DNA of 64,000 nt, taken from NCBI RefSeq assembly GCF_000503895.1, contig NC_022997.1, positions 62,001 to 126,000 of the forward strand, read 5' to 3'. This stretch comes from Hyphomicrobium nitrativorans NL23. Its GTDB lineage: Bacteria; Pseudomonadota; Alphaproteobacteria; Rhizobiales; Hyphomicrobiaceae. Positions 1-64,000 of this stretch are shown in pieces. The position numbers and the translations under genes were made by a program. Each line of letters begins with the position of its first letter. Position 1 is the first letter of the stretch. A model generated the notes under the pieces. That model was not told the origin of the DNA. It did not search any database and saw nothing but the letters and a program-made list of their open reading frames with translations.

Positions 1-794
1 GGATTGTCGCGGCCGGCGGGCACTTGTCCATAGCGATAAGCGTTCGCGACAACGGTCTCTAGTTCATCGGCCGGCCATTCCGGCAAGCATCGAAGGTTGT
101 AGTGCTCCCACATGAGATCAAAACATACGGGCTCTGAAACGCCGCGATCCTTCACCTGGCACGCGACCTTGAACGTCATCTCGTTACCGCCGGAACCCTC
201 CACAGCCGCCGGCGCGGCGTCTTTGAGATAGGCTGTCGCTGCCTCTATCGACGCGGGCGTGTCTAGTTCGCCCAACGTCTTCGGTGCTTCCGCAGACTTT
301 CGATGCGCCGCCACAAGCCGCTCTAAGAGCCAAGCCGGACATTCCGCAACGGGTGCATCGCGCTCGAGTAGGTACTCCCGACCCTTGAAGGTCGAGCCCA
401 CGCCCATGACGTAGCTTTTCGGACCTGTCTTTATGTCAACGCCTTGTCCAAGCTTATCAGTTCCGCCCGATAGATCGGCGCCGGCCGGCGCGCGCAAGTA
501 CAGGTGAAGCCCGCCGTTCGGCGTTCTCACTGTGTAGGTAGCAGGCAACGGCGGGTGGCCCTTAAGGGTCTCCAAACCCTCGCGGTGTGCGTCTACGTCC
601 ACGACCACAAGACGGTCAGTGCGAACGCCGATGTTGGTGCGAGCCTCAATGAAGGTGTCGAACGCTTCGGCGGGATCGGCAATCGCCCCTCCGTTGGCCC
701 AATCCCGCTGGGGTTTGTCTTTCGATCCGTGCCGGATGCGGAACACAGGATCGCCGTTGCGGGCGTGCCGAACGGCTGTGGACACGAGGCTCAT
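1..794 (-). CDS. Prim-Pol replication protein (bifunctional primase/polymerase N-terminal domain), 3' end outside window
   Basis: Translating the minus strand from the ATG at 794 gives an open frame that runs off the left edge (about 264 codons seen). It has the archaeo-eukaryotic Prim-Pol signature: an acidic pair in VVVDVDAH (D66, D68), the GGLHLYL strand with H97, and a third acidic residue in GQGVDIKTG (D120) followed by SYVMGVGS. Proteins of this family prime and copy DNA for plasmids, phages and integrated elements, and usually carry a helicase domain further on, which would lie outside this window. The start overlaps the stop of the upstream hypothetical gene by ATGA, so the two are translationally coupled. 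A recombinase and tRNA boundary lie 1.3 kb upstream, which fits a mobile element. Family assignment is firm; the C-terminal part and mode of replication are unknown. Confidence 0.85.
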   Translation of the reverse strand, partial: MSLVSTAVRHARNGDPVFRIRHGSKDKPQRDWANGGAIADPAEAFDTFIEARTNIGVRTDRLVVVDVDAHREGLETLKGHPPLPATYTVRTPNGGLHLYLRAPAGADLSGGTDKLGQGVDIKTGPKSYVMGVGSTFKGREYLLERDAPVAECPAWLLERLVAAHRKSAEAPKTLGELDTPASIEAATAYLKDAAPAAVEGSGGNEMTFKVACQVKDRGVSEPVCFDLMWEHYNLRCLPEWPADELETVVANAYRYGQVPAGRDN

Positions 795-1225
795 TGCACA
801 GCCACCGGCACACCAAGCATGTCCCAAAGGACGCTGCCGTTTCCGCTTTCATGCATCGCCTCGAGATACCGCCACCAGCCTTCTGGCGAGTGCCGCGTGA
901 AGGTGCTTCGGCCGCGCTCACCATAGAGCAGTAGCGGGGACGAAACCGGCCCGAACCATCGTTCTAAGCATCCATCGCGGTAGCGAATGGCGACAATCGC
1001 GGCAGGGTATCGCGACCATCCCTCAGGGACAGCGCTTTCCCCCTGCCGAAAGAGAACGCCCCGATACTCGCACGGCAGAGCCTCACGGACATGCCACTCG
1101 CAGCCGTGGCGGCCGTAGTACCAAAGATCACGATGCGCACCTTCGGCGGCGTCATATTCCGCCCAGTATGCGACGGGATCGGCACGCTTTAGAGCGGCGC
1201 TAAGGCCGATAGCTTCTTTGAACAT
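791..1225 (-). CDS. Hypothetical protein of the integrated element
   Basis: I do not recognise this 144-residue protein. It is rich in aromatic and charged residues (DLWYYGRHGCEW near the middle) and has no signal peptide or membrane segment. I chose the ATG at 1225 because GGGA lies about 8 bases upstream; a longer frame opens at 1267. Its stop codon overlaps the start of the Prim-Pol gene (ATGA at 791-794), so it probably belongs to the same replication operon and may be an accessory replication or copy-control factor. That role is inferred from position alone. Confidence 0.65.
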   Translation of the reverse strand: MFKEAIGLSAALKRADPVAYWAEYDAAEGAHRDLWYYGRHGCEWHVREALPCEYRGVLFRQGESAVPEGWSRYPAAIVAIRYRDGCLERWFGPVSSPLLLYGERGRSTFTRHSPEGWWRYLEAMHESGNGSVLWDMLGVPVAVQ

Positions 1226-1340
1226 CACACTTCCCTTCAAAAACTCGCGAAAGGAAGCGCGTCGCAAAATTGACTTTCGGGGTGAAAGTCACGACTATGT
1301 GGGGGTCAGCCATTTCCATTCGCCGTTAAAATTATCAGAC

Positions 1341-1374
1341 AAAAAGAGCCCGTCCGGTTGCCAGCCGGCGGGCT
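1341..1374 (-). terminator. Rho-independent terminator (minus strand)
   Basis: Read on the minus strand, a GC-rich hairpin (AGCCCGCCGG paired with CCGG-A-CGGGCT, one bulged base, 7-base loop) is followed by CTTTTTG. It lies 8 bases beyond the stop of the small helix-turn-helix gene and would separate it from the hypothetical/Prim-Pol operon. Confidence 0.7.
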
Positions 1375-1381
1375 TTGCCGT

Positions 1382-1585
1382 TTACGCGGCTCGATTAAGT
1401 TCGGCCGAAGACCCGAATGTGTTGGCGGCCATCCACTCCCTAAGTTCCGCCACGGGGTACAAATAGCGCCCGTGTACGGCGAGGAACTTCGGCCCTACGC
1501 CTTTATCGCGCCAACGTTTAAGGGTCTTCGGAGTGCGATTTAGCAACCGACCCGCCTTGTCAGGGGTCAAACAGACGTTTTCCAT
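1382..1585 (-). CDS. Small helix-turn-helix (excisionase/MerR-like) DNA-binding protein
   Basis: This 67-residue protein starts MENVCLTPDKAG and contains the pattern LTPDKAGRLLNRTPKTLKRWR...GPKF followed by GRYLYPVAELREWM. That is the layout of excisionase/MerR-like winged helices (Helix-turn-helix 17): helix, turn, recognition helix, then a beta wing ending in a tyrosine-proline and an ExxxWM helix. Such proteins act as recombination directionality factors or element regulators. A longer frame opens at 1630, but the ATG at 1585 matches the family start. It is divergent from a second small HTH gene and the recombinase, with a perfect palindrome between them. Either excisionase or repressor is possible. 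Confidence 0.75.
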   Translation of the reverse strand: MENVCLTPDKAGRLLNRTPKTLKRWRDKGVGPKFLAVHGRYLYPVAELREWMAANTFGSSAELNRAA

Positions 1586-1707
1586 CTTAAGTCTCCACAT
1601 AAAGTGCCGCGTCGTCGCCTTTGGGGACAAAGCGAGACATGGCGGGATGGAAACTTAAAATGGGATGCGCTGCAAATTTCGGTTCCAAGTTGGACGTTAT
1701 GCGACTT

Positions 1708-1738
1708 TTAGAATGCTCAGCAATGCTGAGCATTCTAA
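1708..1738. promoter_or_regulatory. Perfect 14-bp inverted repeat with 3-base spacer, likely operator
   Basis: Bases 1708-1721 (TTAGAATGCTCAGC) are the exact reverse complement of 1725-1738, separated by AAT. The site lies between two divergent small HTH genes. There is no T-run on either side, so it is not a normal terminator. Its position suggests a binding site for one of the element's own regulators, or a recombination-related site. Confidence 0.6.
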
Positions 1739-1852
1739 TGCCAAAATCTGAATAAGAAGTTTATCGCGCGGCGCGCGGGTTTACAGAATGCGATTTTGGC
1801 GATTTGTGTTGCGATGATATTTTTTAGGCTCGTTATTTATCGAGCCACCGCA

Positions 1853-2104
1853 ATGACCCGCCACGAAAAGCCCAGCGCCGTTTTACCGTCCTCGATGCCG
1901 TTACTGCTGTGCTCGCGGGTGCAAGCTGCGGCGTTGCTCAATGTTGCTCCAACCACCTTCGACAAGCTGCGCAAGAGCAATGCCCTGTTGCGGCCGGTCC
2001 AGATCGGTTCGCGCCCGCTCTGGCCGCTTAAGAATCTCATGGCGTTCGTGGACGAGCTTATTGACGGGGGCTTGGGTTCGGAAGACCCTTGGGCGACACC
2101 ATGA
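1853..2104 (+). CDS. Small helix-turn-helix protein upstream of the recombinase
   Basis: The 83-residue product has one HTH-like segment (LLCSRVQAAALLNVAPTTFDKLRKS followed by RPLWPLKNLMAFVDEL), similar in layout to AlpA/excisionase-type proteins: a turn between two helices, a short wing with a proline-leucine, then a helix. The frame opens at 1796; ATG 1853 or 1895 fit the family better, and neither has a strong ribosome site. Its stop overlaps the recombinase start (ATGA at 2101-2104), so the two are probably co-translated. This suggests control of, or partnership in, excision. Function is inferred from fold and position. Confidence 0.65.
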   Translation: MTRHEKPSAVLPSSMPLLLCSRVQAAALLNVAPTTFDKLRKSNALLRPVQIGSRPLWPLKNLMAFVDELIDGGLGSEDPWATP

Positions 2105-3201
2105 GCACCGGGGCAGGTATGGCCGTCGCGCGTTATCGGTATGTACAAGAGCTAACCGACCGTCACGGCCATAAACGGCTCTATTATCGGCGGAAAGGCT
2201 ATCCGCGCGCCACGCTTCGCGGGCCCATCGGAAGCGCCGAGTTCATAGCCGACTACGACGCCGCCTCGAGAAAATCGACCGAGGCGCCCGGTTCGCACAC
2301 CCGACCGGCGCAAGGGACGTGGCGATGGCTGTGTTGTGCCTACCTTTCTTCAGTTGAGTTCAACGCGCTCGACCCGAGTACCCAGCGCGTGCGAAGGCGC
2401 GCCCTTGAGCTAACTTGGGATGAGCCGGCACCGAACAACGCGGCGATCACGTACGCACAATGCCCGGTTGAGCGGCTAGACGCTCGCTTGATCCGGGTGC
2501 TTCGCGACCGAAAAGCCGACGCGCCTGAGGCGGCCAATGGGCGGCTCAAGGCCATTCGCGCCGTGTTTTCGTGGGCGTGTGAAGCCGATCAGACAGCGGG
2601 CAACCCTGCACGCGAAGTGAAGTTTCTAAAGTCGAAGAAACAGGGCGGCTTTCACGCGTGGGATGATACCGAGATCGCCAAGTTCGAAGACCGCCACCCG
2701 ATCGGAAGCAAGGCGCGGCTCGCGCTAGCGTTGCTGCTCTACACCGGCCAGCGGCGTTCCGACGTTGTGACTTTCGGCCGTCAGCATGTGAAGGCGGGAT
2801 GGCTACACTTCGTCCAGCATAAGAACCGTAACCGCAACCCCGTCACGCTTCAGCTTCCGATCTTGCCTGAGTTGCAGAGCATCATCGAACAGAGCCCCAC
2901 TGGCGATCTTACCTATCTCGTCACCGAGTTCGGCAAGCCGTTCACGAACAATGGCTTCGGTAACTGGTTTGGCGACCGTTGCCGGGAGGCGGGACTAACC
3001 GACTGTAGCGCCCATGGCTTGCGTAAGGCATCCGCCCGGCGCCTCGCGGAATGGGGCGCAACGACTGAGCAGATCAAAGCGTGGTGCGGCTGGCGGACTG
3101 CTAAAGAGGCCGACCGATACTTGCGAGAAGTGAACCAACGGAAGCTGGCAGGAAGCGTCGCCAGGCTTGTCTCGAAGGGCAAAACCGGAACGGAAATGTA
3201 A
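2101..3201 (+). CDS. Tyrosine recombinase/integrase of the element
   Basis: This is a 366-residue phage-type integrase. Residues 1-60 carry a small N-terminal DNA-binding region, about 70-175 a SAM-like core-binding domain (ending NGRLKAIRAVFSWACE), and about 185-355 the catalytic domain. The catalytic set is visible: Arg in TGQRRSD (about R218), HGLR (about H305, R308), a Trp in place of the second His (CGWRT) and the tyrosine nucleophile in DRYLREVN (about Y340). The ATG at 2101 overlaps the previous stop; ATG 2089 in the same frame is an alternative. The gene ends 46 bp from the 3' end of tRNA-Phe, the usual arrangement when an integrase uses that tRNA gene as its attachment site. Confidence 0.93.
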   Translation: MSTGAGMAVARYRYVQELTDRHGHKRLYYRRKGYPRATLRGPIGSAEFIADYDAASRKSTEAPGSHTRPAQGTWRWLCCAYLSSVEFNALDPSTQRVRRRALELTWDEPAPNNAAITYAQCPVERLDARLIRVLRDRKADAPEAANGRLKAIRAVFSWACEADQTAGNPAREVKFLKSKKQGGFHAWDDTEIAKFEDRHPIGSKARLALALLLYTGQRRSDVVTFGRQHVKAGWLHFVQHKNRNRNPVTLQLPILPELQSIIEQSPTGDLTYLVTEFGKPFTNNGFGNWFGDRCREAGLTDCSAHGLRKASARRLAEWGATTEQIKAWCGWRTAKEADRYLREVNQRKLAGSVARLVSKGKTGTEM

Positions 3202-3247
3202 ACCCGCCTGTAAACCCGGCGCCTAACTTACTGTGTTTTCTGGAAAG

Positions 3248-3323
3248 TGGTGCCCAGGGCCGGAATCGAACCAGCGACACTGCGATTTTCAGTCGCATGC
3301 TCTACCAACTGAGCTACCTGGGC
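3248..3323 (-). tRNA. tRNA-Phe(GAA)
   Basis: The reverse complement folds as a full 76-base tRNA: acceptor GCCCAGG/CCTGGGC, D-arm with AGTTGGTAGA, anticodon loop CTGAAAA (anticodon GAA), T-arm with GTTCGAATC, and an encoded 3' ACCA. The 3' end faces the recombinase, so this end is the likely attachment site of the element to its left. Confidence 0.97.
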
Positions 3324-3418
3324 GTCGCTTGCGGGGCACTGACGGCCGCCGAAGCTCGCGCTTTATAGGGGGTCGTCTCGGCGCTGTCCAGCCTCGTTCG
3401 AGGGCGTTCCGCCAAATG

Positions 3419-3670
3419 TCAGGCGTCCTCGTCCGGGCCCCGTCCGCGGTCGAGTTGGCCGGCGGCAGCGGCCTCGCTGTCGGCCCCGTCTTCGTCGGCA
3501 TCGGCGTGGCCGCCGGAGATCACATACGCCCCGGAGACCCAACGGCCGAGGTCGATATCCGCGCAGCGCGACGAGCAGAACGGGCGGACGGCATGGACCG
3601 TGGGCTTGCCGCAAATGGGGCACTTGCCGCCGGTGGCCGCCGTCTTCGGCTTTTCGTCTGACGCGCTCAT
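3419..3670 (-). CDS. yacG: DNA gyrase inhibitor YacG (zinc protein)
   Basis: The 83-residue product has the YacG zinc motif CPICGKP...[14 protein letters not shown] (two Cys pairs at about residues 17-20 and 32-36) and an acidic C-terminal tail. E. coli YacG binds the GyrB C-terminal region and inhibits DNA binding by gyrase. It lies 30 bp downstream of maf in the same direction, the usual alphaproteobacterial order, and is followed by tRNA-Phe. Confidence 0.92.
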
Positions 3671-3700
3671 GATCCGATCCTCGGAGCTGCCTGGCGATCG

Positions 3701-4447
3701 CTACTCAGCGTCGAGGTCGGCGGCCCGCAGCCAGTTGAAATGAACCGGGAAGCCCTCACCGATCAGAAGGCTCACCACCTCCGTGAGCGGGAGCCCCACG
3801 ACATTCGTGTAAGAGCCCGTGATCTTGCGCACGAAGCAGCCTGCGAGGCCTTGAATCGCGTATGCGCCCGCCTTGCCGCGCCATTCGCGCGAGGCGATGT
3901 AGGCTTCGATCTCGGGCTTCGCCAAATGTTTGAAGCGCACGCGTGTGCTGACGATCTTCGTGCGCACCTTGTCGTCCGGCGTGATGAGGCAGACGCCCGT
4001 CAGCACCCGATGCGAGCGCCCCGACAGCCGCTCAAGGGTCGCGACCGCCTCCTCGATATGCTCGGGTTTGCCGAAGATCCTGCGACCCACGGAAACCACC
4101 GTGTCCGCGGCCAGGATGTAGGCGCCCGCAATGTCCGTATCGTTGGCGATCTGATCGCGCGCCGTCTCAGCTTTCGAGCGGGCGAGGCGGGCCGCCAGCG
4201 ACCGCGGCATCTCGCCCAGACGCGCCGTCTCGTCGATGCTGGCGGGGCGAAGCGCATCCGGCTCGATGCCGGCCTGGGCAAGAAGCGTCAGCCGCCGCGG
4301 GCTCGCGCTCGCGAGTACGAGCTTCGGCGTGCCCGGAGCGCCGCCGTCACGCGCAAGCTCGCGGGCAAGCTCCCGGCGCAGCGTTTCACGCCGCGGGCTG
4401 TCGGTGCGCCTGAACGAGGAGAGAAAGCCAGCTTTCACGGAGCTCAT
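3701..4447 (-). CDS. maf: Maf family nucleoside triphosphate pyrophosphatase
   Basis: The protein (248 residues from the ATG at 4447) carries the Maf signature [19 protein letters not shown], the SKAE(T)A motif, the catalytic [16 protein letters not shown] loop with its conserved aspartate, and GYAI-like [11 protein letters not shown] near the C-terminus. YhdE-type Maf proteins hydrolyse dTTP/UTP and modified nucleotides to monophosphates as a house-cleaning activity. About 45 residues precede the conserved core, longer than most family members; a start at a later codon is possible. The open frame continues upstream to 4867, but that part antisense-overlaps the crp-like gene and is not coding. 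Confidence 0.9.
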
Positions 4448-4709
4448 GTCGGTTTGCCAAAGTGTTGGAGCCGAGAGACACGCCCTACTGAACACGACCT
4501 GGCCGGACACGATCATTGCTCCGATCCGACGGCCCCGAACGATCGACGGCGGGCCGAACGGCGCTCCACCGGTACAGGAGTGCGAACGGGTCACGGGCCC
4601 GGAAATCGCGTGCGGAGAATGCAGAGAGCGCCCCCGAAAAGCAAGAAGCTCGTTGCCAATCCCGTCGGTTCCCGCGAAAATCCGTGCGCATCCCATGACC
4701 GGAGGCTCG

Positions 4710-5405
4710 ATGAGCGCCAAGGCCCCCCTTCTCGACATGCTTGGGCAAACGCCCCTGTTCGGCGCTCTCGAAGAGGCCGACCGCAAGGCCGTGGCGCAGG
4801 AGATGCGCGAAGCCTCGTTCGGCAGCGGACAATCGATTTTCGCACGCGGCGACGAGGGGCGCGACATCTACCTCGTCACGACCGGCCGCGTACGGCTCTC
4901 GGTGCTGACGGCCGAAGGACGTGAGCTTTCCTTCGCACACGCCGAGCCCGGCCACGTCTTCGGCGAGATCGCCGTTCTCGACGGGGGCGTCCGGACGGCT
5001 GACGCGACGGCCGTGACGAAAGTCAGCGCCTCTACGCTCTCGAAAGGCGCCCTTATGCGGCTCATCAACGAGCGCGCAATCGTGCGCGAAGCGGTCATTC
5101 GCTTTCTGTGCCGGCGCGTGCGCGAAGCGGACCACCAGCTCGAAGGCATTGCGCTCTATCCGATCGAAGTCAGGCTCGCGCGCTTCTTTCTGGCCACGGC
5201 GCGGCAGAAGGGCGATGCCGAGACCGGCGCGAAAGTGATCATCGATCTCCCGATCTCGCAAAGCGAGCTGGCGCTTCTGATCGGCGCCAGCCGGCCGAAA
5301 GTGAACGCGGCACTCGCGCTGCTCGAAGACGGCGGCGCCATCGCGCGCAAGGACACGCGCTTTACCTGCGATATCGACGAGCTCGAAGCGATTTCCGGCT
5401 CTTGA
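4710..5405 (+). CDS. Crp/Fnr family cyclic-nucleotide-responsive transcription regulator
   Basis: This 231-residue regulator has an N-terminal cyclic-nucleotide-binding beta-barrel (about residues 12-125: [52 protein letters not shown]) and a C-terminal winged helix (about 150-225: [27 protein letters not shown]). The phosphate-binding cassette keeps GEIA and R-T, in keeping with cAMP or cGMP binding. It has no N-terminal Cys cluster, so it is not an oxygen-sensing Fnr. Start ATG 4710 has GGAGG 5 bases upstream; ATG 4695 is also in frame. It is followed 31 bp later by a nucleotidyl cyclase in the same direction, which suggests that the second messenger and its receptor are made from one operon. 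Confidence 0.9.
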
Positions 5406-5436
5406 GGCCCGTCTTTTTGGGAGCCTTCCAGCCGCA

Positions 5437-6738
5437 ATGGATCACACCCCGGCATCGGCTGAGACACGCACCGGCGTCTCCGGCCGCGTGATCGCCTGGC
5501 TCAAGGCATCGCGCCCAACTTCCGCACTCGGGCCGTGGCTGACGCGACTGGTCGAAGCCGGAACGCAGGGCTATCCGCCGGAGACGAAGCGGCGGCTCAA
5601 GATCCTGAACATGATCGCCTACCTGATCGTGCTCACGACGCTTGTCTACGCGATCCAGCAAACGTTTCTCGACTACGCGCGCTATTGGCCGATCATCCAC
5701 ATCAACCTCGCCATCATCGCGGTCATGCTGGCCGTGCCGTTCATGCACCGCTTCGGCCCCGTGGCGGCGGCACTGCTGATCCTGGTGACGGAATGCGCCG
5801 CGCTGCTCGCGTTCACGTCCTTTCTCGGGCGCGAATCCGGGTTGCATGTTCAGTATGTCGCCTTCTCGGCCGCGGCGTTCGTCGTCTACGGCCTGCACCG
5901 GACGTGGCTGATCTTTTCTTCGATCGCGGTCGCGCTGGTGCTGCACATCCTCGCCTGGTTCTGGTTTCCGAGCACCGCAGCCCTCATCGCAACCGAGCAG
6001 GACGTGCTCGATTCGATGTACATTCAGGCTGCGGTCACAACCTTCGGCATCATCGCCGCGGCGGTCTATTACGCGTTTCGGTTGGCCGAGAACGCCAAGG
6101 CCGAAACCGACGCGCTGTTGCGCAACATCCTCCCCGACACGGTCGTCGAACGGCTCAAGGCGAAGCCCGCGGAGCCCGTCGCCGACACGTTCCCGGAAGC
6201 TTCGATCCTGTTCGCGGACATCACGGGGTTCGTCCCGCTCGCGCGCAAGCTCGGCGCTACAGATACTGTGGCGCTCCTGAACACGCTGGTTTCGCGCTTC
6301 GACGAGCTTGCCGAGCGCCATGGCGTGGAAAAGATCAAGACCATCGGCGATGCCTATATGGTGGCGGCGGGCGTTCCCGAACCCGTGCCCAAGTCCGCGG
6401 AGCGTCTTGCCCGCATGGCGCTTTCCATGCACGCCGCCGTCGCGGCGCTGCGGGCCGAGACGGGCCACGCGCTCGACATGCGGATGGGGCTCGCGACGGG
6501 GCCGGTGATGGCGGGCGTGATCGGGCGGCGGAAATTCAGCTACGATATCTGGGGCGATGCCGTGAACCTCGCAGCCCGGCTCGAAACCGCCTCCCTACCC
6601 GGCCGCATCCACATCTGCCCCGTGACGCACGAGAGGCTTGCAGACGCGTTCGACACCGAGCCGCGCGGGGCGATGGAGATCAAGGGCGTCGGGACGCAGA
6701 GCACATGGTTTCTCGTTGGACCACGCTCGTCCATCTAG
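5437..6738 (+). CDS. Membrane-bound class III adenylate/guanylate cyclase
   Basis: The 433-residue protein has about six hydrophobic segments between residues 55 and 215, a short linker, then a class III cyclase domain (about 250-430). Catalytic residues are visible: metal-binding D261 (FADITGF) and D305 (KTIGDAYM), base-selecting K301 and D370 (SYDIWGD), and the transition-state pair N377 and R381 (VNLAARLE). Lys plus Asp predicts ATP as substrate, so cAMP is the likely product. The membrane part has no named sensor domain that I recognise; it could detect a membrane or periplasmic signal. It follows the Crp-like gene by 31 bp. Confidence 0.92.
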   Translation: MDHTPASAETRTGVSGRVIAWLKASRPTSALGPWLTRLVEAGTQGYPPETKRRLKILNMIAYLIVLTTLVYAIQQTFLDYARYWPIIHINLAIIAVMLAVPFMHRFGPVAAALLILVTECAALLAFTSFLGRESGLHVQYVAFSAAAFVVYGLHRTWLIFSSIAVALVLHILAWFWFPSTAALIATEQDVLDSMYIQAAVTTFGIIAAAVYYAFRLAENAKAETDALLRNILPDTVVERLKAKPAEPVADTFPEASILFADITGFVPLARKLGATDTVALLNTLVSRFDELAERHGVEKIKTIGDAYMVAAGVPEPVPKSAERLARMALSMHAAVAALRAETGHALDMRMGLATGPVMAGVIGRRKFSYDIWGDAVNLAARLETASLPGRIHICPVTHERLADAFDTEPRGAMEIKGVGTQSTWFLVGPRSSI

Positions 6739-6801
6739 TGCACGTTTCCCATCGCGGGACCACCACCGGGATCGGCGCAGGTCGACAACACTTGCGCCTC
6801 T

Positions 6802-6937
6802 TGTCATCCCGGCCGGAGCGGAGCAGAGAGCCGGGATCCAGCGCGAGCAAGTCGAAGACGCGATATTTCGCGATAGAAGCTTTTCCTGGGTCCCGGCGCG
6901 GCGCTCCTGCTGTCGCAGTCGCTGGGCCGGGATGACA
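6802..6937. repeat. Extragenic palindromic repeat (TGTCATCCCGG ... CCGGGATGACA)
   Basis: A 136-bp element between two convergent genes starts TGTCATCCCGGCC and ends GGCCGGGATGACA, with internal arms CCGGGATCCAG and CTGGGTCCCGG. The whole can fold into a long imperfect hairpin. It resembles the dispersed extragenic palindromes common in Hyphomicrobiales. A partial similarity (CTCGGGATGACAG) is seen at about 36181-36193. Confidence 0.75.
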
Positions 6938-6959
6938 GGTTGCACAAGCGCGCCGACGG

Positions 6960-7420
6960 CTACACGGATGGGCCGCCGCCCGTTTTGACGAAGCGCTGTT
7001 TGATCCGCCGGAACAGCGTGTCGCGCACACCGCGATAGCGCGCCAGCAGTTCCTCACGGCTGACGTCTTCCGCGACAGCCGTCGCGTCCGGCGTCGGCCA
7101 ATATTCGACATCGGCCGGCATGACGCGCGTGAGTTCCACACCGTGGTGATGGGCTTCCGGCGAGAGCGTCACGACGAGATCGAATACCTCGCCCTCGATG
7201 CTGTCGAGACCGACCGGCTCATGCTCGGAGATGTCGATACCGATCTCGTCCAGCACAGCCACGGCATAGGGATCTGGCTGGCCAGCACGCACGCCCGCCG
7301 ACGCAACCCGTACGCGATCTCCCATCAGATGCTGCAGTATGGCGGCCGCCATTGGGCTCCGGACGCGTTCGCGGCGCACGCGAACAACACAGCCTGGGGC
7401 CCCTCGCCCTCCTCCGACAC
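6960..7420 (-). pseudogene. Low-molecular-weight protein tyrosine phosphatase/arsenate reductase-like, frameshifted in the P-loop
   Basis: The N-terminus is read from GTG 7420 (VSEEGEGPQAVLFACAANA) and the rest in another frame (VRSPMAAAILQHLMGDR...). Joined, they make the CX5R phosphate-binding loop CAANAVRS of this family, so one base has been lost near 7363 (minus strand AACGCG-TCCGG where AACGCGGTCCGG is expected). The remainder, with DLVVTLSPEAHHHGVEL and WPTPDAT, keeps the general-acid aspartate region. It sits in the conserved order hisD - UPF0262 - phosphatase - maf. The repaired protein would have about 153 residues. The shift could be a true inactivating mutation or a base-calling error; as written it cannot give an active enzyme. 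Confidence 0.75.
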
Positions 7421-7424
7421 GGGG

Positions 7425-7931
7425 TCACCCTTTCCAATGCAAAGCCGCGATGAGGGTGAACAACCGCCGCGAGGTGTCGACGTCGATTTTAATCTTGCCT
7501 TCGAGCCGCTCCATGAGCACGCGGCTCCCTTCGTCATGCAGCCCGCGCCGGCCCATGTCGATGGCCTGGATACGGGAAGGCTGAGCGGTGCGGATCGCCT
7601 GATAGTAGCTGTCCAGAACCAGGAAGTAGTCCTTCATGATACGCTTGAACGGCGTCAGCGAGAGGAAATGAGCAACGATCGGCTCGTCCGACGGCTTGTC
7701 GGCGCTGAATACGGTAAAGGCGAGGCGATCGTCGACGATGCCGATCGAAAGCTTGTACGGGCCTTCGTCGCGACCTTCGAGCGCGAATGCGTTGCCGTCG
7801 AGCAGATCATAGATCGCGACCTCGCGCTCGTGCTCGATGTTGGCGTTGCCGCGCCCGATCGAAGCGGAGTCGAGCGTGATCTCGCTCAAGCGGTCGTTGG
7901 TCGCGACAGTCTCCGACGATGCCTGCTCCAT
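7425..7931 (-). CDS. UPF0262 family protein
   Basis: This 168-residue protein matches the UPF0262 family by its start (RLSEITLDSASIGRGNANIEHEREVAIYDLL) and the middle block GPYKLSIGIVDDRLAF...LTPFKRIMKDYFLVLDSYYQAIR. The family is almost limited to alphaproteobacteria and has no established biochemical role. It lies 5 bp downstream of hisD and 4 bp upstream of the phosphatase gene, so the three are probably one transcript. Confidence 0.92.
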   Translation of the reverse strand: MEQASSETVATNDRLSEITLDSASIGRGNANIEHEREVAIYDLLDGNAFALEGRDEGPYKLSIGIVDDRLAFTVFSADKPSDEPIVAHFLSLTPFKRIMKDYFLVLDSYYQAIRTAQPSRIQAIDMGRRGLHDEGSRVLMERLEGKIKIDVDTSRRLFTLIAALHWKG

Positions 7932-7936
7932 GACCG

Positions 7937-9235
7937 TTACCCTTTCTCCGAAAGACGGATTTCGACAGAGCGCCGATGGGCTTCGAGGCCTTCGGCCGCA
8001 GCCAATGTCATCGCGGCCGGGGCAAGCTTGCCAAGCGAGCTTGCGTCGAGTTTCAGGATCGACGTGCGCTTTACGAAATCCAGGACGCCGAGCCCGGAGG
8101 AAAAGCGCGCGCTACGCGCCGTCGGCAACACGTGATTGGAGCCGGACACGTAATCGCCGATCACTTCAGGCGTGTAGGCGCCCAGGAAGAGAGCGCCCGC
8201 GTTGCGGATGCGGCTGCCCAGTTCGTCGGGATCGCGGGTCGCGATTTCGAGATGCTCGGCGGCGATGCGATCCGCGAGGGGCGGCGCCTCGTCCAAGGAC
8301 TTCAGAAGAATGATGGCACCGAAGTCGCGCCAGCTCGCGCTCGCGATGTCGCGCTTGGGCAGCGTTTCGAGCTGCCGCTCGACCGCCTTCTCAACGGCCT
8401 TCGCGAACGCCTCGTCGTCGGTCATCAGGATGGACTGAGCGGCGGTATCGTGCTCGGCCTGCGCCAGCAGGTCGGCCGCGATCCAATCGGGATCGTTGTC
8501 CTTGTCGGCGATGACCAGCACCTCGGAGGGGCCCGCGATGCTGTCGATCCCGACGGTACCGAACACCTGCCGCTTGGCCGCGGCCACATACGCGTTGCCG
8601 GGGCCGACGATCTTGGCGACGGGGCGGATAGTCTCCGTACCGTAGGCGAGGGCTGCGATGCTCTGCGCCCCGCCGACGCGATAGATCTCCTCGACGCCTG
8701 CGAGGCGTGCGGCTGCCAGCACGAGCGGGTTCAACTCGCCGCGCGGCGACGGCACCACGATGACGAGACGCTCGACGCCCGCCACCTTGGCGGGCACCGC
8801 GTTCATAAGAACCGAACTCGGATAGGAAGCGAGGCCGCCGGGCACGTAGAGGCCCGCCGATTCGACCGGCGTCCAGCGGTGGCCGAGCGTGACGCCCAGC
8901 GCATCCTGATAGATCTCGTTCTCGGGCAGGTGGCGGCCGTGGTGATCCCTGATCCTATCGCGGGCGAAGGACAGGGCTTCGAGCGTATCCGGCTTGCAGG
9001 CTTTGACGGCAGCGTCGACCTCGTCCGCTGTGACGCGGATGCCGAGCGTTGCGAGATCGACGGAATCGAACTTCTGCGAGAGATCGATCAGTGCCGCGTC
9101 ACCGCGCGCCTTCACGTCCGCGAGAATATTGCGAACGGCGAGGTCCACGTCCGCGGACGCCTCGCGCTTGGTGGCAAGGAAAGCGTCGAATGCAGGCGCA
9201 AATCCGGAGTCGGATGTCTTGAGCCACACGGGCAT
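7937..9235 (-). CDS. hisD: Histidinol dehydrogenase
   Basis: The 432-residue enzyme catalyses the last two steps of histidine synthesis, oxidising L-histidinol to L-histidine with two NAD+ and a bound zinc. Family blocks are present: GLYVPGGLASYPSSVLMNAVPAKVAGV, VGPGNAYVAAAKRQVFG, IAGPSEVLV, LAQAEHDTAAQS (zinc and catalytic His), and GSNHVLPT near the C-terminus. Length is normal. DUF2948 lies upstream and UPF0262 downstream, the common alphaproteobacterial arrangement. Confidence 0.97.
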   Translation of the reverse strand: MPVWLKTSDSGFAPAFDAFLATKREASADVDLAVRNILADVKARGDAALIDLSQKFDSVDLATLGIRVTADEVDAAVKACKPDTLEALSFARDRIRDHHGRHLPENEIYQDALGVTLGHRWTPVESAGLYVPGGLASYPSSVLMNAVPAKVAGVERLVIVVPSPRGELNPLVLAAARLAGVEEIYRVGGAQSIAALAYGTETIRPVAKIVGPGNAYVAAAKRQVFGTVGIDSIAGPSEVLVIADKDNDPDWIAADLLAQAEHDTAAQSILMTDDEAFAKAVEKAVERQLETLPKRDIASASWRDFGAIILLKSLDEAPPLADRIAAEHLEIATRDPDELGSRIRNAGALFLGAYTPEVIGDYVSGSNHVLPTARSARFSSGLGVLDFVKRTSILKLDASSLGKLAPAAMTLAAAEGLEAHRRSVEIRLSEKG

Positions 9236-9398
9236 GTCTGGGTTGCTCCAGTTTGGCGCCTGACTGGTCCCCCCGAGGCGCTCCGAGTTTGGGCCGTTAT
9301 AAGCGACGCAAGCCCTCGGTGAAAGCGCGGATGCACCTTCACGGTTTCCGATTTCCGTCAGGCGATTGGCATTGTTTATGGGGTGCTTTAAAAAGCGG

Positions 9399-9842
9399 CT
9401 ATTCGCCGGCGTGCTCGGGCTTACGGCGAGTGGCCCAAGCGGCGCCGAGATCGTTCAAGGCCGCTTCCAGACATTCGACTTCGAGGCGTACGGCGCCTCC
9501 GCCCGCAAACGTCAGGGTGACGGCCCCGTGCGGAGCTTCTCCGGGCTCGAATGTCAGCGTCAGAAGCGACAACACACGCTCCTTGTCGGTCAAGTCGATC
9601 CCGGACACCTTGGCGCCCTGCACGTGCTCGATTCGCACGCCGGTCTGACGTCGAATGTAGCGCTGAGTCTTGCCCTCCGAACGGACGGCGTGATCCCAAT
9701 CGAACCGATTGACGACCACGGCGAACCTGCGGTCGGCCTTTAGATAGGCCATGTCTCCGACCCGCAGCACCGCATCCTGCAGGTGGGCTGCGATGACGGC
9801 GAGATCCTCGTCGTCGAGGGCCAGGAGCTTCAGGTCCGCCAT
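9399..9842 (-). CDS. DUF2948 family protein
   Basis: A 147-residue soluble protein starting MADLKLLALDDEDLAVIAAHLQDAVLRVGDM and containing RFAVVVNRFDWD, the pattern of DUF2948. The family is alphaproteobacterial and of unknown function, and is usually found just before hisD, as here (163 bp away). No catalytic motif can be named. Confidence 0.9.
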   Translation of the reverse strand: MADLKLLALDDEDLAVIAAHLQDAVLRVGDMAYLKADRRFAVVVNRFDWDHAVRSEGKTQRYIRRQTGVRIEHVQGAKVSGIDLTDKERVLSLLTLTFEPGEAPHGAVTLTFAGGGAVRLEVECLEAALNDLGAAWATRRKPEHAGE

Positions 9843-9935
9843 CGTGATGCGCTTCCGGGTTCGATGCTGCCGCTCCCGCGAGTGATAGCGGGGGCGGCAG
9901 AGCTACGCAACCAATGTGCCGAAGGTGTCCCGCTC

Positions 9936-10406
9936 TCAGCGGAGCGTCATCTCCGCGACGCCGACAGCAAGGTTAAGGCCGGTCTGGCCTTCGACGCTGA
10001 CGGGCTGCAGCACGACGCTGTTTCTCGACCCCCCAACAAGAACGTTTGCCCCGCCGCCGACGCCGACAGCCACGTCCGCGCTTGCACCGACGTAGTTGCC
10101 TTCAAGAGCACGATCGTCGAGCTTGTCGGACGAGGCAAGCACCGTCCAGACGATGGTAGCACTTTCCGTAACACCAAGATCGATGCCGATCCGCGTGACG
10201 GACGCCTCGTACTTTTCCGACAGCTTGCCGGATGCCGACACATAGCGGCAGGCGTAGGTTTTCTGCGAGCCGAGAACGAGGCCGATGCCCTCGCCCCCTC
10301 GGCACGTGAGCGTGCCTGCGGTGATCTTGGCCTGCCCCAGCGCAGGCGCGGCAGAGGCGACGAGAGCGCCTACAAGAGAAGCGGCGATAAACCCGGATGT
10401 CTTCAC
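9936..10406 (-). CDS. DUF992 family exported protein
   Basis: The 156-residue product has an N-terminal signal peptide (MKTSGFIAASLVGALVASAAPALGQA, cleavage likely after ALG or GQA). The mature part has the DUF992 pattern: AGTLTCRGGEGIGLVLGSQKTYACRY with two cysteines, GIDLGVTESATIVWTVLA, and a Gly/Val-rich stretch GASADVAVGVGGGANVLVGG. It should be periplasmic or outer-membrane associated; the family has no known activity. It is a single gene, divergent from the small cyclic-nucleotide-binding protein. Confidence 0.88.
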   Translation of the reverse strand: MKTSGFIAASLVGALVASAAPALGQAKITAGTLTCRGGEGIGLVLGSQKTYACRYVSASGKLSEKYEASVTRIGIDLGVTESATIVWTVLASSDKLDDRALEGNYVGASADVAVGVGGGANVLVGGSRNSVVLQPVSVEGQTGLNLAVGVAEMTLR

Positions 10407-10642
10407 GCGTTGTCTCCATGTCCGTATTCCGAGGAACCGGCAAGCTGAACGCGGTTTTGTCCCGCCGAGCTTTGACCTCCCTCAATCGCCGGGAAGTATG
10501 GCCGGGCGCCGCTTCCGCGACAATGCTGCGTCGTCTTAACGCTGATCCGAGGGGACGCCGCTGGGCCGCGACAGGGCGTCGCGCAGGCTGTATAGTCTGC
10601 CTCTTTTATGGCGGGCTTGATTGCAGATCCGAGGCTCTTGTC

Positions 10643-11014
10643 ATGTTCGGCGCCCCCTTCGATTTCGATTTTCTCGAACGGTTCAAGATCCCCCTCAAGC
10701 GCTATGGGGCGGGAGACACGATCTTCCTGGAAGAGGATCCCGGCGACCTCATGTACCTCGTCCTTGAAGGCAAGGTGAACATCGTGACGTATGGCACGGT
10801 GCTCGAAAACGTCGGCATGCACGGGATCTTCGGCGAGCTTGCGCTGATCGACAACGCACCGCGCTCGGCCGCCGCGATTGCAGCCGATCCTACAGAGGTC
10901 GCCCTGATCGACCGTGAGACGTTTCTCGAACTGGTCCGGGCGAACCCCGCATTCTCACTCTACGTGATGCGCCAGCTTGCCACCCGCATCCGGCGTATGA
11001 ACAAGAGCCTTTGA
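10643..11014 (+). CDS. Stand-alone cyclic-nucleotide-binding domain protein
   Basis: The 123-residue protein consists of one cyclic-nucleotide-binding domain (YGAGDTIFLEEDPGDLMYLVLEGKVNIVTYG ... GIFGELALIDNAPRSAAAIA) and a short C-terminal helix; there is no DNA-binding domain. The cassette FGELALID-N-APRSA keeps the Glu and Arg that hold the cyclic nucleotide. ATG 10643 is chosen because homologous domains start close to this point; the frame is open further upstream. It may be an effector of the cAMP pathway whose cyclase lies 4 kb away, acting by protein contact. Confidence 0.85.
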   Translation: MFGAPFDFDFLERFKIPLKRYGAGDTIFLEEDPGDLMYLVLEGKVNIVTYGTVLENVGMHGIFGELALIDNAPRSAAAIAADPTEVALIDRETFLELVRANPAFSLYVMRQLATRIRRMNKSL

Positions 11015-11069
11015 GCGATCCAAGCCAATCGCGAACGGGCGCTCACCGGAAGCGCTGGATCGGCTCGAA

Positions 11070-12341
11070 TCAAAATTCGGATTCGCGGCGCACACCATTG
11101 TTTCCATCGGACTGTGCCGGCAACATCGCGTAGGCGGCCGCCACCAGCCCGACCAAGCAGAACCACCACGATTGCCAGGCGCCATGGCTCACCGCAGAGA
11201 CGGTGAAGACGGCCGCGGCCGTTGCCGTCGCCGCGCCCAAGCGGTCGGCCGGCAAGCGCTCCATCGCGCGCAGCGCGAAGACGATCAACACAGCCACGAG
11301 AAGCGCGCCAACCAAGCCGAGTTCAAACCACACCTGCAACGGCGCATTATGCGGGTGAGAGAATGCCAACAGATCGCGCACACTTTCAGGCAACGAGGCG
11401 GCGGTCGGCGTCTTCGCGATGACGTTGCTTGCCTCTATCCCGTAGCCCAAAAGAAACCGCTCCGGCACGAGATCTGCGAACGCGGTCCAGATTTCCCCGC
11501 GGATCGTCAACACTCCGTATCCGACCTTCTCATGGACGGCCGCAGGCACGATTTCGTTCGCGAAGCGAACGACGAAAGGCATGACAAGCAACGTCGTTAC
11601 CATCGACACGCCAACGAGACGATGGACGAGGATCGGATTAAGTGACGAGGCTGCCCAAACCGCCGCTACGACGAGCGTCGCAAACTGCGCCGACTCGCTG
11701 AACGAGAAAAATACCGCGGCGAGGCATACGGCAACGAGCCCAACCGCCAGCAGGCGCGACGAACGCCACAGCAAAAGCAAGGCGAGCGGCGCAAAGAGCA
11801 CGATTGCGACGGCCGCCCGGTTCATTCGCCACAGATCGGGGGAAAGACCGATCCAGCTTCTCGTTTCGTCACCGACGTGCAGATTAGCAAGAATGAGGAC
11901 TGCGCCGGCGGCCAAACTCATAGCGAGAGCGGGACCGAGATTCGTCAGGCTCGCCATCGAACCGAATGCAAGCAGCGCCGTGATGAGAAAAGCCGCCATG
12001 ACAACACGGAAAGCGTGCGAAGCGCCGTGTTCGTTGGCTGGCGACCACATCACGGAGAGACACAACAAAACCAGAGCGGCGATCAGGACATGCGCCTCGC
12101 GACGCCCAATCCACCCGCGTAGTTTTTCCAGAGCGTCACCGGCATCGCCCCGCGCATATGCCGCGCCAACGAGCGTCGCAAGCAGGAGAACGCAGAGAAG
12201 CGGCGGGGCAACCCGAACGAAAACCATTACGGGCAGGATCGCAACGATGACCCCAAGAGACAGCTGTTGCCACGCAACACGCCGATTAATGTTGCGAGAC
12301 ATAATATCGATCGGGTGGCTCACCATTGACTGCCCCAACAA
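11070..12341 (-). CDS. O-antigen ligase/polymerase family membrane protein
   Basis: This 423-residue protein has ten or more hydrophobic segments and a Wzy_C-type domain. The diagnostic part is the large loop near residues 300-345 (LLGYGIEASN...SHPHNAPLQVWFELGLVGALL), matching the loop with conserved His used by WaaL ligases and Wzy polymerases. It would act in the inner membrane, joining lipid-carried glycan to lipid A-core or polymerising repeat units. With an ABC exporter elsewhere in the locus, a ligase role is the more economical reading. It is at the left border of the polysaccharide region. ATG 12341, 12323 and 12299 are all possible starts. Confidence 0.85.
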   Translation of the reverse strand: MLGQSMVSHPIDIMSRNINRRVAWQQLSLGVIVAILPVMVFVRVAPPLLCVLLLATLVGAAYARGDAGDALEKLRGWIGRREAHVLIAALVLLCLSVMWSPANEHGASHAFRVVMAAFLITALLAFGSMASLTNLGPALAMSLAAGAVLILANLHVGDETRSWIGLSPDLWRMNRAAVAIVLFAPLALLLLWRSSRLLAVGLVAVCLAAVFFSFSESAQFATLVVAAVWAASSLNPILVHRLVGVSMVTTLLVMPFVVRFANEIVPAAVHEKVGYGVLTIRGEIWTAFADLVPERFLLGYGIEASNVIAKTPTAASLPESVRDLLAFSHPHNAPLQVWFELGLVGALLVAVLIVFALRAMERLPADRLGAATATAAAVFTVSAVSHGAWQSWWFCLVGLVAAAYAMLPAQSDGNNGVRRESEF

Positions 12342-12881
12342 TCAAAAATTATTGCAGCGTTTATTGCCGCACTTCACGCCATTCGTCATGCACAACACGG
12401 ATAGAAAGTCATTCTCCAGCCTGGCGGCCAACAGCCCATCGGTCATGTCGTGACCAACACCGTGACTTCAAATCTCTTTGATACAAACCCGCGTGGAGCG
12501 CAAAGAGCCCCCGCTCCTTCCCGCCAATCTCCAGCCCCGTCTGTTCTCAAATGGGCCTTTACTATTTGCGGACGGTGCCATTTTCGCTGCGTGTCGGCAA
12601 GGTTTCGGCCCGTTAGCCCCGGGTGCAATCCACACATTCATAACGCGGAATGCGGAATGTCTGCTCGAAAGACTGTCCGTTCTCATTCGGTCGTTTTCGA
12701 ACTTGGAAAACACTAGGAATTTTAGCGAGTTCGCGCGGCGACCGCCTCATGCCGAGCGACCGCGTACGCTCCTCAAAATCATGACGATGCCGTTTCGGCA
12801 GCAGAGGCACCACGATCTCAATCGCACGCATCTGTTGCGGGAATGTCATACCAGTGCGGCTTCCGGAGCTTACGCTGTTTC
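12342..12881. other. Non-coding gap upstream of the ligase-like gene
   Basis: Five hundred and forty bases between two minus-strand genes. Short open frames exist on both strands but none has a ribosome site or a recognisable product. I see no tRNA, repeat or terminator. It should hold the promoter of the ligase-like gene. Confidence 0.5.
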
Positions 12882-13994
12882 TCACCCGGCGTTGCGGTCA
12901 CGCCTGAACGTGGCAACGGCGTTTTCATCGATTGTCACGGCTTTGACGAGAGCGAAGACGTCCCGCCCTTCCGCGATATCGAGATCGGCAACGGCGAGGC
13001 GGGTGAGCGACGCCACGATGCGGTCGCCGCCGGTAAGCTCGACGACAACGTGGACGGATGGGCCGGGACCTTCCTCGACCCGCAGGATGCGTCCGCGCAG
13101 ACGTGTCCGCACGCTGATGCCGCGCGGCTCTTCGACGGCAAGCGCGACGTTTGTCGCGGCTATCGCCACGCGCACGAGGTCTCCCTGTCGGAGCGTGCTT
13201 CCGGGAAGAACGATCTCGCCCGCGGGATGGGACAGAATGACCACCGAAAACTCCGGCCTTTCACGCACGACCTTGGCGGAAACGAAAGACAACGTCGGGA
13301 ACGAAGCATCACCCGCGTCGCGCACCGAAGCGCCGATGACATCGCCTGGAGAGCCTTCCGCGACAACGCGGCCTTCCGACAGGCGCACAACCGTGGTGGC
13401 GAGCCGAGCGACCTCCTCCACAGCGTGGGAGACGTAGACGATCGGGAGGGCCAGTTCATCGCGCAGCCGTTCGACGAAGGGCAGGATCTCCAGCTTGCGG
13501 GCGGTGTCGAGAGAGGCCAGCGGCTCATCCATCACCAAGAGGCGCGGCGCGGCAAGCAACGCGCGGCCGATCGAAACCCTCTGCCGTTCGCCGCCCGAGA
13601 GCGTGGCGGGCCGTGCTTTCAGAAGGTGGCCGATTCCGAGCAGATCCACGACGGCATCGAACGGCGCGATTCCGGCATCGCGCGGGGCGAAGCTGCGTCC
13701 GTAGTCGAGGTTCTGCTGTACGGACAGGTGCGGGAGGAGTTGGCCATCCTGGAAGACGAGGCCGACGCGGCGCTTATGGATCGGGACATCTATGCGGGCT
13801 TCAGTGTCGACAAGCGTGCGGCCACCTACGACGATGCGACCGCGCTCGGGACGTTCGAGCCCCGCCAGCAAGCGCACGATGGTCGTTTTTCCCGACCCTG
13901 ACGGGCCGAACAGCGCGACACATCCGTTCGGCGCTTTAAAACTGGCGTCCAGAACGAAGCGGGGACGGACCAGCCCGCACGACACCTCGATCAT
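12882..13994 (-). CDS. modC: Molybdate ABC transporter ATP-binding protein
   Basis: The 370-residue ATPase has Walker A GPSGSGKTT (about 30-38), the ABC signature LSGGERQRVSIGRALL (about 133), Walker B LLVMDEPLASLD (about 153) and the switch His in YVSHAVEEV. Residues about 295-360 form a Mop/TOBE molybdate-binding domain (GISVRTRLRGRILRVEEGPGPSVHVVVEL), which marks ModC rather than another importer. Its ATG overlaps the modB stop (ATGA at 13991-13994). No modA is found beside it or anywhere else in the window. Confidence 0.92.
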   Translation of the reverse strand: MIEVSCGLVRPRFVLDASFKAPNGCVALFGPSGSGKTTIVRLLAGLERPERGRIVVGGRTLVDTEARIDVPIHKRRVGLVFQDGQLLPHLSVQQNLDYGRSFAPRDAGIAPFDAVVDLLGIGHLLKARPATLSGGERQRVSIGRALLAAPRLLVMDEPLASLDTARKLEILPFVERLRDELALPIVYVSHAVEEVARLATTVVRLSEGRVVAEGSPGDVIGASVRDAGDASFPTLSFVSAKVVRERPEFSVVILSHPAGEIVLPGSTLRQGDLVRVAIAATNVALAVEEPRGISVRTRLRGRILRVEEGPGPSVHVVVELTGGDRIVASLTRLAVADLDIAEGRDVFALVKAVTIDENAVATFRRDRNAG

Positions 13995-14689
13995 AGGAGG
14001 CCTGCCCGTCGCCGCGTCGTACGCCGGCTCAAAAGCTCGGACGCGATGAGCGCGCCGAACGCAATCACGACTGCGATCACGGAAAGACGGAAAGCACCCT
14101 CGTCACCGCCAGGCGTCTGCGTATAGGTGTAGATAGCCGCCGGGATGGTCTGCGTTTCTCCGGGAATGTTGGAAACGAAGGTGATGGTGGCTCCGAACTC
14201 GCCGAGCGCCTTGGCGAACCCCAACATCGCGCCAGCGACGATGCCCGGCAGCGCCAGCGGGAGCGTCACGGTGAAGAATACCCACGCAGGCGAAGCGCCG
14301 AGCGTCGCCGCTGCTTCCTCGCTTCTGCGGTCGATTGCGTCCATCGCGAGGCGAATGGCGCGCACCATGAGCGGAAAGCTCATGACGGCGGCCGCCAACG
14401 CAGCGCCCGTCCAGCGGAACGACAACACGATGCCGAACGTCTCTTCGAGGAACGCGCCGAGCGGACCGCGCCGCCCGAAAAGAATGAGCAGGACATAGCC
14501 CGTGACGACCGGCGGCAGAACGAGCGGCATGTAGACGAGGCCATCGAGGAGCATCTTGCCGCGAAAGCGCCCACGCGAGAGGACGTAGGCGACAAGGATG
14601 CCAAACGGCAGACTCGCGAGCGTGGCGACGCTCGCGACGCGCAGCGACAGCTTAATCGCAACCAGTTCTTCGGGGGTGAGGGACCACAT
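13991..14689 (-). CDS. modB: Molybdate ABC transporter permease
   Basis: A 232-residue inner-membrane permease with five to six membrane segments and the EAA-type coupling loop (EEAAATLGASPAWVFFTVTLPLALPGIVAGAMLGFAKALGEFGATI). This sequence is characteristic of ModB, which forms the channel for molybdate with ModC. It is translationally coupled to modC. The periplasmic binding protein ModA is absent, so the pair must borrow one encoded elsewhere. Confidence 0.93.
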   Translation of the reverse strand: MWSLTPEELVAIKLSLRVASVATLASLPFGILVAYVLSRGRFRGKMLLDGLVYMPLVLPPVVTGYVLLILFGRRGPLGAFLEETFGIVLSFRWTGAALAAAVMSFPLMVRAIRLAMDAIDRRSEEAAATLGASPAWVFFTVTLPLALPGIVAGAMLGFAKALGEFGATITFVSNIPGETQTIPAAIYTYTQTPGGDEGAFRLSVIAVVIAFGALIASELLSRRTTRRRAGLL

Positions 14690-14736
14690 GCGGCACGTCG
14701 CGTCGAATGTCTTGTCAGGAAGGGCGGCCGGGCTGG

Positions 14737-14764
14737 ACCGCTATATCCTATCAAGATAGACGAT
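14737..14764 (-). promoter_or_regulatory. Possible ModE-type operator upstream of modB
   Basis: The stretch CGCTATATCC...AGATAGACG is an imperfect inverted repeat about 50 bp upstream of the modB start and loosely resembles ModE boxes (CGTTATAT-type half sites). It is the only such structure in the 158-bp gap. Assignment is weak. Confidence 0.25.
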
Positions 14765-14847
14765 CGGAGCCCCCATGTCGGGAAAAAAATGGGAAACGTT
14801 TACCGACATTGCGGGCGGTTGCCGTCAATCATCGACGATGACGGAGA

Positions 14848-16926
14848 TCAGTGAAGTGTGCGGGCGGGGTCGGTCCAGCCGGCCCCCTGCGGCTGCGTCC
14901 CAAGCTCTACATGCGCGCTCTTCTCTGGCTCGGCCCGATAGCCCTCGACTGTACGCGTGAGTACGCCGCGAATGGCTGCGATATCGCGATCGGCCATCGC
15001 CTGCTTGAGCTGCGCGAGCGCCCTACCGAGCACTTCCACCGACAGCACAGGCTCATCCGCCTTGAAGATGAGCGGGTGATCGGTGCTTTGCGAATGCGCG
15101 TCGATCAGAAGTTCTTCGTAAAGCTTCTCGCCGGCCCTCAAGCCGATGTAACGAATTTCGATGTCGCCGCCGGGGTTCTTCTCGTCGCGCACTTCCAGAT
15201 TCGAAAGACGCACCATGAGGCGTGCAAGCTCGTCGATGCGTACGGGGCTGCCCATCTGCAAAACGAATACCTCACCGCCACCTGCCATCGCGCCCGCTTG
15301 AATCACCAGTTCGGCGGCTTCGGGGATGGACATGAAGTACCGGGTGACCTCGGGGTGCGTGACCGTCAGAGGGCCTCCCGTCCGGATCTGCTCGCGGAAC
15401 AGCGGCACCACGGAACCCGAGCTGTCCAGAACGTTCCCGAAGCGGACCACCGTGAAGACCGTCTGCCCTTCTTCCAGAGCCTCGGCCTGCAATACCAACT
15501 CCGCCAGCCGCTTGCTCGCGCCCATGATGTTCGCCGGACGAACGGCCTTGTCCGTGGAGATCAGGACGAAGCGCTCGACACCGTGTTTGCGGGCTGTCTC
15601 GGCGACGATGCGGGTGCCGAATACATTGTTGTCGAGTCCGACGATCGGGTTCGTCTCAACGATCGGGACGTGCTTGTAGGCCGCGGCGTGATAGATCGTC
15701 TGAATCGCATTTCCCGTAACCACGTCCGCCATGAGCTTCTGGTCGAGGACGGAGCCGAGAACGGTGGTGATCTGCGGCCGCGCGGCGTGCGGAAGATTTT
15801 CGACGAGCTTTTCCAGTTCAGATGCAATTCGATAAAGGGCGGGCTCCGACACGTCGAAAAGAACGACGAGCTTTGGCGACTGCGCCGCCACCTGTCTCAC
15901 GATCTCGGAGCCGATGGAGCCTCCCGCGCCGGTGATGAGGACGGACTTACCGCGAATGCTGCGCGCGAGAAGGGCTTGGCTCGCCTTGACGGAATCGCGA
16001 CCCAACAGGTCGCTCACATCCACGTCGCGAAGATCGCTCACGCCTACATTGCCGGAGGCGATGTCTTCGTAGGCGGGCAATATCTTGACGCTGACGTGCA
16101 GCTTCTCAAGTTCTCTCAGCACTTCGCGACGCTCGCGACGTTGCGATCCCGGCAGCGCGACAAGAACTTCGGAAACATCCTGGCGCTCGACAAGACGTTC
16201 GAGCATTTGGGGCGCGTGAACCTTCACGCCATTGATGTACTGGCGCCATAAACTCGGCGACGGATCGACGAACCCAACGATATCGCGATCCCCCGCCCTG
16301 CGTACGTCAGCCAGAAGGCGAATGCCCAGTTGTCCCGCTCCGTAGATGATCGTCGGAGACTTCGGCGCGGAAACGCGCCAGCGGGGCGGGCGAATGTCGG
16401 CGGTCTCAAGCAGCAGCTTGGCGGCAAAGCGCACGAGAGTCAGAAAGATCGCGGCAAGAACGCCAAAGACGAAGATGACAGTGCGCGGGATGCCGGCTTG
16501 TCCCGACAAGAAGATGGCGAGCGCCCAGAAAAGAATGCCCAGGCCGATGGCCATGGCGACGCGTGTCGCCCCGCGATATCCTATGAAGCGGGTGACCACC
16601 TTGTAGACATCGAACCACCATAGCGTGGCGAGGCAGATCAGCGGGCAGGCAATGACCAGCGCCAGCAGAGCAGGCTGCGACGGCCAGTAGAACACACCGA
16701 AGCGCAGCGAGAACGAGATCCACAACGCGAGATAGAGCAGCGTCAAGTCGATCAGCACGAGAGCTGCGCGCTTATGGTAGCGCGACTTGTTCAACAGCCA
16801 CGCTCTCAGCCGCGGCTGGAAATCCTCGATTTTGTCCCTGAACGCCAAGCTGTCCTCACAATCCGAGTACGCAACATTCAAATAAACATCATTTTCGCGG
16901 CCGCCAGACGATCGGCGGCAAAACAC
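14848..16926 (-). CDS. Membrane-anchored nucleotide-sugar 4,6-dehydratase (PglF/WbpM/CapD type)
   Basis: The 692-residue protein has an N-terminal part with four membrane segments (about residues 50-180), a first Rossmann-like domain (IIYGAGQLGIRLL, about 220) and a C-terminal SDR domain starting at GAGGSIGSEIVRQ (about 326). The active-site pattern is ISTDKAVRPANIMGASKR, in which the usual Tyr-x-x-x-Lys is altered as in this family. Such enzymes convert UDP-GlcNAc to its 4-keto-6-deoxy form, the first step to bacillosamine or QuiNAc. It is at the end of the set with aminotransferase, acetyltransferase and PglC genes read in the same direction. The extreme N-terminus is uncertain. Confidence 0.9.
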   Translation of the reverse strand: MFCRRSSGGRENDVYLNVAYSDCEDSLAFRDKIEDFQPRLRAWLLNKSRYHKRAALVLIDLTLLYLALWISFSLRFGVFYWPSQPALLALVIACPLICLATLWWFDVYKVVTRFIGYRGATRVAMAIGLGILFWALAIFLSGQAGIPRTVIFVFGVLAAIFLTLVRFAAKLLLETADIRPPRWRVSAPKSPTIIYGAGQLGIRLLADVRRAGDRDIVGFVDPSPSLWRQYINGVKVHAPQMLERLVERQDVSEVLVALPGSQRRERREVLRELEKLHVSVKILPAYEDIASGNVGVSDLRDVDVSDLLGRDSVKASQALLARSIRGKSVLITGAGGSIGSEIVRQVAAQSPKLVVLFDVSEPALYRIASELEKLVENLPHAARPQITTVLGSVLDQKLMADVVTGNAIQTIYHAAAYKHVPIVETNPIVGLDNNVFGTRIVAETARKHGVERFVLISTDKAVRPANIMGASKRLAELVLQAEALEEGQTVFTVVRFGNVLDSSGSVVPLFREQIRTGGPLTVTHPEVTRYFMSIPEAAELVIQAGAMAGGGEVFVLQMGSPVRIDELARLMVRLSNLEVRDEKNPGGDIEIRYIGLRAGEKLYEELLIDAHSQSTDHPLIFKADEPVLSVEVLGRALAQLKQAMADRDIAAIRGVLTRTVEGYRAEPEKSAHVELGTQPQGAGWTDPARTLH

Positions 16927-17130
16927 AAACTCAGGCCGCCATCAACATTGCTGGCCAAACGCTGTGCCGAGCGAACGGCCTCGGCGCAGCACCTGCCCGG
17001 CCAGATAAACCGGGGCACAGCTTAAGTGGAACGCGCAGCGCGGCCAATATCCTAATCCACAGCGACGGCGTCGTGACATCGCGCACACAGAACCGAAAAC
17101 TACGCTCAACTTATTGTAATAAAATTCTTT

Positions 17131-18307
17131 TTATCCTTCCGCCTGGCGCAGCACATCCGCCACAACCGCGCAGGTTTTGGAAACATGCTCAGGGCCGAGT
17201 GTGGGATGCACGAGGAACATCAGGCTGGTTTCGCCAAGTTTCACCGCGCCCGGCAACCGCTCGGGGGGGGCCGAACCCCGCGTCGCGAAAGGCCTTCTCG
17301 CGGTATATCTCGGGGCAGGCGCCGGCATAGCAGGGCACTCCAGCCTCGACGATCGTATTCATGATGCGGTCGCGGTTCCAGTCCGGCTTCAGGCGCTCCG
17401 GGCGCACGAACGCATAGAACTTGTACCACGCGTGCTCGACGCCCGCGGGCGGCACGGGCACGTGGAGGCCGGAGCTTTTGCGGAAGGCACGTGCGAGATC
17501 CACCGCGTTGCGTTTCCTCGCGGCGTGCCACTCGGGCATCCGTGCAAGTTGAATGCGCCCGATGGCGGCCTGCATCTCCATCATGCGGCCGTTCGTGCCC
17601 CAGGTTTCGTGTAGCCATCGGAAGCCTGGCGGATGTTCGCGCTCGTGGACGGCAGCCCAGCCTTTGCCATGATCCTTGAACGACCAAGCCGCCTTCCATA
17701 GCGTCTCGTCGTCGGTGGTCACCATGCCGCCCTCGCCGCCGGTGGTGACGATCTTGTCCTGGCAGAACGACCACGCGGCAATGTCGCCGAAGGTGCCGAC
17801 CGACCGGCCGTCGATCCGGGCGCCATGCGCCTGCGCGCAGTCTTCCACCAGCTTCAAGCCGTGCTCGCGGGCGAGGGCGCGAAAACCCGCCATATCGCAG
17901 GGCCAACCGGCCAAGTGGACGCAGAGGATGGCGCGAGTGCGCGGCGTGATAAGCGGAGCGACCGTCTCCGGCGTGATGTTTTGCGATTGCAGATCGACAT
18001 CGGCAAAGACCGGACGCGCGCCTGCCATGGCGATGGACGACGCCGAGGCCTGAAACGACCGGGGCGTGGTGATCACCTCGTCTCCGGCGCCGATGCCCAG
18101 CACGCGCCAGGCGACATCGAGCGCCACGGTGCCATTGGCGAGCGCGACCGCGTGCTTTGTGCCGGCCCACGCTGCGAACTCCTGCTCGAACGCTTTCACC
18201 TCTCCACCCGTCCAGGCATTCACCCGGCCGGATCGCATGACGCGAGCGACGGTTTCGACTTCTTCGTCGGAGAAGGAAGGCCAGGGCGGGAATGGCGTGT
18301 CGAGCAA
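17131..18307 (-). pseudogene. DegT/DnrJ/EryC1 sugar aminotransferase (PglE-like), frameshifted at a G8 tract
   Basis: The frame from 18307 encodes a PLP aminotransferase: PPWPSFSDEEVETVARVMRSG, the GTVALDVAWRVLGIGAGDEVITTPRSFQASAS block, and SFCQDKIVTTGGEGG with the PLP-binding lysine. After residue ~346 (DAGFGPP) the frame goes wrong at the eight-base run 17263-17270; the frame one base over continues with PERLPGAVKLGETSLMFLVHPTLGPEHVSK and ends at 17131, a normal family C-terminus. With seven bases in the tract the protein would be about 391 residues. It should transaminate the 4-keto sugar made by the PglF-like enzyme. Only the last 45 residues are affected, so the fault could be a sequencing error, a recent mutation or a phase-variable tract. 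Confidence 0.8.
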
Positions 18308-18314
18308 GGGGATT

Positions 18315-18971
18315 TCACTTCTTCAGAAATAGACGGGCCGGATTGCCCACAACGGTCGCACCCGGCGGCACATCCTTCGTGACGACGGCGCCCATGCCTA
18401 CCACGGCCCCGGCTCCGATCGTCAACGGCGCACCGGGGCGGCCTTGGCGGAGAATGGCGCCGGTGCCGATGTACGCGTGATCTCCGATCGTCACGTTGCC
18501 GTTGCAGTGCACGGCTGGAGCGAAGGTCACAAAATCACCGATCACGCAGTCGTGGGCGACATACGAGTAGATGTTGGCGTGGAAATGCTTCCCGATCCTG
18601 ATGTTCGACGTCAATGTCACGAACGGCGACAGGATCGCGCCTGCGCCGAAATCGACATCGTCAAGTTCGACGACGTTGCTCGCGCGAACCGAGAAGAATT
18701 CGACACCCGCCTCGACACATCGCGTTGCCAACTTTTCCCGGACGGCGGAGTTGGCGATGGCCACACATGCGTATTTCTTCGTTGCCGTGGCAGCCTGGAA
18801 CGCATTCCAGCCCAGCACCCTATGCCCATTGACGTGCGGTGGCATCGGACCGTCGTCGACGAAGACGAGTTCGTCCGTGGCGCTGTCCGTCAAGCCCAGC
18901 GCGGCGCGCGCCAGAGGCAGCACCTCGCGCCCATACCCGCTCGCGCCATAGATTCCGAACAGTCTCGTCAT
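18315..18971 (-). CDS. NeuD/PglD-type sugar O/N-acetyltransferase
   Basis: The 218-residue protein has an N-terminal Rossmann-like pocket (LFGIYGASGYGREVLPLARAAL) and a left-handed beta-helix of hexapeptide repeats from about residue 95 (ILSPFVTLTSNIRIGKHFHAN ... AYIGTGAILRQG ... VVGMGAVVTKDVPPGATVVGNPAR). PglD enzymes use acetyl-CoA to acetylate the 4-amino group of UDP-4-amino-sugar, giving UDP-diacetylbacillosamine; NeuD proteins act on sialic-acid-like sugars. The start overlaps the stop of the sugar-transferase gene (ATGA 18968-18971), and the aminotransferase begins 7 bp after its end. The context favours PglD. Confidence 0.88.
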   Translation of the reverse strand: MTRLFGIYGASGYGREVLPLARAALGLTDSATDELVFVDDGPMPPHVNGHRVLGWNAFQAATATKKYACVAIANSAVREKLATRCVEAGVEFFSVRASNVVELDDVDFGAGAILSPFVTLTSNIRIGKHFHANIYSYVAHDCVIGDFVTFAPAVHCNGNVTIGDHAYIGTGAILRQGRPGAPLTIGAGAVVGMGAVVTKDVPPGATVVGNPARLFLKK

Positions 18972-19564
18972 TCCTGCTGGCCACCTGTGAATTTCGGCAT
19001 CGTGGCTTCGCCGTCCGCGGAGATTCCCGAGCGTTTCAGTACTCTGCCTAGTGTCATCGCGATGATCTTGAGATCGAGCCAGAATGAGCGGTTGTCGACA
19101 TACCACACATCGAGGGCGAATTTCTCCTGCCACGAGATGGCGTTGCGGCCGTTGACCTGGGCCCAGCCCGTAACACCTGGCCGGACCTCGTGTCGGCGCG
19201 CCTGCTCGGACGAGTACAGCGGCACATATTCCATGAGGAGTGGACGGGGGCCCACGAGGCTCATCTCGCCGACGAGTACGTTCCACAGCTCGGGCAGCTC
19301 ATCGAGGCTCGTCGAGCGCAAAAAACGACCGAACGGAGTGAGACGCAAATGGTCCGGCAGAGGCGCACCGCTTGCGTCTCTCGCATCCCGCATCGATCTG
19401 AACTTCAGCATCGTGAACGGCTTGGCGTGGAGCCCGGGGCGTACCTGCCGGAACAGGACAGGGTTGCCGAGGCGCCATCGCACAACGAGCGCCAGAATGG
19501 CAAGCACCGGGAGAAGCACGATCAGCGCCGTGGCCGAAATGGCGATGTCGAACGCACGCTTCAT
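18968..19564 (-). CDS. Initiating phosphoglycosyl transferase (PglC-like)
   Basis: This 198-residue monotopic transferase has one hydrophobic re-entrant segment (IAISATALIVLLPVLAILALVVRWRLG) and the conserved core FRQVRPGLHAKPFTMLKFRSM...FLRSTSLDELPELWNVLVGEMSLVGPRPLL...RHEVRPGVTGWAQVNGRN. The Asp-Glu pair in LDELPEL is catalytic in PglC. It transfers a sugar phosphate from UDP-sugar to undecaprenyl phosphate. Its small size, without the extra membrane domain of WbaP/WcaJ, fits the PglC group acting on UDP-diacetylbacillosamine. It overlaps both neighbours by ATGA, so the four genes are tightly coupled. Confidence 0.92.
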   Translation of the reverse strand: MKRAFDIAISATALIVLLPVLAILALVVRWRLGNPVLFRQVRPGLHAKPFTMLKFRSMRDARDASGAPLPDHLRLTPFGRFLRSTSLDELPELWNVLVGEMSLVGPRPLLMEYVPLYSSEQARRHEVRPGVTGWAQVNGRNAISWQEKFALDVWYVDNRSFWLDLKIIAMTLGRVLKRSGISADGEATMPKFTGGQQE

Positions 19565-20787
19565 GGCTGCCCCACGCTTGCGTCCAACGCTTGCGCCAAT
19601 CGGCGTGCAAGACGATCCATGGCATAATTCGCCTCGACGTGCGCGCGCCCAGCGAGCGCCATCTCCTCGCGCCGCGCGCGCGGCAGCGATGCCAACTCCA
19701 GGATGGCGGCCGCGAGCGCTTCAGGGTTCTCGGGCGGAACGGTGAAGCCAGCGCCCGCTTCGGCGATGGGATTGTTCGACGCGTCGGCCGCGATGATCGT
19801 CGGACGGCCGGCCGCCAAATAATCGAAGATCTTGTTCATGCTGATCCCGAAGCGGTACAGGCCCGGAATATCTTTTACCGAGATCACGAACGCATCGGCT
19901 TCCGACGCACGTACGGGGATGTCGGCCTTCGCGACAGGCGGTTCGAAGCGCACGCTCTTGAGGCCCAAGCGCTCGGCAGATGCCTTCAACTTTTCTTTCT
20001 CCGGGCCGTGTCCGATGAGGCGGAGCACAATGCGTTCGCCTGCGGGATCGGCCCCGACAATCCCCATCGCTGCGATGAGAGTGTCGAGCGCGTTCGCCTT
20101 TCCGTGTGCGCCGAGATACATCAGCGTGAACGGGCCGGACGACGGCACGTCGGCGGGTGGCGGGTGCCCCTCTAGATCGACGCCGTTCGGGATCCAGACA
20201 ACCCGGTCGGCCGGAATTCCCAGCGGCTCGATGTAATCGCGCGCGCCAGGCAAGAGGACGATGATCCTGGCGGCGCTCGCGTAAAGGGACCGCTCCAGCA
20301 TCCGGAGCGCAATCGCAGCCGGGTGCCGGGGCGCGAGGCGCCCCATGTCGATCAAGGTTTGCGGCCAGAGATCGCGCACTTCGAACAGAAAGGGTACGCG
20401 ATAGTGCCGCGCGAGCCTTCGTCCGGCCCATGCGGCCAGGGGGTGGACGCTCGATCCGATGACCGCATCAGGCGGAACGAGATCGCGGAGATTATCCTGC
20501 CGCAAGACGGCGCGGGTGTAGTCCATCATATTCAGCACGCGGTCCGCGCCGTTGCCCGAGTAGGATCGCGCACGCAGCCAGAGGAAGTCCACACCATCGA
20601 TCGTCTCGGCGCGGCTCGCCTCACCCTCATCGAGCCGCTGGCGTCCGCTGCCATGACTGGTGCTGGCGGCGATGATGGTGGCGCGCCAACCGGATGCGGG
20701 CAGATGGCGCGCAAGCGAGAAATGCCGCGTGCCGCCCGTGCCGCGCGGTTCTTCCGCGTAGTGGTTGAGGATCCAGACATGCCTCAT
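19561..20787 (-). CDS. GT4 glycosyltransferase (WbuB-like)
   Basis: The 408-residue GT-B enzyme begins MRHVWILNHYAEEPRGTGGTRHFSLARHL, typical of WbuB/PglA-like transferases. The C-terminal half has the donor-binding pattern FTLMYLGAHGKANALDTLIAAM and GLYRFGISMNKIFDYLAAGRPTIIAA with an E/D-containing loop. It probably adds the second sugar to lipid-linked bacillosamine at the cytoplasmic face. It is the first gene of the minus-strand set and is divergent from the DUF2793 gene, 123 bp away. Confidence 0.88.
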   Translation of the reverse strand: MRHVWILNHYAEEPRGTGGTRHFSLARHLPASGWRATIIAASTSHGSGRQRLDEGEASRAETIDGVDFLWLRARSYSGNGADRVLNMMDYTRAVLRQDNLRDLVPPDAVIGSSVHPLAAWAGRRLARHYRVPFLFEVRDLWPQTLIDMGRLAPRHPAAIALRMLERSLYASAARIIVLLPGARDYIEPLGIPADRVVWIPNGVDLEGHPPPADVPSSGPFTLMYLGAHGKANALDTLIAAMGIVGADPAGERIVLRLIGHGPEKEKLKASAERLGLKSVRFEPPVAKADIPVRASEADAFVISVKDIPGLYRFGISMNKIFDYLAAGRPTIIAADASNNPIAEAGAGFTVPPENPEALAAAILELASLPRARREEMALAGRAHVEANYAMDRLARRLAQALDASVGQP

Positions 20788-20910
20788 CGCGCTGTTCGTG
20801 GCCCTCTGTCCGGCGCACGCGCTGCGCGGGGCCGGGTCTTCGTTGACTTATCCACGGCTTTCGTCGCCCCTTCATACTCGCGCCAGGCATCCCTCACCCA
20901 GGCGCAGCTC

Positions 20911-22527
20911 GTGGACAACACCGAAAATCTCGCTCTCCCCTATATCATGCCGAGCCAGTCGCAGAAGCACGTCACCCACAACGAGGCGTTGCGGGCTCTC
21001 GACGCGGTCGTTCAGCTCGCTGTCGCAGACAAGGATCTCGGCACGCCCCCATCGAGCCCGGACCCCGGCGCGCGTTACATCGTAGGGGCTGGCCCAACGG
21101 GCGCGTGGTCCGGGCATGCGAGCGACGTTGCAGCCTGGCAGGACGGGGCGTGGGCCTTTTATCGGCCGATCGCCGGATGGCTGGCCTGGGTGCACGACGA
21201 AAGCCGCCTCTACCTTTATTCGGGGGGCGGATGGACCGAGGCGCCGGGCGGCGGCGGCTCGGGCCTCGTTCCAAAAGGCGCCTGGAGCGATGCGGCCACC
21301 TACAATGCCGGCGACCTCGTCGAGCACGAAGGTCACGTATTCCTGTCCAACGCGGACGGGAACATCGATCACGAACCGGACGCGACGACGCCGGGCTCGA
21401 CGGCCGAATGGACGTATTTCTCCATCGTGACCGGCGGGGGTGGCGGAGGCGGTGGAGACGTCAATCCGGTATCGCTTGTCGGCATCAACGACACCGCCGA
21501 TGCGACGAACCGGCTCGCCGTCTCAAGCCCGGCAAGTCTGTTCAGCCATGAAGGCGACGACCACCGCCTCAAGATCAACAAAGCGGCGGCGGGCGATACG
21601 GCAAGCGTGCTGTTTCAGACGGACTTCGTGGGGCACGCGGAGTTCGGCCTCACGGGCGACAACGACTGGCACGTGAAGGTGAGCGCCGATGGGACGGCCT
21701 GGCACGAAGCCATCGTCGTCAACCGTGCGACGGGCGCGGTCTCGCTGCCGAATACCGCGGGCGGCGGTGGCGGCGGCCGCGAGCTTTTGACCGCCAACCG
21801 CACCTACTACGTCCGCACAGACGGAAACGATTCGAACGACGGTCTCTCGAACTCGTCGGGTGGAGCGTTTCTGACAATACAAAAAGCCATCGATGTCGTC
21901 GGCGGCCTCGATACGTCGATCTACGACGTTACGATCAGCATCGCATCCGGCACATACACAACCCCAATCGTCCTAAAAAACTTCGTCGGCGCGGGTCTCT
22001 GCACGCTGGCTTGTTCCTCCGGGACAGCCGTTATCGGCGTCACCGGCTCCAATGCTATTAGAGGCACTCTCATTACGTCGAGATACCGTCTCGGGGCTGG
22101 GATTCGCATCCAGACCACAACGAGCGGAAGTTGCATTTACTTGGAGAAGTCCGCTCTTCAACTTGAGGGCTGCGAATTCGGCGCGTGCGCCTCGGTTCAT
22201 GTCGTGCTCGACAGCGCGTGGTGCTATGTGCTCGCCAGCTATACGATCTCCGGCAGCGCGGCCCAGCACATTCTCGCTTCGACAGGGTCGCAGTTCATCT
22301 ACCTCGGCGGCTTGACTGTCGCGCTCACCGGGACGCCGGCGTTCAATCCTTTTGTCAGTGCCACGATTGGGTCGGTGGTTCGGGCTGCGGGTCTGACATT
22401 CAGCGGGTCAGCCACGGGATCGCGCTATTCCTCGACGCTCAACGGTGCGATTAGCTCAGGGGGCAATCCCAACTACTTTCCAGGTAACGCGGCTGGCTCT
22501 GTTGCGACGGGGGGGCAATATGCCTAG
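20911..22527 (+). CDS. DUF2793 protein resembling a phage/GTA tail spike
   Basis: From GTG 20911 (AGG 8 bases upstream) the 538-residue product starts VDNTENLALPYIMPSQSQKHVTHNEALRALD, the DUF2793 signature; the frame is open further upstream but homologues start here. Residues about 113-170 hold GAWSDAATYNAGDLVEHEGHVFLS, which looks like a small carbohydrate-binding module of chitin-binding type. Glycine runs at about 113, 174 and 283 are linkers. From about residue 299 YYVRTDGNDSNDG...FLTIQKAID opens a right-handed beta-helix as in tail spikes. There is no signal peptide and no other phage gene nearby. It may be a host-recognition or polysaccharide-binding fibre. A cell-surface adhesin is the main alternative. 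Confidence 0.75.
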   Translation: MDNTENLALPYIMPSQSQKHVTHNEALRALDAVVQLAVADKDLGTPPSSPDPGARYIVGAGPTGAWSGHASDVAAWQDGAWAFYRPIAGWLAWVHDESRLYLYSGGGWTEAPGGGGSGLVPKGAWSDAATYNAGDLVEHEGHVFLSNADGNIDHEPDATTPGSTAEWTYFSIVTGGGGGGGGDVNPVSLVGINDTADATNRLAVSSPASLFSHEGDDHRLKINKAAAGDTASVLFQTDFVGHAEFGLTGDNDWHVKVSADGTAWHEAIVVNRATGAVSLPNTAGGGGGGRELLTANRTYYVRTDGNDSNDGLSNSSGGAFLTIQKAIDVVGGLDTSIYDVTISIASGTYTTPIVLKNFVGAGLCTLACSSGTAVIGVTGSNAIRGTLITSRYRLGAGIRIQTTTSGSCIYLEKSALQLEGCEFGACASVHVVLDSAWCYVLASYTISGSAAQHILASTGSQFIYLGGLTVALTGTPAFNPFVSATIGSVVRAAGLTFSGSATGSRYSSTLNGAISSGGNPNYFPGNAAGSVATGGQYA

Positions 22528-22580
22528 TGCGGATTAGGCGCAAATCCGGCGCTCGGCCGAGGCAACGCGCCGATAAGCTA

Positions 22581-22675
22581 AAGCGTTTTCCGATCCGATG
22601 GAATCGGATCGGACGCTCGACGCGTTCGATGAGACCGATGCTTCACGCTTCGGCCTGACAGGGTCCATGGTCTAG
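22581..22675 (-). repeat. CTAG-bounded palindromic repeat, copy 1
   Basis: Read on the minus strand this begins TAGACCATGG and contains GGCCGAAGCGTGAAGCATCGGTCTCATCGAACGCG followed by the palindrome CCGATCCGATTCCATCGGATCGG and AAAACGCTTTAG. The same order is found at 61987-62096. The first TAG is the stop codon of the acetyltransferase gene that ends at 22672. Confidence 0.8.
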
Positions 22676-23247
22676 TTTTCGCCTCCGGCCAGCCGGAGCG
22701 CTTCACCGACGCGTTCGTAACGCTCGCCGGTGCGCGGACAGATCAGCGTTTCGTCGAGAATCTCGCCGGCACGAGAGACCCAACCCATCCGGCGTGCCGG
22801 GACCCCTGCCATCAGCGCAAATGCAGGGACGGACTTCGTCACCACGGCGCCTGCCGCGATCAGGCAATACTCTCCCAATTCGTTGCCACAGACGATGGTC
22901 GCGTTGGCCCCGATCGTTGCGCCGCGACGGATACGGGTGACGCGAAACTCATCCTTGCGCTCGACCTCTGCGCGCGGGTTGATCACGTTCGTAAAAACGG
23001 AGGACGGGCCGCAAAAGACGCCCTCTTCCAATTCCACCCCTTTGTAGAGGGAAACATTGTTCTGAATCTTACAGTTATCGCCGACCGGCACGTTCGGGCC
23101 GATCATCACGTTTTGTCCGATGGAGCAATTTCGGCCGATGCGGCAACCCGAGAGGATGTGGCTGAAATGCCAGACCTTCGTTCCCTCGCCGAGTTCGACG
23201 CCCTCGTCGACGTAGGCACTTTCGTGCACGAAAGGTGTCTTGCTCAT
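22672..23247 (-). CDS. WbpD-like UDP-sugar N-acetyltransferase (left-handed beta-helix)
   Basis: The 191-residue protein from ATG 23247 starts MSKTPFVHESAYVDEGVELGEGTKVWHFSHI and continues with hexapeptide repeats (CRIGRNCSIGQNVMIGPNVPVGDNCKIQNNVSLYKGVELEEGVFCGPSSVFTNVINPRAEVER). This matches WbpD/WlbB, which uses acetyl-CoA to acetylate the 3-amino group of UDP-GlcNAc3NA. The frame is open upstream to 23355 but that part does not match the family. Divergent WbpA, WbpB, WbpE homologues follow on the plus strand, completing the pathway. The stop codon lies inside a dispersed repeat. Confidence 0.9.
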   Translation of the reverse strand: MSKTPFVHESAYVDEGVELGEGTKVWHFSHILSGCRIGRNCSIGQNVMIGPNVPVGDNCKIQNNVSLYKGVELEEGVFCGPSSVFTNVINPRAEVERKDEFRVTRIRRGATIGANATIVCGNELGEYCLIAAGAVVTKSVPAFALMAGVPARRMGWVSRAGEILDETLICPRTGERYERVGEALRLAGGEN

Positions 23248-23801
23248 GCGCTCGGTACTTTCTCGTATCGTGTGGAAATCCGGACATCCGGCTGGCACCG
23301 CGTTGCCGACAGATCCATTTTCATGATCCGAGCACGTCGCCAGCCGAGCCGCCAACGTGTTCCTTGTGGCGGGGCAACCGTCAAGAGGTTATGCCCACAC
23401 GCAGCCATAGGGCCTCTCCGGTAACAGTCGACGCAGGGTCGCCCTACGGCGACTTCCCTCAGACGAACCCGGCACGATGTTCCGAGCCGGCATTGAAACC
23501 ACATCTCTTGGATCTCATTGATAGAATCGCGTCCGATCCTCGCGGAGGGCCGTTTCATCACGGGCAGAGGGAGGTCTCTTGCACCGCTGTCTTCAAGGTT
23601 CCCTTCCCCAGCAAATGGGTTGCAAAACGAGCGGTGGCTGAGCTATTCCCCTGCCATTGGCGGGGGGCCATTTTCACAGTTCTGTATAATTTGATGCATA
23701 GGCAGGCCGTCTCCTCGTGACAACAGCGTGCATTTTACCGCCCGTTCGAGGCGCCTCAGGTCGGGACGGCCTTATCGTCGCAATTGCAGGAAGGCTTTTT
23801 C
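23248..23801. promoter_or_regulatory. Divergent intergenic region between wbpD-like and wbpA-like genes
   Basis: About 550 bases with no gene I can support. It should hold promoters for both directions. A TATAAT at 23685-23690 is a possible -10 box for the rightward operon, but I see no good -35 at the right distance. No repeat or hairpin stands out. Confidence 0.4.
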
Positions 23802-25097
<1,296 letters not shown>

Positions 25098-25120
25098 CCC
25101 ACGCCGCAGGAGCGCCATCA

Positions 25121-26170
25121 ATGACCCTGGTCACCGACAGGAAAGTCCGCTTCGCGCTCGTCGGATGCGGCCGCATTGCAAAGAACCACCTCGGCGCCAT
25201 CGCGACGCACAAGGATCGCTGCGAAGTCGTCGACGTATGCGACGTCGTCCCCGCGGCTCTCAAGGCCGCGGCCGAGGAAACGGGCGCTACGCCTCACGCG
25301 ACTCTTGAGGCGATGCTCGCCAAGACCAACGCCGACTGCATCGTGCTGACGACGCCGAGCGGCCTGCATCCTCAGCAGACCATTCAGGCCGCCGCGGCCG
25401 GCTTCAATGTGATGACCGAGAAGCCGATGGCCACGCGCTGGAAGGACGGCCTCGACATGGTCGAGGCCTGCGACCGGGCGGGCGTGAAACTTTTCGTCGT
25501 GAAGCAGAACCGCCGCAATGCGACGCTGCAGCTCCTGAAGCGCGCCGTCGAGGCGCGTCGCTTCGGACGCATCTATTCGGTGGCGATCAACGTGTTCTGG
25601 ACGCGCCCGCAGGACTACTACGACAGCGCGAAGTGGCGCGGCACGTGGGAGTTCGACGGTGGCGCCTACATGAATCAGGCGAGCCATTACATCGACCTGC
25701 TCGACTGGCTGATCGGACCGCTCGAAAGCGTGATGGCGTATACGGCCACGCTGGCGCGCGACATCGAGGTGGAGGATACCGGCGTTGCGGCGCTGCGTTG
25801 GCGCAGCGGTGCGCTCGGCACGCTCAACGTCACGATGCTCGCTTACCCTAAGAACTACGAAGGATCGATCACGATCCTCGGCGAGCACGGAACGGTGCGT
25901 GTGGGCGGTGTTGCGGTCAACGAGATCCAGCATTGGGAGTTCTCGGAGAAGCTTCCCGAGGACGACGAGATCAGCAAAGCCAACTATGCGACGACGAGCG
26001 TCTACGGGTTCGGCCATCCGCTCTACTACGACAACGTCATCAATGTTCTGAACGGCCGCGCGGAGCCCGAGACGGACGGACGCGAGGGCCTCAAGTCGCT
26101 TGAGCTTCTGATCGCACTCTATCTTTCGGCGCGTGACGGCAAGCGCGTCGCCCTGCCGCTGCACTACTAG
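25121..26170 (+). CDS. UDP-GlcNAcA 3-oxidoreductase (WbpB-like, Gfo/Idh/MocA family)
   Basis: The 349-residue protein has the Rossmann start VRFALVGCGRIAKNHLGAI, TPSGLHPQQTIQAA, the catalytic-lysine motif TEKPMATRW, and WEFDGGAYMNQASHYIDLLDWLIGP with the active-site His. The family oxidises the C3 hydroxyl; WbpB makes UDP-3-keto-GlcNAcA, which the next enzyme transaminates. In Pseudomonas and Bordetella the NAD is recycled with 2-oxoglutarate by the WbpB-type enzyme. Stop TAG is shared with a dispersed repeat; the aminotransferase starts 76 bp later. Confidence 0.92.
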   Translation: MTLVTDRKVRFALVGCGRIAKNHLGAIATHKDRCEVVDVCDVVPAALKAAAEETGATPHATLEAMLAKTNADCIVLTTPSGLHPQQTIQAAAAGFNVMTEKPMATRWKDGLDMVEACDRAGVKLFVVKQNRRNATLQLLKRAVEARRFGRIYSVAINVFWTRPQDYYDSAKWRGTWEFDGGAYMNQASHYIDLLDWLIGPLESVMAYTATLARDIEVEDTGVAALRWRSGALGTLNVTMLAYPKNYEGSITILGEHGTVRVGGVAVNEIQHWEFSEKLPEDDEISKANYATTSVYGFGHPLYYDNVINVLNGRAEPETDGREGLKSLELLIALYLSARDGKRVALPLHY

Positions 26171-26215
26171 AGCGTTACTAGAGCGTTTTCCGATCCGATT
26201 TTCGTCGGATCGTGC
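26167..26215 (+). repeat. CTAG-bounded palindromic repeat, partial copy 2
   Basis: The sequence CTAGAGCGTT-ACTAGAGCGTTTTCCGATCCGA...TCGGATCG repeats one end of the element seen at 22581 and 61987, with the CTAGAGCGTT end duplicated. The first TAG is the stop codon of the oxidoreductase gene. Confidence 0.7.
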
Positions 26216-26246
26216 GGCAACCTTCGAAGACCGATCGAGAGACCTC

Positions 26247-27398
26247 ATGCAATTCATCGATCTCAAGACACAGCAGGCTGCGATCAAAGAGGACCTCGAC
26301 CGGCGGATCGCGCACGTGCTGGCGCACGGGCAGTACATCATGGGGCCGGAGGTTGCCGAGCTCGAAGCCGCGTTGGCAGCGTATGTCGGCGTCAAGTACT
26401 GCGTCAGCGTCGCAAGCGGGACGGAGGCTCTTCTCATCGCGCTGATGGCGCTTGGGGTCGGAGCGGGCGACGAGGTCATCACGACGCCGTTCACGTTCGT
26501 CGCAACGGCCGAGGTGATCGTGCTTCTCGGGGCCAAGCCGGTTTTCGTGGATGTCGATCCGGCGACGGCGAATATCGACGCGTGGCGGATCGCGGAGAAG
26601 ATCACGCCGCGCACGAAGGCCATCATCCCGGTCAGCCTTTACGGGCAAGTTGCGGATATGGACGAGATCAACGCGATCGCGGCCCAACATGGCGGGATCC
26701 CGGTCATCGAGGATGGCTGCCAGAGCTTCGGTGCCGACTACCGCGGCCGCAAGAGCTGCGGCCTTTCCACGTTCGGCTGCACGAGCTTCTTCCCGTCCAA
26801 GCCGCTCGGCTGCTACGGCGACGGCGGCGCGCTGTTCACAAACGACGATGACCTGGCGACAGCTTCACGCGAGATCCGCGTGCATGGGCAGAGCAAACGC
26901 TACGTTCATACACGGATCGGCGTGGGCGGCCGCATGGACACGCTTCAGTGCGCGATCGTGCTCGCGAAGCTTCCGCGGTTCGCGTGGGAGGTCTCCGAGC
27001 GGGCGCGCATCGGCGCGCGTTACGATCAGCTTCTCCGGGACGCTTTACCCGGCTATCGCACGGTCGATGCTTCGGATGTGAACGCGCCGTTGTCGGCCCC
27101 GCGCGCCCTTGCGGTGCTCGGAGACCGCACCAGCGTTCACGCGCAGTACACCGTACTGGTGCCCAACAGGGCGGAAGTTCAAAGCCGTCTCCAGGCCGCG
27201 GGCGTGCCGACGGCCGTGCACTATCCGATCCCGCTCAATGCCCAAGAGGCGTATCGGAGCGTCGCGAACGACGATCCGACGCCGGTGAGCGCATGGCTCG
27301 GCGAGCACGTCATGTCGCTGCCGATGGGGCCGGATTTGTCTGAGGGCGACCAGGACCGTGTTGTTCACGCACTCGCCGCGGCATTGGTGCCCGCTTAA
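26247..27398 (+). CDS. DegT-family aminotransferase (WbpE-like)
   Basis: The 383-residue PLP enzyme starts MQFIDLKTQQAAIKEDLDRRIAHVLAHGQYIMGPEV, a typical WbpE/DegT opening. It has GTEALLIALMALGVGAGDEVITTPFTFVATAEVI, EDGCQSFGADYRGRKSCG, and the PLP lysine in CTSFFPSKPLGCYGDGGA. WbpE moves an amino group from glutamate to C3 of UDP-3-keto-GlcNAcA. ATG 26247 is chosen from the family start; the frame is open upstream. It is convergent with the 2-epimerase gene, 27 bp away. Confidence 0.93.
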   Translation: MQFIDLKTQQAAIKEDLDRRIAHVLAHGQYIMGPEVAELEAALAAYVGVKYCVSVASGTEALLIALMALGVGAGDEVITTPFTFVATAEVIVLLGAKPVFVDVDPATANIDAWRIAEKITPRTKAIIPVSLYGQVADMDEINAIAAQHGGIPVIEDGCQSFGADYRGRKSCGLSTFGCTSFFPSKPLGCYGDGGALFTNDDDLATASREIRVHGQSKRYVHTRIGVGGRMDTLQCAIVLAKLPRFAWEVSERARIGARYDQLLRDALPGYRTVDASDVNAPLSAPRALAVLGDRTSVHAQYTVLVPNRAEVQSRLQAAGVPTAVHYPIPLNAQEAYRSVANDDPTPVSAWLGEHVMSLPMGPDLSEGDQDRVVHALAAALVPA

Positions 27399-27425
27399 AG
27401 CTTAGAGGGGTAAAAAAGTTCGTCC

Positions 27426-28511
27426 TTAATCCGCGAGCTTTTCCGCGATGGATCGGGCGGCGGTGCCATCACCGTAAGGTAACGCTTCCGTGCCTTTGCG
27501 GCCAACGGCGGAAAGGATTTGCTCGGCTATGGCGGGGCTCGTCGGCGCGGCGAGTTGATTCCATCCGAGGTCGATCAGCTCCGTCCACTCGGTCTCGTCT
27601 CGCAGCGTGACGCAGGGGACCGCGTAGAAGAACGCCTCTTTCTGCACGCCGCCCGAATCCGTTGCGATGACGGCCGCATTGGACTCGAGCGCGACCATAT
27701 CGAGATAGCCGACTGGATCGATCGTCTTGACGCGCTCGAAGCGCAGTCCGTGACGCTCCATTGCCCCGCGCGTGCGCGGATGCAGAGGAAGGATCACAGG
27801 CAATTGCGCGGCCACCCGATCGAGAGCGGCCGTCAGTGCGGCAAGGCGCGCCGGATCGTCGGTGTTTTCCGCGCGATGCAATGTCGAAAGGACGTAACGG
27901 CCGGGCTCGATGGCGACATCCGACAAGATGGAGCGGTCTTTGGATCTGTCGGCGAAAAGAAGCGCTGCATCGTACATCACGTCGCCCACGTGATGGATCT
28001 TGGCGCTATCGACGCCCTCGTTCCGCAAGTTTACAACCGCGATATCCGTGGAGGCGAACAGAAAATCGGACAGATGATCGGCGACGACGCGGTTGATCTC
28101 CTCGGGCATCGCGCGATTGAACGAGCGCAGTCCGGCCTCGATATGGGCAACCGGGATGTGCAATTTCGCCGCCGTGAGCGCGCCTGCAAGCGTGGAGTTG
28201 GTGTCGCCGTAGATCAGCACCGCGTCCGGGCGGATGTCTTGCAATAGCGGCTCGATACGCTGCAGCATGAACCCGGTCATTGCACCGTGGCCGCCTCCGC
28301 CGACTTCGAGATTATGATCCGGCTTCGCGATCCCGAGCTCTGCGAAGAACACGTCCGACATGTTGGCGTCGAAATGCTGGCCGGTGTGGACGAGAATTTC
28401 CGTGATGCGTCCAGTGTCGCGAATCGCGCGACTGACGGGGGCGACCTTGATGAACTGCGGCCGTGCTCCGACGATCGTGACAACGGTCTTGGTTTGCTTC
28501 TTCACGGTCAT
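27426..28511 (-). CDS. UDP-sugar 2-epimerase, non-hydrolysing (WbpI/WecB-like)
   Basis: This 361-residue enzyme carries the WecB-family blocks TIVGARPQFIKVAPVSRAI, VHTGQHFDANMSDVFF, IYGDTNSTLAGALTAAKLHIPVAHIEAGLRSFNRAMPEEINR, STLHRAENTDD, and ATDSGGVQKEAFFYAVPCVTLRDETEW. It is near the size of both WecB (UDP-GlcNAc) and WbpI (UDP-GlcNAc3NAcA) enzymes. The neighbouring WbpA/B/E/D genes make WbpI the better choice, which would yield UDP-ManNAc3NAcA. Sequence alone cannot decide the substrate. Confidence 0.9.
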   Translation of the reverse strand: MTVKKQTKTVVTIVGARPQFIKVAPVSRAIRDTGRITEILVHTGQHFDANMSDVFFAELGIAKPDHNLEVGGGGHGAMTGFMLQRIEPLLQDIRPDAVLIYGDTNSTLAGALTAAKLHIPVAHIEAGLRSFNRAMPEEINRVVADHLSDFLFASTDIAVVNLRNEGVDSAKIHHVGDVMYDAALLFADRSKDRSILSDVAIEPGRYVLSTLHRAENTDDPARLAALTAALDRVAAQLPVILPLHPRTRGAMERHGLRFERVKTIDPVGYLDMVALESNAAVIATDSGGVQKEAFFYAVPCVTLRDETEWTELIDLGWNQLAAPTSPAIAEQILSAVGRKGTEALPYGDGTAARSIAEKLAD

Positions 28512-28898
28512 ATAAGGCTCTCACGTCGCTCGGATGGCACGGCGGGGCATGTCCCTCATTTCCCGGAAGAGCGCGCCCCACGTCCTTGTTGTGCGGAAAG
28601 ACCGCAAGACTAAGATAAACATCGGTATGCGCGCCAACGCCAGACCCGTCGCTCCGGGGGAGCGTCATTTTGCAATTTAGTGCCCGACCGCTCTCGACAG
28701 CCCACAGCCTTTGATGACAACCTTCGAACGATCTGATAACGACAAAATCGGCGCGAAGATAGCAGGATCAGGATGGGAGATTGCAGCGTCTTCTCGTCAC
28801 CGCGTTCTTCATCGGCAATGCATTTCGACACGGTCGCGATTTGCCTACATTCGTGGCGCGATTGTGCTGCTCGAACTGCGATTGGATCATAAAACGGC
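28512..28898. promoter_or_regulatory. Divergent intergenic region between the 2-epimerase and asparagine-synthetase-like genes
   Basis: Three hundred and eighty-seven bases, presumed to hold promoters for both directions. No open frame with a ribosome site, no clear hairpin and no repeat were found. Confidence 0.4.
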
Positions 28899-30794
28899 AT
28901 GTGCGGGCTCTTTTCCTCGATCGGATTTTCTCCTGATCGCGCGCGGATCGACATCGTCGCCCACCGAGGCCCCGACGGAAGCGGCTGGGAGGTTCACGAC
29001 AGTCCCTCGGGGCCTGTCGCGCTTGGTCATCGACGCCTGGCAATTATCGATCTGTCGGAGGGCGGGCACCAGCCGACGTCGGATCCGACGGGCCGATACC
29101 ACATCGTGTTTAACGGCGAGATCTATAATTACATCGAGCTGCGCGAAACCCTGCGGCAGCAGGGCGAGATCTTCACCTCCGATTCGGATACCGAAGTGCT
29201 CTTGCGCGCCTTCGCGGTGTGGGATGAGGCAGCGCTCGACAAGCTGCGCGGCATGTTCGCGTTCGTGGTGTGGGACAAGCGCGAGAAGCGTTTGTTCGCC
29301 GCGCGCGACAGGTTCGGAATTAAACCGCTTTACATGGCGCAGGGCCCGCACGGCATCGCGTTCGCCTCCGAAATCAAGCAGCTGCTCAGCCTGCCCGGCG
29401 TCAGCGGACGCATGAACGTCGCGCGTGTTCACGATTTTCTCAGCTCGGGCATTGCCGACCATACACCTGAGACGATGTTCGATGGCGTTATGCAGCTTAG
29501 AGCGGGAGAGTGCATCAGCGTCGAAACCGGCAAGGGGCTCATCGAGGCCACCATACGGCGCTGGTATTCGACAAGCGTGCCGGAGATCCACCTTTCGGAA
29601 GCGGAAGCGGCTGAACGTTTTCGCGCCGCGCTCTCTGAGTCTGTCGCGTTACACTTGCGCTCGGACGTTCCCGTGGGCTCATGCCTGTCGGGCGGGCTCG
29701 ATTCTTCGGCTATCGTCTGCCTGATGTCGGAGTTCATGGGATCGGGGACGGGCGGACCTAAAGTCAACACGGTTTCGGCTTGTTACCCGGAAAAAAGCGT
29801 CGACGAGAAGCCGTTCATGGACGAGATCGTCGCGCACGCCGAGACGGTCCCACACTTCATCTACCCTCGTGCCGAAGACGTTTTCGCGAAGGCGTCCGAC
29901 ATCACGTGGCACCAGGACGAGCCGTTCGGATCGACCTCGATTTTCGCGCAATGGCGCGTGTTCGAGGAAGCGAGACGGGCGGGCATCAAGGTGATGCTGG
30001 ACGGCCAAGGCGCCGACGAGCCACTCGCAGGATATCATAGCAGCTTTACCTACTACATGGCCGGGCTGACCCGGCAGCGCGACTATCGGATGCTGCTGCG
30101 AACCATGCTGGAGCGCAAAAAGTTCCACGGCCTGCCTGTCACGGATCAACTCAAAACTTATCTCCTGCCATTGCTGCCAGGAAAACTTGCATATGCGCTC
30201 AGAGGTACTCGCCAGGTGCTGGTTCAGCACAACTGGCTCGACGGGGACGCTCTGCGGGAGCACGGTAATCCCAAAGGTGCACTGGCACTTGCCTCCGAGC
30301 TACTTGATCTTCCGCCTGTCACCGACATTCGCACGCTGTGCATGACACTCACGTACGCCTCCAATCTGCAGATGTTGCTGCATTGGGAGGATCGCAACTC
30401 GATGGCTCACTCCATCGAAGCCCGCGTTCCTTTTCTCGATCACCCGTTGGTTGAATTCCTGCTCGGGCTCGGAAACGACCACAAGATTGTCGGTGGCGAT
30501 ACCAAACGCGTTTTGCGCGCCGGCATGGCCGGCGTTCTCCCCGAAACGGTGCGGCAACGGCGCGACAAGCTCGGCTTCTCCACGCCGGAGCAAGTCTGGT
30601 TTCGCGGCCCGTTGCGCGGCCTCATCGAGGATGGGATCGAGAGCACGCTCAAGCGCTATCCCGAGCTGATGAACGCAGTCGGCGTGCGCGCATTGGCAGC
30701 TGACATGCTCGAAGGGCGGCGGCCCGTCGATTTCACGCTGTGGCGGATCGTCAATCTTGGGATCTGGGGCGAGCGGTTCGGGGTGAGCCTGTGA
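28899..30794 (+). CDS. AsnB-type glutamine-dependent amidotransferase, copy 1
   Basis: The 631-residue protein begins MCGLFSSIGFSPD, so the glutaminase nucleophile Cys2 is present, followed by HRGPDGSG, VFNGEIYNYIELRE and SDSDTEVLLRAF. The C-terminal synthetase domain has the ATP PP-loop SGGLDSS (about residue 266), LDGQGADEPLAGY and EDRNSMAHSIEARVPFLDHPLVEF. In polysaccharide loci such enzymes often amidate sugar carboxylates rather than aspartate. It is followed by a glycosyltransferase with overlapping codons (GTGA at 30791), so they work together. Two further paralogues are at 43426 and 47740. Confidence 0.9.
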   Translation: MCGLFSSIGFSPDRARIDIVAHRGPDGSGWEVHDSPSGPVALGHRRLAIIDLSEGGHQPTSDPTGRYHIVFNGEIYNYIELRETLRQQGEIFTSDSDTEVLLRAFAVWDEAALDKLRGMFAFVVWDKREKRLFAARDRFGIKPLYMAQGPHGIAFASEIKQLLSLPGVSGRMNVARVHDFLSSGIADHTPETMFDGVMQLRAGECISVETGKGLIEATIRRWYSTSVPEIHLSEAEAAERFRAALSESVALHLRSDVPVGSCLSGGLDSSAIVCLMSEFMGSGTGGPKVNTVSACYPEKSVDEKPFMDEIVAHAETVPHFIYPRAEDVFAKASDITWHQDEPFGSTSIFAQWRVFEEARRAGIKVMLDGQGADEPLAGYHSSFTYYMAGLTRQRDYRMLLRTMLERKKFHGLPVTDQLKTYLLPLLPGKLAYALRGTRQVLVQHNWLDGDALREHGNPKGALALASELLDLPPVTDIRTLCMTLTYASNLQMLLHWEDRNSMAHSIEARVPFLDHPLVEFLLGLGNDHKIVGGDTKRVLRAGMAGVLPETVRQRRDKLGFSTPEQVWFRGPLRGLIEDGIESTLKRYPELMNAVGVRALAADMLEGRRPVDFTLWRIVNLGIWGERFGVSL

Positions 30795-32233
30795 ACGAGA
30801 CGGAAGCCTTTCAAGACCCTGGGCCTGGAAGCGGACGCAAGCGCATCGGAATTCTCTGCTTATCGGCCATTCCCGACGATCCACGCGTGCGCCGGCAAGG
30901 CGATCTGATGACGGAGGCAGGCTGGGATGTCGTTGCGATCGGTCTGCCGGGGCACCGCTCTTCAGAGCCCAAGTGGACATGCCTTGCAATCGATACCGCA
31001 CCCATTACGCCAACCGTGACGGGCGCTGATGTACCAGATACCAACGATGCGCCCGTTGCAGGCGAGAGTTTCTCGATCCCTCGCGAGATCACTCAGCCAC
31101 ATCGGAACGCAACGGCAGACAGCAAGACACCACGGCAACTGCTTACGGAAAGATTGGCCCAACGCCTCGATGCGTATGGCGCGCCGACCTGGGCGAAAAC
31201 ATTTCTTCTTCCCATTGCCGTGACGCTCATGCCTGTTGTTCGCTGGGGGTATAGCGCGTGGCGCGTGCTTCGCGTCAATCTTCAGCCGTCTTATGCAGCG
31301 GCGTCCTACTGGAGGCTAAGAGATGACTTCCGGAGCATTTATGAATTGGGGCGTCGCCACAAGGTCGACCTGTGGCTCGCGAACGATTGGACAACTTTGC
31401 CAATCGCTGCGCGGCTCGGAGCGGCCCAGGGCATTCCCTACGGCTACGATACTCACGAACTCGCCGTCGACGAGTACGCCCAAAGCCTGCAGTGGCGCGT
31501 CCTCAATCGCGCCCTGATCAAAGGCGCGGAAGGAGGTGCAATAAAAGGTGCCTCCTTCGTGACGTGCGTGTCGGATGGCATCGCTGATCGGTTGCAGGAG
31601 GTCTACGAACTCGACAAACGCCCGGTCGTTATTCGCAACACGCCGCACTATCAGCGTTGCTCACCGCAGCCAGTCGGACAAATCATCCGAGTGCTGTATC
31701 ACGGCATCGTAGCACCGGGACGTGGGCTAGAGGCTTCGATCCGAAGCGTCGCGCTATGGAGACCGGAGTTCCACCTGACAATACGTGGACCGGCGCACTC
31801 TGATTACAAAGCTGCGCTCGAGAAAATAGCGCACGAGATGAACGTATCGGACCGCGTCACGTTCGATCCGCCCGTGCCGATGACGGAGCTTGTCGCGCGG
31901 GCCGCCGAGTTCGACATCGGCCTGTTTGCTCTCCCGGATCACTCGAAGCAGAATGTCTACGTGCTGCCCAACAAGTTTTTCGAGTACACGATGGCCGGAC
32001 TTGCGCTTTGCGTCTCCGATTTGCCCGAGATGACACGGCTTTTGCGAGCGCACAATCTCGGAGTTCTGATCGAGGCGATGACTCCCGAGGCGATCGCTTC
32101 CGCTGTCAATCGATTGGACCGGGACAACCTTGCTCACTACAAAGCCCGCGCGATCGAAGCGGCTAAGGTCCTCAATTGGCAGAATGAGGGCGTCCGCTTT
32201 ATCGAACTCAGCGACAGCGCGACCCGCGTCTGA
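30791..32233 (+). CDS. GT4-like glycosyltransferase
   Basis: The product has 480 residues from GTG 30791, which overlaps the amidotransferase stop. It starts with a GT-B nucleotide fold (GILCLSAIPDDPRVRRQGDLMTEAGWDVVAIGLPG), has an unusual insert of about 100 residues (about 65-165) with one hydrophobic stretch (TFLLPIAVTLMPVVRWGY), and a C-terminal donor site VLPNKFFEYTMAGLALCVSDLPEM. Residues GYDTHELAVDEY resemble the acceptor loop in related transferases. The hydrophobic stretch suggests membrane contact. Donor and acceptor cannot be told. Confidence 0.82.
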   Translation: MNETEAFQDPGPGSGRKRIGILCLSAIPDDPRVRRQGDLMTEAGWDVVAIGLPGHRSSEPKWTCLAIDTAPITPTVTGADVPDTNDAPVAGESFSIPREITQPHRNATADSKTPRQLLTERLAQRLDAYGAPTWAKTFLLPIAVTLMPVVRWGYSAWRVLRVNLQPSYAAASYWRLRDDFRSIYELGRRHKVDLWLANDWTTLPIAARLGAAQGIPYGYDTHELAVDEYAQSLQWRVLNRALIKGAEGGAIKGASFVTCVSDGIADRLQEVYELDKRPVVIRNTPHYQRCSPQPVGQIIRVLYHGIVAPGRGLEASIRSVALWRPEFHLTIRGPAHSDYKAALEKIAHEMNVSDRVTFDPPVPMTELVARAAEFDIGLFALPDHSKQNVYVLPNKFFEYTMAGLALCVSDLPEMTRLLRAHNLGVLIEAMTPEAIASAVNRLDRDNLAHYKARAIEAAKVLNWQNEGVRFIELSDSATRV

Positions 32234-32315
32234 CATCTTGCTATCCACTGGGCTCCGAAACGGGGCGCCTTCGTTCTGCAGGCGGATCCCTGGTTACCGT
32301 CTCAAGCGCCCGAGT

Positions 32316-34892
32316 TCACGAACTGCCTTTTTTCTTGCAATAGGCGATCAAGAGTTGGCGGCCATCTCGTTCGGCGAAATAATCGTTCGAATCCTTCTCA
32401 GCTTGGCTCAATGCATTGATCGCATTGCTTTCCTCAGTGCTATAGGAACGCACAGCAATGGATCTCGGTTGCGGATCCTCCTCCGTCGGAACGGTGATAT
32501 CGTAGTAATCGCCGTAATCCACTAGGTGAACCGGGATAAAGGCGGAAGGCCCCGCTTGATCGATGGCGACAATCTCAAGCCCCTCGACACGTCCCAACAG
32601 GCGCCGAAGTCCGCGCTCATTGAACAGCGAGACGTGATAAGGCGGCACGACATTCGCGGAAGAGGCGCGGGACACTTTGGCATTGAGCTCTGAGAAGTGC
32701 GGCACGACCGTCACCAACATGCCGTCGGGCTTCAACACCGATGCATAGCCTTGAAGGAATTCTTTCGGTTTCGGAATATGCTCCAGAACGGCGACCGAGG
32801 AGATGACATCGAACAATTCACCGGACGCGCGAAGATTGGCGAGATCTGCCGTCGAAATGGTGAACCTGTCGTTGAACGCATTGCGCGCGATGTCCACGGA
32901 CTTTTTGTTGAACTCGTTGAGCTTTACAGTCCAGGATGGACGCGCTTCCGCAATCAGATTGGCAAAAGCGCCAAGGCCACCGCCGACGTCGAGCCATGTG
33001 CCGCTCGCACGGCCTCTTGTCGCACGATCGATGACCGCCATGAGCGTTTCTTTGGGCGCCGAGAAGGGCGTTGCGTCGCCACACCCGAGAAGCAGCGGCG
33101 CCTCAAAGAGATTTCTTACCTGGGTATAATAGGCGCCATCGTAAAGCTTCGCGATGATGTCGTCGGGGGGATAGGGATCGACGGTCACGAAACCGCAGGC
33201 CGAGCATTGCGCGTGAGTAAAACTATACTTGGAAAACGCAGGCGCTAGCGCAACCTGATCACAGGCCGGACACGCCTCATGTCGCGGCCATGTCTTCGGA
33301 TATCCCCCTTCCCTGAAACAGATCGCCTCTATCTCGGATCTCAATGTCGCAAGGCGATATTCTGGCGCGGCTGCTTCTGGCGCTGAACGATCCGTAACGC
33401 CCCCATCGAGTGATGGCATAGTCGCCGATGGCGACCCGGAAACACCCTCGTTCGCTTCAGGCGTCTCGTTTTCCATAGGCCTGTGGACGAGCGACAGATC
33501 GAGAAAGACGGGGGCGCCAAGATCCATTCCCGCATCTTCGACGAAGAACGGATAGTAGAAATGGCGGTACTCATAGAATTCCCACGTGGCGGGCTCGTTG
33601 GGCAACAGACCAATCGAGAGCAGGTACTCGCCCTTGCGGAACGGAACGTAATCGAAATGCAAGTCGATCGTGCCCCGACGGGCAGGCTTCCGGCGATCAG
33701 GCGCGCTGTCATAGCTCTCGCGGGTTTCGAAGGGCCGGATGTTCTGAGTGTAAAATTGGGCGACCGACGAGAGGTCGAGACGATTATTGATCGAGATCGC
33801 CACGCCAAGGCTTGACTCGGGTAACGGGCCGTCGACCCTATATTTAATCCTAAGAAGCGCGTGCTCATAGAACTTCAAGCGCGTCGTCCGCTCTCCAGCC
33901 GAATTGATCAATTCGACGCTGTCGATAAACACCGGACCGCGCCGAAAAATCTGCTGTCCGACAGAACGATCCTCGCCGCTCTGATTGCTCTCGAAAAGTT
34001 TGCGCGGTTCGAGGGCTTTCTGGCGCGGCGCGGCGGCGACTTTTTCTACTATGCTGCCGTCGACGCCGGAGGAGGAACTCTCAGCGGTAGCCAGATGCGG
34101 CTGATTACTCTTTTCCTTATCGAGCGCATCGTCGACAGTCTCAATCCAGCTTTCTTCATCCGAACTCTGGTGCGCAGCGAGATCATAAGCCTGAACGACC
34201 TGCATCGAAGGTCCAACCATGCGCACACGACCCTGATCGAGCCAAACGACCCGATTGCAAAGCTGGGCGAGCAGCGCTGTGCCGTGCGATACGAGCAATA
34301 CCGTGCGGCCGCCTGAACACAACTGACGAATCCGACGCAGTGACTTCTGTACGAAACCAGCATCACCCGTGGCGAGCGCTTCGTCGATGATCAAGATTTC
34401 GGGATCGACGGCCGTAGCGATGGAGAATGCCAAGCGCGCGTGCATACCGCTGGAATACGTCTTCACCGGCCGATTGATGAAGTCACCGAGACCGCTGAAC
34501 GCAATAATGCCGTCGATCTTTCTATCGATCTCCCCCTTGTTCATTCCGTAAAGGAGACCGCTCAGATAGATGTTTTCGCGACCGGAATATTCAGGATGGA
34601 AACCGAGGCCGAGTTCAAGGATCGCGCTTACGCGACCGCTGACTTCAACCGATCCGGATGTCGCTTCCAGTACGCCAGTGATGATCTTGAGAAGCGTGGA
34701 CTTGCCCGCTCCATTCGGCCCGATGATCCCCAGCACTTCTCCGCGCTGAACTTCGAAGCTGACGCCATCGAGCGCGCGAAACGTCGTGTGACGCGCTCGG
34801 CGTGTCAGGACCTCGATTGCGAGATCCAGTGGGCGGGTGAAGACTTGATACTCTTTAGCGACGGAATTGATCCGTATGGCCACATTGCTCAC
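32316..34892 (-). CDS. Fused Wzt ABC ATPase - glycan-binding domain - methyltransferase
   Basis: An 858-residue protein of three parts. Residues 1-240 are an ABC ATPase of the polysaccharide-export type: Walker A GPNGAGKST (58-66), YSSGMHARLAFS signature (146-157), Walker B LIIDEALATGD (167-177) and H203. Residues about 320-470 (FIDSVELINSAGERTTRLKFYEHALLRIKYRV ... FRKGEYLLSIGLL) match the beta-sandwich of Wzt C-terminal domains that recognise the finished non-reducing end. Residues about 541-566 form a zinc ribbon (CPAC, CSAC), and about 585-858 a class I methyltransferase (WLDVGGGLGAF at 633; FDVISSVAVLEHIPKP at 694). In E. coli O8/O9a the chain-capping methyltransferase WbdD and Wzt are separate proteins; here they are fused. 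The permease gene lies 24 bp upstream. Confidence 0.9.
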   Translation of the reverse strand: MSNVAIRINSVAKEYQVFTRPLDLAIEVLTRRARHTTFRALDGVSFEVQRGEVLGIIGPNGAGKSTLLKIITGVLEATSGSVEVSGRVSAILELGLGFHPEYSGRENIYLSGLLYGMNKGEIDRKIDGIIAFSGLGDFINRPVKTYSSGMHARLAFSIATAVDPEILIIDEALATGDAGFVQKSLRRIRQLCSGGRTVLLVSHGTALLAQLCNRVVWLDQGRVRMVGPSMQVVQAYDLAAHQSSDEESWIETVDDALDKEKSNQPHLATAESSSSGVDGSIVEKVAAAPRQKALEPRKLFESNQSGEDRSVGQQIFRRGPVFIDSVELINSAGERTTRLKFYEHALLRIKYRVDGPLPESSLGVAISINNRLDLSSVAQFYTQNIRPFETRESYDSAPDRRKPARRGTIDLHFDYVPFRKGEYLLSIGLLPNEPATWEFYEYRHFYYPFFVEDAGMDLGAPVFLDLSLVHRPMENETPEANEGVSGSPSATMPSLDGGVTDRSAPEAAAPEYRLATLRSEIEAICFREGGYPKTWPRHEACPACDQVALAPAFSKYSFTHAQCSACGFVTVDPYPPDDIIAKLYDGAYYTQVRNLFEAPLLLGCGDATPFSAPKETLMAVIDRATRGRASGTWLDVGGGLGAFANLIAEARPSWTVKLNEFNKKSVDIARNAFNDRFTISTADLANLRASGELFDVISSVAVLEHIPKPKEFLQGYASVLKPDGMLVTVVPHFSELNAKVSRASSANVVPPYHVSLFNERGLRRLLGRVEGLEIVAIDQAGPSAFIPVHLVDYGDYYDITVPTEEDPQPRSIAVRSYSTEESNAINALSQAEKDSNDYFAERDGRQLLIAYCKKKGSS

Positions 34893-34916
34893 GGTAAGTT
34901 CGTCTCCAGTGTGTCG

Positions 34917-35777
34917 TCAGAGGACGTTCGCGAAGTGGTGGCGCAATCTTGTGAAGACGTAGGAACCGCTCGCAAGAACGACAGAGGCCATGATCAAAAG
35001 AACAACCCATGCATATGGATGCTCGAACCGACCGAAGTACAAGACGTCCTGGTAGCACCATATGAGGTGGCTGAATGGGTTGAGCATCAAGGCATACTGC
35101 ATCTTCCCTGGAAGCATGCTTGGCAGATACATGACCGGCATGAGGTACACGTTTATCGTGACGAAAACACGAACGAACTCAGACACATCTCGGAAGTAAG
35201 GCGTTAAGCTCGACAAAAGTAACGCCAGCCCCCATAGCAATAGCACGTGCATCGCGAACAGGATTGGCAGCATCAGAAACATTGGATTGTAAATGCCGCG
35301 AACGATGATGATGTACCCGATCACCGTGAGAAACAGAATGGCCTGGACGAACAATGCCGAGGCCACGGTCTTGGCAATGAGCACCTCTGTCGGAAAGAGA
35401 ACTTTTTTGACAATCGTCTGGTTCGCGAAAAGAATGCTCGGGGAGCGAGCTATCACATCGGCAGTGAGCAACCAAGGCGCCAAGCCGGCAAACAAATATA
35501 TAAGGTAGTCGCTGGGACCACCGTCTCCGATACGCACACGGAACACCGCGGTGAAGAGGAACGCAAAGACAAAGAAGAGAGTAACGGGATGGAGGAACAA
35601 CCAGATGCCCCCGGCGACCTGCGCCGCATGCTGATCGGTTAGTTCGCGTCGAGAAAGCTCTTTTACGAGAGACCAATTCTTGACCACGCTATGGATCAGA
35701 CGAAATACTCCGAGACCATGCTCGTTCGTCGCTCTCCCGCGTTTAATCAATGCGTCGTCTGTGCCCCGATCAGTCAT
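34917..35777 (-). CDS. Polysaccharide ABC exporter permease (Wzm-like)
   Basis: The 286-residue ABC-2 permease has about six membrane segments and family features: ELSRRELTDQHAAQVAGGIWLFLHPVTLFFVFAFLFTAVFRVRIG, and the C-terminal VYLMPVMYLPSMLPGKMQYALMLNPFSHLIWCYQDVLYFG. Wzm proteins form the channel by which lipid-linked glycan crosses the inner membrane. It is paired with the fused Wzt-like ATPase just downstream, in the usual wzm-wzt order. Confidence 0.92.
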   Translation of the reverse strand: MTDRGTDDALIKRGRATNEHGLGVFRLIHSVVKNWSLVKELSRRELTDQHAAQVAGGIWLFLHPVTLFFVFAFLFTAVFRVRIGDGGPSDYLIYLFAGLAPWLLTADVIARSPSILFANQTIVKKVLFPTEVLIAKTVASALFVQAILFLTVIGYIIIVRGIYNPMFLMLPILFAMHVLLLWGLALLLSSLTPYFRDVSEFVRVFVTINVYLMPVMYLPSMLPGKMQYALMLNPFSHLIWCYQDVLYFGRFEHPYAWVVLLIMASVVLASGSYVFTRLRHHFANVL

Positions 35778-36233
35778 GGGATACGATTAAGCTCCATTCA
35801 GCGAGCTCCGGCCGGCGTCTGTTCGCAGGCGGAGCTGAACGTGTAGGAAATGTCCAGTATCTGGGCTCAGACGTTCAATTTTCTGTTTGGATCGACCGTC
35901 AAGCCAATCGGCATGCACCGCATGCTACGTGCCGGACGCACCCGAAACACCGATCGGCCATATATAACGTGCCCGCCGCTTATTCTCCATTCCCCTTCGT
36001 TCGCGGGCGCAAAGTGTTAACAGCCTGCTGTCGCATTGTCACGAGCTGGGATGGGAGGTGACGCGGCCGGGAAACCCCGATCTCCGCGGCGGCCTTACTT
36101 CCCGGACGTGATGCCAAAATCACGGTCTAAGCCTTACCCGTACCTGCGCAACTGCTGCGTGGAACCTCCCCGCAAGGAGGCTCGGGATGACAGCATTCCT
36201 CCCGCACAACAGTACGAGCCTTGGGCGCCTCCG
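35778..36233. other. Non-coding gap upstream of the ABC exporter genes
   Basis: Four hundred and fifty-six bases. The sequence AGCTCCG...CGGAGCT at about 35810-35839 is a loose inverted repeat, and CTCGGGATGACAG at about 36181 recalls the extragenic palindrome at 6802. A CATATATAACG stretch at about 35960 could be a promoter. Nothing coding is supported. Confidence 0.4.
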
Positions 36234-37658
36234 TTACGATCGGAATACAGCCTTGTGCAAAGCGCGGCGATAACGCAACGGAACCAATCTCCACACCCCG
36301 CGGACAGCTCGATATGCTAGCGTATGCTCATCGTCCTCAGGTGTCGTTTGCTCTCCTGCGATAGAGGACCCTTGCGCGTCCGCTGCTGCTGCGGCGGCAT
36401 CGGAGGCTTGCTTCGCGGCCTGGAGCAAACGGTCGTTTAGCACCGCCGCGTCCTGGGGATGAGCCGTCGGCTTCTCATTCAAGGCCCCAGGCGGAGGGGG
36501 GGCAAATTTCTGCGCCGTCGACGAGCGATACGCCACCCATCGCGGATCTATCCTTTCTGCATACTCCCGCTCGATCGTTTCGCGAAGCAGGTCCGCAAGA
36601 GCGCGATAGCCAAATTTCCCCGACTTCACCAAATGATCATACGCGCGATCAGCAAAACCTTGCAGGTAGTCGATATCCTCTATCTTGTCCAAGACATCGG
36701 CCGCATTAGAAAAATCCTTTTCCAACGGGATATAATGAACATCTGGCGTCAGAACATCCGAATAGTTTCCACGAAACAGAACCATCGGCGTCATCATCGC
36801 AGCACATTCAAAAACCCGAGGTGAAATCTGTCCCACATTGAACGGCGCCTCGAGTGGAGCGAGCACGTCCTTCATTTCATCATACGTTGGAGCGCGCCCC
36901 GTAGCGACCGTGAGGTCCTCGACCATTTTCTCAACAGCCGAATCAAAATCAAATACATTGGAGCCACTTTCCGACCCCAACACCGCCCGACACGATCCCA
37001 AAAAATTGTACCACGCATCGCCATAGATGCGGCTTTCATTGTCCATCGCGATATCAGTCGCCACGCCCCGCTTGAGAGCTACTTCTCGAAAGCGTCGCCC
37101 GATTTCGTATTTTTCGAATCCCAGGCGGCCGTATCTTGCGCCGATAGCGCGACCTCGGTAGCCGACTTTCACCTTCCGCTCCGCCAGCGGGATAATTGGG
37201 TAGCGCCCACGGTTCTCGATGACGCTTTCCGGCATGTATCCGGTGAGACCCTGAACAAGAGTCACGCCTGGAAGCTCCGACCTGGGATAAACGAGCGGCC
37301 AAAACTCCTTCTGCATACACGTCAACACAACGTGAAATCCAAGCCGGCGAATGGCACGATGCAGAGTTGCCGTGCGATCATAGTCATCTTGAATCGCTAT
37401 TATTTTAAGGCCGCGAAATTTCTGCAGCGCGTTTTGATAGTCGTCTCCAACATACCCCTCAAAGCAAAAACGGGTGCAATAATTGTTGAACACGACGTCG
37501 TAGTCATTGATATCAAAATCCATCACGGCGTTATGCGTTACATGCACATAGCTAACATCGTAATCTGTGAATTTCTTAAGAGCCGCCAGATACTCAAGGG
37601 TTGTCGGCGTAAAAGTCGACCACATCGAATAGGTAACGAGAATTTTCTTGCGCATCAA
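36234..37658 (-). CDS. Glycosyltransferase-like protein (group 1/CgeB-like C-terminal half)
   Basis: The 474-residue protein starts MMRKKILVTYSMWSTFTPTTLEYLAALKKFTDYDVSYVHV, a GT-B type opening, and has VGYRGRAIGARYGRLGFEKYEIGRRF and QISPRVFECAAMMTPMVLFRGNYSDVLTPDVHYIPLEKDFSN, the donor-site pattern of CgeB/glycosyltransferase-92-like proteins. The last 90 residues are Pro/Ala-rich and low-complexity, ending in a basic stretch. It stands alone between two gaps of about 450 bp and looks richer in A+T than the flanking genes, which hints at separate acquisition. Substrate unknown. Confidence 0.72.
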   Translation of the reverse strand: MMRKKILVTYSMWSTFTPTTLEYLAALKKFTDYDVSYVHVTHNAVMDFDINDYDVVFNNYCTRFCFEGYVGDDYQNALQKFRGLKIIAIQDDYDRTATLHRAIRRLGFHVVLTCMQKEFWPLVYPRSELPGVTLVQGLTGYMPESVIENRGRYPIIPLAERKVKVGYRGRAIGARYGRLGFEKYEIGRRFREVALKRGVATDIAMDNESRIYGDAWYNFLGSCRAVLGSESGSNVFDFDSAVEKMVEDLTVATGRAPTYDEMKDVLAPLEAPFNVGQISPRVFECAAMMTPMVLFRGNYSDVLTPDVHYIPLEKDFSNAADVLDKIEDIDYLQGFADRAYDHLVKSGKFGYRALADLLRETIEREYAERIDPRWVAYRSSTAQKFAPPPPGALNEKPTAHPQDAAVLNDRLLQAAKQASDAAAAAADAQGSSIAGEQTTPEDDEHTLAYRAVRGVWRLVPLRYRRALHKAVFRS

Positions 37659-38116
37659 TTGTTCGTCCTCTTTTCCAAGAGGTTGGATTCCATAAGCACG
37701 AGGCTCAGGAATTGCTTTTCAACAAGGAAAAAACCAAAATCGCCTATGTAGTTAGATATGAATTGCGCGTTGACGCAGATGATAGGTTTTTTAATGGTTT
37801 CCTGTATCCTTTGAATTCTCTCAACCCATCAGCTGTGGGCAGAGAATGCGCGCTAAAAAATTCCACATATCCGGGTGCGAACACGCCGCTGCTCCTCTGA
37901 ATAATCACCTCTGAAGAGATCCCAACCTTAAAAAGGTTGGGGACCCTATAGAGCGCATGGCGCGAACGTCAAGGCCTGAAGGTGCGTACGTCCCCGCCGT
38001 GCACTTCGCCGCCTCATTGCCGCGGAACACTTGTGTTTGGTTTTTTTGCCCCGCCCAATGGCCGCTCAGTGTTAGCTTGCCGCCAGCGCAAATCGAATAC
38101 CCAAGCGTGCACAAGG
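37659..38116. other. A+T-rich non-coding gap with a hairpin
   Basis: This 458-base gap is visibly poorer in G+C than the genes on either side. It holds a perfect 9-bp hairpin at 37921-37941. Short open frames are present, with no ribosome site or known product. Confidence 0.4.
37921..37941. terminator. Perfect 9-bp hairpin (CCCAACCTT-AAA-AAGGTTGGG)
   Basis: CCCAACCTT at 37921-37929 pairs with AAGGTTGGG at 37933-37941 across a 3-base loop. It lies about 175 bp past the methyltransferase stop on the minus strand. There is no U-tract on either strand after the stem, so termination is only one possible role; attenuator or operator are others. Confidence 0.4.
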
Positions 38117-39064
38117 TCACACCGGGCGAAACCGATAGCAGCCATCAATGCCGGCGTGAATGCGAGGCCGCGCGAGCGGCAGTTGCTGCCCATCAAAGGT
38201 CAAACCGGCGAGAAATCTGCGGCTTTCTGGGGGAAGGCGCTGGTCCATGATGGCCGCAAAACGCTTGTGCAGCAAGGACATCTCCCACGCCGATACCGCA
38301 ACGCCGAAGCTTTCCAAGGCGAAACCATGCCTAGCCGCGAGTTCCACAAACTGCGCGTGGGTATAGCATCGTGATATCGGGCAATCGGCGCCGTCGGTCG
38401 ACTTCCGAAAAGCCTCTGGCAAGCTAAGCGCTGCATCGATCCCCTGAACGATTTGTCTCTCGTAGGCAACATAGAGATGAACCCACAAACTGTCCGCGTG
38501 ATAGACCATGAACTGGGCTGCGCCGTCAGGTTTCAGAACGCGACGCAATTCCGCCAGCGTCCTGTCGATATCCGGCACGTGATGCAACACCCCCGAACTG
38601 TGAACCAGATCCATCGATGCATCGTCTAGCGGAAGATTGTCATCCGACACGTCATGGTGCAATAATTCCACGTCGCTGGAATGCAAAGCCAGCCGGTCGC
38701 ACGCTTCAGCCAGTGAAGATCTAGAGACATCGACGCCGACAAGGCGCGATGGCTTCGACTGAGTGGCAAAGCCAACTAGGTCGTATCCTGGACCACACCC
38801 GAAGTCGAGCACGGCCAAGCCATCCGCACCGGATACGGGCATCAGTTCGATGTAACCGAAGTACTGGTCGTTGCGCCAATGAAAGTCATCGAGCGACTCC
38901 TTGGCGGAGCTAAACTTCCGGTGAAGAGTCACGTTATGTCCGGTCCAGTACTCTTCAACTGCGCTTGTCTCGGCCTCCGGCTTCTTCCCCCTCGGTGCGG
39001 TCTTCAAAAGCCGCTGCGAGACAGACTTGAGACGAGCAATCAAACCGGGTTCGAAAATTCTCAT
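38117..39064 (-). CDS. SAM-dependent methyltransferase
   Basis: The 315-residue class I methyltransferase has motif I VLDFGCGPGYDLVGF (about 85), the acidic end of strand 2 GVDVSRSSLAEA, and DLVHSSGVLHHVPDIDRTLAELRRVLKPDG. It resembles methyltransferases that cap or decorate surface glycans, but no substrate motif can be named. Its ATG overlaps the stop of the upstream epimerase (ATGA at 39061-39064), so both act in one step sequence. Confidence 0.85.
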   Translation of the reverse strand: MRIFEPGLIARLKSVSQRLLKTAPRGKKPEAETSAVEEYWTGHNVTLHRKFSSAKESLDDFHWRNDQYFGYIELMPVSGADGLAVLDFGCGPGYDLVGFATQSKPSRLVGVDVSRSSLAEACDRLALHSSDVELLHHDVSDDNLPLDDASMDLVHSSGVLHHVPDIDRTLAELRRVLKPDGAAQFMVYHADSLWVHLYVAYERQIVQGIDAALSLPEAFRKSTDGADCPISRCYTHAQFVELAARHGFALESFGVAVSAWEMSLLHKRFAAIMDQRLPPESRRFLAGLTFDGQQLPLARPRIHAGIDGCYRFRPV

Positions 39065-40148
39065 GAAAGATCCATTTTAAAGTAAGCGCGCACCTCGGGC
39101 AGATGCTCGGCGTGCTGCATCACGCAGCGCAGAATCCTATCTTGGTTCCCCTTCGTCCACGCAACCGTACGCTTCAATCCTTCCTCATGACCAACGCTGG
39201 CGACGAAACCAAGCTGATCGCGCGCCTTGCTCGTATCGGCGAACCGCTGGCCCGAACGATCCCAGTCACGCGCCGGCTTCAGGCCGATCGGCGCTGCGTT
39301 GCCGGTCAGAGAATTGACGCGCTCGGCAAGCTGCAGGATAGTCGTCTCCTCACCGGAACCAAGATTGTATATCTCGCCCGGCGCCCCCCTCAGCGCGCAG
39401 GCTATCAGTCCCCGCGCCATATCCTCGACGAATATGAAGTCGCGCGTTGCGATGCCGCCGTTTTCGACAGGTAGGGCTTCGCCGTGCAGCGCCTTCCAAA
39501 TGAAGGTCGGCGTCACGTTGCGCCAGACGGTTTCCCGAGTCCCGCGCCAGCGGCCGGCCCCGAGGATCTCACCCGGACCATAGACGTTTTGAAAGCGGGC
39601 CTTAACGAAGGGCAGGCCATAGCGTGTGAAATAGTAGTTGCCGTACATCTCACCGATAAGCTTCGAAATCGAATACGGGCTGTCGTGAAAGAGCGAGACC
39701 GGCGCGTCTTCCATTGTTGCCGTGGCGCCATCGAAGGTCTTCGCCGCAACCGCGCACCCTGCCGCCGAGTACACGACCTTCTTGAGAGACTTGATATCCT
39801 TCAAACGCTCGAACAACTTCAGCGTCGTCAATGTATTGTTCTCATGATCAGCAAGCGGATCATGAATCGATGACTGGTTGCCATGGTAGCAGGCAAGGTG
39901 AAACGCATAGTCGATGTCGTCGTCGAGATCGCGCAAGATGCGATCATCGGTTATTGAACCAATCACAAGGCGCACGGCCGGATGCTCAGGTACGTTGGCC
40001 GGATCCGCGGAGAGGAAATTGTCGACGATTGTCACGCGCCGCGGCTGAGCGGCGAGGATTGCGCGCACCAGATTTGATCCGACGAAGCCGCCCCCCCCAC
40101 GACGAGCACGCTCCGGCCGGCGAAATCATCACCTTGCAAATCAGACAT
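39061..40148 (-). pseudogene. NAD-dependent sugar epimerase/dehydratase, frameshifted in a C8 tract
   Basis: The intact part (from about 40068) is an extended SDR: YAFHLACYHGNQSSIHDP, VYSAAGCAVAAK, YSISKLIGEMYGNYY with the catalytic Tyr-Lys, and ATRDFIFVEDMARGL. It lacks the NAD-binding glycine motif. This is found upstream in another frame starting MSDLQGDDFAGRSVLVVGG at 40148. One extra base in the run 40091-40098 (minus strand G8) would restore VLVVGGGGFVGSNLVRAILAA. With that base the protein has about 362 residues. The neighbouring genes suggest a role in nucleotide-sugar modification. It may be a base-calling error, a mutation or a switchable tract. Confidence 0.8.
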
Positions 40149-40253
40149 AATCGAGGATCTCCAGAAGTAGCGGCGCAAGGGACTGGCGACGCCAAGAAAC
40201 GCGAAGCGTGGCCAAAGAACAAGCGCTATTGGCAGGGCAGCCCCAAACCCGCT

Positions 40254-41477
40254 TCAGTGCAGCGCTTCATAGCGCGCTTGCGAGAACACGGCGTAGCATG
40301 TCGGCTGCGTTGTGCGCATCGACAACAGGGCTTCGCGATCGATATCAAAGGTTATGCTTGAAGCGTCTGACAGCGAGAGCTTGCGACCATCGACCTCAAG
40401 AGCATCTCCCTCTTCCGGTTTGCAACCCGCTACACCTGAAATCTCAAGCGACACCCGATACCTTCCCTCCGCAACGAAACGCAATGCCGTGGGGTTCCTT
40501 TTATGGCTTGTGGTGGTGTCGCCAACATAGTTAGGGACATTATCAAAATTTTCATGCGCTGGCGTATCTGCGGGAACGGCCAGAGTTACGATCCCTTTGC
40601 CATTGACGAGAACATCAACGTCTCGCCTATAGAGATACTCCATTGGATCGCCCCTCGCTGCGCGCACGAACATCGACCACACATCGAACGCGTTCTCCAT
40701 TCGAGTATGGGAAGGATTCCCCCTGATTTCAGAAATACTTTTGAGCATTATACTGCCGTCCTGGGAGACTGCGAACCCCCATGTCACATCGATGAAGCGC
40801 CACGCGTTCAGATAGTAGACTTCGGTGGCAATGTGGCTTTCACGCAGTCCGTCGGTGGTATAAAAAAAGCTCACCGGACGCGTTCGAATGCCCAAGGCAG
40901 CCATGATATCTCGAAATGCCTCGACGTGGTTTCCGCAAATTCCGGCTCCGACATCCAGACACATCTCAGAGCCAAGAGGAATTTGATCGCGAGCATAAGC
41001 CTTAAGATAGGAATATCTTCCTGTGCTCAATGACGAACGAACGACCGTGGCCGCCTCTATCGCGGCAAACGCCTTGAAAACCTCCCGCTTGTCAAAATCG
41101 CCGCTTGGATAGTTCTGAGCCACAGCGTGTGCTGCGCTTCCTACTCGGCAAGCGATCCGCATAACCTTCGTTGGCTGACTGGCACAGTCAACGAAGCGTT
41201 TGGGGTCGTCTCCCGCCAGATCCGCCATCTCATCGGCTGCGGAGCCCGCGCTTACGTTGCTCGCGTCCGGCTCATTCTCGGCCACACTATGGTTTTCTTC
41301 AGTAGGCACGAAGAAAAAGGCAAGCCCCGCACCCAATACTGCAAATGTGAGCACAAGACTCACCGCCGCGCGTTTGCGATTGGTCAACTCGACTCCCTGC
41401 TCAGCGAATGGCAGCTCTGGCAACAGAGGTCCGTCCGGAATAGACGTGATCGTCGCCCAAGACGAGGGGAGGGTCAA
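40254..41477 (-). CDS. Membrane-anchored transglutaminase-like protein
   Basis: The 407-residue protein has a short cytoplasmic start, one membrane segment (about 37-57, VSLVLTFAVLGAGLAFFFVP) and a long periplasmic part. A Cys-His-Asp triad in transglutaminase-like order is visible: GICGNHVEAFRDIMAALGI (C181), ESHIATEVYYL (H215) and WRFIDVTWG (D230). A C-terminal beta-rich domain follows (about 300-400). Bacterial members act as thiol hydrolases or amidases on peptide or amide bonds. The start overlaps the stop of the upstream epimerase (ATGA 41474-41477), so it belongs to the glycan operon. A role in modifying amidated or peptide-bearing glycan is a guess. Confidence 0.72.
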   Translation of the reverse strand: MTLPSSWATITSIPDGPLLPELPFAEQGVELTNRKRAAVSLVLTFAVLGAGLAFFFVPTEENHSVAENEPDASNVSAGSAADEMADLAGDDPKRFVDCASQPTKVMRIACRVGSAAHAVAQNYPSGDFDKREVFKAFAAIEAATVVRSSLSTGRYSYLKAYARDQIPLGSEMCLDVGAGICGNHVEAFRDIMAALGIRTRPVSFFYTTDGLRESHIATEVYYLNAWRFIDVTWGFAVSQDGSIMLKSISEIRGNPSHTRMENAFDVWSMFVRAARGDPMEYLYRRDVDVLVNGKGIVTLAVPADTPAHENFDNVPNYVGDTTTSHKRNPTALRFVAEGRYRVSLEISGVAGCKPEEGDALEVDGRKLSLSDASSITFDIDREALLSMRTTQPTCYAVFSQARYEALH

Positions 41478-42406
41478 GCGGGCGCCTTCAGGTGGCTGTA
41501 GATGGCGATGACTCCGTGCTCGTCATACCAAGCCAGCATCCGCTGGATAGTCTCCTCGAAAGAGTAGCGAGGTTGCCAGCCAAACGTCGCGATCGTGTGC
41601 GACGGGTCGAGAACCATCGACGCCACGTCGTCCGCGCCGGGCTCGACCTCGGGAACAGGTTCCGCAAGATCGACGCCAACGTGCGCTGCGACAAGATCGA
41701 AGATCTCCTTGATGGTATGCCCAGTGCCGGTCGAAACATTGTAGACCCCGGTCGGCGCGCCGTCTTCGAGGATCAGATCCATAACTGTAAAGAAGTCTTC
41801 GAGGTCGATGAAGTCCCGCACGGTCTTGGAGCAGAAACAGCTCTTGCCGGCCTTGAGACGCGTATAAAACGTCGGGATCGGACCGATGGCGAGGCGCGGC
41901 CCGGTCACATTGGCGAGCCGCAGCGACACGAACGGCAGGCCAGACATCGCGATGTAGCTCTCGCCGGCTTGCTTCGATATGCCGTAGCTCGTGAACGGCC
42001 GCGCAGGCGCATCGACAGGAACCGGCACCCGATCGGGCCGACCGTATCCGAGCGCGGTGTGGAAGTTGACAAACCGGCGGACGTTGGCGGATTGCGCGGC
42101 CTTGGCGACGTTGATGGTGCCCTCGACGTTGGTGCGCGTATCCTCCTGCCAGTCGTCAGGGTCCTTGTACGCGGCTGCCGAATGGATCACATGCGTCGGC
42201 GCGAACTCCGCAAATGCGCGATCGACAAGGTCCTTGTCGGCAACCGACCCGGTGACGACCTTCAGGCGCGGATGGCTATCGGGAAGCGAACCGCGATGTC
42301 CGGTTGCAAAGTTGTCGATGACCAACACATCATGATCCGCCACGAGATAGCGCTCGGTTAGGCCGGATCCGAGCGTTCCCGCTCCGCCTGTGATCAGTAT
42401 ACGCAT
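41474..42406 (-). CDS. NAD-dependent epimerase/dehydratase, tandem copy 2
   Basis: The 310-residue extended SDR has MRILITGGAGTLGSGLTERYL, VIHSAAAYKDPDDWQEDTRTNVEGT, the catalytic YGISKQAGESYI, and LRLANVTGPRLAIGPIPTFYTRLKAG. It shares YKDPDDW, GPxPxFYxRLxxGKxCF and a C-terminal EHGV...YxHLK with the gene just upstream (42419), showing duplication. GalE/RfbB-type enzymes epimerise or dehydrate nucleotide sugars; the missing TDP-type features prevent naming the substrate. It is followed directly by the transglutaminase-like gene. Confidence 0.87.
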   Translation of the reverse strand: MRILITGGAGTLGSGLTERYLVADHDVLVIDNFATGHRGSLPDSHPRLKVVTGSVADKDLVDRAFAEFAPTHVIHSAAAYKDPDDWQEDTRTNVEGTINVAKAAQSANVRRFVNFHTALGYGRPDRVPVPVDAPARPFTSYGISKQAGESYIAMSGLPFVSLRLANVTGPRLAIGPIPTFYTRLKAGKSCFCSKTVRDFIDLEDFFTVMDLILEDGAPTGVYNVSTGTGHTIKEIFDLVAAHVGVDLAEPVPEVEPGADDVASMVLDPSHTIATFGWQPRYSFEETIQRMLAWYDEHGVIAIYSHLKAPA

Positions 42407-42418
42407 GCCGTTTCTGCC

Positions 42419-43369
42419 TCAGCTTTTCTTGATTTCGCCGCGCGCTTCTTTGAGGTGCGTATAGCCGCCCTCGACGCCGTGCTCGGCCCAGCGGTCGACG
42501 GCTTTCCGAGCGATCTCCGAAAGCGGTGTAAAGCTGACATCGCCGAAATCGTCGAACGTGCGCGAGGGATCGAGCAGGATAGAGGCGGCGTCGTCCGGTC
42601 CGAGCGGACGCACTTCCGGCTCTGGGTAATCGTTGAACTTCATTGCGGAAACGACGGCGTCGTAAAGTTCGAGAATCGCGACGTCCTTGCCGGACGAGAA
42701 ATGGTAGGCGCCCTGCCCGGTGCCGTCGGCGGCACGCACGACAACTTTTGCAAGGTCTCCCGCGTAGCAGAAGTCGCGACGTGCAGGCGTCACAAAGCAC
42801 TTCTTCCCCTCAGAAAGACGAGAATAGAAGATGGGGAGAGGGCCCGACACATTGCGTTCGCCGATGACGTTCGCGAGGCGGAACGAAACCCATTCGACGC
42901 CTGAAAACTGCACGTAGTTTTCGCCGGCCGTCTTGGAAATGGCGTAGCTCGAATTGACGGGGCTGATCGGATGATCGAGCCGGATCGGCTGCTGGATCGG
43001 CTTCGTGCCGTAGCACAGCGCCGTCTGAAAATAGACGAGACGCTTGGCGCCGTGATCCTTGCACGCCTTGGCGATGTTGGCCGTGCCGCCCGCATTGACG
43101 AGTGCGTCCGTGCCCCAGTCATCGGGATCCTTGTAGGACGCCGCCGTGTGGATGACGACATCAGGCTTGAAGTCCGCGAAGAGTCGATCGACCAACGCAC
43201 CGTCGACAATCGTATCCTCAACCTGGGTCAGGTTGGACTGCGCAAGCAGGTTGTCGCGGCGGCCCGTCGAGAAATTGTCGATGGACAGGACCGTATCACC
43301 CCTCGCCAACAACATTTCCGCAACGGTGGAACCGACTTGACCGTTCCCGCCGGTGATGAAGACCTTCAT
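42419..43369 (-). CDS. NAD-dependent epimerase/dehydratase, tandem copy 1
   Basis: The 316-residue SDR starts MKVFITGGNGQVGSTVAEMLLARGDTVLSIDNFSTG (ATG 43369, GAGGA about 10 bases upstream; the frame opens at 43426). It has VIHTAASYKDPDDWGTDALVNAGGT, YAISKTAGENYVQ and FRLANVIGERNVSGPLPIFYSRLSEGK. It is a paralogue of the gene 12 bp downstream and follows an AsnB-type gene by 56 bp. The pair may make two epimers or act as a two-subunit enzyme, as seen for some UDP-sugar epimerases. Confidence 0.88.
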   Translation of the reverse strand: MKVFITGGNGQVGSTVAEMLLARGDTVLSIDNFSTGRRDNLLAQSNLTQVEDTIVDGALVDRLFADFKPDVVIHTAASYKDPDDWGTDALVNAGGTANIAKACKDHGAKRLVYFQTALCYGTKPIQQPIRLDHPISPVNSSYAISKTAGENYVQFSGVEWVSFRLANVIGERNVSGPLPIFYSRLSEGKKCFVTPARRDFCYAGDLAKVVVRAADGTGQGAYHFSSGKDVAILELYDAVVSAMKFNDYPEPEVRPLGPDDAASILLDPSRTFDDFGDVSFTPLSEIARKAVDRWAEHGVEGGYTHLKEARGEIKKS

Positions 43370-43425
43370 AGCTTGCTGTTCCTCTTCCCTGTAATCCTGT
43401 TCAGCGGCGTGGATGACGCTGCGCA

Positions 43426-45378
43426 CTATTGAGATGTCGTGTATACGACCGCTGGCTCTTCCGTGTGCTCATCGCACATCCGCTTGAACTCGTGCGCGCG
43501 GTCATGGAACCGCTGGTGCCAGAGTTCAAGACTTAACAACCCCCATACCTTGCGCGAGAACCGCTCCGTCTTCTCGAAGTTCGCGAGAATGGCGTCGGAG
43601 TTGAAGAAGTCGCGGTGGCGAGAGCGCTGCGTGTGGAAGATGTCGTGAACGAGATCCTTGAGCTCACCCGAGAACCACTCTTTGAGGGGCACCGGAAACC
43701 CCATCTTGTCGCGGCGCCCCGTGAGCTCGCCCGGCAAATCCGAAGCGAACGTCGTCTTGAGGAAGTGTTTCATCTGCCCGCCTGCGAACTTGACGTCCGC
43801 CGGGATCGAGGCCGCAAACTCGACGATGGCGTGATCGAGCAACGGGACGCGCGATTCAAGGCCGTGCGCCATGGACATGCGATCCTCAACATGAAGAAGG
43901 GCCGGCAGCAGGCACTTGAAATCGAAATGCGTCATGCTGTCGAGATAGGCTTCCTTGCGCACGTTGCGCTCGGAGTTGAAAATTCCTTGAAAGCGCTCGA
44001 ATACAGACTCGCGATCCAGGGCGCTCCAATCCACCTCGTCGGTCATGTCGGTCGAGCGGTCGATCAGACGGAAGTAACGCTCGTCCAGCGGACCGAACAG
44101 ACCTTTGGAGAAGAGCTGCTTGATGAGCGGCTTGTACTCCTGCAGCACGGTTAGGTGCGGAATGATCGATTCCGGCGTGACGACGAAATGCTTGCTGTTG
44201 GTGTACGTGCCGTCGATCGCAGCCTTCAGCGACTGCTCTAGATAGGCGATCAGATAGCGCGCATAGCCTCCGAAAATCTCGTCGCCGCCTTGACCGCCCA
44301 GAACCACCTTAACGTGCTCGGCAGCAAGCTTGGACACCATGTACTGCGGGAACGATCCGGGACCGGCGACGGGCTGATCGAGGTGGTAGATCACGTTCGC
44401 GATGTTGTCGCGGAAGTCCTCCGCCGTAATCTCGATCTCGTGCAGCGCGATGCCGCCCATATCGCAAGCCGCATGTGCAAAAGCGCTCTCGTCGTAGCCC
44501 GGAAAGCCGGTGAACTTGCCGTGAAAGCCGATGCACGCGGATGACGGCTCGCGCGCGGCGAGAATGCCGATAAGACTGGAATCGACGCCGCCCGAGACGT
44601 AAGCCCCGACTGGGACGTCTGAGCGCAGATGTGCGCGCACCGAGTCCTCAAGCAGGCCGTGCATCTGACCGCCGAACCATTCCGGGCGGTGGTCCCAGTC
44701 GATGTCGTAGTGCACATCCCAGTATCGGAACGTCCGCACATCGCCGTTCGAGACCGTGAGCGCATGGCCTGGGAGAAGCTGATGGACGTTCTTAAAGAGA
44801 CTGCGGTCGCCGATCGTATACTGGAAGGTGATATATTCGGCGAGCGCCTCGGGGTCGGTCGCAACCTCGGGCAGAACGGGCAGCAGTGCTTTAATCTCGG
44901 AGGCGAAGTAGAACACGCCGTCGACCACAGTGTAGTAGAACGGCTTGATCCCGAAGCGGTCGCGGGCCGCGAACAGCCGGTTTCCGTCCCACAGCGCGAA
45001 AGCAAACATCCCGCGCAAGTGCGTCAAGCAGTCGATGCCCCACTTTTCGTAAGCCGCGAGAATGGTTTCCGTGTCGGATGCGGACCGGAAGGTCCAGCCA
45101 TCCTGCAACTGATCCATCAACTCGACGTAATTATAGATTTCGCCATTGTAGGTGATGACGGAGCCGTTCGGGCCCGCCATGGGCTGGTGGCCGGTTGGCG
45201 ACAGATCGATGATGGCAAGACGGCGATGCGCAAGACCACAGGAGTCCGCTGCATTCAGCCACATGCCGTGCCCATCGGGTCCCCGATGCTCAATCAGGCG
45301 GCTCATCGCGCCCAGGCGACGACCGAGGTCACGTACTGGTTGGCCGTCGAGGGAAACGCAGCCGGCAATACCACACAT
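43426..45378 (-). CDS. AsnB-type glutamine-dependent amidotransferase, copy 2
   Basis: The 650-residue protein starts MCGIAGCVSLDGQPVRDLGRRLGAM with Cys2 intact, HRGPDGHG, TYNGEIYNYVEL, ARDRFGIKPFYY, then the PP-loop SGGVDSS (about 260), LGGQGGDEIFGGYARYLIAYLEQ and EDRMSMAHGLESRVPLLDHAIVEF. Length and order match AsnB-like amidotransferases of surface-polysaccharide loci. It heads the leftward operon with two epimerases, a transglutaminase-like protein, an epimerase and a methyltransferase. It may amidate a uronic acid. Confidence 0.9.
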   Translation of the reverse strand: MCGIAGCVSLDGQPVRDLGRRLGAMSRLIEHRGPDGHGMWLNAADSCGLAHRRLAIIDLSPTGHQPMAGPNGSVITYNGEIYNYVELMDQLQDGWTFRSASDTETILAAYEKWGIDCLTHLRGMFAFALWDGNRLFAARDRFGIKPFYYTVVDGVFYFASEIKALLPVLPEVATDPEALAEYITFQYTIGDRSLFKNVHQLLPGHALTVSNGDVRTFRYWDVHYDIDWDHRPEWFGGQMHGLLEDSVRAHLRSDVPVGAYVSGGVDSSLIGILAAREPSSACIGFHGKFTGFPGYDESAFAHAACDMGGIALHEIEITAEDFRDNIANVIYHLDQPVAGPGSFPQYMVSKLAAEHVKVVLGGQGGDEIFGGYARYLIAYLEQSLKAAIDGTYTNSKHFVVTPESIIPHLTVLQEYKPLIKQLFSKGLFGPLDERYFRLIDRSTDMTDEVDWSALDRESVFERFQGIFNSERNVRKEAYLDSMTHFDFKCLLPALLHVEDRMSMAHGLESRVPLLDHAIVEFAASIPADVKFAGGQMKHFLKTTFASDLPGELTGRRDKMGFPVPLKEWFSGELKDLVHDIFHTQRSRHRDFFNSDAILANFEKTERFSRKVWGLLSLELWHQRFHDRAHEFKRMCDEHTEEPAVVYTTSQ

Positions 45379-45535
45379 AAAATCGTCCTCTTAAAACAAG
45401 CGATTATTGCGGGAGCTTCCCGAAAAACCGCAACCTTTTAACAATCCGCAAGCCCCTTGTCACACCCTCCGCACATCGCCCAAGCCAGGAGCGCGGCTGC
45501 GCGAGCAAAACATCCCAATGAACGCTTGATGCCGC

Positions 45536-46180
45536 TCATCCGCCCGACTCCTGAGCATCGCCCACCGGCGACGACAATACGGCAAGCATGAACACGCGCT
45601 CTTCCCCGAGCCGGGCTACAGCCGCCTCATACATCTTTCGCGGCGCAGCGATGTCCGTCACGATTACTCCGTCACACAACCCGAAAATCTGCTCGAAAGA
45701 CGCAAACACCGGGAGACGAAGGAAATGCTGCTGAGAAGACTGCGGATCGACAATCGCAGCGATCTCCGTGCGGCTTTCCAGTGCACAAATCATGGCGATC
45801 TCGGCAACATCCGAAACGCCGGCGAGTGCAAATCTTTCGATGCCCTTCGCGCGCGCGGCCTCTATCACTGCGGCGCAGTCCAGCTTCGCACGGCGAAAAA
45901 GCGAAAAGGAGTGAGAGAGATAATCGACGGTCAGGCGCGATTTTTCCGCAAAACCTTTAGGCGTGAGGTAATAGGCATAGCGACGTGCAGGAGCACGCGC
46001 GACTTTGAGCAAGCCCTTCTTCACACACCGGCCGAGGTAGGCATTCACAAGCCCCAGCGCGATCCCGAGTTCGACAGCCAGATGCCTCTGAGACTGAGAA
46101 CTGTCCCGCTCAATCTGCTCAAGCAGGCCGAGCATGATGCGGGCGTCGTCCAAGCCTTTTTGTCCTGGCGCTTTCGGCAC
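45536..46180 (-). CDS. MarR/winged-helix EPS-associated regulator with C-terminal Rossmann-like domain
   Basis: The 214-residue protein has an N-terminal winged helix (about 15-80: IMLGLLEQIERDSSQSQRHLAVELGIALGLVNAYLGRCVKKGLLKVA...YYLTPKGFAEKSRL), close in pattern to MarR-type regulators found in exopolysaccharide loci. Its C-terminal half (about 100-200: ERFALAGVSDVAEIAMICALESRTEIAAIVDP) looks like a small nucleotide- or CoA-binding fold, which could sense a nucleotide sugar. It is divergent from the glycosyltransferase operon and a 16-bp palindrome lies between them, so control of the locus is likely. Confidence 0.8.
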   Translation of the reverse strand: MPKAPGQKGLDDARIMLGLLEQIERDSSQSQRHLAVELGIALGLVNAYLGRCVKKGLLKVARAPARRYAYYLTPKGFAEKSRLTVDYLSHSFSLFRRAKLDCAAVIEAARAKGIERFALAGVSDVAEIAMICALESRTEIAAIVDPQSSQQHFLRLPVFASFEQIFGLCDGVIVTDIAAPRKMYEAAVARLGEERVFMLAVLSSPVGDAQESGG

Positions 46181-46539
46181 ACCGTGCCCCCCTCCCCAAC
46201 GTCATCGGTCTAGAACGTTCAGAGCGTGAACGTCAACCCGAAGAACGGACGGAATGCCTGAGCTGCCTGTCCAATGTGGATTGTTTTTATTCAAAGCTTT
46301 GAATGACTTTTCTAACTTTTTTGCTCCGCGTGGCTCGCTCTGCGGCCACCGTCTTCCCCTTTTCTCCACAGCTCTCTCCCCGCCCGCCAAAGGCTTTCCG
46401 CGTGCGGTTTGGCATCAGTCAAAATGACACGGCGCGCGGGGCACGGAGAAGGCCGCAGACTGAGATAACCGCTTTGGTTTCCCCGAGGGGCGCTGTATGC
46501 CATGCGACGGTCTCATTCAGCCTGATTGACCCGCGCCTC
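46181..46539. promoter_or_regulatory. Divergent control region with a 16-bp palindrome
   Basis: The 359 bases between the MarR-type gene (minus) and the glycosyltransferase operon (plus) contain ATTCAAAGCTTTGAAT at 46289-46304, a perfect palindrome. It is flanked by T-rich sequence (TTGTTTTT before, TCTAACTTTTTTG after). No gene is supported in this stretch. Confidence 0.5.
46289..46304. promoter_or_regulatory. Perfect palindrome ATTCAAAGCTTTGAAT, candidate MarR-type operator
   Basis: Every base pairs with its mirror position, 16 of 16. The site lies about 110 bp upstream of the regulator start and about 235 bp upstream of the glycosyltransferase start. MarR-family dimers usually bind palindromes of this size. 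Confidence 0.5.
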
Positions 46540-47643
46540 ATGAAGTCCGCCCACATCGCCACCCTGCATCACCGGCATGACACGCGCATCCTGCTCAAGC
46601 AATGCGTGTCTCTGGCCAATGAGGGCTATGATGTTGCTCTTTTCGTCAGCGACGGTGACGGCGATGAAGTTTTCAACGGGGTCAACATTGTCGATGTCGG
46701 CCGCACGGGAGGGCGCGTGGCGGGTCGATTGGTTCCTATGTGGCGCGCCGCGCGACAGGCCCGGAAATTTAAGCCCGACGTCATCCATTTCCACGACGGC
46801 ATGTTCCTGCCGTTCGCCATTCTGCTCGCTGCGGCCGGATACCGCGTCATCTATGACGTTCACGAAGACTATCCGCGCGAAGTGTTCGCCTGGCGCTTCT
46901 CATGGCCCGTGCGATATGCGGCGAGCGTCAGCTACGCAGTCCTCGAATGGATCGGCGGGCTGATGTTTACAAAAATTCTGGCGGCGACACCGCACATCGC
47001 CCGCCGCTTCCCGAAGCGCAAAACGCACACGATCCGTAATTTTCCGCTGCACGAGGAGCTTGTTGCATCCGACGCCACGCCCTACGCGATGCGCGCGCCG
47101 CATTTCGCTTACGTCGGAAAAATTACGGTCGACCGAGGGATTCGCGAGGTCGTCGATGCCCTGCCACGTATCGATAAAGCACAGGTCATTCTTGATCTGG
47201 CCGGCGCGTTCGATCCCGCGGCGCTCCGCGAGGAGATCGAGCGCATGCCGGGCTGGCGACACGTTCTCGACCGGGGCTGGGTTGGCCGCGAAGATATCGC
47301 GCGCATGCTCGGCGGGGCGCGGGCCGGGCTGGTCGTCCTTCACCCAAGGGAAAACTATCTCTATTCCTACCCCATCAAACTGTTCGAATACATGGCTGCA
47401 GGACTGCCCGTGATCGTTTCCGACTTTCCGCTCTGGCGGCATCTCATCGGCGATGCGCGCTGCGGTCTTTTCGTCGACCCGCGGGACCCGGCCGCCATCG
47501 CCCAGGCCATGGCATGGATACTGGACAATCCCGACGAAGCTGAGGCGATGGGTGAGCGGGGGAGACTGGCCGTAGAGGACGAGTACAACTGGGCGCAGGA
47601 AAGCCGGACACTGCTTCAATGCTACCGCGCGCTCGCCGCGTGA
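46540..47643 (+). CDS. GT4 glycosyltransferase, paralogue A
   Basis: The 367-residue GT-B enzyme starts MKSAHIATLHHRHDTRILLKQCVSLANEGYDVALFVSDGDG at ATG 46540; the open frame upstream is not family-like. It has VIHFHDGMFLPFAILLAAAGYRVIYDVHEDYPRE in the acceptor half and YSYPIKLFEYMAAGLPVIVSDFPLWRHLI in the donor half. One hydrophobic patch (RYAASVSYAVLEWIGGLMF) may dock on the membrane. It is the first gene of a rightward operon with an AsnB-type gene, a paralogous transferase and an epimerase. Confidence 0.88.
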   Translation: MKSAHIATLHHRHDTRILLKQCVSLANEGYDVALFVSDGDGDEVFNGVNIVDVGRTGGRVAGRLVPMWRAARQARKFKPDVIHFHDGMFLPFAILLAAAGYRVIYDVHEDYPREVFAWRFSWPVRYAASVSYAVLEWIGGLMFTKILAATPHIARRFPKRKTHTIRNFPLHEELVASDATPYAMRAPHFAYVGKITVDRGIREVVDALPRIDKAQVILDLAGAFDPAALREEIERMPGWRHVLDRGWVGREDIARMLGGARAGLVVLHPRENYLYSYPIKLFEYMAAGLPVIVSDFPLWRHLIGDARCGLFVDPRDPAAIAQAMAWILDNPDEAEAMGERGRLAVEDEYNWAQESRTLLQCYRALAA

Positions 47644-47739
47644 GGTTTCACATCGCGACTGGTGCAACTACCGGTCCCGCCTTAGAAGCAGCAGAGAAGA
47701 AGCTAGAGAGACAACGGGGCGGCAGGAGGGACCGATTGC

Positions 47740-49569
47740 ATGTGTGGCATTGCGGGGTTCGTTCGCCTCGATGGGGGACCGGCCGAGCGTTCGGTCATCG
47801 AACGCATGACGGACGCCGTCCGGCATCGGGGTCCTGACGGCAGCGGTCATTTTATCGATGGCTCGCTGGCACTCGGTCATCGGCGTCTGTCGATCCTGGA
47901 CTTGAGCGAACACGGCGCTCAGCCCATGCACAACGCGGGCGGCACACAGGTGCTGACGTTCAACGGCGAAATCTACAATTACCTCGAAATTCGCGAGCAG
48001 TTGCGCGCCAAAGGTTATATTTTCCGCACCGAGACGGATTCGGAAGTGATCCTCGCCGCCTACGACTGCTGGGGCGATGAGTGCGTGAGCCGCTTTAACG
48101 GCATGTGGGCGTTCGCCATCTTCGACCGCGCACGACAGAGGCTCTTTCTTTCGCGCGATCGGTTCGGCGTGAAGCCGCTCTACTACTCCGAGGGACGCAA
48201 CGCCTTTGCCTTCGGCTCCGAAATTCGCCAACTTCTGCCGTTCGGCGAGGGCGTCTCGGCCGACATGGACGTCATCCGCACATTCCTCGTCACCAGCTTC
48301 AGCGACGTCGACGACCGGACGTTTTTTCGGGGCATCCGGTGCCTGCCGGGCGGTCACAGCGCCACCTTCAATCTCACGCACAACCGCTTCACCATCCAGC
48401 GCTACTATGAAGTGAGCCCGCGGGAAGACGTGGGCAGCCTGTCCATCTCGGACGCGGCCGAGGAGTTCTCGGCGTTGTTCGAAGACGCGGTGCGGTTGCG
48501 GCTCAGGTCGGACGTGAAAGTAGGAACCTGCCTTAGCGGCGGGCTCGATTCTTCATCTGTCGCTGCCACCGCGTCGGAACTTTATCGCCGTGAAGCGGAT
48601 GGTCGTTTCGGCGCCATCACGGCCGTCAGCGAGCAGGATTCCAACAACGAGGCGCACTTCGCGGAGATGGTCGTCAAGTCGAGCGATCTCGACTGGCATT
48701 GCACGAAGCCGAGCTACCAAGATTTCGTTTCGTCGCTGCCTCATGTGGTGCGTGCGCAGGAAGAACCGTTCGGCGGCCCCTCGCTCACCATGCAATATTT
48801 TGTCATGAAAGCCGCTAGAGACAACGGAATCGTCGTGCTGCTCGACGGGCAGGGAGGAGACGAGACGCTGCTCGGCTACGAGAAATACTACGCCGCCTAT
48901 ATCGCATCGGCATTCCGTCGCGATGGGATCGGCGCCACCGTCGCGGCCTTGCGGGCATCTGCACGCAACAACGCTAAGATGCACCCCGTCAACATGGCGA
49001 AGTATCTCGTGGGTGCGCTGGTGGCTCCCGCGCGATACGCGTTCTACAAGCGTCGCCATCGGCACTTCGACCGCCACGCGCCTTTGCCCGCACCGCTGTC
49101 GGCCTTCGCCAAGAGTTGCTTCGACAGTTTTCGCCTGCAAAAGCTGGAAATCGAATCCACGAATCTTCCGGTCCTTCTGCGCTACGAAGACAAGAACTCG
49201 ATGGCTCATAGCGTGGAAGCGCGTCTGCCCTTCCTGGATTATCGGCTACTCGAACTGAGCCTGTCGCTTCCCGACCGCTACAAAATCCGCGACGGCTGGT
49301 CCAAATGGATCTTGCGCAAGACAATGACGGGACGGCTTCCCGAGGCCGTGGCGTGGCGGAAAAACAAGTTCGGATTCGAGGCTCCTGAAGATATTTGGCT
49401 GACCAAACACGCAGCCGAGATGCAACGGACGGTTCTCACATCGCCCCTCTTGGGTGAGATGGCTTCCGCAAACGCATTCTCCAAGGCGATGCAACGGCTC
49501 GATAAGCGCAGCCGCTGGCGGCTCTATAGCGTTGCGTTATGGGAGCGAGAATTCAAAGTGGCCTCGTAA
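47740..49569 (+). CDS. AsnB-type glutamine-dependent amidotransferase, copy 3
   Basis: The 609-residue protein begins MCGIAGFVRLDGGPAERSVIERM with Cys2 intact, and has HRGPDGSG, TFNGEIYNYLEIRE, SRDRFGVKPLYYSEG, the PP-loop SGGLDSSSVAAT (about 266), LDGQGGDETLLGYEKYYAAYIA and EDKNSMAHSVEARLPFLDYRLLEL. It is flanked by two paralogous glycosyltransferases in the same direction. Amidation of a sugar acid transferred by one of these is the simplest role. Confidence 0.9.
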   Translation: MCGIAGFVRLDGGPAERSVIERMTDAVRHRGPDGSGHFIDGSLALGHRRLSILDLSEHGAQPMHNAGGTQVLTFNGEIYNYLEIREQLRAKGYIFRTETDSEVILAAYDCWGDECVSRFNGMWAFAIFDRARQRLFLSRDRFGVKPLYYSEGRNAFAFGSEIRQLLPFGEGVSADMDVIRTFLVTSFSDVDDRTFFRGIRCLPGGHSATFNLTHNRFTIQRYYEVSPREDVGSLSISDAAEEFSALFEDAVRLRLRSDVKVGTCLSGGLDSSSVAATASELYRREADGRFGAITAVSEQDSNNEAHFAEMVVKSSDLDWHCTKPSYQDFVSSLPHVVRAQEEPFGGPSLTMQYFVMKAARDNGIVVLLDGQGGDETLLGYEKYYAAYIASAFRRDGIGATVAALRASARNNAKMHPVNMAKYLVGALVAPARYAFYKRRHRHFDRHAPLPAPLSAFAKSCFDSFRLQKLEIESTNLPVLLRYEDKNSMAHSVEARLPFLDYRLLELSLSLPDRYKIRDGWSKWILRKTMTGRLPEAVAWRKNKFGFEAPEDIWLTKHAAEMQRTVLTSPLLGEMASANAFSKAMQRLDKRSRWRLYSVALWEREFKVAS

Positions 49570-49609
49570 GCCTTCTGTCTCAACGATGCGGCCACTCGGA
49601 GGGCCAGCC

Positions 49610-50719
49610 TTGAAGATCGCCCATCTGACATCGGTGCACGCCCGTTACGACACGCGGATTTTTCTCAAACAGTGCCGCTCGCTCGCGGCTGCCGGGCACG
49701 ACGTGACGCTGATCGTTGCGGACGGTGTGGGCGACGAAACGCGCGATGGGGTTCGTATTCTCGATGTCGGCAGGCCAGGCGGCAGGCTGAGCAGAGCGCT
49801 CACGACCACGCGGCGCGTGCTCACGCAGGCCATCGCCGCCAACTGCGATGTCTATCACTTTCACGATCCTGAACTGATGCTGGCAGGCAAAGTTCTGAAG
49901 CGCCGAGGCAAGCGCGTGATCTACGATGCGCATGAAGATCTCCCGCAGGATATTCTCTCGAAACCCTACATCCCAGTCGCGCTGCGCCGACCCATTTCAT
50001 CAGGCGCGCGACTGTTGGAGCGCACCGTCTGCCGCCACTTCGACCACGTCGTCGCGGCGACGCCGACCATCCGCGACAAGTTCGCCGCGATGGGTGTGCC
50101 CGCAACCGACATCAAGAACTATCCGATCCTCGGTGAACTCGACGACGGCGCATCCTGGACGGCTAAGAACAAGATCGTCTGCTATGTCGGCGGCCTCTCC
50201 GCCGCCCGAGGCATTCATGACACCATCGCCGCGATGACCTATTGCCAATCCGACGTTCGCCTCGCGCTGGCAGGAGACTTCGTCGGCACCGGCACGAAGG
50301 AGATTGTCCAATCTTCGCCTGGCTGGGGAAAGACGGATCATCTAGGCTTTCTTTCGCGCACGGGAATCCGGGATGTGCTTTCGCGCTCGATTGCGGGCCT
50401 CGTGACCTTGCATCCGACACCCGCCTATCTCACCTCGCTGCCAATCAAGATGTTCGAATACATGTCGGCTGGCGTGCCGGTGATTGCGTCCGATTTTCCG
50501 CTCTGGCGGGATCTCGTCGAAGAAAACGCCTGCGGCATCTGCGTGAACCCTCTCGATCCTACAGCGATCGCTGTTGCCATCGACCGCTTGGTCAACGATC
50601 CGGCAGAGGCGCGGCGCATGGGCGACAACGGCCGCCAAGCGGTCCTTGGCCGCTATAATTGGGAGATCGAGCAGGCACGGCTTGTTGCCCTCTATGCCGA
50701 CTTGCGCGCCCCAAGCTGA
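49610..50719 (+). CDS. GT4 glycosyltransferase, paralogue B
   Basis: The 369-residue enzyme is best started at TTG 49610 (LKIAHLTSVHARYDTRIFLKQCRSLAAAGHDVTLIVADGVGD), which aligns with paralogue A and has GGAGGG 6 bases upstream; ATG 49586 is in frame but less well placed. It shares HDTRI/YDTRI, VIYDxHED and PIKMFEYMSAGVPVIASDFPLWRDLV with paralogue A. It follows the amidotransferase by 40 bp. The pair probably adds related sugars. Confidence 0.87.
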   Translation: MKIAHLTSVHARYDTRIFLKQCRSLAAAGHDVTLIVADGVGDETRDGVRILDVGRPGGRLSRALTTTRRVLTQAIAANCDVYHFHDPELMLAGKVLKRRGKRVIYDAHEDLPQDILSKPYIPVALRRPISSGARLLERTVCRHFDHVVAATPTIRDKFAAMGVPATDIKNYPILGELDDGASWTAKNKIVCYVGGLSAARGIHDTIAAMTYCQSDVRLALAGDFVGTGTKEIVQSSPGWGKTDHLGFLSRTGIRDVLSRSIAGLVTLHPTPAYLTSLPIKMFEYMSAGVPVIASDFPLWRDLVEENACGICVNPLDPTAIAVAIDRLVNDPAEARRMGDNGRQAVLGRYNWEIEQARLVALYADLRAPS

Positions 50720-50804
50720 GCACTCGACGTCAACGGCAGCTCGCGCGCGCTGTATTCCTTTGCGGGAGGATTCGGGATAGTAAGCGCTAGATATCACGCG
50801 CCAT

Positions 50805-51884
50805 GTGGATTTCACCGGCAATCGATTCCGTCGTTTCACCCCGCGAATAGGTCTCCCGATCTTGGCTTCGACCGTGAATACACCGATCATCGTCACCGGG
50901 GCCGCAGGCTTCATCGGCTTTCATGTGGCGCGCCGGCTGCTCGACCGAGGAACGCCCGTTGTCGGCATCGACAATCTCAATGACTATTACGATCCGGCTC
51001 TGAAGGAGGCTCGGCTCGCTCTTTTGAGCGCCTCTCCCACCTTCTCGTTCCACCGCCTGGATCTCGCGGCCCGAGAGGATACCGCAAACCTCTTCGCAGC
51101 CGTGCAACCGCAGGTCGTCATCCACCTCGCCGCACAGGCTGGCGTGCGTTACTCGCTCGAACATCCCGAGACCTACATCGACGCCAATCTGGTTGGCTTC
51201 GGCAACGTTCTCGAAGGATGCCGCCGCAACGGTGTGCGCCATCTCGTCTACGCCTCGTCAAGCTCGGTCTATGGCGCCAATACGCAGATGCCGTTTTCCG
51301 TGCATGACAACGTCGACCACCCCGTCAGTCTTTATGCAGCGACGAAGAAGGCCAACGAGTTGATGGCGCATTGCTACAGCCATCTCTATGGACTGGCGAC
51401 GACGGGGCTTCGCTTCTTTACGGTTTACGGACCCTGGGGGCGTCCGGACATGGCACTTTTCAGGTTCACGCGCGCTATTCTCGCGGACGAGCCCATCGAA
51501 GTTTACAACAACGGCCAGATGCGTCGCGACTTCACGTATGTCGACGATGTCGCCGAAGGCGTGTTACGCACCGCCGATCGCTTCGCAGCGCCCAATCCGG
51601 AATGGAGCGGAGACGCACCGGATCCCGGCAGCAGCAGCGCGCCCTTCCGGATTTACAACATCGGAAATACGGAACCGGTCGAGCTGCTCAGGATGATCGA
51701 GATCCTTGAAGCCGCACTCGGCAAAGAGGCCAAGAAAACGTGGCTTCCGATGCAAGCCGGCGACGTGCCTGCCACGTGGGCCGATGTGGACGACCTCGTC
51801 CGCGACACGGGCTACCGCCCGGCGACACCGCTGAAGGAAGGGATCGAGTCCTTCGTCGCGTGGTACCGGGAGTATTATCGCTAA
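50805..51884 (+). CDS. NAD-dependent nucleotide-sugar epimerase (UDP-glucuronate 4-epimerase-like)
   Basis: The extended SDR has IIVTGAAGFIGFHVARRLLDRGTPVVGIDNLNDYYDPALKEARL, HLAAQAGVRYSLEHPETYIDANLVGFGNVLEGCR, ASSSSVYGANTQMPFSVHDNVDHPVSLYAATKKANELMAHCYSHLYGL and TTGLRFFTVYGPWGRPDMALFRFTRAIL. This matches UDP-glucuronate 4-epimerases, which give UDP-galacturonate. The start is uncertain: GTG 50805, TTG 50862 and GTG 50874 are in frame and the conserved part begins at about residue 26 of the longest form. It ends the rightward operon. Confidence 0.88.
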   Translation: MDFTGNRFRRFTPRIGLPILASTVNTPIIVTGAAGFIGFHVARRLLDRGTPVVGIDNLNDYYDPALKEARLALLSASPTFSFHRLDLAAREDTANLFAAVQPQVVIHLAAQAGVRYSLEHPETYIDANLVGFGNVLEGCRRNGVRHLVYASSSSVYGANTQMPFSVHDNVDHPVSLYAATKKANELMAHCYSHLYGLATTGLRFFTVYGPWGRPDMALFRFTRAILADEPIEVYNNGQMRRDFTYVDDVAEGVLRTADRFAAPNPEWSGDAPDPGSSSAPFRIYNIGNTEPVELLRMIEILEAALGKEAKKTWLPMQAGDVPATWADVDDLVRDTGYRPATPLKEGIESFVAWYREYYR

Positions 51885-51928
51885 ATGTTTGAATGTGGCG
51901 GTTCGCGATCTCCCGATCACGGATCGTA

Positions 51929-52762
51929 TCATTTTGTGAGGGTCGCGTAAATTTCCAAACCAACAATCCCAGGATACTTGGTCTTCAACAGTTCGCGGCG
52001 GCTCGACCACTTCTGGAATGGCGGCTCAGTATTGATATTTTCGCGCCGATACGAGAAAGAGGAGAACTTTGACGTCATCTTTCGGAGCGAACGGACCGAT
52101 ACGAAATCTGTATGGGGTGCAGCTTGTCCCTTTTCGTTGTGGTCGTAATCCCACTTTTCGGCGTCGCTCAAAGGCTTGACCGGCCCGACATATCCAAACC
52201 GCTCCCGGAACCAATAACGTAGCGTTTCGGACCTTGCTTGCTCCCAACGACGGTAAGAGTACGCATAATAGAGCATAACCATAAGCTTCCCGTCCGGACG
52301 AAGGAGTCGGTAGCACTCGTCGAGGGCGCGCTGGAGATTTCCAGTGTGATGGAGACATCCAATTGTCACGATCATGTCAAAGCTCTCGTCGGGGAACGGC
52401 GCCTTTAATACGCTACCTTGAACTGCTTGCCCCTCCAAACCGGCTTGGCGGATGCGGAAGTTGGCCATTTCAACCGGACCAGAGGCAATGTCTAGTCCGG
52501 TATAACGGGCACCGCTCTCCGCAAGTCGCTGGGCGATCGTCCCGTAGCCAAGCCCGACCTCAAGAACGTCTTTTCCCTTCAGCTCTTCGAACGGGATATG
52601 CAGGAAGAGGTAGGGATAAAAGGACAGGAACCAGTCATCGAACTTTTTCAGCGAAGCCGGCGAGGCATCTGCAATTCCGAGCACCCGCGCTTGGTTAGAC
52701 CCGCACAGCTCGTTCCAAAACGCAATATTCTGCTCGTCTAGGTTGGCTGTTTGGGCGGACAT
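51929..52762 (-). CDS. SAM-dependent methyltransferase
   Basis: The 277-residue class I methyltransferase from ATG 52762 (GAGGT 6 bases upstream) has KGKDVLEVGLGYGTIAQRLAESGARYTGLDIASGPVEMA (motif I at about residue 75), and FDMIVTIGCLHHTGNLQRALDECYRLLRPDGKLMVM. The C-terminal part (SYRRWEQARSETLRYWFRERFGY...) is not typical of small-molecule methyltransferases; some surface-glycan and lipid enzymes have such tails. It is convergent with the epimerase and stands alone. Confidence 0.82.
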   Translation of the reverse strand: MSAQTANLDEQNIAFWNELCGSNQARVLGIADASPASLKKFDDWFLSFYPYLFLHIPFEELKGKDVLEVGLGYGTIAQRLAESGARYTGLDIASGPVEMANFRIRQAGLEGQAVQGSVLKAPFPDESFDMIVTIGCLHHTGNLQRALDECYRLLRPDGKLMVMLYYAYSYRRWEQARSETLRYWFRERFGYVGPVKPLSDAEKWDYDHNEKGQAAPHTDFVSVRSLRKMTSKFSSFSYRRENINTEPPFQKWSSRRELLKTKYPGIVGLEIYATLTK

Positions 52763-53217
52763 CGGCAACCTCGTCTGATGAAGCAACATTCAAATTAGAA
52801 GGTGTGGGTCATCCGACCCTCGATCAGCGATATATACTATCCCTCCCTCACGTCGACCTTTTCAAGGGAACGCTCCGTCTGACCTATGGATTCCCTCGGT
52901 TGACGTCAGCGTCGATCCCGCTCTTATAGGTGGCAACGTTGACGAATTGAAGCCGGGAATGCAGCCAATTCTGCATGCATGGGCGAACCCTTGATGGAAA
53001 AAACTATCCCAGACAGCTATCGCTGCACTTTAATCAAGAAAGAGCCAGACCGAATTCGTTGAACCTCCGACGTGTCCCTGGTTTTCCCGATCAGGGAACG
53101 CGCCTTATTCCCTATCGAGCGTTGTAGGCGGGCATAGTCTGCGGCATTGACAGCGAGGAGCGACGGTGGACAGTAGCGCCTCCGCGACCCTTCCCGAACG
53201 CGACAAAGGCACTTCAG
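52763..53217. other. Non-coding gap upstream of the arabinose-5-phosphate isomerase gene
   Basis: Four hundred and fifty-five bases between divergent genes. One short minus-strand open frame (53017-53232) overlaps the isomerase start and has no ribosome site or known family, so it is not called. No repeat or hairpin is evident. Confidence 0.4.
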
Positions 53218-54192
53218 ATGCGTCCAGAACACGTAGCCGAAGCTCTTGAGCGGGCTCGCAATATCGTCGATCAGGAGATCGACGCGCTGAACCTGCTACG
53301 CGAAAGCTTCAACGACGACATGATCAAGGCCGTGGCGCTGATCCAGGGCTGTGCGGGCCGGCTCGTCGTGACGGGCGTCGGCAAATCCGGTCACATCGGC
53401 ACCAAGCTCGCAGCCACGTTCGCATCCACCGGGACTCCGTCGTTCTTCCTGCACGCGGCAGAGGCCTCGCACGGCGACCTCGGCATGATCACGGGGCAGG
53501 ACGTGGTTCTGGCAATTTCGAACTCCGGCATGACCAAGGAGCTGTTTCCGGTCGCCGAGTTCTGTGCAGCGAATGGCGCCAAGCTCATCTGCATGACGTC
53601 CAACGAGAACAGCCGGCTCGCCAAGCAGGCGGACATCTGCCTCAGGCTGCCGAAGGTCAAAGAGGTCTGCCCCAATAACCTCGCACCGACATCGTCCGCC
53701 ATCATCACGCTTGCAGCGGGACATGTCCTTGCCGTGCTGCTGATGGAGCAGCGCTCGTTCCTGGATGCGGACTTCGGAAAGCTGCACCCTGGCGGGCGCC
53801 TCGGACTTCTGCTCTCTTCGGTGCGCCGTTACACCGACGAATTCAAGGACGCGGTGCCGATCGTTCATCCCAACGAGTTGATGGGACATGTCGTCATTCG
53901 CCTCGCTGAGGGTCAACGCGGCTGTGTCGTGGTGACGGAACCCGAGACCAACCGCCTCGTGGGCCTCATTACAGAAGGCGATCTCAGGCGCGCGTTCTCG
54001 CCCGACATGTTTTCCAAGACGGCGCAGGCCATCATGACAACGCGCCCGCTCACCGTCAGCGTCGACGATCTCATGAGCACCGCCGTCTCGCTCATGAAGG
54101 AGCGGCGGATCGCCAACATCGTCGTGGTGGACGACGAGACGGTTGTCGACGTGCTGCACACAAAGGATCTGATGCAGCGCGGCTATATGTGA
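53218..54192 (+). CDS. kdsD: D-arabinose-5-phosphate isomerase (KdsD/KpsF family)
   Basis: The 324-residue protein has an SIS domain (about 35-170: GRLVVTGVGKSGHIGTKLAATFASTGTPSFFLHAAEASHGDLGMI, AISNSGMTKELFPV, CPNNLAPTSSAIITLA) and two CBS domains (about 205-320: GCVVVTEPETNRLVGLITEGDLRRAF, IANIVVVDDETVVDVLHTKDLM). It converts ribulose-5-phosphate to arabinose-5-phosphate, the precursor of Kdo in lipid A-core or capsule linkers. The location at the end of a polysaccharide locus is typical for KpsF-type copies. A terminator follows. Confidence 0.92.
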   Translation: MRPEHVAEALERARNIVDQEIDALNLLRESFNDDMIKAVALIQGCAGRLVVTGVGKSGHIGTKLAATFASTGTPSFFLHAAEASHGDLGMITGQDVVLAISNSGMTKELFPVAEFCAANGAKLICMTSNENSRLAKQADICLRLPKVKEVCPNNLAPTSSAIITLAAGHVLAVLLMEQRSFLDADFGKLHPGGRLGLLLSSVRRYTDEFKDAVPIVHPNELMGHVVIRLAEGQRGCVVVTEPETNRLVGLITEGDLRRAFSPDMFSKTAQAIMTTRPLTVSVDDLMSTAVSLMKERRIANIVVVDDETVVDVLHTKDLMQRGYM

Positions 54193-54230
54193 GCTGTCCG
54201 TATCTCGGCTTGCGATCCGATGAAACGAAG

Positions 54231-54256
54231 AACCCCGGGCCTTTCGACCCGGGGTT
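54231..54256. terminator. Bidirectional rho-independent terminator
   Basis: AACCCCGGG (54231-54239) pairs with CCCGGGGTT (54248-54256) over an 8-base loop, followed by TCTC on the plus strand and CTTCG on the minus. It lies between the convergent isomerase and cheY genes and can serve both. Confidence 0.8.
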
Positions 54257-54283
54257 TCTCAATTTCCGAATGCGTCGGCCGGA

Positions 54284-54676
54284 TCAGGCCGCGACGGGCG
54301 CAGCCAACGCCGCGTCGATCTTCTCTTTGAGGACTTTCTCATTGAACGGCTTGATGATGTAGCCGCTCACGCCCGCGCTCTTGGCGGCGTTGATGTTGTC
54401 CTGCTTGGATTCCGCGGTGACCAGAATGAACGGTGTCTTGCTCATGGCGGGGTCGGCCCGCACAGCCTTGAGAAGCTCGTAGCCGGTCATCGGCTCCATG
54501 TTCCAGTCCGAAATGATGAGGCCGTATTCCTTGGCCTTGATCTTTTGAAGCGCAGCCTCGCCGCTGGCGGCATCGTCCACGTTCTCGAAGCCGATCTGCT
54601 TCAGAAGCTTCTTAATGATCCGAACCATGGTGCTGTAATCGTCGACGACGAGTACAGGCATGTCATTCGCGCTCAT
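54284..54676 (-). CDS. cheY: CheY-like single-domain response regulator
   Basis: The 130-residue receiver has all phosphorylation residues: acidic pair D12/D13 (LVVDDYS), phospho-acceptor D57 (IISDWNM), T87 (LVTAES) and K109 (IIKPF). There is no output domain. The sequence around the acceptor (SDWNMEPMTGYELLK) is that of true CheY proteins that bind the flagellar motor. It is divergent from cheB; no kinase or other che gene is present. Confidence 0.92.
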   Translation of the reverse strand: MSANDMPVLVVDDYSTMVRIIKKLLKQIGFENVDDAASGEAALQKIKAKEYGLIISDWNMEPMTGYELLKAVRADPAMSKTPFILVTAESKQDNINAAKSAGVSGYIIKPFNEKVLKEKIDAALAAPVAA

Positions 54677-54992
54677 AACCCTATCCCCTTAAACCCATAC
54701 CGTGTGCACGCACCACACATCGTGCGAGCGTTAAGGGCCCGCCAGTCGCTCTGTCGATGCCCTCGAAGTATGGGGCGAGATTGCTTGCGATAGTCTTAAC
54801 AGGGCCTTTCGGCGCGAATGTTTCGCTTCGGCCGAGCGGCTTGTGACCTCGGCGCGCACCGGGTGCGTGCGTAACCGAATGGAAACTTCTCGCTGTTAAC
54901 GATGTATCTCAAAGATCAAGAACGGCGCCGTAACAGGCGCGCCCGAGCCCTGGCGGACAGGCTCGTGCTTTTCCGGCGAGGAGTCACATCCA
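54677..54992. promoter_or_regulatory. Divergent control region between cheY and cheB
   Basis: Three hundred and sixteen bases expected to hold both promoters. I see no clear -35/-10 pair, hairpin or gene. Confidence 0.35.
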
Positions 54993-56027
54993 ATGTCCCC
55001 CCCGCTCATCCGTGTGCTCGTCGTCGACGACTCGCCCTTCATGAGAAGCGTGCTGCCACCGAAAATCGAGGCCGATCCGCGCTTCAAGGTTGTCGGCACC
55101 GCCATCGATGGCCGCGATGCGATCGAGAAGACGCTCGCGCTCTCTCCCGATGTCGTTACGCTCGACATCGACATGCCGGTGATGAACGGCATCGATGCGC
55201 TCAAGGAAATCGTGAGCCGGAGCAGCGCTTCCGTCATCATGCTTTCCGCGCGTACGGAACAGGGCGCCTCCATCACGCTCGAAGCGCTCGACCTTGGGGC
55301 GATCGATTTCATCCCCAAATCTCGCGGTCTCGAACGTATTCACGAGAAGCTTTCGGCTGCCGTCGAGGCGCGTAAGCATCGCATCCGGACACCTGCCACC
55401 GGAGCGAAGCCGGCAGCGGCGGTCCGCACACCGCTTCCGCCACGGACGGCGTGCGGCGGACGCGTCAGCGCAAAGATCTGCATCGTCGGCTCCAGCACCG
55501 GCGGACCGCAGGCGCTGCAGAGCGTCATTTCGCAGCTTCCCGAAGCGCTCCCCGTGCCCATCGTCGTGGCACAGCATATGCCGCCGAATTTCACGAAGGC
55601 TCTTGCCCAGCGCCTCAACGACACCTGCAAGCCGAAGGTGGTCGAGGCCGAAGACGGTATGACGTTGACAAAGGGCACAATCTACATCGCGCCCGGCGGA
55701 ATGCAGACGCGCGTGACGGGCTCCGAGATCAAGGTGCGGCCGGACCAGGGCGAAAGTCTCTACAAACCTTCGGTGGACGTGCTGGCGGAAAGCGCGCGAT
55801 CCGCGTTCGGGAAGAACGTGCTCGGCGTCATGCTGACGGGAATGGGGGCCGACGGCGCAGCCGAGTTCGCCAAGTTGCACAAGCTCGGCGCCTACAACAT
55901 CTCGCAGGATCAAGCCAGCTGCGTGGTTTACGGAATGCCCCGCTCGCTTGTGGAGGCGGGCGGCTCCGACGAGGTGCTGCCGCTCGATCAGATCGGCGGG
56001 CGTATCCGCTCGGCGCTTGGCTGTTGA
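54993..56027 (+). CDS. cheB: Chemotaxis protein-glutamate methylesterase CheB
   Basis: The 344-residue protein has an N-terminal receiver (VLVVDDSPFMRSVL, acceptor D58 in VVTLDIDMPVMNGID, K109 in FIPKS), a linker rich in Ala/Pro/Thr, and a C-terminal methylesterase with the triad S168 (IVGSSTGGPQAL), H195 (VAQHMPPNFT) and D287 (MLTGMGADGAAE). It removes methyl groups from chemoreceptors and also deamidates glutamines. No CheR is next to it. Length is normal. Confidence 0.95.
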   Translation: MSPPLIRVLVVDDSPFMRSVLPPKIEADPRFKVVGTAIDGRDAIEKTLALSPDVVTLDIDMPVMNGIDALKEIVSRSSASVIMLSARTEQGASITLEALDLGAIDFIPKSRGLERIHEKLSAAVEARKHRIRTPATGAKPAAAVRTPLPPRTACGGRVSAKICIVGSSTGGPQALQSVISQLPEALPVPIVVAQHMPPNFTKALAQRLNDTCKPKVVEAEDGMTLTKGTIYIAPGGMQTRVTGSEIKVRPDQGESLYKPSVDVLAESARSAFGKNVLGVMLTGMGADGAAEFAKLHKLGAYNISQDQASCVVYGMPRSLVEAGGSDEVLPLDQIGGRIRSALGC

Positions 56028-56057
56028 CGCTTCGCGCCTCTATGCGCGGGGAGGGCG

Positions 56058-56342
56058 TCAGTGCGGCGCGTCCGCCGCGACCTTCTCGTCGAAATCCTTG
56101 AGTTCCGCTTCGCCGGTCAGCAGCGCGAGTATGAGTGCGTGGCTCTTGTTGGACGCGCCCAGCTTGCGCTTGATGTTCTCGATATGGACGCGGACCGTGT
56201 TCGGGCTGATGTCGAGTGCAAGAGCAACCTCCTTTTCGGAGTGCCCGTGACCTGTGAGGATGAGGCAGTCACGCTCGCGCCGCGTGAGCATCTCGCGGCG
56301 CTTCGGCGGCGCTTTTCGAGTTGTCGTCTCAAGTACCGTCAC
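56058..56342 (-). CDS. Small LuxR-type DNA-binding regulator
   Basis: The 94-residue protein is almost only a LuxR/GerE helix-turn-helix: LTRRERDCLILTGHGHSEKEVALALDISPNTVRVHIENIKRKLGASNKSHALILALL, with the conserved Glu, Thr-Val-x-x-His and Lys-Leu positions. No receiver or autoinducer domain is attached. It lies 31 bp from the convergent cheB gene. Target genes are unknown. Confidence 0.88.
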   Translation of the reverse strand: MTVLETTTRKAPPKRREMLTRRERDCLILTGHGHSEKEVALALDISPNTVRVHIENIKRKLGASNKSHALILALLTGEAELKDFDEKVAADAPH

Positions 56343-56458
56343 CTGCCGCGCCCCCTTGCATCTGCCAGCGCCGGCAGAAGCAAACTGCCCGACACACGAG
56401 GGCTAAGGCTGCAGCCTTTCGCGAAACTTTCGCAAATCGCGCGTGTGATCGGGAAGCC

Positions 56459-56914
56459 TCAGTTCAAGTCTTCCGGCAGGCGCGGGACGGGCAAAAATGG
56501 GATGCCATCCTCCGCAAGCTCGCGCGCTTCATCGGAGGAGGCTTCGCCGTAAATGCCACGCGGCGGGCTTTCCTCGAAGTGGATACGCCGCGCCTCCTCC
56601 GCGAACTTGCCGCCGACGTATTCCGCTTTGGAATGAATCTCGTCGCGGAGTTCGCGCAGTCGCCGGTGAAGGGCGTGAAGCGGCGCGTTGGCGGGATCAT
56701 CGCTCTGGTGCGCGGTGCTCGTGTTCGGAGATGCCGCAACGTCCGCGCCACGGCGTGCAACGGCCGGCGCCATGATCGCCTTGTCGATGCTGTGGCTGCC
56801 GCAGTGAGGGCAAGCAATCTGCGCGGCAGCGACTTGCGCCTCATACGCGGCGCCGTTCCGAAACCAACCCTCGAACTCGTGGCCGTCGCGGCACTGCAGG
56901 GTGAACTTGATCAT
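56459..56914 (-). CDS. DUF1178 family protein
   Basis: The 151-residue protein starts MIKFTLQCRDGHEFEGWFRNGAAYEAQVAAAQIACPHCGSHSIDKAIMAP, a zinc-ribbon-like start with two cysteine sites (C8, CPHC), then a helix-rich part with EYVGGKFAEEARRIHFEESPPRGIYGEAS. That is the DUF1178 pattern; function is unknown. Its ATG overlaps the stop of the nitrilase-like gene (ATGA 56911-56914), so the two are co-translated, as in many alphaproteobacteria. Confidence 0.92.
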   Translation of the reverse strand: MIKFTLQCRDGHEFEGWFRNGAAYEAQVAAAQIACPHCGSHSIDKAIMAPAVARRGADVAASPNTSTAHQSDDPANAPLHALHRRLRELRDEIHSKAEYVGGKFAEEARRIHFEESPPRGIYGEASSDEARELAEDGIPFLPVPRLPEDLN

Positions 56915-57780
56915 GACGCGGACTCCGCGGCAACGTTGCCGGCATGGATGACGTCGAATGTCCTGTCATGCCGCAACGACGGCACGCGGGACCGAACATC
57001 CGCGATCCGGCTCAAATCTATGTCCGCAAATATGACCGAGGGGTGAACGCCGCCCTCGGCGAGAACCTCGCCCCACGGCGCAACGATGAGGCTGTGGCCG
57101 AAGGTTTCGCGACCGTGCTCATGCAACCCGCCTTGAGCGGCCGCCATCACGAAACACTGCGCCTCGATGGCGCGCGCGCGCAGCAGCGTTACCCAGTGCG
57201 CTTCGCCGGTGAGGCGCGTGAAGGCTGCCGGGACGGCAAGCATCACCGCGCCCGCGTGGGCGAGAGTCCTATAGAGGTTTGGGAAGCGCAGATCGTAGCA
57301 GATGGAGAGACCAAGCCCGCCCCAGGGCAGACCGGCGACAACGGCTTGGCTGCCCGGCTCATAGTTCGCGCTTTCGCGGTACTTCTCGCCGTTGGGCAGA
57401 TCGACGTCGAACATATGAATTTTATCGTAGCGCGCCGTAACGTCTCCCGCTGGCGAGATGACGTAGGCGCGATTGGCGAGCTTTTCTTCGCTCACCTTCA
57501 CGACAAGCGAGCCCAGATGCAGCCAGATCGACAGCTCGCGAGCGAGGTCCGAGAACCGCTGAAGCGCGGCGTTCGCGTGCTCGGGCTCGGCGGCGGCGAA
57601 GAGGCGCGCGCGGTCGAGCTCCATCAGGTTCGTGGTCTCGGGCGTCTGCACGTAATCGGCGCCGCCGCTTACCGCCTCGCGAATGAGCGCAGTTGCATCG
57701 CTTATGTTGTGGGCGACGTCTCGGCCCGCGCACATCTGCACGAGACCGGCACGAAACGAATTCGAGGGACCGCGCGACAT
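56911..57780 (-). CDS. Carbon-nitrogen hydrolase (Nit2/omega-amidase type)
   Basis: The 289-residue enzyme has the Glu-Lys-Cys triad of the nitrilase superfamily: E in YVQTPETTNLME (about 45), K in TARYDKIHMFDVDLPNGEKYRES (about 120) and C in LGLSICYDLRFPNLYRTLA (about 155). GEAHWVTLLRARAIEAQCFV follows. Members close to this type hydrolyse 2-oxoglutaramate or deaminated glutathione. It sits between glutaredoxin 3 and DUF1178 genes. Confidence 0.92.
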   Translation of the reverse strand: MSRGPSNSFRAGLVQMCAGRDVAHNISDATALIREAVSGGADYVQTPETTNLMELDRARLFAAAEPEHANAALQRFSDLARELSIWLHLGSLVVKVSEEKLANRAYVISPAGDVTARYDKIHMFDVDLPNGEKYRESANYEPGSQAVVAGLPWGGLGLSICYDLRFPNLYRTLAHAGAVMLAVPAAFTRLTGEAHWVTLLRARAIEAQCFVMAAAQGGLHEHGRETFGHSLIVAPWGEVLAEGGVHPSVIFADIDLSRIADVRSRVPSLRHDRTFDVIHAGNVAAESAS

Positions 57781-57787
57781 GGGGCGC

Positions 57788-58051
57788 CTACGCGCTCGCG
57801 CTCAAGAGAGGATCGAGCTTGCCGCTGCGATCGAGGCACATCAGGTCGTCGCAGCCACCGACGTGGCGGTCTCCAATCCAGATCTGAGGGACGGTGTTGC
57901 GGCCTCCGGCTTTGTCGCGCATCTCAGCGCGCAGCTCCGCCCTACCCGTCACGTCTATTTCCTCGAACGTCACGCTCTTTTCGCGCAACAGCTCCTTTGC
58001 CATGTGGCAGTAGGGGCAAAGTGACGTCGTGTAGATGGTGACTTTCGCCAT
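57788..58051 (-). CDS. grxC: Glutaredoxin 3
   Basis: The 87-residue protein has the dithiol site CPYC (about 12-15) in VTIYTTSLCPYCHMAKELL, the cis-proline region NTVPQIWIGDRHVGGCDDLMCL and normal length. It reduces disulfides with glutathione in the cytoplasm. It starts a short operon with the nitrilase-like and DUF1178 genes, 7 bp upstream of the former. Confidence 0.95.
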   Translation of the reverse strand: MAKVTIYTTSLCPYCHMAKELLREKSVTFEEIDVTGRAELRAEMRDKAGGRNTVPQIWIGDRHVGGCDDLMCLDRSGKLDPLLSASA

Positions 58052-58182
58052 GTCTTCGCTAATTCCTCGACGTCCCGACCGGATCTCCGTGCTTCAGGTT
58101 AGCCGCTCGCACGCGTTCCGCAAAGCGACGCTCTGCCCCATAACACACCGATTTGGAGCATTTTTCCAGCTTAGGCGGCCCC

Positions 58183-59001
58183 TCAGGAGGGAACGGTCGC
58201 ATGATCGGTCACGAGCGCCAACGCCAAGACGTCAACCCGCGCGGCGCCCGCCCGCAGAAGCGTCCGCGCACATGCGCCGACCGTCGAGCCCGTCGTGATG
58301 ACATCGTCGACCAGCAGGATGTTGGCGCCCGCGACACGAGCCGCGTAGCGGCGAGGGACCGCGAAAGCCCCGGAAACGTTGCGGCGGCGGGCGGCGCGCG
58401 ACAGTCCCACCTGGCTCGCCGTGGCTCTCGTGCGAGCAAGCGCCATGGGCTCGTAGCGGAGCCCGGTCAAGCGGGCGATCTCCTGGCTCAGCGTCGCGGC
58501 CTGATTGAAACGACGCAGCAAAAGCCGCCGGCGCGCCAGCGGAACCGGCACGATCAGATCGGCATCCTCGATCACTTCCCCGCCCGCTTCCACCAGCCAG
58601 CGGCCGAGCAAACGCCGGACGTCATGGCGGTCGTGAAACTTGAGCCCGTGGATCAGGGCGCGCATCCCGCCCGTATAGGCGGCGACGGCGCGGGCGCGGC
58701 CGTAAGGCGGAGGATCGGCTGCCGCGGCGGCCGAGATCATCGGACCATCGGCGCCGAACGGCGTGATGTCGAATGGCATGGGCAGGCCCAGGCGGTCGCA
58801 GACGGGCGGGCGGATAAAATCCACCTCGCGCCAGCAAGCGGCGCAGAGCGCATCGTGCCCGCCGATCGGCGTGCGGCAGACGAGGCAGACCGGCGGCATG
58901 ACGATGTCCGAAAGGCGGGCGAGCGCGCGGCGGAAGAGGCCCGCTTGAGGCTGCAACGCGCCTCTCAGATCCGCGTCTTCGTCCAGGCCGTGCTCGGACA
59001 T
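58183..59001 (-). CDS. comF: ComF family phosphoribosyltransferase-like protein
   Basis: The 272-residue protein from ATG 59001 (GGGGAG upstream) has an N-terminal double-zinc motif (PPVCLVCRTPIGGHDALCAACW) and a phosphoribosyltransferase fold with the PRPP-loop NILLVDDVITTGSTVGACARTLLRAGA at about 220. ComF is needed for DNA uptake in naturally competent bacteria, with an unclear biochemical role. The frame opens at 59082 but that start is not supported by homology. Confidence 0.9.
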   Translation of the reverse strand: MSEHGLDEDADLRGALQPQAGLFRRALARLSDIVMPPVCLVCRTPIGGHDALCAACWREVDFIRPPVCDRLGLPMPFDITPFGADGPMISAAAAADPPPYGRARAVAAYTGGMRALIHGLKFHDRHDVRRLLGRWLVEAGGEVIEDADLIVPVPLARRRLLLRRFNQAATLSQEIARLTGLRYEPMALARTRATASQVGLSRAARRRNVSGAFAVPRRYAARVAGANILLVDDVITTGSTVGACARTLLRAGAARVDVLALALVTDHATVPS

Positions 59002-59102
59002 GAGCGCACACTCCCCAGACCGGCGCCTCGTCGCGCGGTCCGCATCTGCTATAGATGTGATACCACGGCCCGCGCACCGCACCGAAGGACTTCCCGTTTC
59101 CC

Positions 59103-59990
59103 ATGTCCGCCGCCCCGCCCCTTTTCGACATCGCGCTTCTGACGTCGCGACGCGAACGTGCCGTTGCGTCCGCCAGCGCTCACGATTTCCTGCTCAAACG
59201 GGTCGCGGAGGATCTCGCCGAGAGACTTGCCATCGTGCAGCGCCGTTTCCCCGTCGCGGTCGATCTCGGCGCGCATCATGGCGTGCTCGGGCGCGAGATC
59301 GGACGCCTCCCTTCCGTCGAAATCCTGATTTCCGCCGATCCTTCGGCTGGCCTGCTCAGCGCGGCACCGGGACATCACGTGGTCGCCCGGCTCGACATGC
59401 TGCCGTTCGGGGATGCGTCGCTCGATCTCGTCGTCTCGGGGCTCGCGTTGCAGTTCGTCGACGATCTTCCCGGAACGCTCGTGCAGATCCGCCGTGCGCT
59501 CAAACCCGACGGCCTTCTGCTCGCGGCCCTGCTCGGAGGCCGCACGTTGACAGAGCTGCGCGAAGCGTGGCTCGCGGCCGAAGCGGAACTGCTGGGCGGA
59601 GCCTCGCCGCGCGTTGCACCGTTTGCGGACGTTCGGGACCTGGGCGGGCTGCTTCAGCGCGCGGGCTTTGCGCTGCCGGTCGCCGATTCCGACATCGTGA
59701 CCGTCACCTACGAAACGCCGCTTGCGCTGATGCGCGATCTCAAGGGAATGGGCGCGTCGAACATGCTCGTCGAGCGGCGGCGAACGCCGGTGACGCGCGG
59801 CCTCATGCTGCGCGCGTCCGAAATCTATACCGAGCGGTTCGGGATCGAAGGCGGGCGCGTGCCCGCCACGTTCGAGATCCTGACGCTAACCGCGTGGGCC
59901 CCGCACGAAAGCCAGCAGCAGCCTCTGAAGCCCGGCTCCGCCAAGGCACGGCTTGCGGATGCGCTCGGCGTGCGCGAGCGGAAGCTTTAA
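59103..59990 (+). CDS. SAM-dependent methyltransferase (BioC/NDUFAF5-like)
   Basis: The 295-residue protein starts with PPLFDIALLTSRRERAVASASAHDFLLKRVAEDLAERL, a helical lid typical of the alphaproteobacterial NDUFAF5-like group, then a class I methyltransferase (VAVDLGAHHGVLGREI, DMLPFGDASLDLVVSGLALQFVDDLPGTLVQIRRALKPDGLLL). NDUFAF5 hydroxylates an arginine of complex I in mitochondria; the bacterial relatives are mostly uncharacterised. It is divergent from comF. Confidence 0.82.
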   Translation: MSAAPPLFDIALLTSRRERAVASASAHDFLLKRVAEDLAERLAIVQRRFPVAVDLGAHHGVLGREIGRLPSVEILISADPSAGLLSAAPGHHVVARLDMLPFGDASLDLVVSGLALQFVDDLPGTLVQIRRALKPDGLLLAALLGGRTLTELREAWLAAEAELLGGASPRVAPFADVRDLGGLLQRAGFALPVADSDIVTVTYETPLALMRDLKGMGASNMLVERRRTPVTRGLMLRASEIYTERFGIEGGRVPATFEILTLTAWAPHESQQQPLKPGSAKARLADALGVRERKL

Positions 59991-59998
59991 CGTTGCTA

Positions 59999-60514
59999 TC
60001 AGGAAGGCAGCGTCCGCACCATGAAGCGCGCGTCGGCGTCGTAAGTGAGGAGCTTCGCCGCGAGCGCGAGTTCGGATACGACCTCGAAGCCAAAACGGCT
60101 CCAGAACGGCACCGAGCTGTTGACCGCAACCAATGACGCGTTCGCGTATCCACTGTCGCGCGCGTGCGCGAGAATTGCATCCGCCATCGCACTGCCCGCG
60201 CCCGAGCCTCGTGTTTCTGGCAACAGGGCCAGATCGTGGATGTAGTAGGTGGTCGCGCGCTCAGGAATGGCCTGCAATCGCATGTTGAGCGACGGCGGCT
60301 CGGCATAACGCCACGGATGCGTGAGCGCATAGCCCGCCGGCTTGCCGTCCAACTCCAATAGCGCGCAACCTGCCGGGTAGAGCCGAAGCCGCTCCGCAAT
60401 TACGGCGTCCTCTTCGGGGTAATTGACGTGCACGACGTCGGCGATGGCGACGATGGCGGCAAGGTCCGCTTCCGCCGCGGGACGCCAGAGACCACGTTCG
60501 AGTTCGACCCGCAT
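59999..60514 (-). CDS. GNAT family N-acetyltransferase
   Basis: The 171-residue protein has the acetyl-CoA-binding region YIHDLALLPETRGSGAGSAMADAILAHARDSG (R/Q-x-x-G-x-G/A-like) and the C-terminal FWSRFGFEVVSE. The substrate is unknown; the set includes protein, amine and antibiotic acetyltransferases. It is 6 bp after the mutT gene in the same direction. Confidence 0.85.
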   Translation of the reverse strand: MRVELERGLWRPAAEADLAAIVAIADVVHVNYPEEDAVIAERLRLYPAGCALLELDGKPAGYALTHPWRYAEPPSLNMRLQAIPERATTYYIHDLALLPETRGSGAGSAMADAILAHARDSGYANASLVAVNSSVPFWSRFGFEVVSELALAAKLLTYDADARFMVRTLPS

Positions 60515-60520
60515 GCCCTT

Positions 60521-60928
60521 CTATCCGAGGAGATCGCGCAGCCAGGGAACGAGCGGCGCGTCGGCGGGCGGCATCGGATAATCCGCGAGGCGCTTGGCGC
60601 GCACCCAGGCGATTTCCTGGCCCTCACGCGGGATCACGTCGCCTTCCCAGTTCCGGCACAGGAAGAGCGGCATCAAAAGATGGAACTCACGATAAGCATG
60701 GCTCGCGAAGGTAAACGGCGCGAGGCACGTGTCGCAGACTTCGATGCCCAGTTCCTCGTCGAGTTCGCGGATCAACGCCTCTTCCGGCGTCTCTCCGGGG
60801 TCCACCTTGCCGCCAGGAAACTCCCAGAGACCGGCGAGTTGCTTGCCCTCGGGGCGTTTGGACAGCAACACGCGATTGTCGGTATCGACCAGCGCGGCGG
60901 CGGCCACCAGGAGGATGGGCTTCGTCAT
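60521..60928 (-). CDS. mutT: 8-oxo-dGTP diphosphatase-like Nudix hydrolase
   Basis: The 135-residue protein has a full Nudix box GGKVDPGETPEEALIRELDEELGI (about 34-57; GX5EX7REUXEEXGU). It fits MutT in length and in the start LLVAAAALVDTDNRVLLSKRPEGKQLAGLWEFPGG. MutT removes 8-oxo-dGTP before it is incorporated. The ATG at 60928 is chosen because the longer frame to 61036 has no family match. Confidence 0.88.
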   Translation of the reverse strand: MTKPILLVAAAALVDTDNRVLLSKRPEGKQLAGLWEFPGGKVDPGETPEEALIRELDEELGIEVCDTCLAPFTFASHAYREFHLLMPLFLCRNWEGDVIPREGQEIAWVRAKRLADYPMPPADAPLVPWLRDLLG

Positions 60929-60976
60929 CGGATGTTTTGGACCTTGTGCGGTGGGGCCGCCCTCTATAGAGGGGGC

Positions 60977-61990
60977 ATGAATACTGGAGACCCGAATATT
61001 CGGGACATCGGATCGGCTCTGCTTGCGCTCGGACACTATGCGCCCGAACGGCGTGTGACAAACGCGGAAATCGAGGCGCGGCTCGGCCTAGAAGCCGGCT
61101 GGACGGAGAGACGCACGGGAATTCGCGAGCGCCGTTTCGCGCGTGCGGACGAGGCGGTGTCTGATCTCGCCGTCAACGCGGGCGAGATGGCGTTGACGCG
61201 CGCGGGGGACGCGTTCGATCGCGCATCTATCGGGCTCGTCGTGCTCGCGACCTCGACGCCGGATCATGTGTTGCCTCCAACGGCGCCGCTCGTTGCCCAC
61301 CGTCTCGGCGCTGCGGGCGCGGGCGCCATCGACATGGCGGGCGCGTGCGGCGGCTTTCTCTATGCGCTGACGTTTGCGGACAGCTTCGTGCGGCAGACCG
61401 GGCAGCCGGCGCTGGTGATTGCCGCGAACATCCTCTCGCGCCGTCTCAATCTCGACGACCCGGTCAGCGCGGTGCTGTTCGGCGACGGCGCGGGCGCGGC
61501 GCTGCTCGTTCCCTCCGAGCGCGCGGCAGCGGGCGTGCGGGGCGTTCATCTTGCCTCCGATGGCGCGGCCTACGATCTCATTCAAGTGCCTGCGGGCGGA
61601 AGCCGAAGGCCGTTCGCGGATGGACTTCCGGCGGACGCGATGCTCATGCACGTGCGGGACGGGCGCGCGGTGTTCACGCGCGCGGTGCGGATGATGACGG
61701 ATGCGGCGCAGAAGGCGCTTGCCCGCGCGGACCTCTCTATTGGCGACATCGACTATTTCGTGCCTCACCAGGCCAACGCGCGCATCATCGGCGCGGTGCA
61801 GCGCCAGCTCGGCGTCGCGGACGACAAGATGCTGTCGACCGTCGCGCTCTATGCGAACAGCTCCGCGGCGACGATCCCGCTGACGCTCTCCATCGCGAGC
61901 GAGGGGCGTGCATTCAACCCTGGGGAGCGGCTTCTCTTCTGCGCGGCTGGCGCGGGGCTGACCGGCGGCGCGGTGGTGTTCGAGGTCTAG
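60977..61990 (+). CDS. 3-oxoacyl-ACP synthase III-like thiolase-fold enzyme
   Basis: The 337-residue enzyme has the KAS III triad: Cys in MAGACGGFLYALTFADSFV (about 117), His in FVPHQANARIIGAVQRQL (about 263) and Asn in VALYANSSAATIPL (about 294). TGIRERRFARADEAVSDLAV matches the FabH start. FabH starts fatty-acid synthesis from acetyl-CoA and malonyl-ACP. This gene is not next to plsX or other fab genes, and its stop lies within a dispersed repeat, so it could be a second, specialised copy. AGAGG lies 5 bases before the ATG. Confidence 0.88.
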   Translation: MNTGDPNIRDIGSALLALGHYAPERRVTNAEIEARLGLEAGWTERRTGIRERRFARADEAVSDLAVNAGEMALTRAGDAFDRASIGLVVLATSTPDHVLPPTAPLVAHRLGAAGAGAIDMAGACGGFLYALTFADSFVRQTGQPALVIAANILSRRLNLDDPVSAVLFGDGAGAALLVPSERAAAGVRGVHLASDGAAYDLIQVPAGGSRRPFADGLPADAMLMHVRDGRAVFTRAVRMMTDAAQKALARADLSIGDIDYFVPHQANARIIGAVQRQLGVADDKMLSTVALYANSSAATIPLTLSIASEGRAFNPGERLLFCAAGAGLTGGAVVFEV

Positions 61991-62096
61991 ACCATGATCG
62001 CTTCGGACCCTATCAGTCCGAAGCGTGAATCGTCGGTCTCATCAAAGAGATATAGCGTTTTCTGATCCGATTCCATCGGATCGGAAAACGCTCTAG
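61987..62096 (+). repeat. CTAG-bounded palindromic repeat, copy 3 (most complete)
   Basis: The element runs from CTAGACCATG to AACGCTCTAG. Inside are two hairpins: CGCTTCGGA...TCCGAAGCG and CCGATTCCATCGG within TGATCCGATTCCATCGGATCGG. The first TAG is the stop codon of the KAS III-like gene. The same order appears, inverted, at 22581-22675. Confidence 0.82.
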
Positions 62097-62793
62097 CGAA
62101 AAACCGGGGGGATGGGGTGCGCATCGTCGCGCACGCCTTTATCGCGCGTAGGGCGACCAAAGGCTCATGCAAAAGAGGCGGCCGGAACGCCGCAAGCCAA
62201 CACGAAACGACGTTCTACGGTCACCAGAACGGGCCGCCGACGTCACATCGTATTGAGCAGCACGAACAGGCCAACACCGACAGCCGGGCCAAGCAGCGTG
62301 GCCACCACGAGCATCAAAAACGATTTACCAAGCATAACACGACAAACCCCGCACTTATACGCAAACTCCGCGAAGCCGCCCACCTTCGCAGATCCTCCGT
62401 TTGTCTCGCGGAGACCCCTCACCCACGAAACATGAGGATAATACAATAAAAAATATATTCTCTCAGCTGCTATTCCCAATTTCGCCACATTATCATCTCG
62501 CGAAAGCGAGTTGATCTCGTTGCGCCGCAGCAGGGTTTCCTGAACGCCGAATTTTTCCTATTTCTTTCAAATCATTCGATCCCCCGACGGATGAATTTTA
62601 AGCTTACCCGCCCTGTGGATATCTCGCATTCCGCGAGGCCTACGACCGCAGGAGACGAGCGGTTTGTTGCCATCCGGCCACAGACCTTTCGTCGAAGACG
62701 AGAGGATTCCGGGGATAACGCGCTCCGGCGTCCGCGCACGATTTTAGGCCGAGCGGAGGTGTCGTTATCGCGAGGCCGTGGCAGGCGCGCCCA
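62097..62793. other. A+T-richer non-coding gap before the HerA-like gene
   Basis: About 700 bases without a gene I can support. A minus-strand open frame (62243-62488) ends in one hydrophobic stretch, and its last 30 codons (MLGKSFLMLVVATLLGPAVGVG...) could be a small membrane protein, but there is no ribosome site. Confidence 0.4.
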
Positions 62794-64000
62794 CTACAGG
62801 CGGCGGGCGAGCGAACGCAGGCCATCGAACAGACGAAGCTGGCGCTCGTCCTGCCCCTTGGTCTCGTTCGCCAACTGCTCGATGCGGTCGAAGGGCACCT
62901 GCTCCGCCTCGATCAGCGAGCGCGTCGCCTTCATGGAGCGGACATGGGCTTCCTGCACGAGGTGGAATTCGCCCACCGTCTGGCCCGGGAGCACGGCAGC
63001 CGGATCGAGACCGCTCTCGGACTGGAACGCCGCCTTGAGCTTCCTGAGCGCCGTGTCCTCGCGCACGCGGCCGATGAACCAACTCGTGATCTGATCGCGG
63101 GACTTGTAGTCGAGGTCGCCCGGCGACTGCGTAGCCAGCATGATGCCAAGGCCTGCCGAGCGGGCGCGCTTCAGGAGGCTCTGCAGCGGCTCTGCGGTTG
63201 CAGGCTTCGCGTTTGCGGGGATGTAGAGATCGGCTTCGTCGAACATGACGACCGCCTGCAGCTCGTCGTTCGGGTTGCGTTGACAGAAGCGCAGCGCTTC
63301 GGAGAGGAACTGCGAGACCCAGAACAGGATGTTCTCGTTGTCGCCCAGGAAGCCCGTGTAGATGATCGAGAGACGCGTGCGGCCGTCGCGGGCGTGCGGG
63401 CCGAGCCCGAGCAACCGCTCCATCTGCAGGCTTTCGCCGCCGCCTTCGAACAGCGCCGAGTTGCGGTGGCGCAGGCTGTCGAGCTGGGCCACGAGGTCGC
63501 GCCGAATCCGGCCCGAGGGGTCCATACGCTGCGTGAGATCGGTCAGCTCCGGATCCTCGTCCTCCAGGAGGTCGATGAGGTCGCCGAGCGTCACCTCGCG
63601 GCTGTGACGCGAGCCGAGAATGCGCAGCGCCACCGACAGCGTGCCCGACTGCTTCTGATGCGTCGCCGAGTTCTTCAGATGCAGCATGTCGCCGAGCGCG
63701 GCCGCGGAAAGGTTCGCCAGCAGTTGCTGCTCGTGCTCGGGCAATTCGTTAATGCCGTTCGGCAGCAGCGTGATCGAGATCGGGCGGCCGGACGAGCGAC
63801 CCGGCGTATAGACGGCAACGTCGATCGCATCCGCGAGGCGTTCGCGTTCGCCGCGCCGCTCGGTGTACTCGTCCTCGTTCGCGCGCCAGACATCCGGATT
63901 GGCGTAGCTGCAGAGATCGCCCTTGCGGTCGATGAGGATCGCCGGAATGCCTTGCAGCAAAAGCTGCTCGATGATGCAAAGCGCGAGCGTCGTCTTACCG
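62794..64000 (-). CDS. HerA-like ATP-binding helicase/translocase, N-terminal part outside window
   Basis: The frame enters from the right edge, where Walker A is partly visible (GKTTLALCIIEQLL at 64000 down), and runs for about 400 codons. It has AILIDRKGDLCSYANPDVW, Walker B-like AVVMFDEADLYIPANAKPATAEPLQSLLKRARSAGLGIMLATQSPGDLDYKSRDQITSWFIGRVRED, typical of HerA/DUF853-type hexameric ATPases that move DNA or remodel complexes. The C-terminus (DERQLRLFDGLRSLARRL) is normal. Partners are not visible. Confidence 0.82.
   Translation of the reverse strand, partial: GKTTLALCIIEQLLLQGIPAILIDRKGDLCSYANPDVWRANEDEYTERRGERERLADAIDVAVYTPGRSSGRPISITLLPNGINELPEHEQQLLANLSAAALGDMLHLKNSATHQKQSGTLSVALRILGSRHSREVTLGDLIDLLEDEDPELTDLTQRMDPSGRIRRDLVAQLDSLRHRNSALFEGGGESLQMERLLGLGPHARDGRTRLSIIYTGFLGDNENILFWVSQFLSEALRFCQRNPNDELQAVVMFDEADLYIPANAKPATAEPLQSLLKRARSAGLGIMLATQSPGDLDYKSRDQITSWFIGRVREDTALRKLKAAFQSESGLDPAAVLPGQTVGEFHLVQEAHVRSMKATRSLIEAEQVPFDRIEQLANETKGQDERQLRLFDGLRSLARRL

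What the first reader, a model, noticed from the sequence alone, without database searches (positions are those of the whole stretch)
32316..34892. Single protein joining export ATPase, glycan sensor and capping methyltransferase
In ABC-exported O-antigens the cap is added by one protein and read by the Wzt C-terminal domain of another. Here ATPase, Wzt-type domain, zinc ribbon and methyltransferase are one 858-residue chain. That would bring chain termination to the transporter itself and may fix chain length in a new way.
Basis: partly seen in the sequence, partly recalled or inferred. Interest (0 to 1): 0.72.

Follow-up and report, generated by a model that had tools for sequence, protein, structure and literature searches.

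The report
Sugar exporter fused to methyl-capping enzyme
A bacterial sugar-chain exporter carries, in one protein, the motor, a sugar-end reading domain and a methyltransferase that in related bacteria is often a separate neighbouring gene; the fusion is real but rare, and it suggests, without proving, that the chain end is capped on the exporter itself.

Summary
Window 34892-32316 (-) is one open 858-residue gene in a single-contig genome: Wzt-type ATPase, weak Wzt_C domain, zinc-ribbon-like segment, class I methyltransferase (MT). Bosea sp. CS1GBMeth4 has the same protein over its whole length (60-62% identity), frame kept across the linker, so it is no split gene or assembly join. It is rare: apart from the window's genome, only that Bosea matched full length in the samples searched (397 order, 385 class, 60 relatives, 61 Bosea-genus genomes; overlapping).

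Of 7 readable near relatives without the fusion, 6 have a separate MT directly after wzt or one gene away. Of 29 next genes after wzt across the phylum, 17 are MTs and 2 sulfotransferases. Published work (Vibrio anguillarum wbhA, E. coli WbdD) ties such MTs to O-antigen production or chain ending. Best reading: the fused domain is the chain-end enzyme tethered to the exporter. Against certainty: it is of another MT subfamily than those neighbours, the cluster holds two more MTs, and its closest folds are sugar C-methyltransferases. Nothing here tests chain length. Two other Wzt fusions turned up (sulfotransferase; radical SAM). New variant of a known kind.

The parts
34173..34892 (-). Wzt ATPase (nucleotide-binding) domain, residues 1-240
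   Evidence: Pfam ABC_tran; closest solved chains 6amx, 8dku, 7k2t, E about 1e-65 (7K2T is Aquifex Wzm-Wzt by PMC9445017); motifs
33963..34172 (-). Variable linker 1, residues 241-310
   Evidence: 39% identity to Bosea, 11 gaps
33483..33962 (-). Wzt_C-type carbohydrate-binding domain, residues 311-470
   Evidence: Pfam Wzt_C 32.1 bits; CBD profile's two best PDB matches are Wzt CBD chains 8dky and 6o14, only E 0.06; AF2 beta-rich, pLDDT 58-95 by block of ten except one at 47
33288..33482 (-). Linker 2, residues 471-535, largely disordered
   Evidence: AF2 pLDDT below 50 at protein residues 476-515; frame kept in Bosea
33153..33287 (-). Zinc-ribbon-like segment, residues 536-580, Cys 541, 544, 563, 566
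   Evidence: Four Cys columns invariant in the 6 aligned sequences, window included; positions
32553..33152 (-). Class I SAM methyltransferase, residues 581-780
   Evidence: Pfam Methyltransf_23; AF2 pLDDT 85-97 in 14 of 20 blocks of ten; Foldseek sugar methyltransferases
32319..32552 (-). C-terminal extension of the MT, residues 781-858
   Evidence: 41% identity to Bosea; partly low pLDDT
34917..35777 (-). Wzm permease, partner of the fusion
   Evidence: Pfam ABC2_membrane; 53% identical, same place in Bosea
38117..39064 (-). Separate methyltransferase in the cluster, possible alternative cap enzyme
   Evidence: Pfam Methyltransf_25; no relative seen in the Bosea stretches read
51929..52789 (-). 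Second separate methyltransferase near the cluster's far end
   Evidence: Pfam Methyltransf_11
39061..45378 (-). Block shared with Bosea: epimerase, transglutaminase-core protein, two epimerases, AsnB-type amidotransferase
   Evidence: 60-81% identity and same order in L074
28899..32233 (+). AsnB-type amidotransferase and GT4 glycosyltransferase next to the fusion
   Evidence: Pfam; relatives in L074/L121

Best explanation
The gene encodes the ATPase half of a Wzm-Wzt glycan exporter whose chain-end-modifying methyltransferase, often a separate gene just downstream of wzt, has been joined to the C-terminus of the Wzt carbohydrate-binding domain. Likely working: the glycan is built on its lipid carrier in the cytoplasm; the tethered MT methylates the non-reducing end at the exporter; the carbohydrate-binding domain, a flexible 40-65-residue linker away, reads the new end and licenses ATP-driven export through Wzm. 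Shown: the single open frame, its domains, its conservation in Bosea and the genomic linkage of MTs to wzt. Inferred: that this MT acts on the chain end, that the cap is O-methyl, and that modification and export are coupled in cis.
For: Full-length Bosea homologue in the same order and syntenic block; non-synonymous below synonymous difference in each of seven segments (weak for linker 1). Position: 8 unfused Wzts matched at E 1e-74 or better; one (G491) is unreadable, its contig ending about 260 bases after wzt; of the other 7, 6 have an MT directly after wzt (L076, L077, L078, L120) or one gene away (L075, L119). The 4 unfused ones whose CBD itself matches the window's (G702, G155, G192, G1130) are all among these 6. 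One of the MTs is TylF-type, a sugar O-methyltransferase family. Census: 17 of 29 next genes after wzt are MTs, 2 sulfotransferases, 10 other or unassigned. In 31 kb of the Bosea cluster (L074, L121; the contig ends 127 bases past the fusion) the fused MT was the only one found with 16 seed MTs. Papers (passages): V. anguillarum wzm-wzt-wbhA, MT called essential for O-antigen (PMC3360773); MT just downstream of wzt called 'very common' (PMC11380512); Aquifex Wzt CBD binds 3-O-methyl-mannose (PMC9445017).
Against: One of the 7 readable near relatives (G527, L079) showed no MT with 27 seeds, and neither did three of four slightly more distant ones (L081, L082, L084; L080 has one weak match before Wzm); L080, L081 and L082 hold a sulfotransferase relative instead. 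The fused zinc-ribbon MT is not in the subfamily of the MTs beside unfused wzt (L076 MT against it, E 0.075). Two further MTs lie in the window's cluster. Best Foldseek matches are sugar C-3 methyltransferases (MtmC, KijD1, TcaB9), although the profile's top PDB match is the ubiquinone O-methyltransferase. Of 11 genomes whose separate relatives of the fused MT I read in context, 8 showed no Wzt, in G219 and G310 it is 7-9 kb away, and only in G267 is the MT directly after wzt, there matching residues 617-732 alone, without the zinc part. The Wzt_C match is weak. The census took the best-scoring Wzt_C loci, which are not the window's CBD type, several from one genus, with no control at other gene positions.
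Confidence: 0.5

Rival explanations
1. The fused MT makes a methylated sugar (C- or O-methyl) on a nucleotide sugar or within the repeat unit; the fusion only keeps it near the assembly site. The cap, if any, is added by another enzyme, for instance the MT at 38117-39064.
For: Closest folds are sugar C-3 methyltransferases (that these bind zinc at the N-terminus is recalled); several nucleotide-sugar enzymes and two other MTs in the cluster.
Against: The Pfam families I recall for that group (Methyltransf_13/14) did not match at E 0.001; the tether is to the exporter, not to a sugar-nucleotide enzyme or glycosyltransferase; MT38117 was not found in the Bosea stretches read.
Confidence: 0.28
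2. A neutral gene fusion: stop loss between wzt and a downstream MT gene, with no consequence beyond having two enzymes on one chain; the MT acts as before, in trans.
For: MT genes lie directly after wzt in four relatives, so one stop loss would do; only two genomes are known to have it; a published CBD also works in trans (PMC9445017, passage).
Against: Kept between two lineages at 62% identity with a linker of conserved length; but that also fits an inherited neutral fusion.
Confidence: 0.17
3. Sequencing, assembly or annotation artefact joining two genes.
For: None found.
Against: Independent Bosea record with the same join; one-contig genome; codon-level conservation across the join.
Confidence: 0.02

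Closest known systems
E. coli O8/O9a WbdD with Wzm-Wzt
   Same: An MT ends the chain and the Wzt CBD reads the end before export (PMC3482155, PMC11231755; passages)
   Different: There the MT is a separate protein with a coiled-coil ruler that recruits the polymerase; here it is part of Wzt and no ruler was seen in the fusion
Vibrio anguillarum wzm-wzt-wbhA and Yersinia enterocolitica O:10 wzm-wzt-MT
   Same: MT gene directly after wzt; WbhA called essential for O-antigen (PMC3360773, PMC11380512; passages)
   Different: Separate genes
Aquifex aeolicus Wzm-Wzt
   Same: Among the closest solved ATPases and the only solved CBDs the CBD profile finds; CBD binds a 3-O-methyl cap (PMC9445017; passages)
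   Different: No MT domain; CBD similarity to the window very low (E 0.06)
K. pneumoniae O12 WbbB and O7 ORF6 multi-module enzymes
   Same: Terminator, or a predicted MT with a coiled coil, joined to another part of the machine in one chain (PMC11231755; passages)
   Different: Joined to polymerase modules, not to the exporter
Sugar C-3 methyltransferases TcaB9, KijD1, MtmC
   Same: Nearest folds of the MT part
   Different: Not joined to an ABC ATPase; PDB titles show TcaB9 and KijD1 with dTDP-sugars

Membership tests
Wzt (ATPase of the ABC O-antigen exporter, CBD class) | ABC ATPase with intact motifs, closest to Wzt/RfbE/TagH | tested here: met
   (NCBIfam models matched but below their own equivalog cut-offs)
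Wzt (ATPase of the ABC O-antigen exporter, CBD class) | Wzt_C carbohydrate-binding domain | tested here: met
   Weak but over cut-off, 32.1 against 30.4 bits; shared by unfused relatives
Wzt (ATPase of the ABC O-antigen exporter, CBD class) | Adjacent Wzm permease | tested here: met
   34917-35777
Wzt (ATPase of the ABC O-antigen exporter, CBD class) | CBD binds the capped chain end | not testable with these tools
   No binding data
WbdD-type chain terminator | SAM methyltransferase with intact SAM motif | tested here: met
WbdD-type chain terminator | Coiled-coil ruler separating terminator from polymerase site | tested here: not met
   Linker 2 largely disordered, 18% Pro+Gly, no heptad signal (p 0.90); linker 1 gave p 0.018 in the same crude test of nine stretches, not interpreted. 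Not filed as WbdD-type
WbdD-type chain terminator | Terminates the chain | not testable with these tools
   Needs glycan analysis
Sugar C-3 methyltransferase (TcaB9/TylC3 type) | Pfam Methyltransf_13 and Methyltransf_14 domains (names recalled) | tested here: not met
   Neither in the Pfam list at E 0.001

The most novel reading that the evidence does not exclude
End-modifying enzymes have repeatedly been built onto the exporter ATPase (MT here and in Bosea, sulfotransferase in G021, radical SAM in G858), giving a class of ABC glycan exporters that make the export signal themselves: modification, reading and export happen on one complex, so chain length is set by how fast a growing end reaches the exporter rather than by a coiled-coil ruler.
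Probability: 0.25. Interest if true: 0.72.

Novelty: new variant of a known kind. Interest (0 to 1): 0.5.

Why it matters
How chain ending and export are coupled in ABC-dependent glycan assembly is open; the terminators in the papers I saw are separate proteins or joined to the polymerase. A natural exporter-MT fusion would put both activities in one purifiable complex, so coupling could be tested directly. If the tether sets chain length, it is a second solution to the ruler problem.

Tried and rejected
Artefact: rejected. Long Wzt_C frames in the phylum scan as further MT fusions: ten frames of 675 aa or more, other than the window's and Bosea's, were read; 9 of 10 looked like out-of-frame upstream extensions (my reading of the translations, not a formal test), one was the radical SAM fusion. 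Shorter frames were not read for fusions. G050 and G491 were read by eye; no second enzyme seen. Plasmids: 0 of the 5000 best-scoring records cover 80% of the query (the record limit was reached). The genome searches score only a few candidates per genome (2), so a fusion could have been missed.

L096 at first looked like a Wzt followed by a close zinc-ribbon MT; its neighbour is an ABC exporter with its own membrane part, not Wzt (read by eye). Dropped.

Coiled-coil ruler in the standalone MTs of sister clusters: their N-terminal parts look helical, but a heptad-period test against 1000 shuffles gave nothing for L075, L076, L077 (p 0.17, 0.93, 0.19), while the fused protein's linker 1 gave p 0.018, which I do not interpret (nine stretches tested). 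The AF2 model of the L076 MT was unreliable (pLDDT 44). So the idea that a tether replaced a ruler is not supported here.

Reading the cap pocket from Aquifex residues: not attempted, the CBD match to Aquifex was too weak (E 0.06).

Census caveats: of 30 loci, L054 was dropped (contig end); the L055 frame was chosen by hand because the script picked an overlapping frame. 'Next gene' means the longest frame starting from 60 bases before to 450 after the end of wzt. At the laxer E 1e-4 a third sulfotransferase match appears.

My first count of relatives said 6 of 6; on checking I had left out G527 and G491, which match about as well, and it is 6 of 7 readable.

Literature: no Wzt-MT fusion seen in the listings, 100 of the held open-access library, nor in the passages of ten papers. 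The main review (PMC2937517) is not held, so absence from print is not shown.

Full report
What is there. The minus-strand frame 34892-32316 is a single open gene of 858 codons starting with GTG. The genome is one contig of 3.65 Mb. Pfam finds ABC_tran (41-173), Wzt_C (319-452, 32.1 bits against a cut-off of 30.4) and Methyltransf_23 (618-775). Between the last two lie a linker and two Cys pairs (541/544, 563/566). Wzm lies directly upstream (34917-35777). One Wzt_C match was found in the genome, this one.

Is the join real? Identity by part: ATPase 76%, linker 1 39%, CBD 65%, linker 2 41%, zinc part 62%, MT 64%, C-terminus 41%; in every part the non-synonymous difference (0.15-0.47) is below the synonymous one (0.63-0.89, near saturation), least clearly in linker 1. 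Bosea also shares the surrounding block: AsnB-type amidotransferase, two epimerases, transglutaminase-core protein, epimerase, Wzm, fusion, at 53-81% identity. The window's cluster has two extra genes in that block (36234, 38117).

How common? A full-length match was found, besides the window's own genome, in 1 of 397 genomes of the order (G330), in no other of 385 of the class, in no other of 60 relatives and in 1 of 61 genomes of the Bosea genus (again G330). The sets overlap, and only the top candidates of each genome were scored (2). In a Wzt_C scan of 398 phylum genomes, 85 had a match; of ten further frames of 675 aa or more that I read, one was a true C-terminal fusion, to SPASM/radical SAM (G858), and the relatives search gave another, to a sulfotransferase (G021, 716-aa frame).

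What stands in its place elsewhere? Eight unfused Wzts matched at E 1e-74 or better (G155, G192, G217; G702, G527, G491; G1130, G1135). In G491 the contig ends about 260 bases after wzt. Of the other seven, six have an MT on the 3' side of wzt: directly after it in L076 (G155), L077 (G192), L078 (G217) and L120 (G1135), one gene on in L075 (G702) and L119 (G1130). In G527 (L079) none was found with 27 seeds. The four unfused proteins whose CBD itself matches the window's (G702, G155, G192, G1130) all have the MT. The MTs are of several kinds: one shared by L075, L076 and L077, others in L119 and L120, and a TylF-type O-methyltransferase in L078; none matched the fused zinc-ribbon kind. Of four somewhat more distant relatives read (L080, L081, L082, L084), none showed an MT after wzt; three hold a sulfotransferase relative in the stretch. 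Five of the six MT-bearing clusters also have an AsnB-type gene directly before Wzm (L075, L076, L078, L119, L120).

Wider sample: of the 30 best Wzt_C loci, one dropped at a contig end, the next gene after wzt was an MT in 17 of 29, a sulfotransferase in 2, a glycosyltransferase in 3, one each of a dehydrogenase, a GDP-mannose dehydratase and Wzm, and unassigned in 4. The loci are not independent (four come from genus g504, three from g466), they are of the better-scoring Wzt_C type, and I ran no control at other gene positions. Even so this linkage is the main argument that the fused domain acts on the exported chain's end.

Relatives of the fused MT itself: separate zinc-ribbon MTs in the order are only about 20-31% identical. 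Of 11 genomes in which I read the surroundings of such a relative, 8 showed no Wzt, two had it 7-9 kb away (G219, G310), and in G267 an MT matching residues 617-732 only stands directly after wzt. So a split version of this very pair was not found.

Structure. An AF2 model of residues 296-858 (mean pLDDT 75) gives a beta-rich domain, a disordered stretch at 476-515 and a mostly confident MT. Foldseek's best PDB matches are MtmC, KijD1 and TcaB9, sugar C-3 methyltransferases, followed by general class I MTs. A profile of the MT and separate relatives finds the ubiquinone O-methyltransferase first. So the chemistry (O or C) is open. In Aquifex the CBDs form a dimer by exchanging C-terminal strands (PMC9445017, passages); if that holds here, each MT would hang beside the partner's CBD. 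That is inference.

Known biology, all seen as passages. In E. coli O9a WbdD ends the chain and the Wzt CBD reads the end (PMC3482155; PMC11231755). In V. anguillarum O-antigen transport needs the wzm-wzt-wbhA operon and the MT WbhA is called essential (PMC3360773). A paper on Yersinia calls an MT just downstream of wzt very common (PMC11380512). In Synechocystis a mutant of a nearby MT gene resembled the wzm and wzt mutants, but no difference in O-antigen was seen (PMC3769361). A. salmonicida has a sulfotransferase-domain gene after wzt, but no such residue in the known structure (PMC4483657). The last two warn against reading position as function. K. pneumoniae WbbB and O7 ORF6 join such modules to the polymerase (PMC11231755); I found no report of a terminator joined to the exporter in the searches named under Tried and rejected.

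Most likely working. The MT modifies the growing chain's end at the exporter and the CBD a short linker away reads it; export follows. What is shown is the gene, its conservation and the linkage; the rest is inference (0.5). The main rivals are an MT that acts on a nucleotide sugar or inside the repeat unit (0.28) and a fusion without consequence (0.17). Three AsnB-type amidotransferases in the window's cluster suggest amidated uronic acids (WbpS, such an enzyme, makes a uronamide: PMC7468200, passages), so the glycan is probably unlike the polymannose models.

Verdict. The cap idea is plausible and now has genomic support; the chain-length idea is untested. Known pathway, new arrangement: new variant of a known kind, interest 0.5.

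Noticed in passing
L012 1393-3540 (+), genome G021: Wzt with strong Wzt_C (2.4e-25) fused to a C-terminal Sulfotransfer_1 domain (4.2e-7): a second kind of exporter-modifier fusion.
   Followed up: partly
L065 3583-6150 (-), genome G858: Wzt with Wzt_C fused to SPASM and Radical_SAM domains, 856-aa frame.
   Followed up: partly
L080, L081, L082: Relatives of the window's Wzt whose stretches hold sulfotransferase relatives, in L080 and L081 in large frames (1381 and 1675 aa) before Wzm.
   Followed up: no
window 20323-22527 (+) and L078 6053-7195 (-): Proteins with DUF2793 inside glycan clusters in two genomes; in L078 it lies between the methyltransferase next to wzt and a glycosyltransferase-like gene. 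Role unknown.
   Followed up: no
window 28899-30794, 43426-45378, 47740-49569: Three AsnB-type amidotransferases in one glycan cluster; an AsnB gene also stands directly before Wzm in L075, L076, L078, L119 and L120.
   Followed up: partly
window 40254-41477 (-) and L074 4701-5936 (-): A transglutaminase-core protein conserved between nucleotide-sugar epimerase genes in the window and Bosea (60% identity).
   Followed up: no
L120 13395-14345 (+): PAPS-reductase-type gene in the glycan cluster of a Bosea-genus genome, possibly for sulfation.
   Followed up: no
window 36234-37658 (-): 474-aa protein without any Pfam match at E 0.001; a Bosea relative is part of an 895-aa frame with glycosyltransferase domains.
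   Followed up: partly
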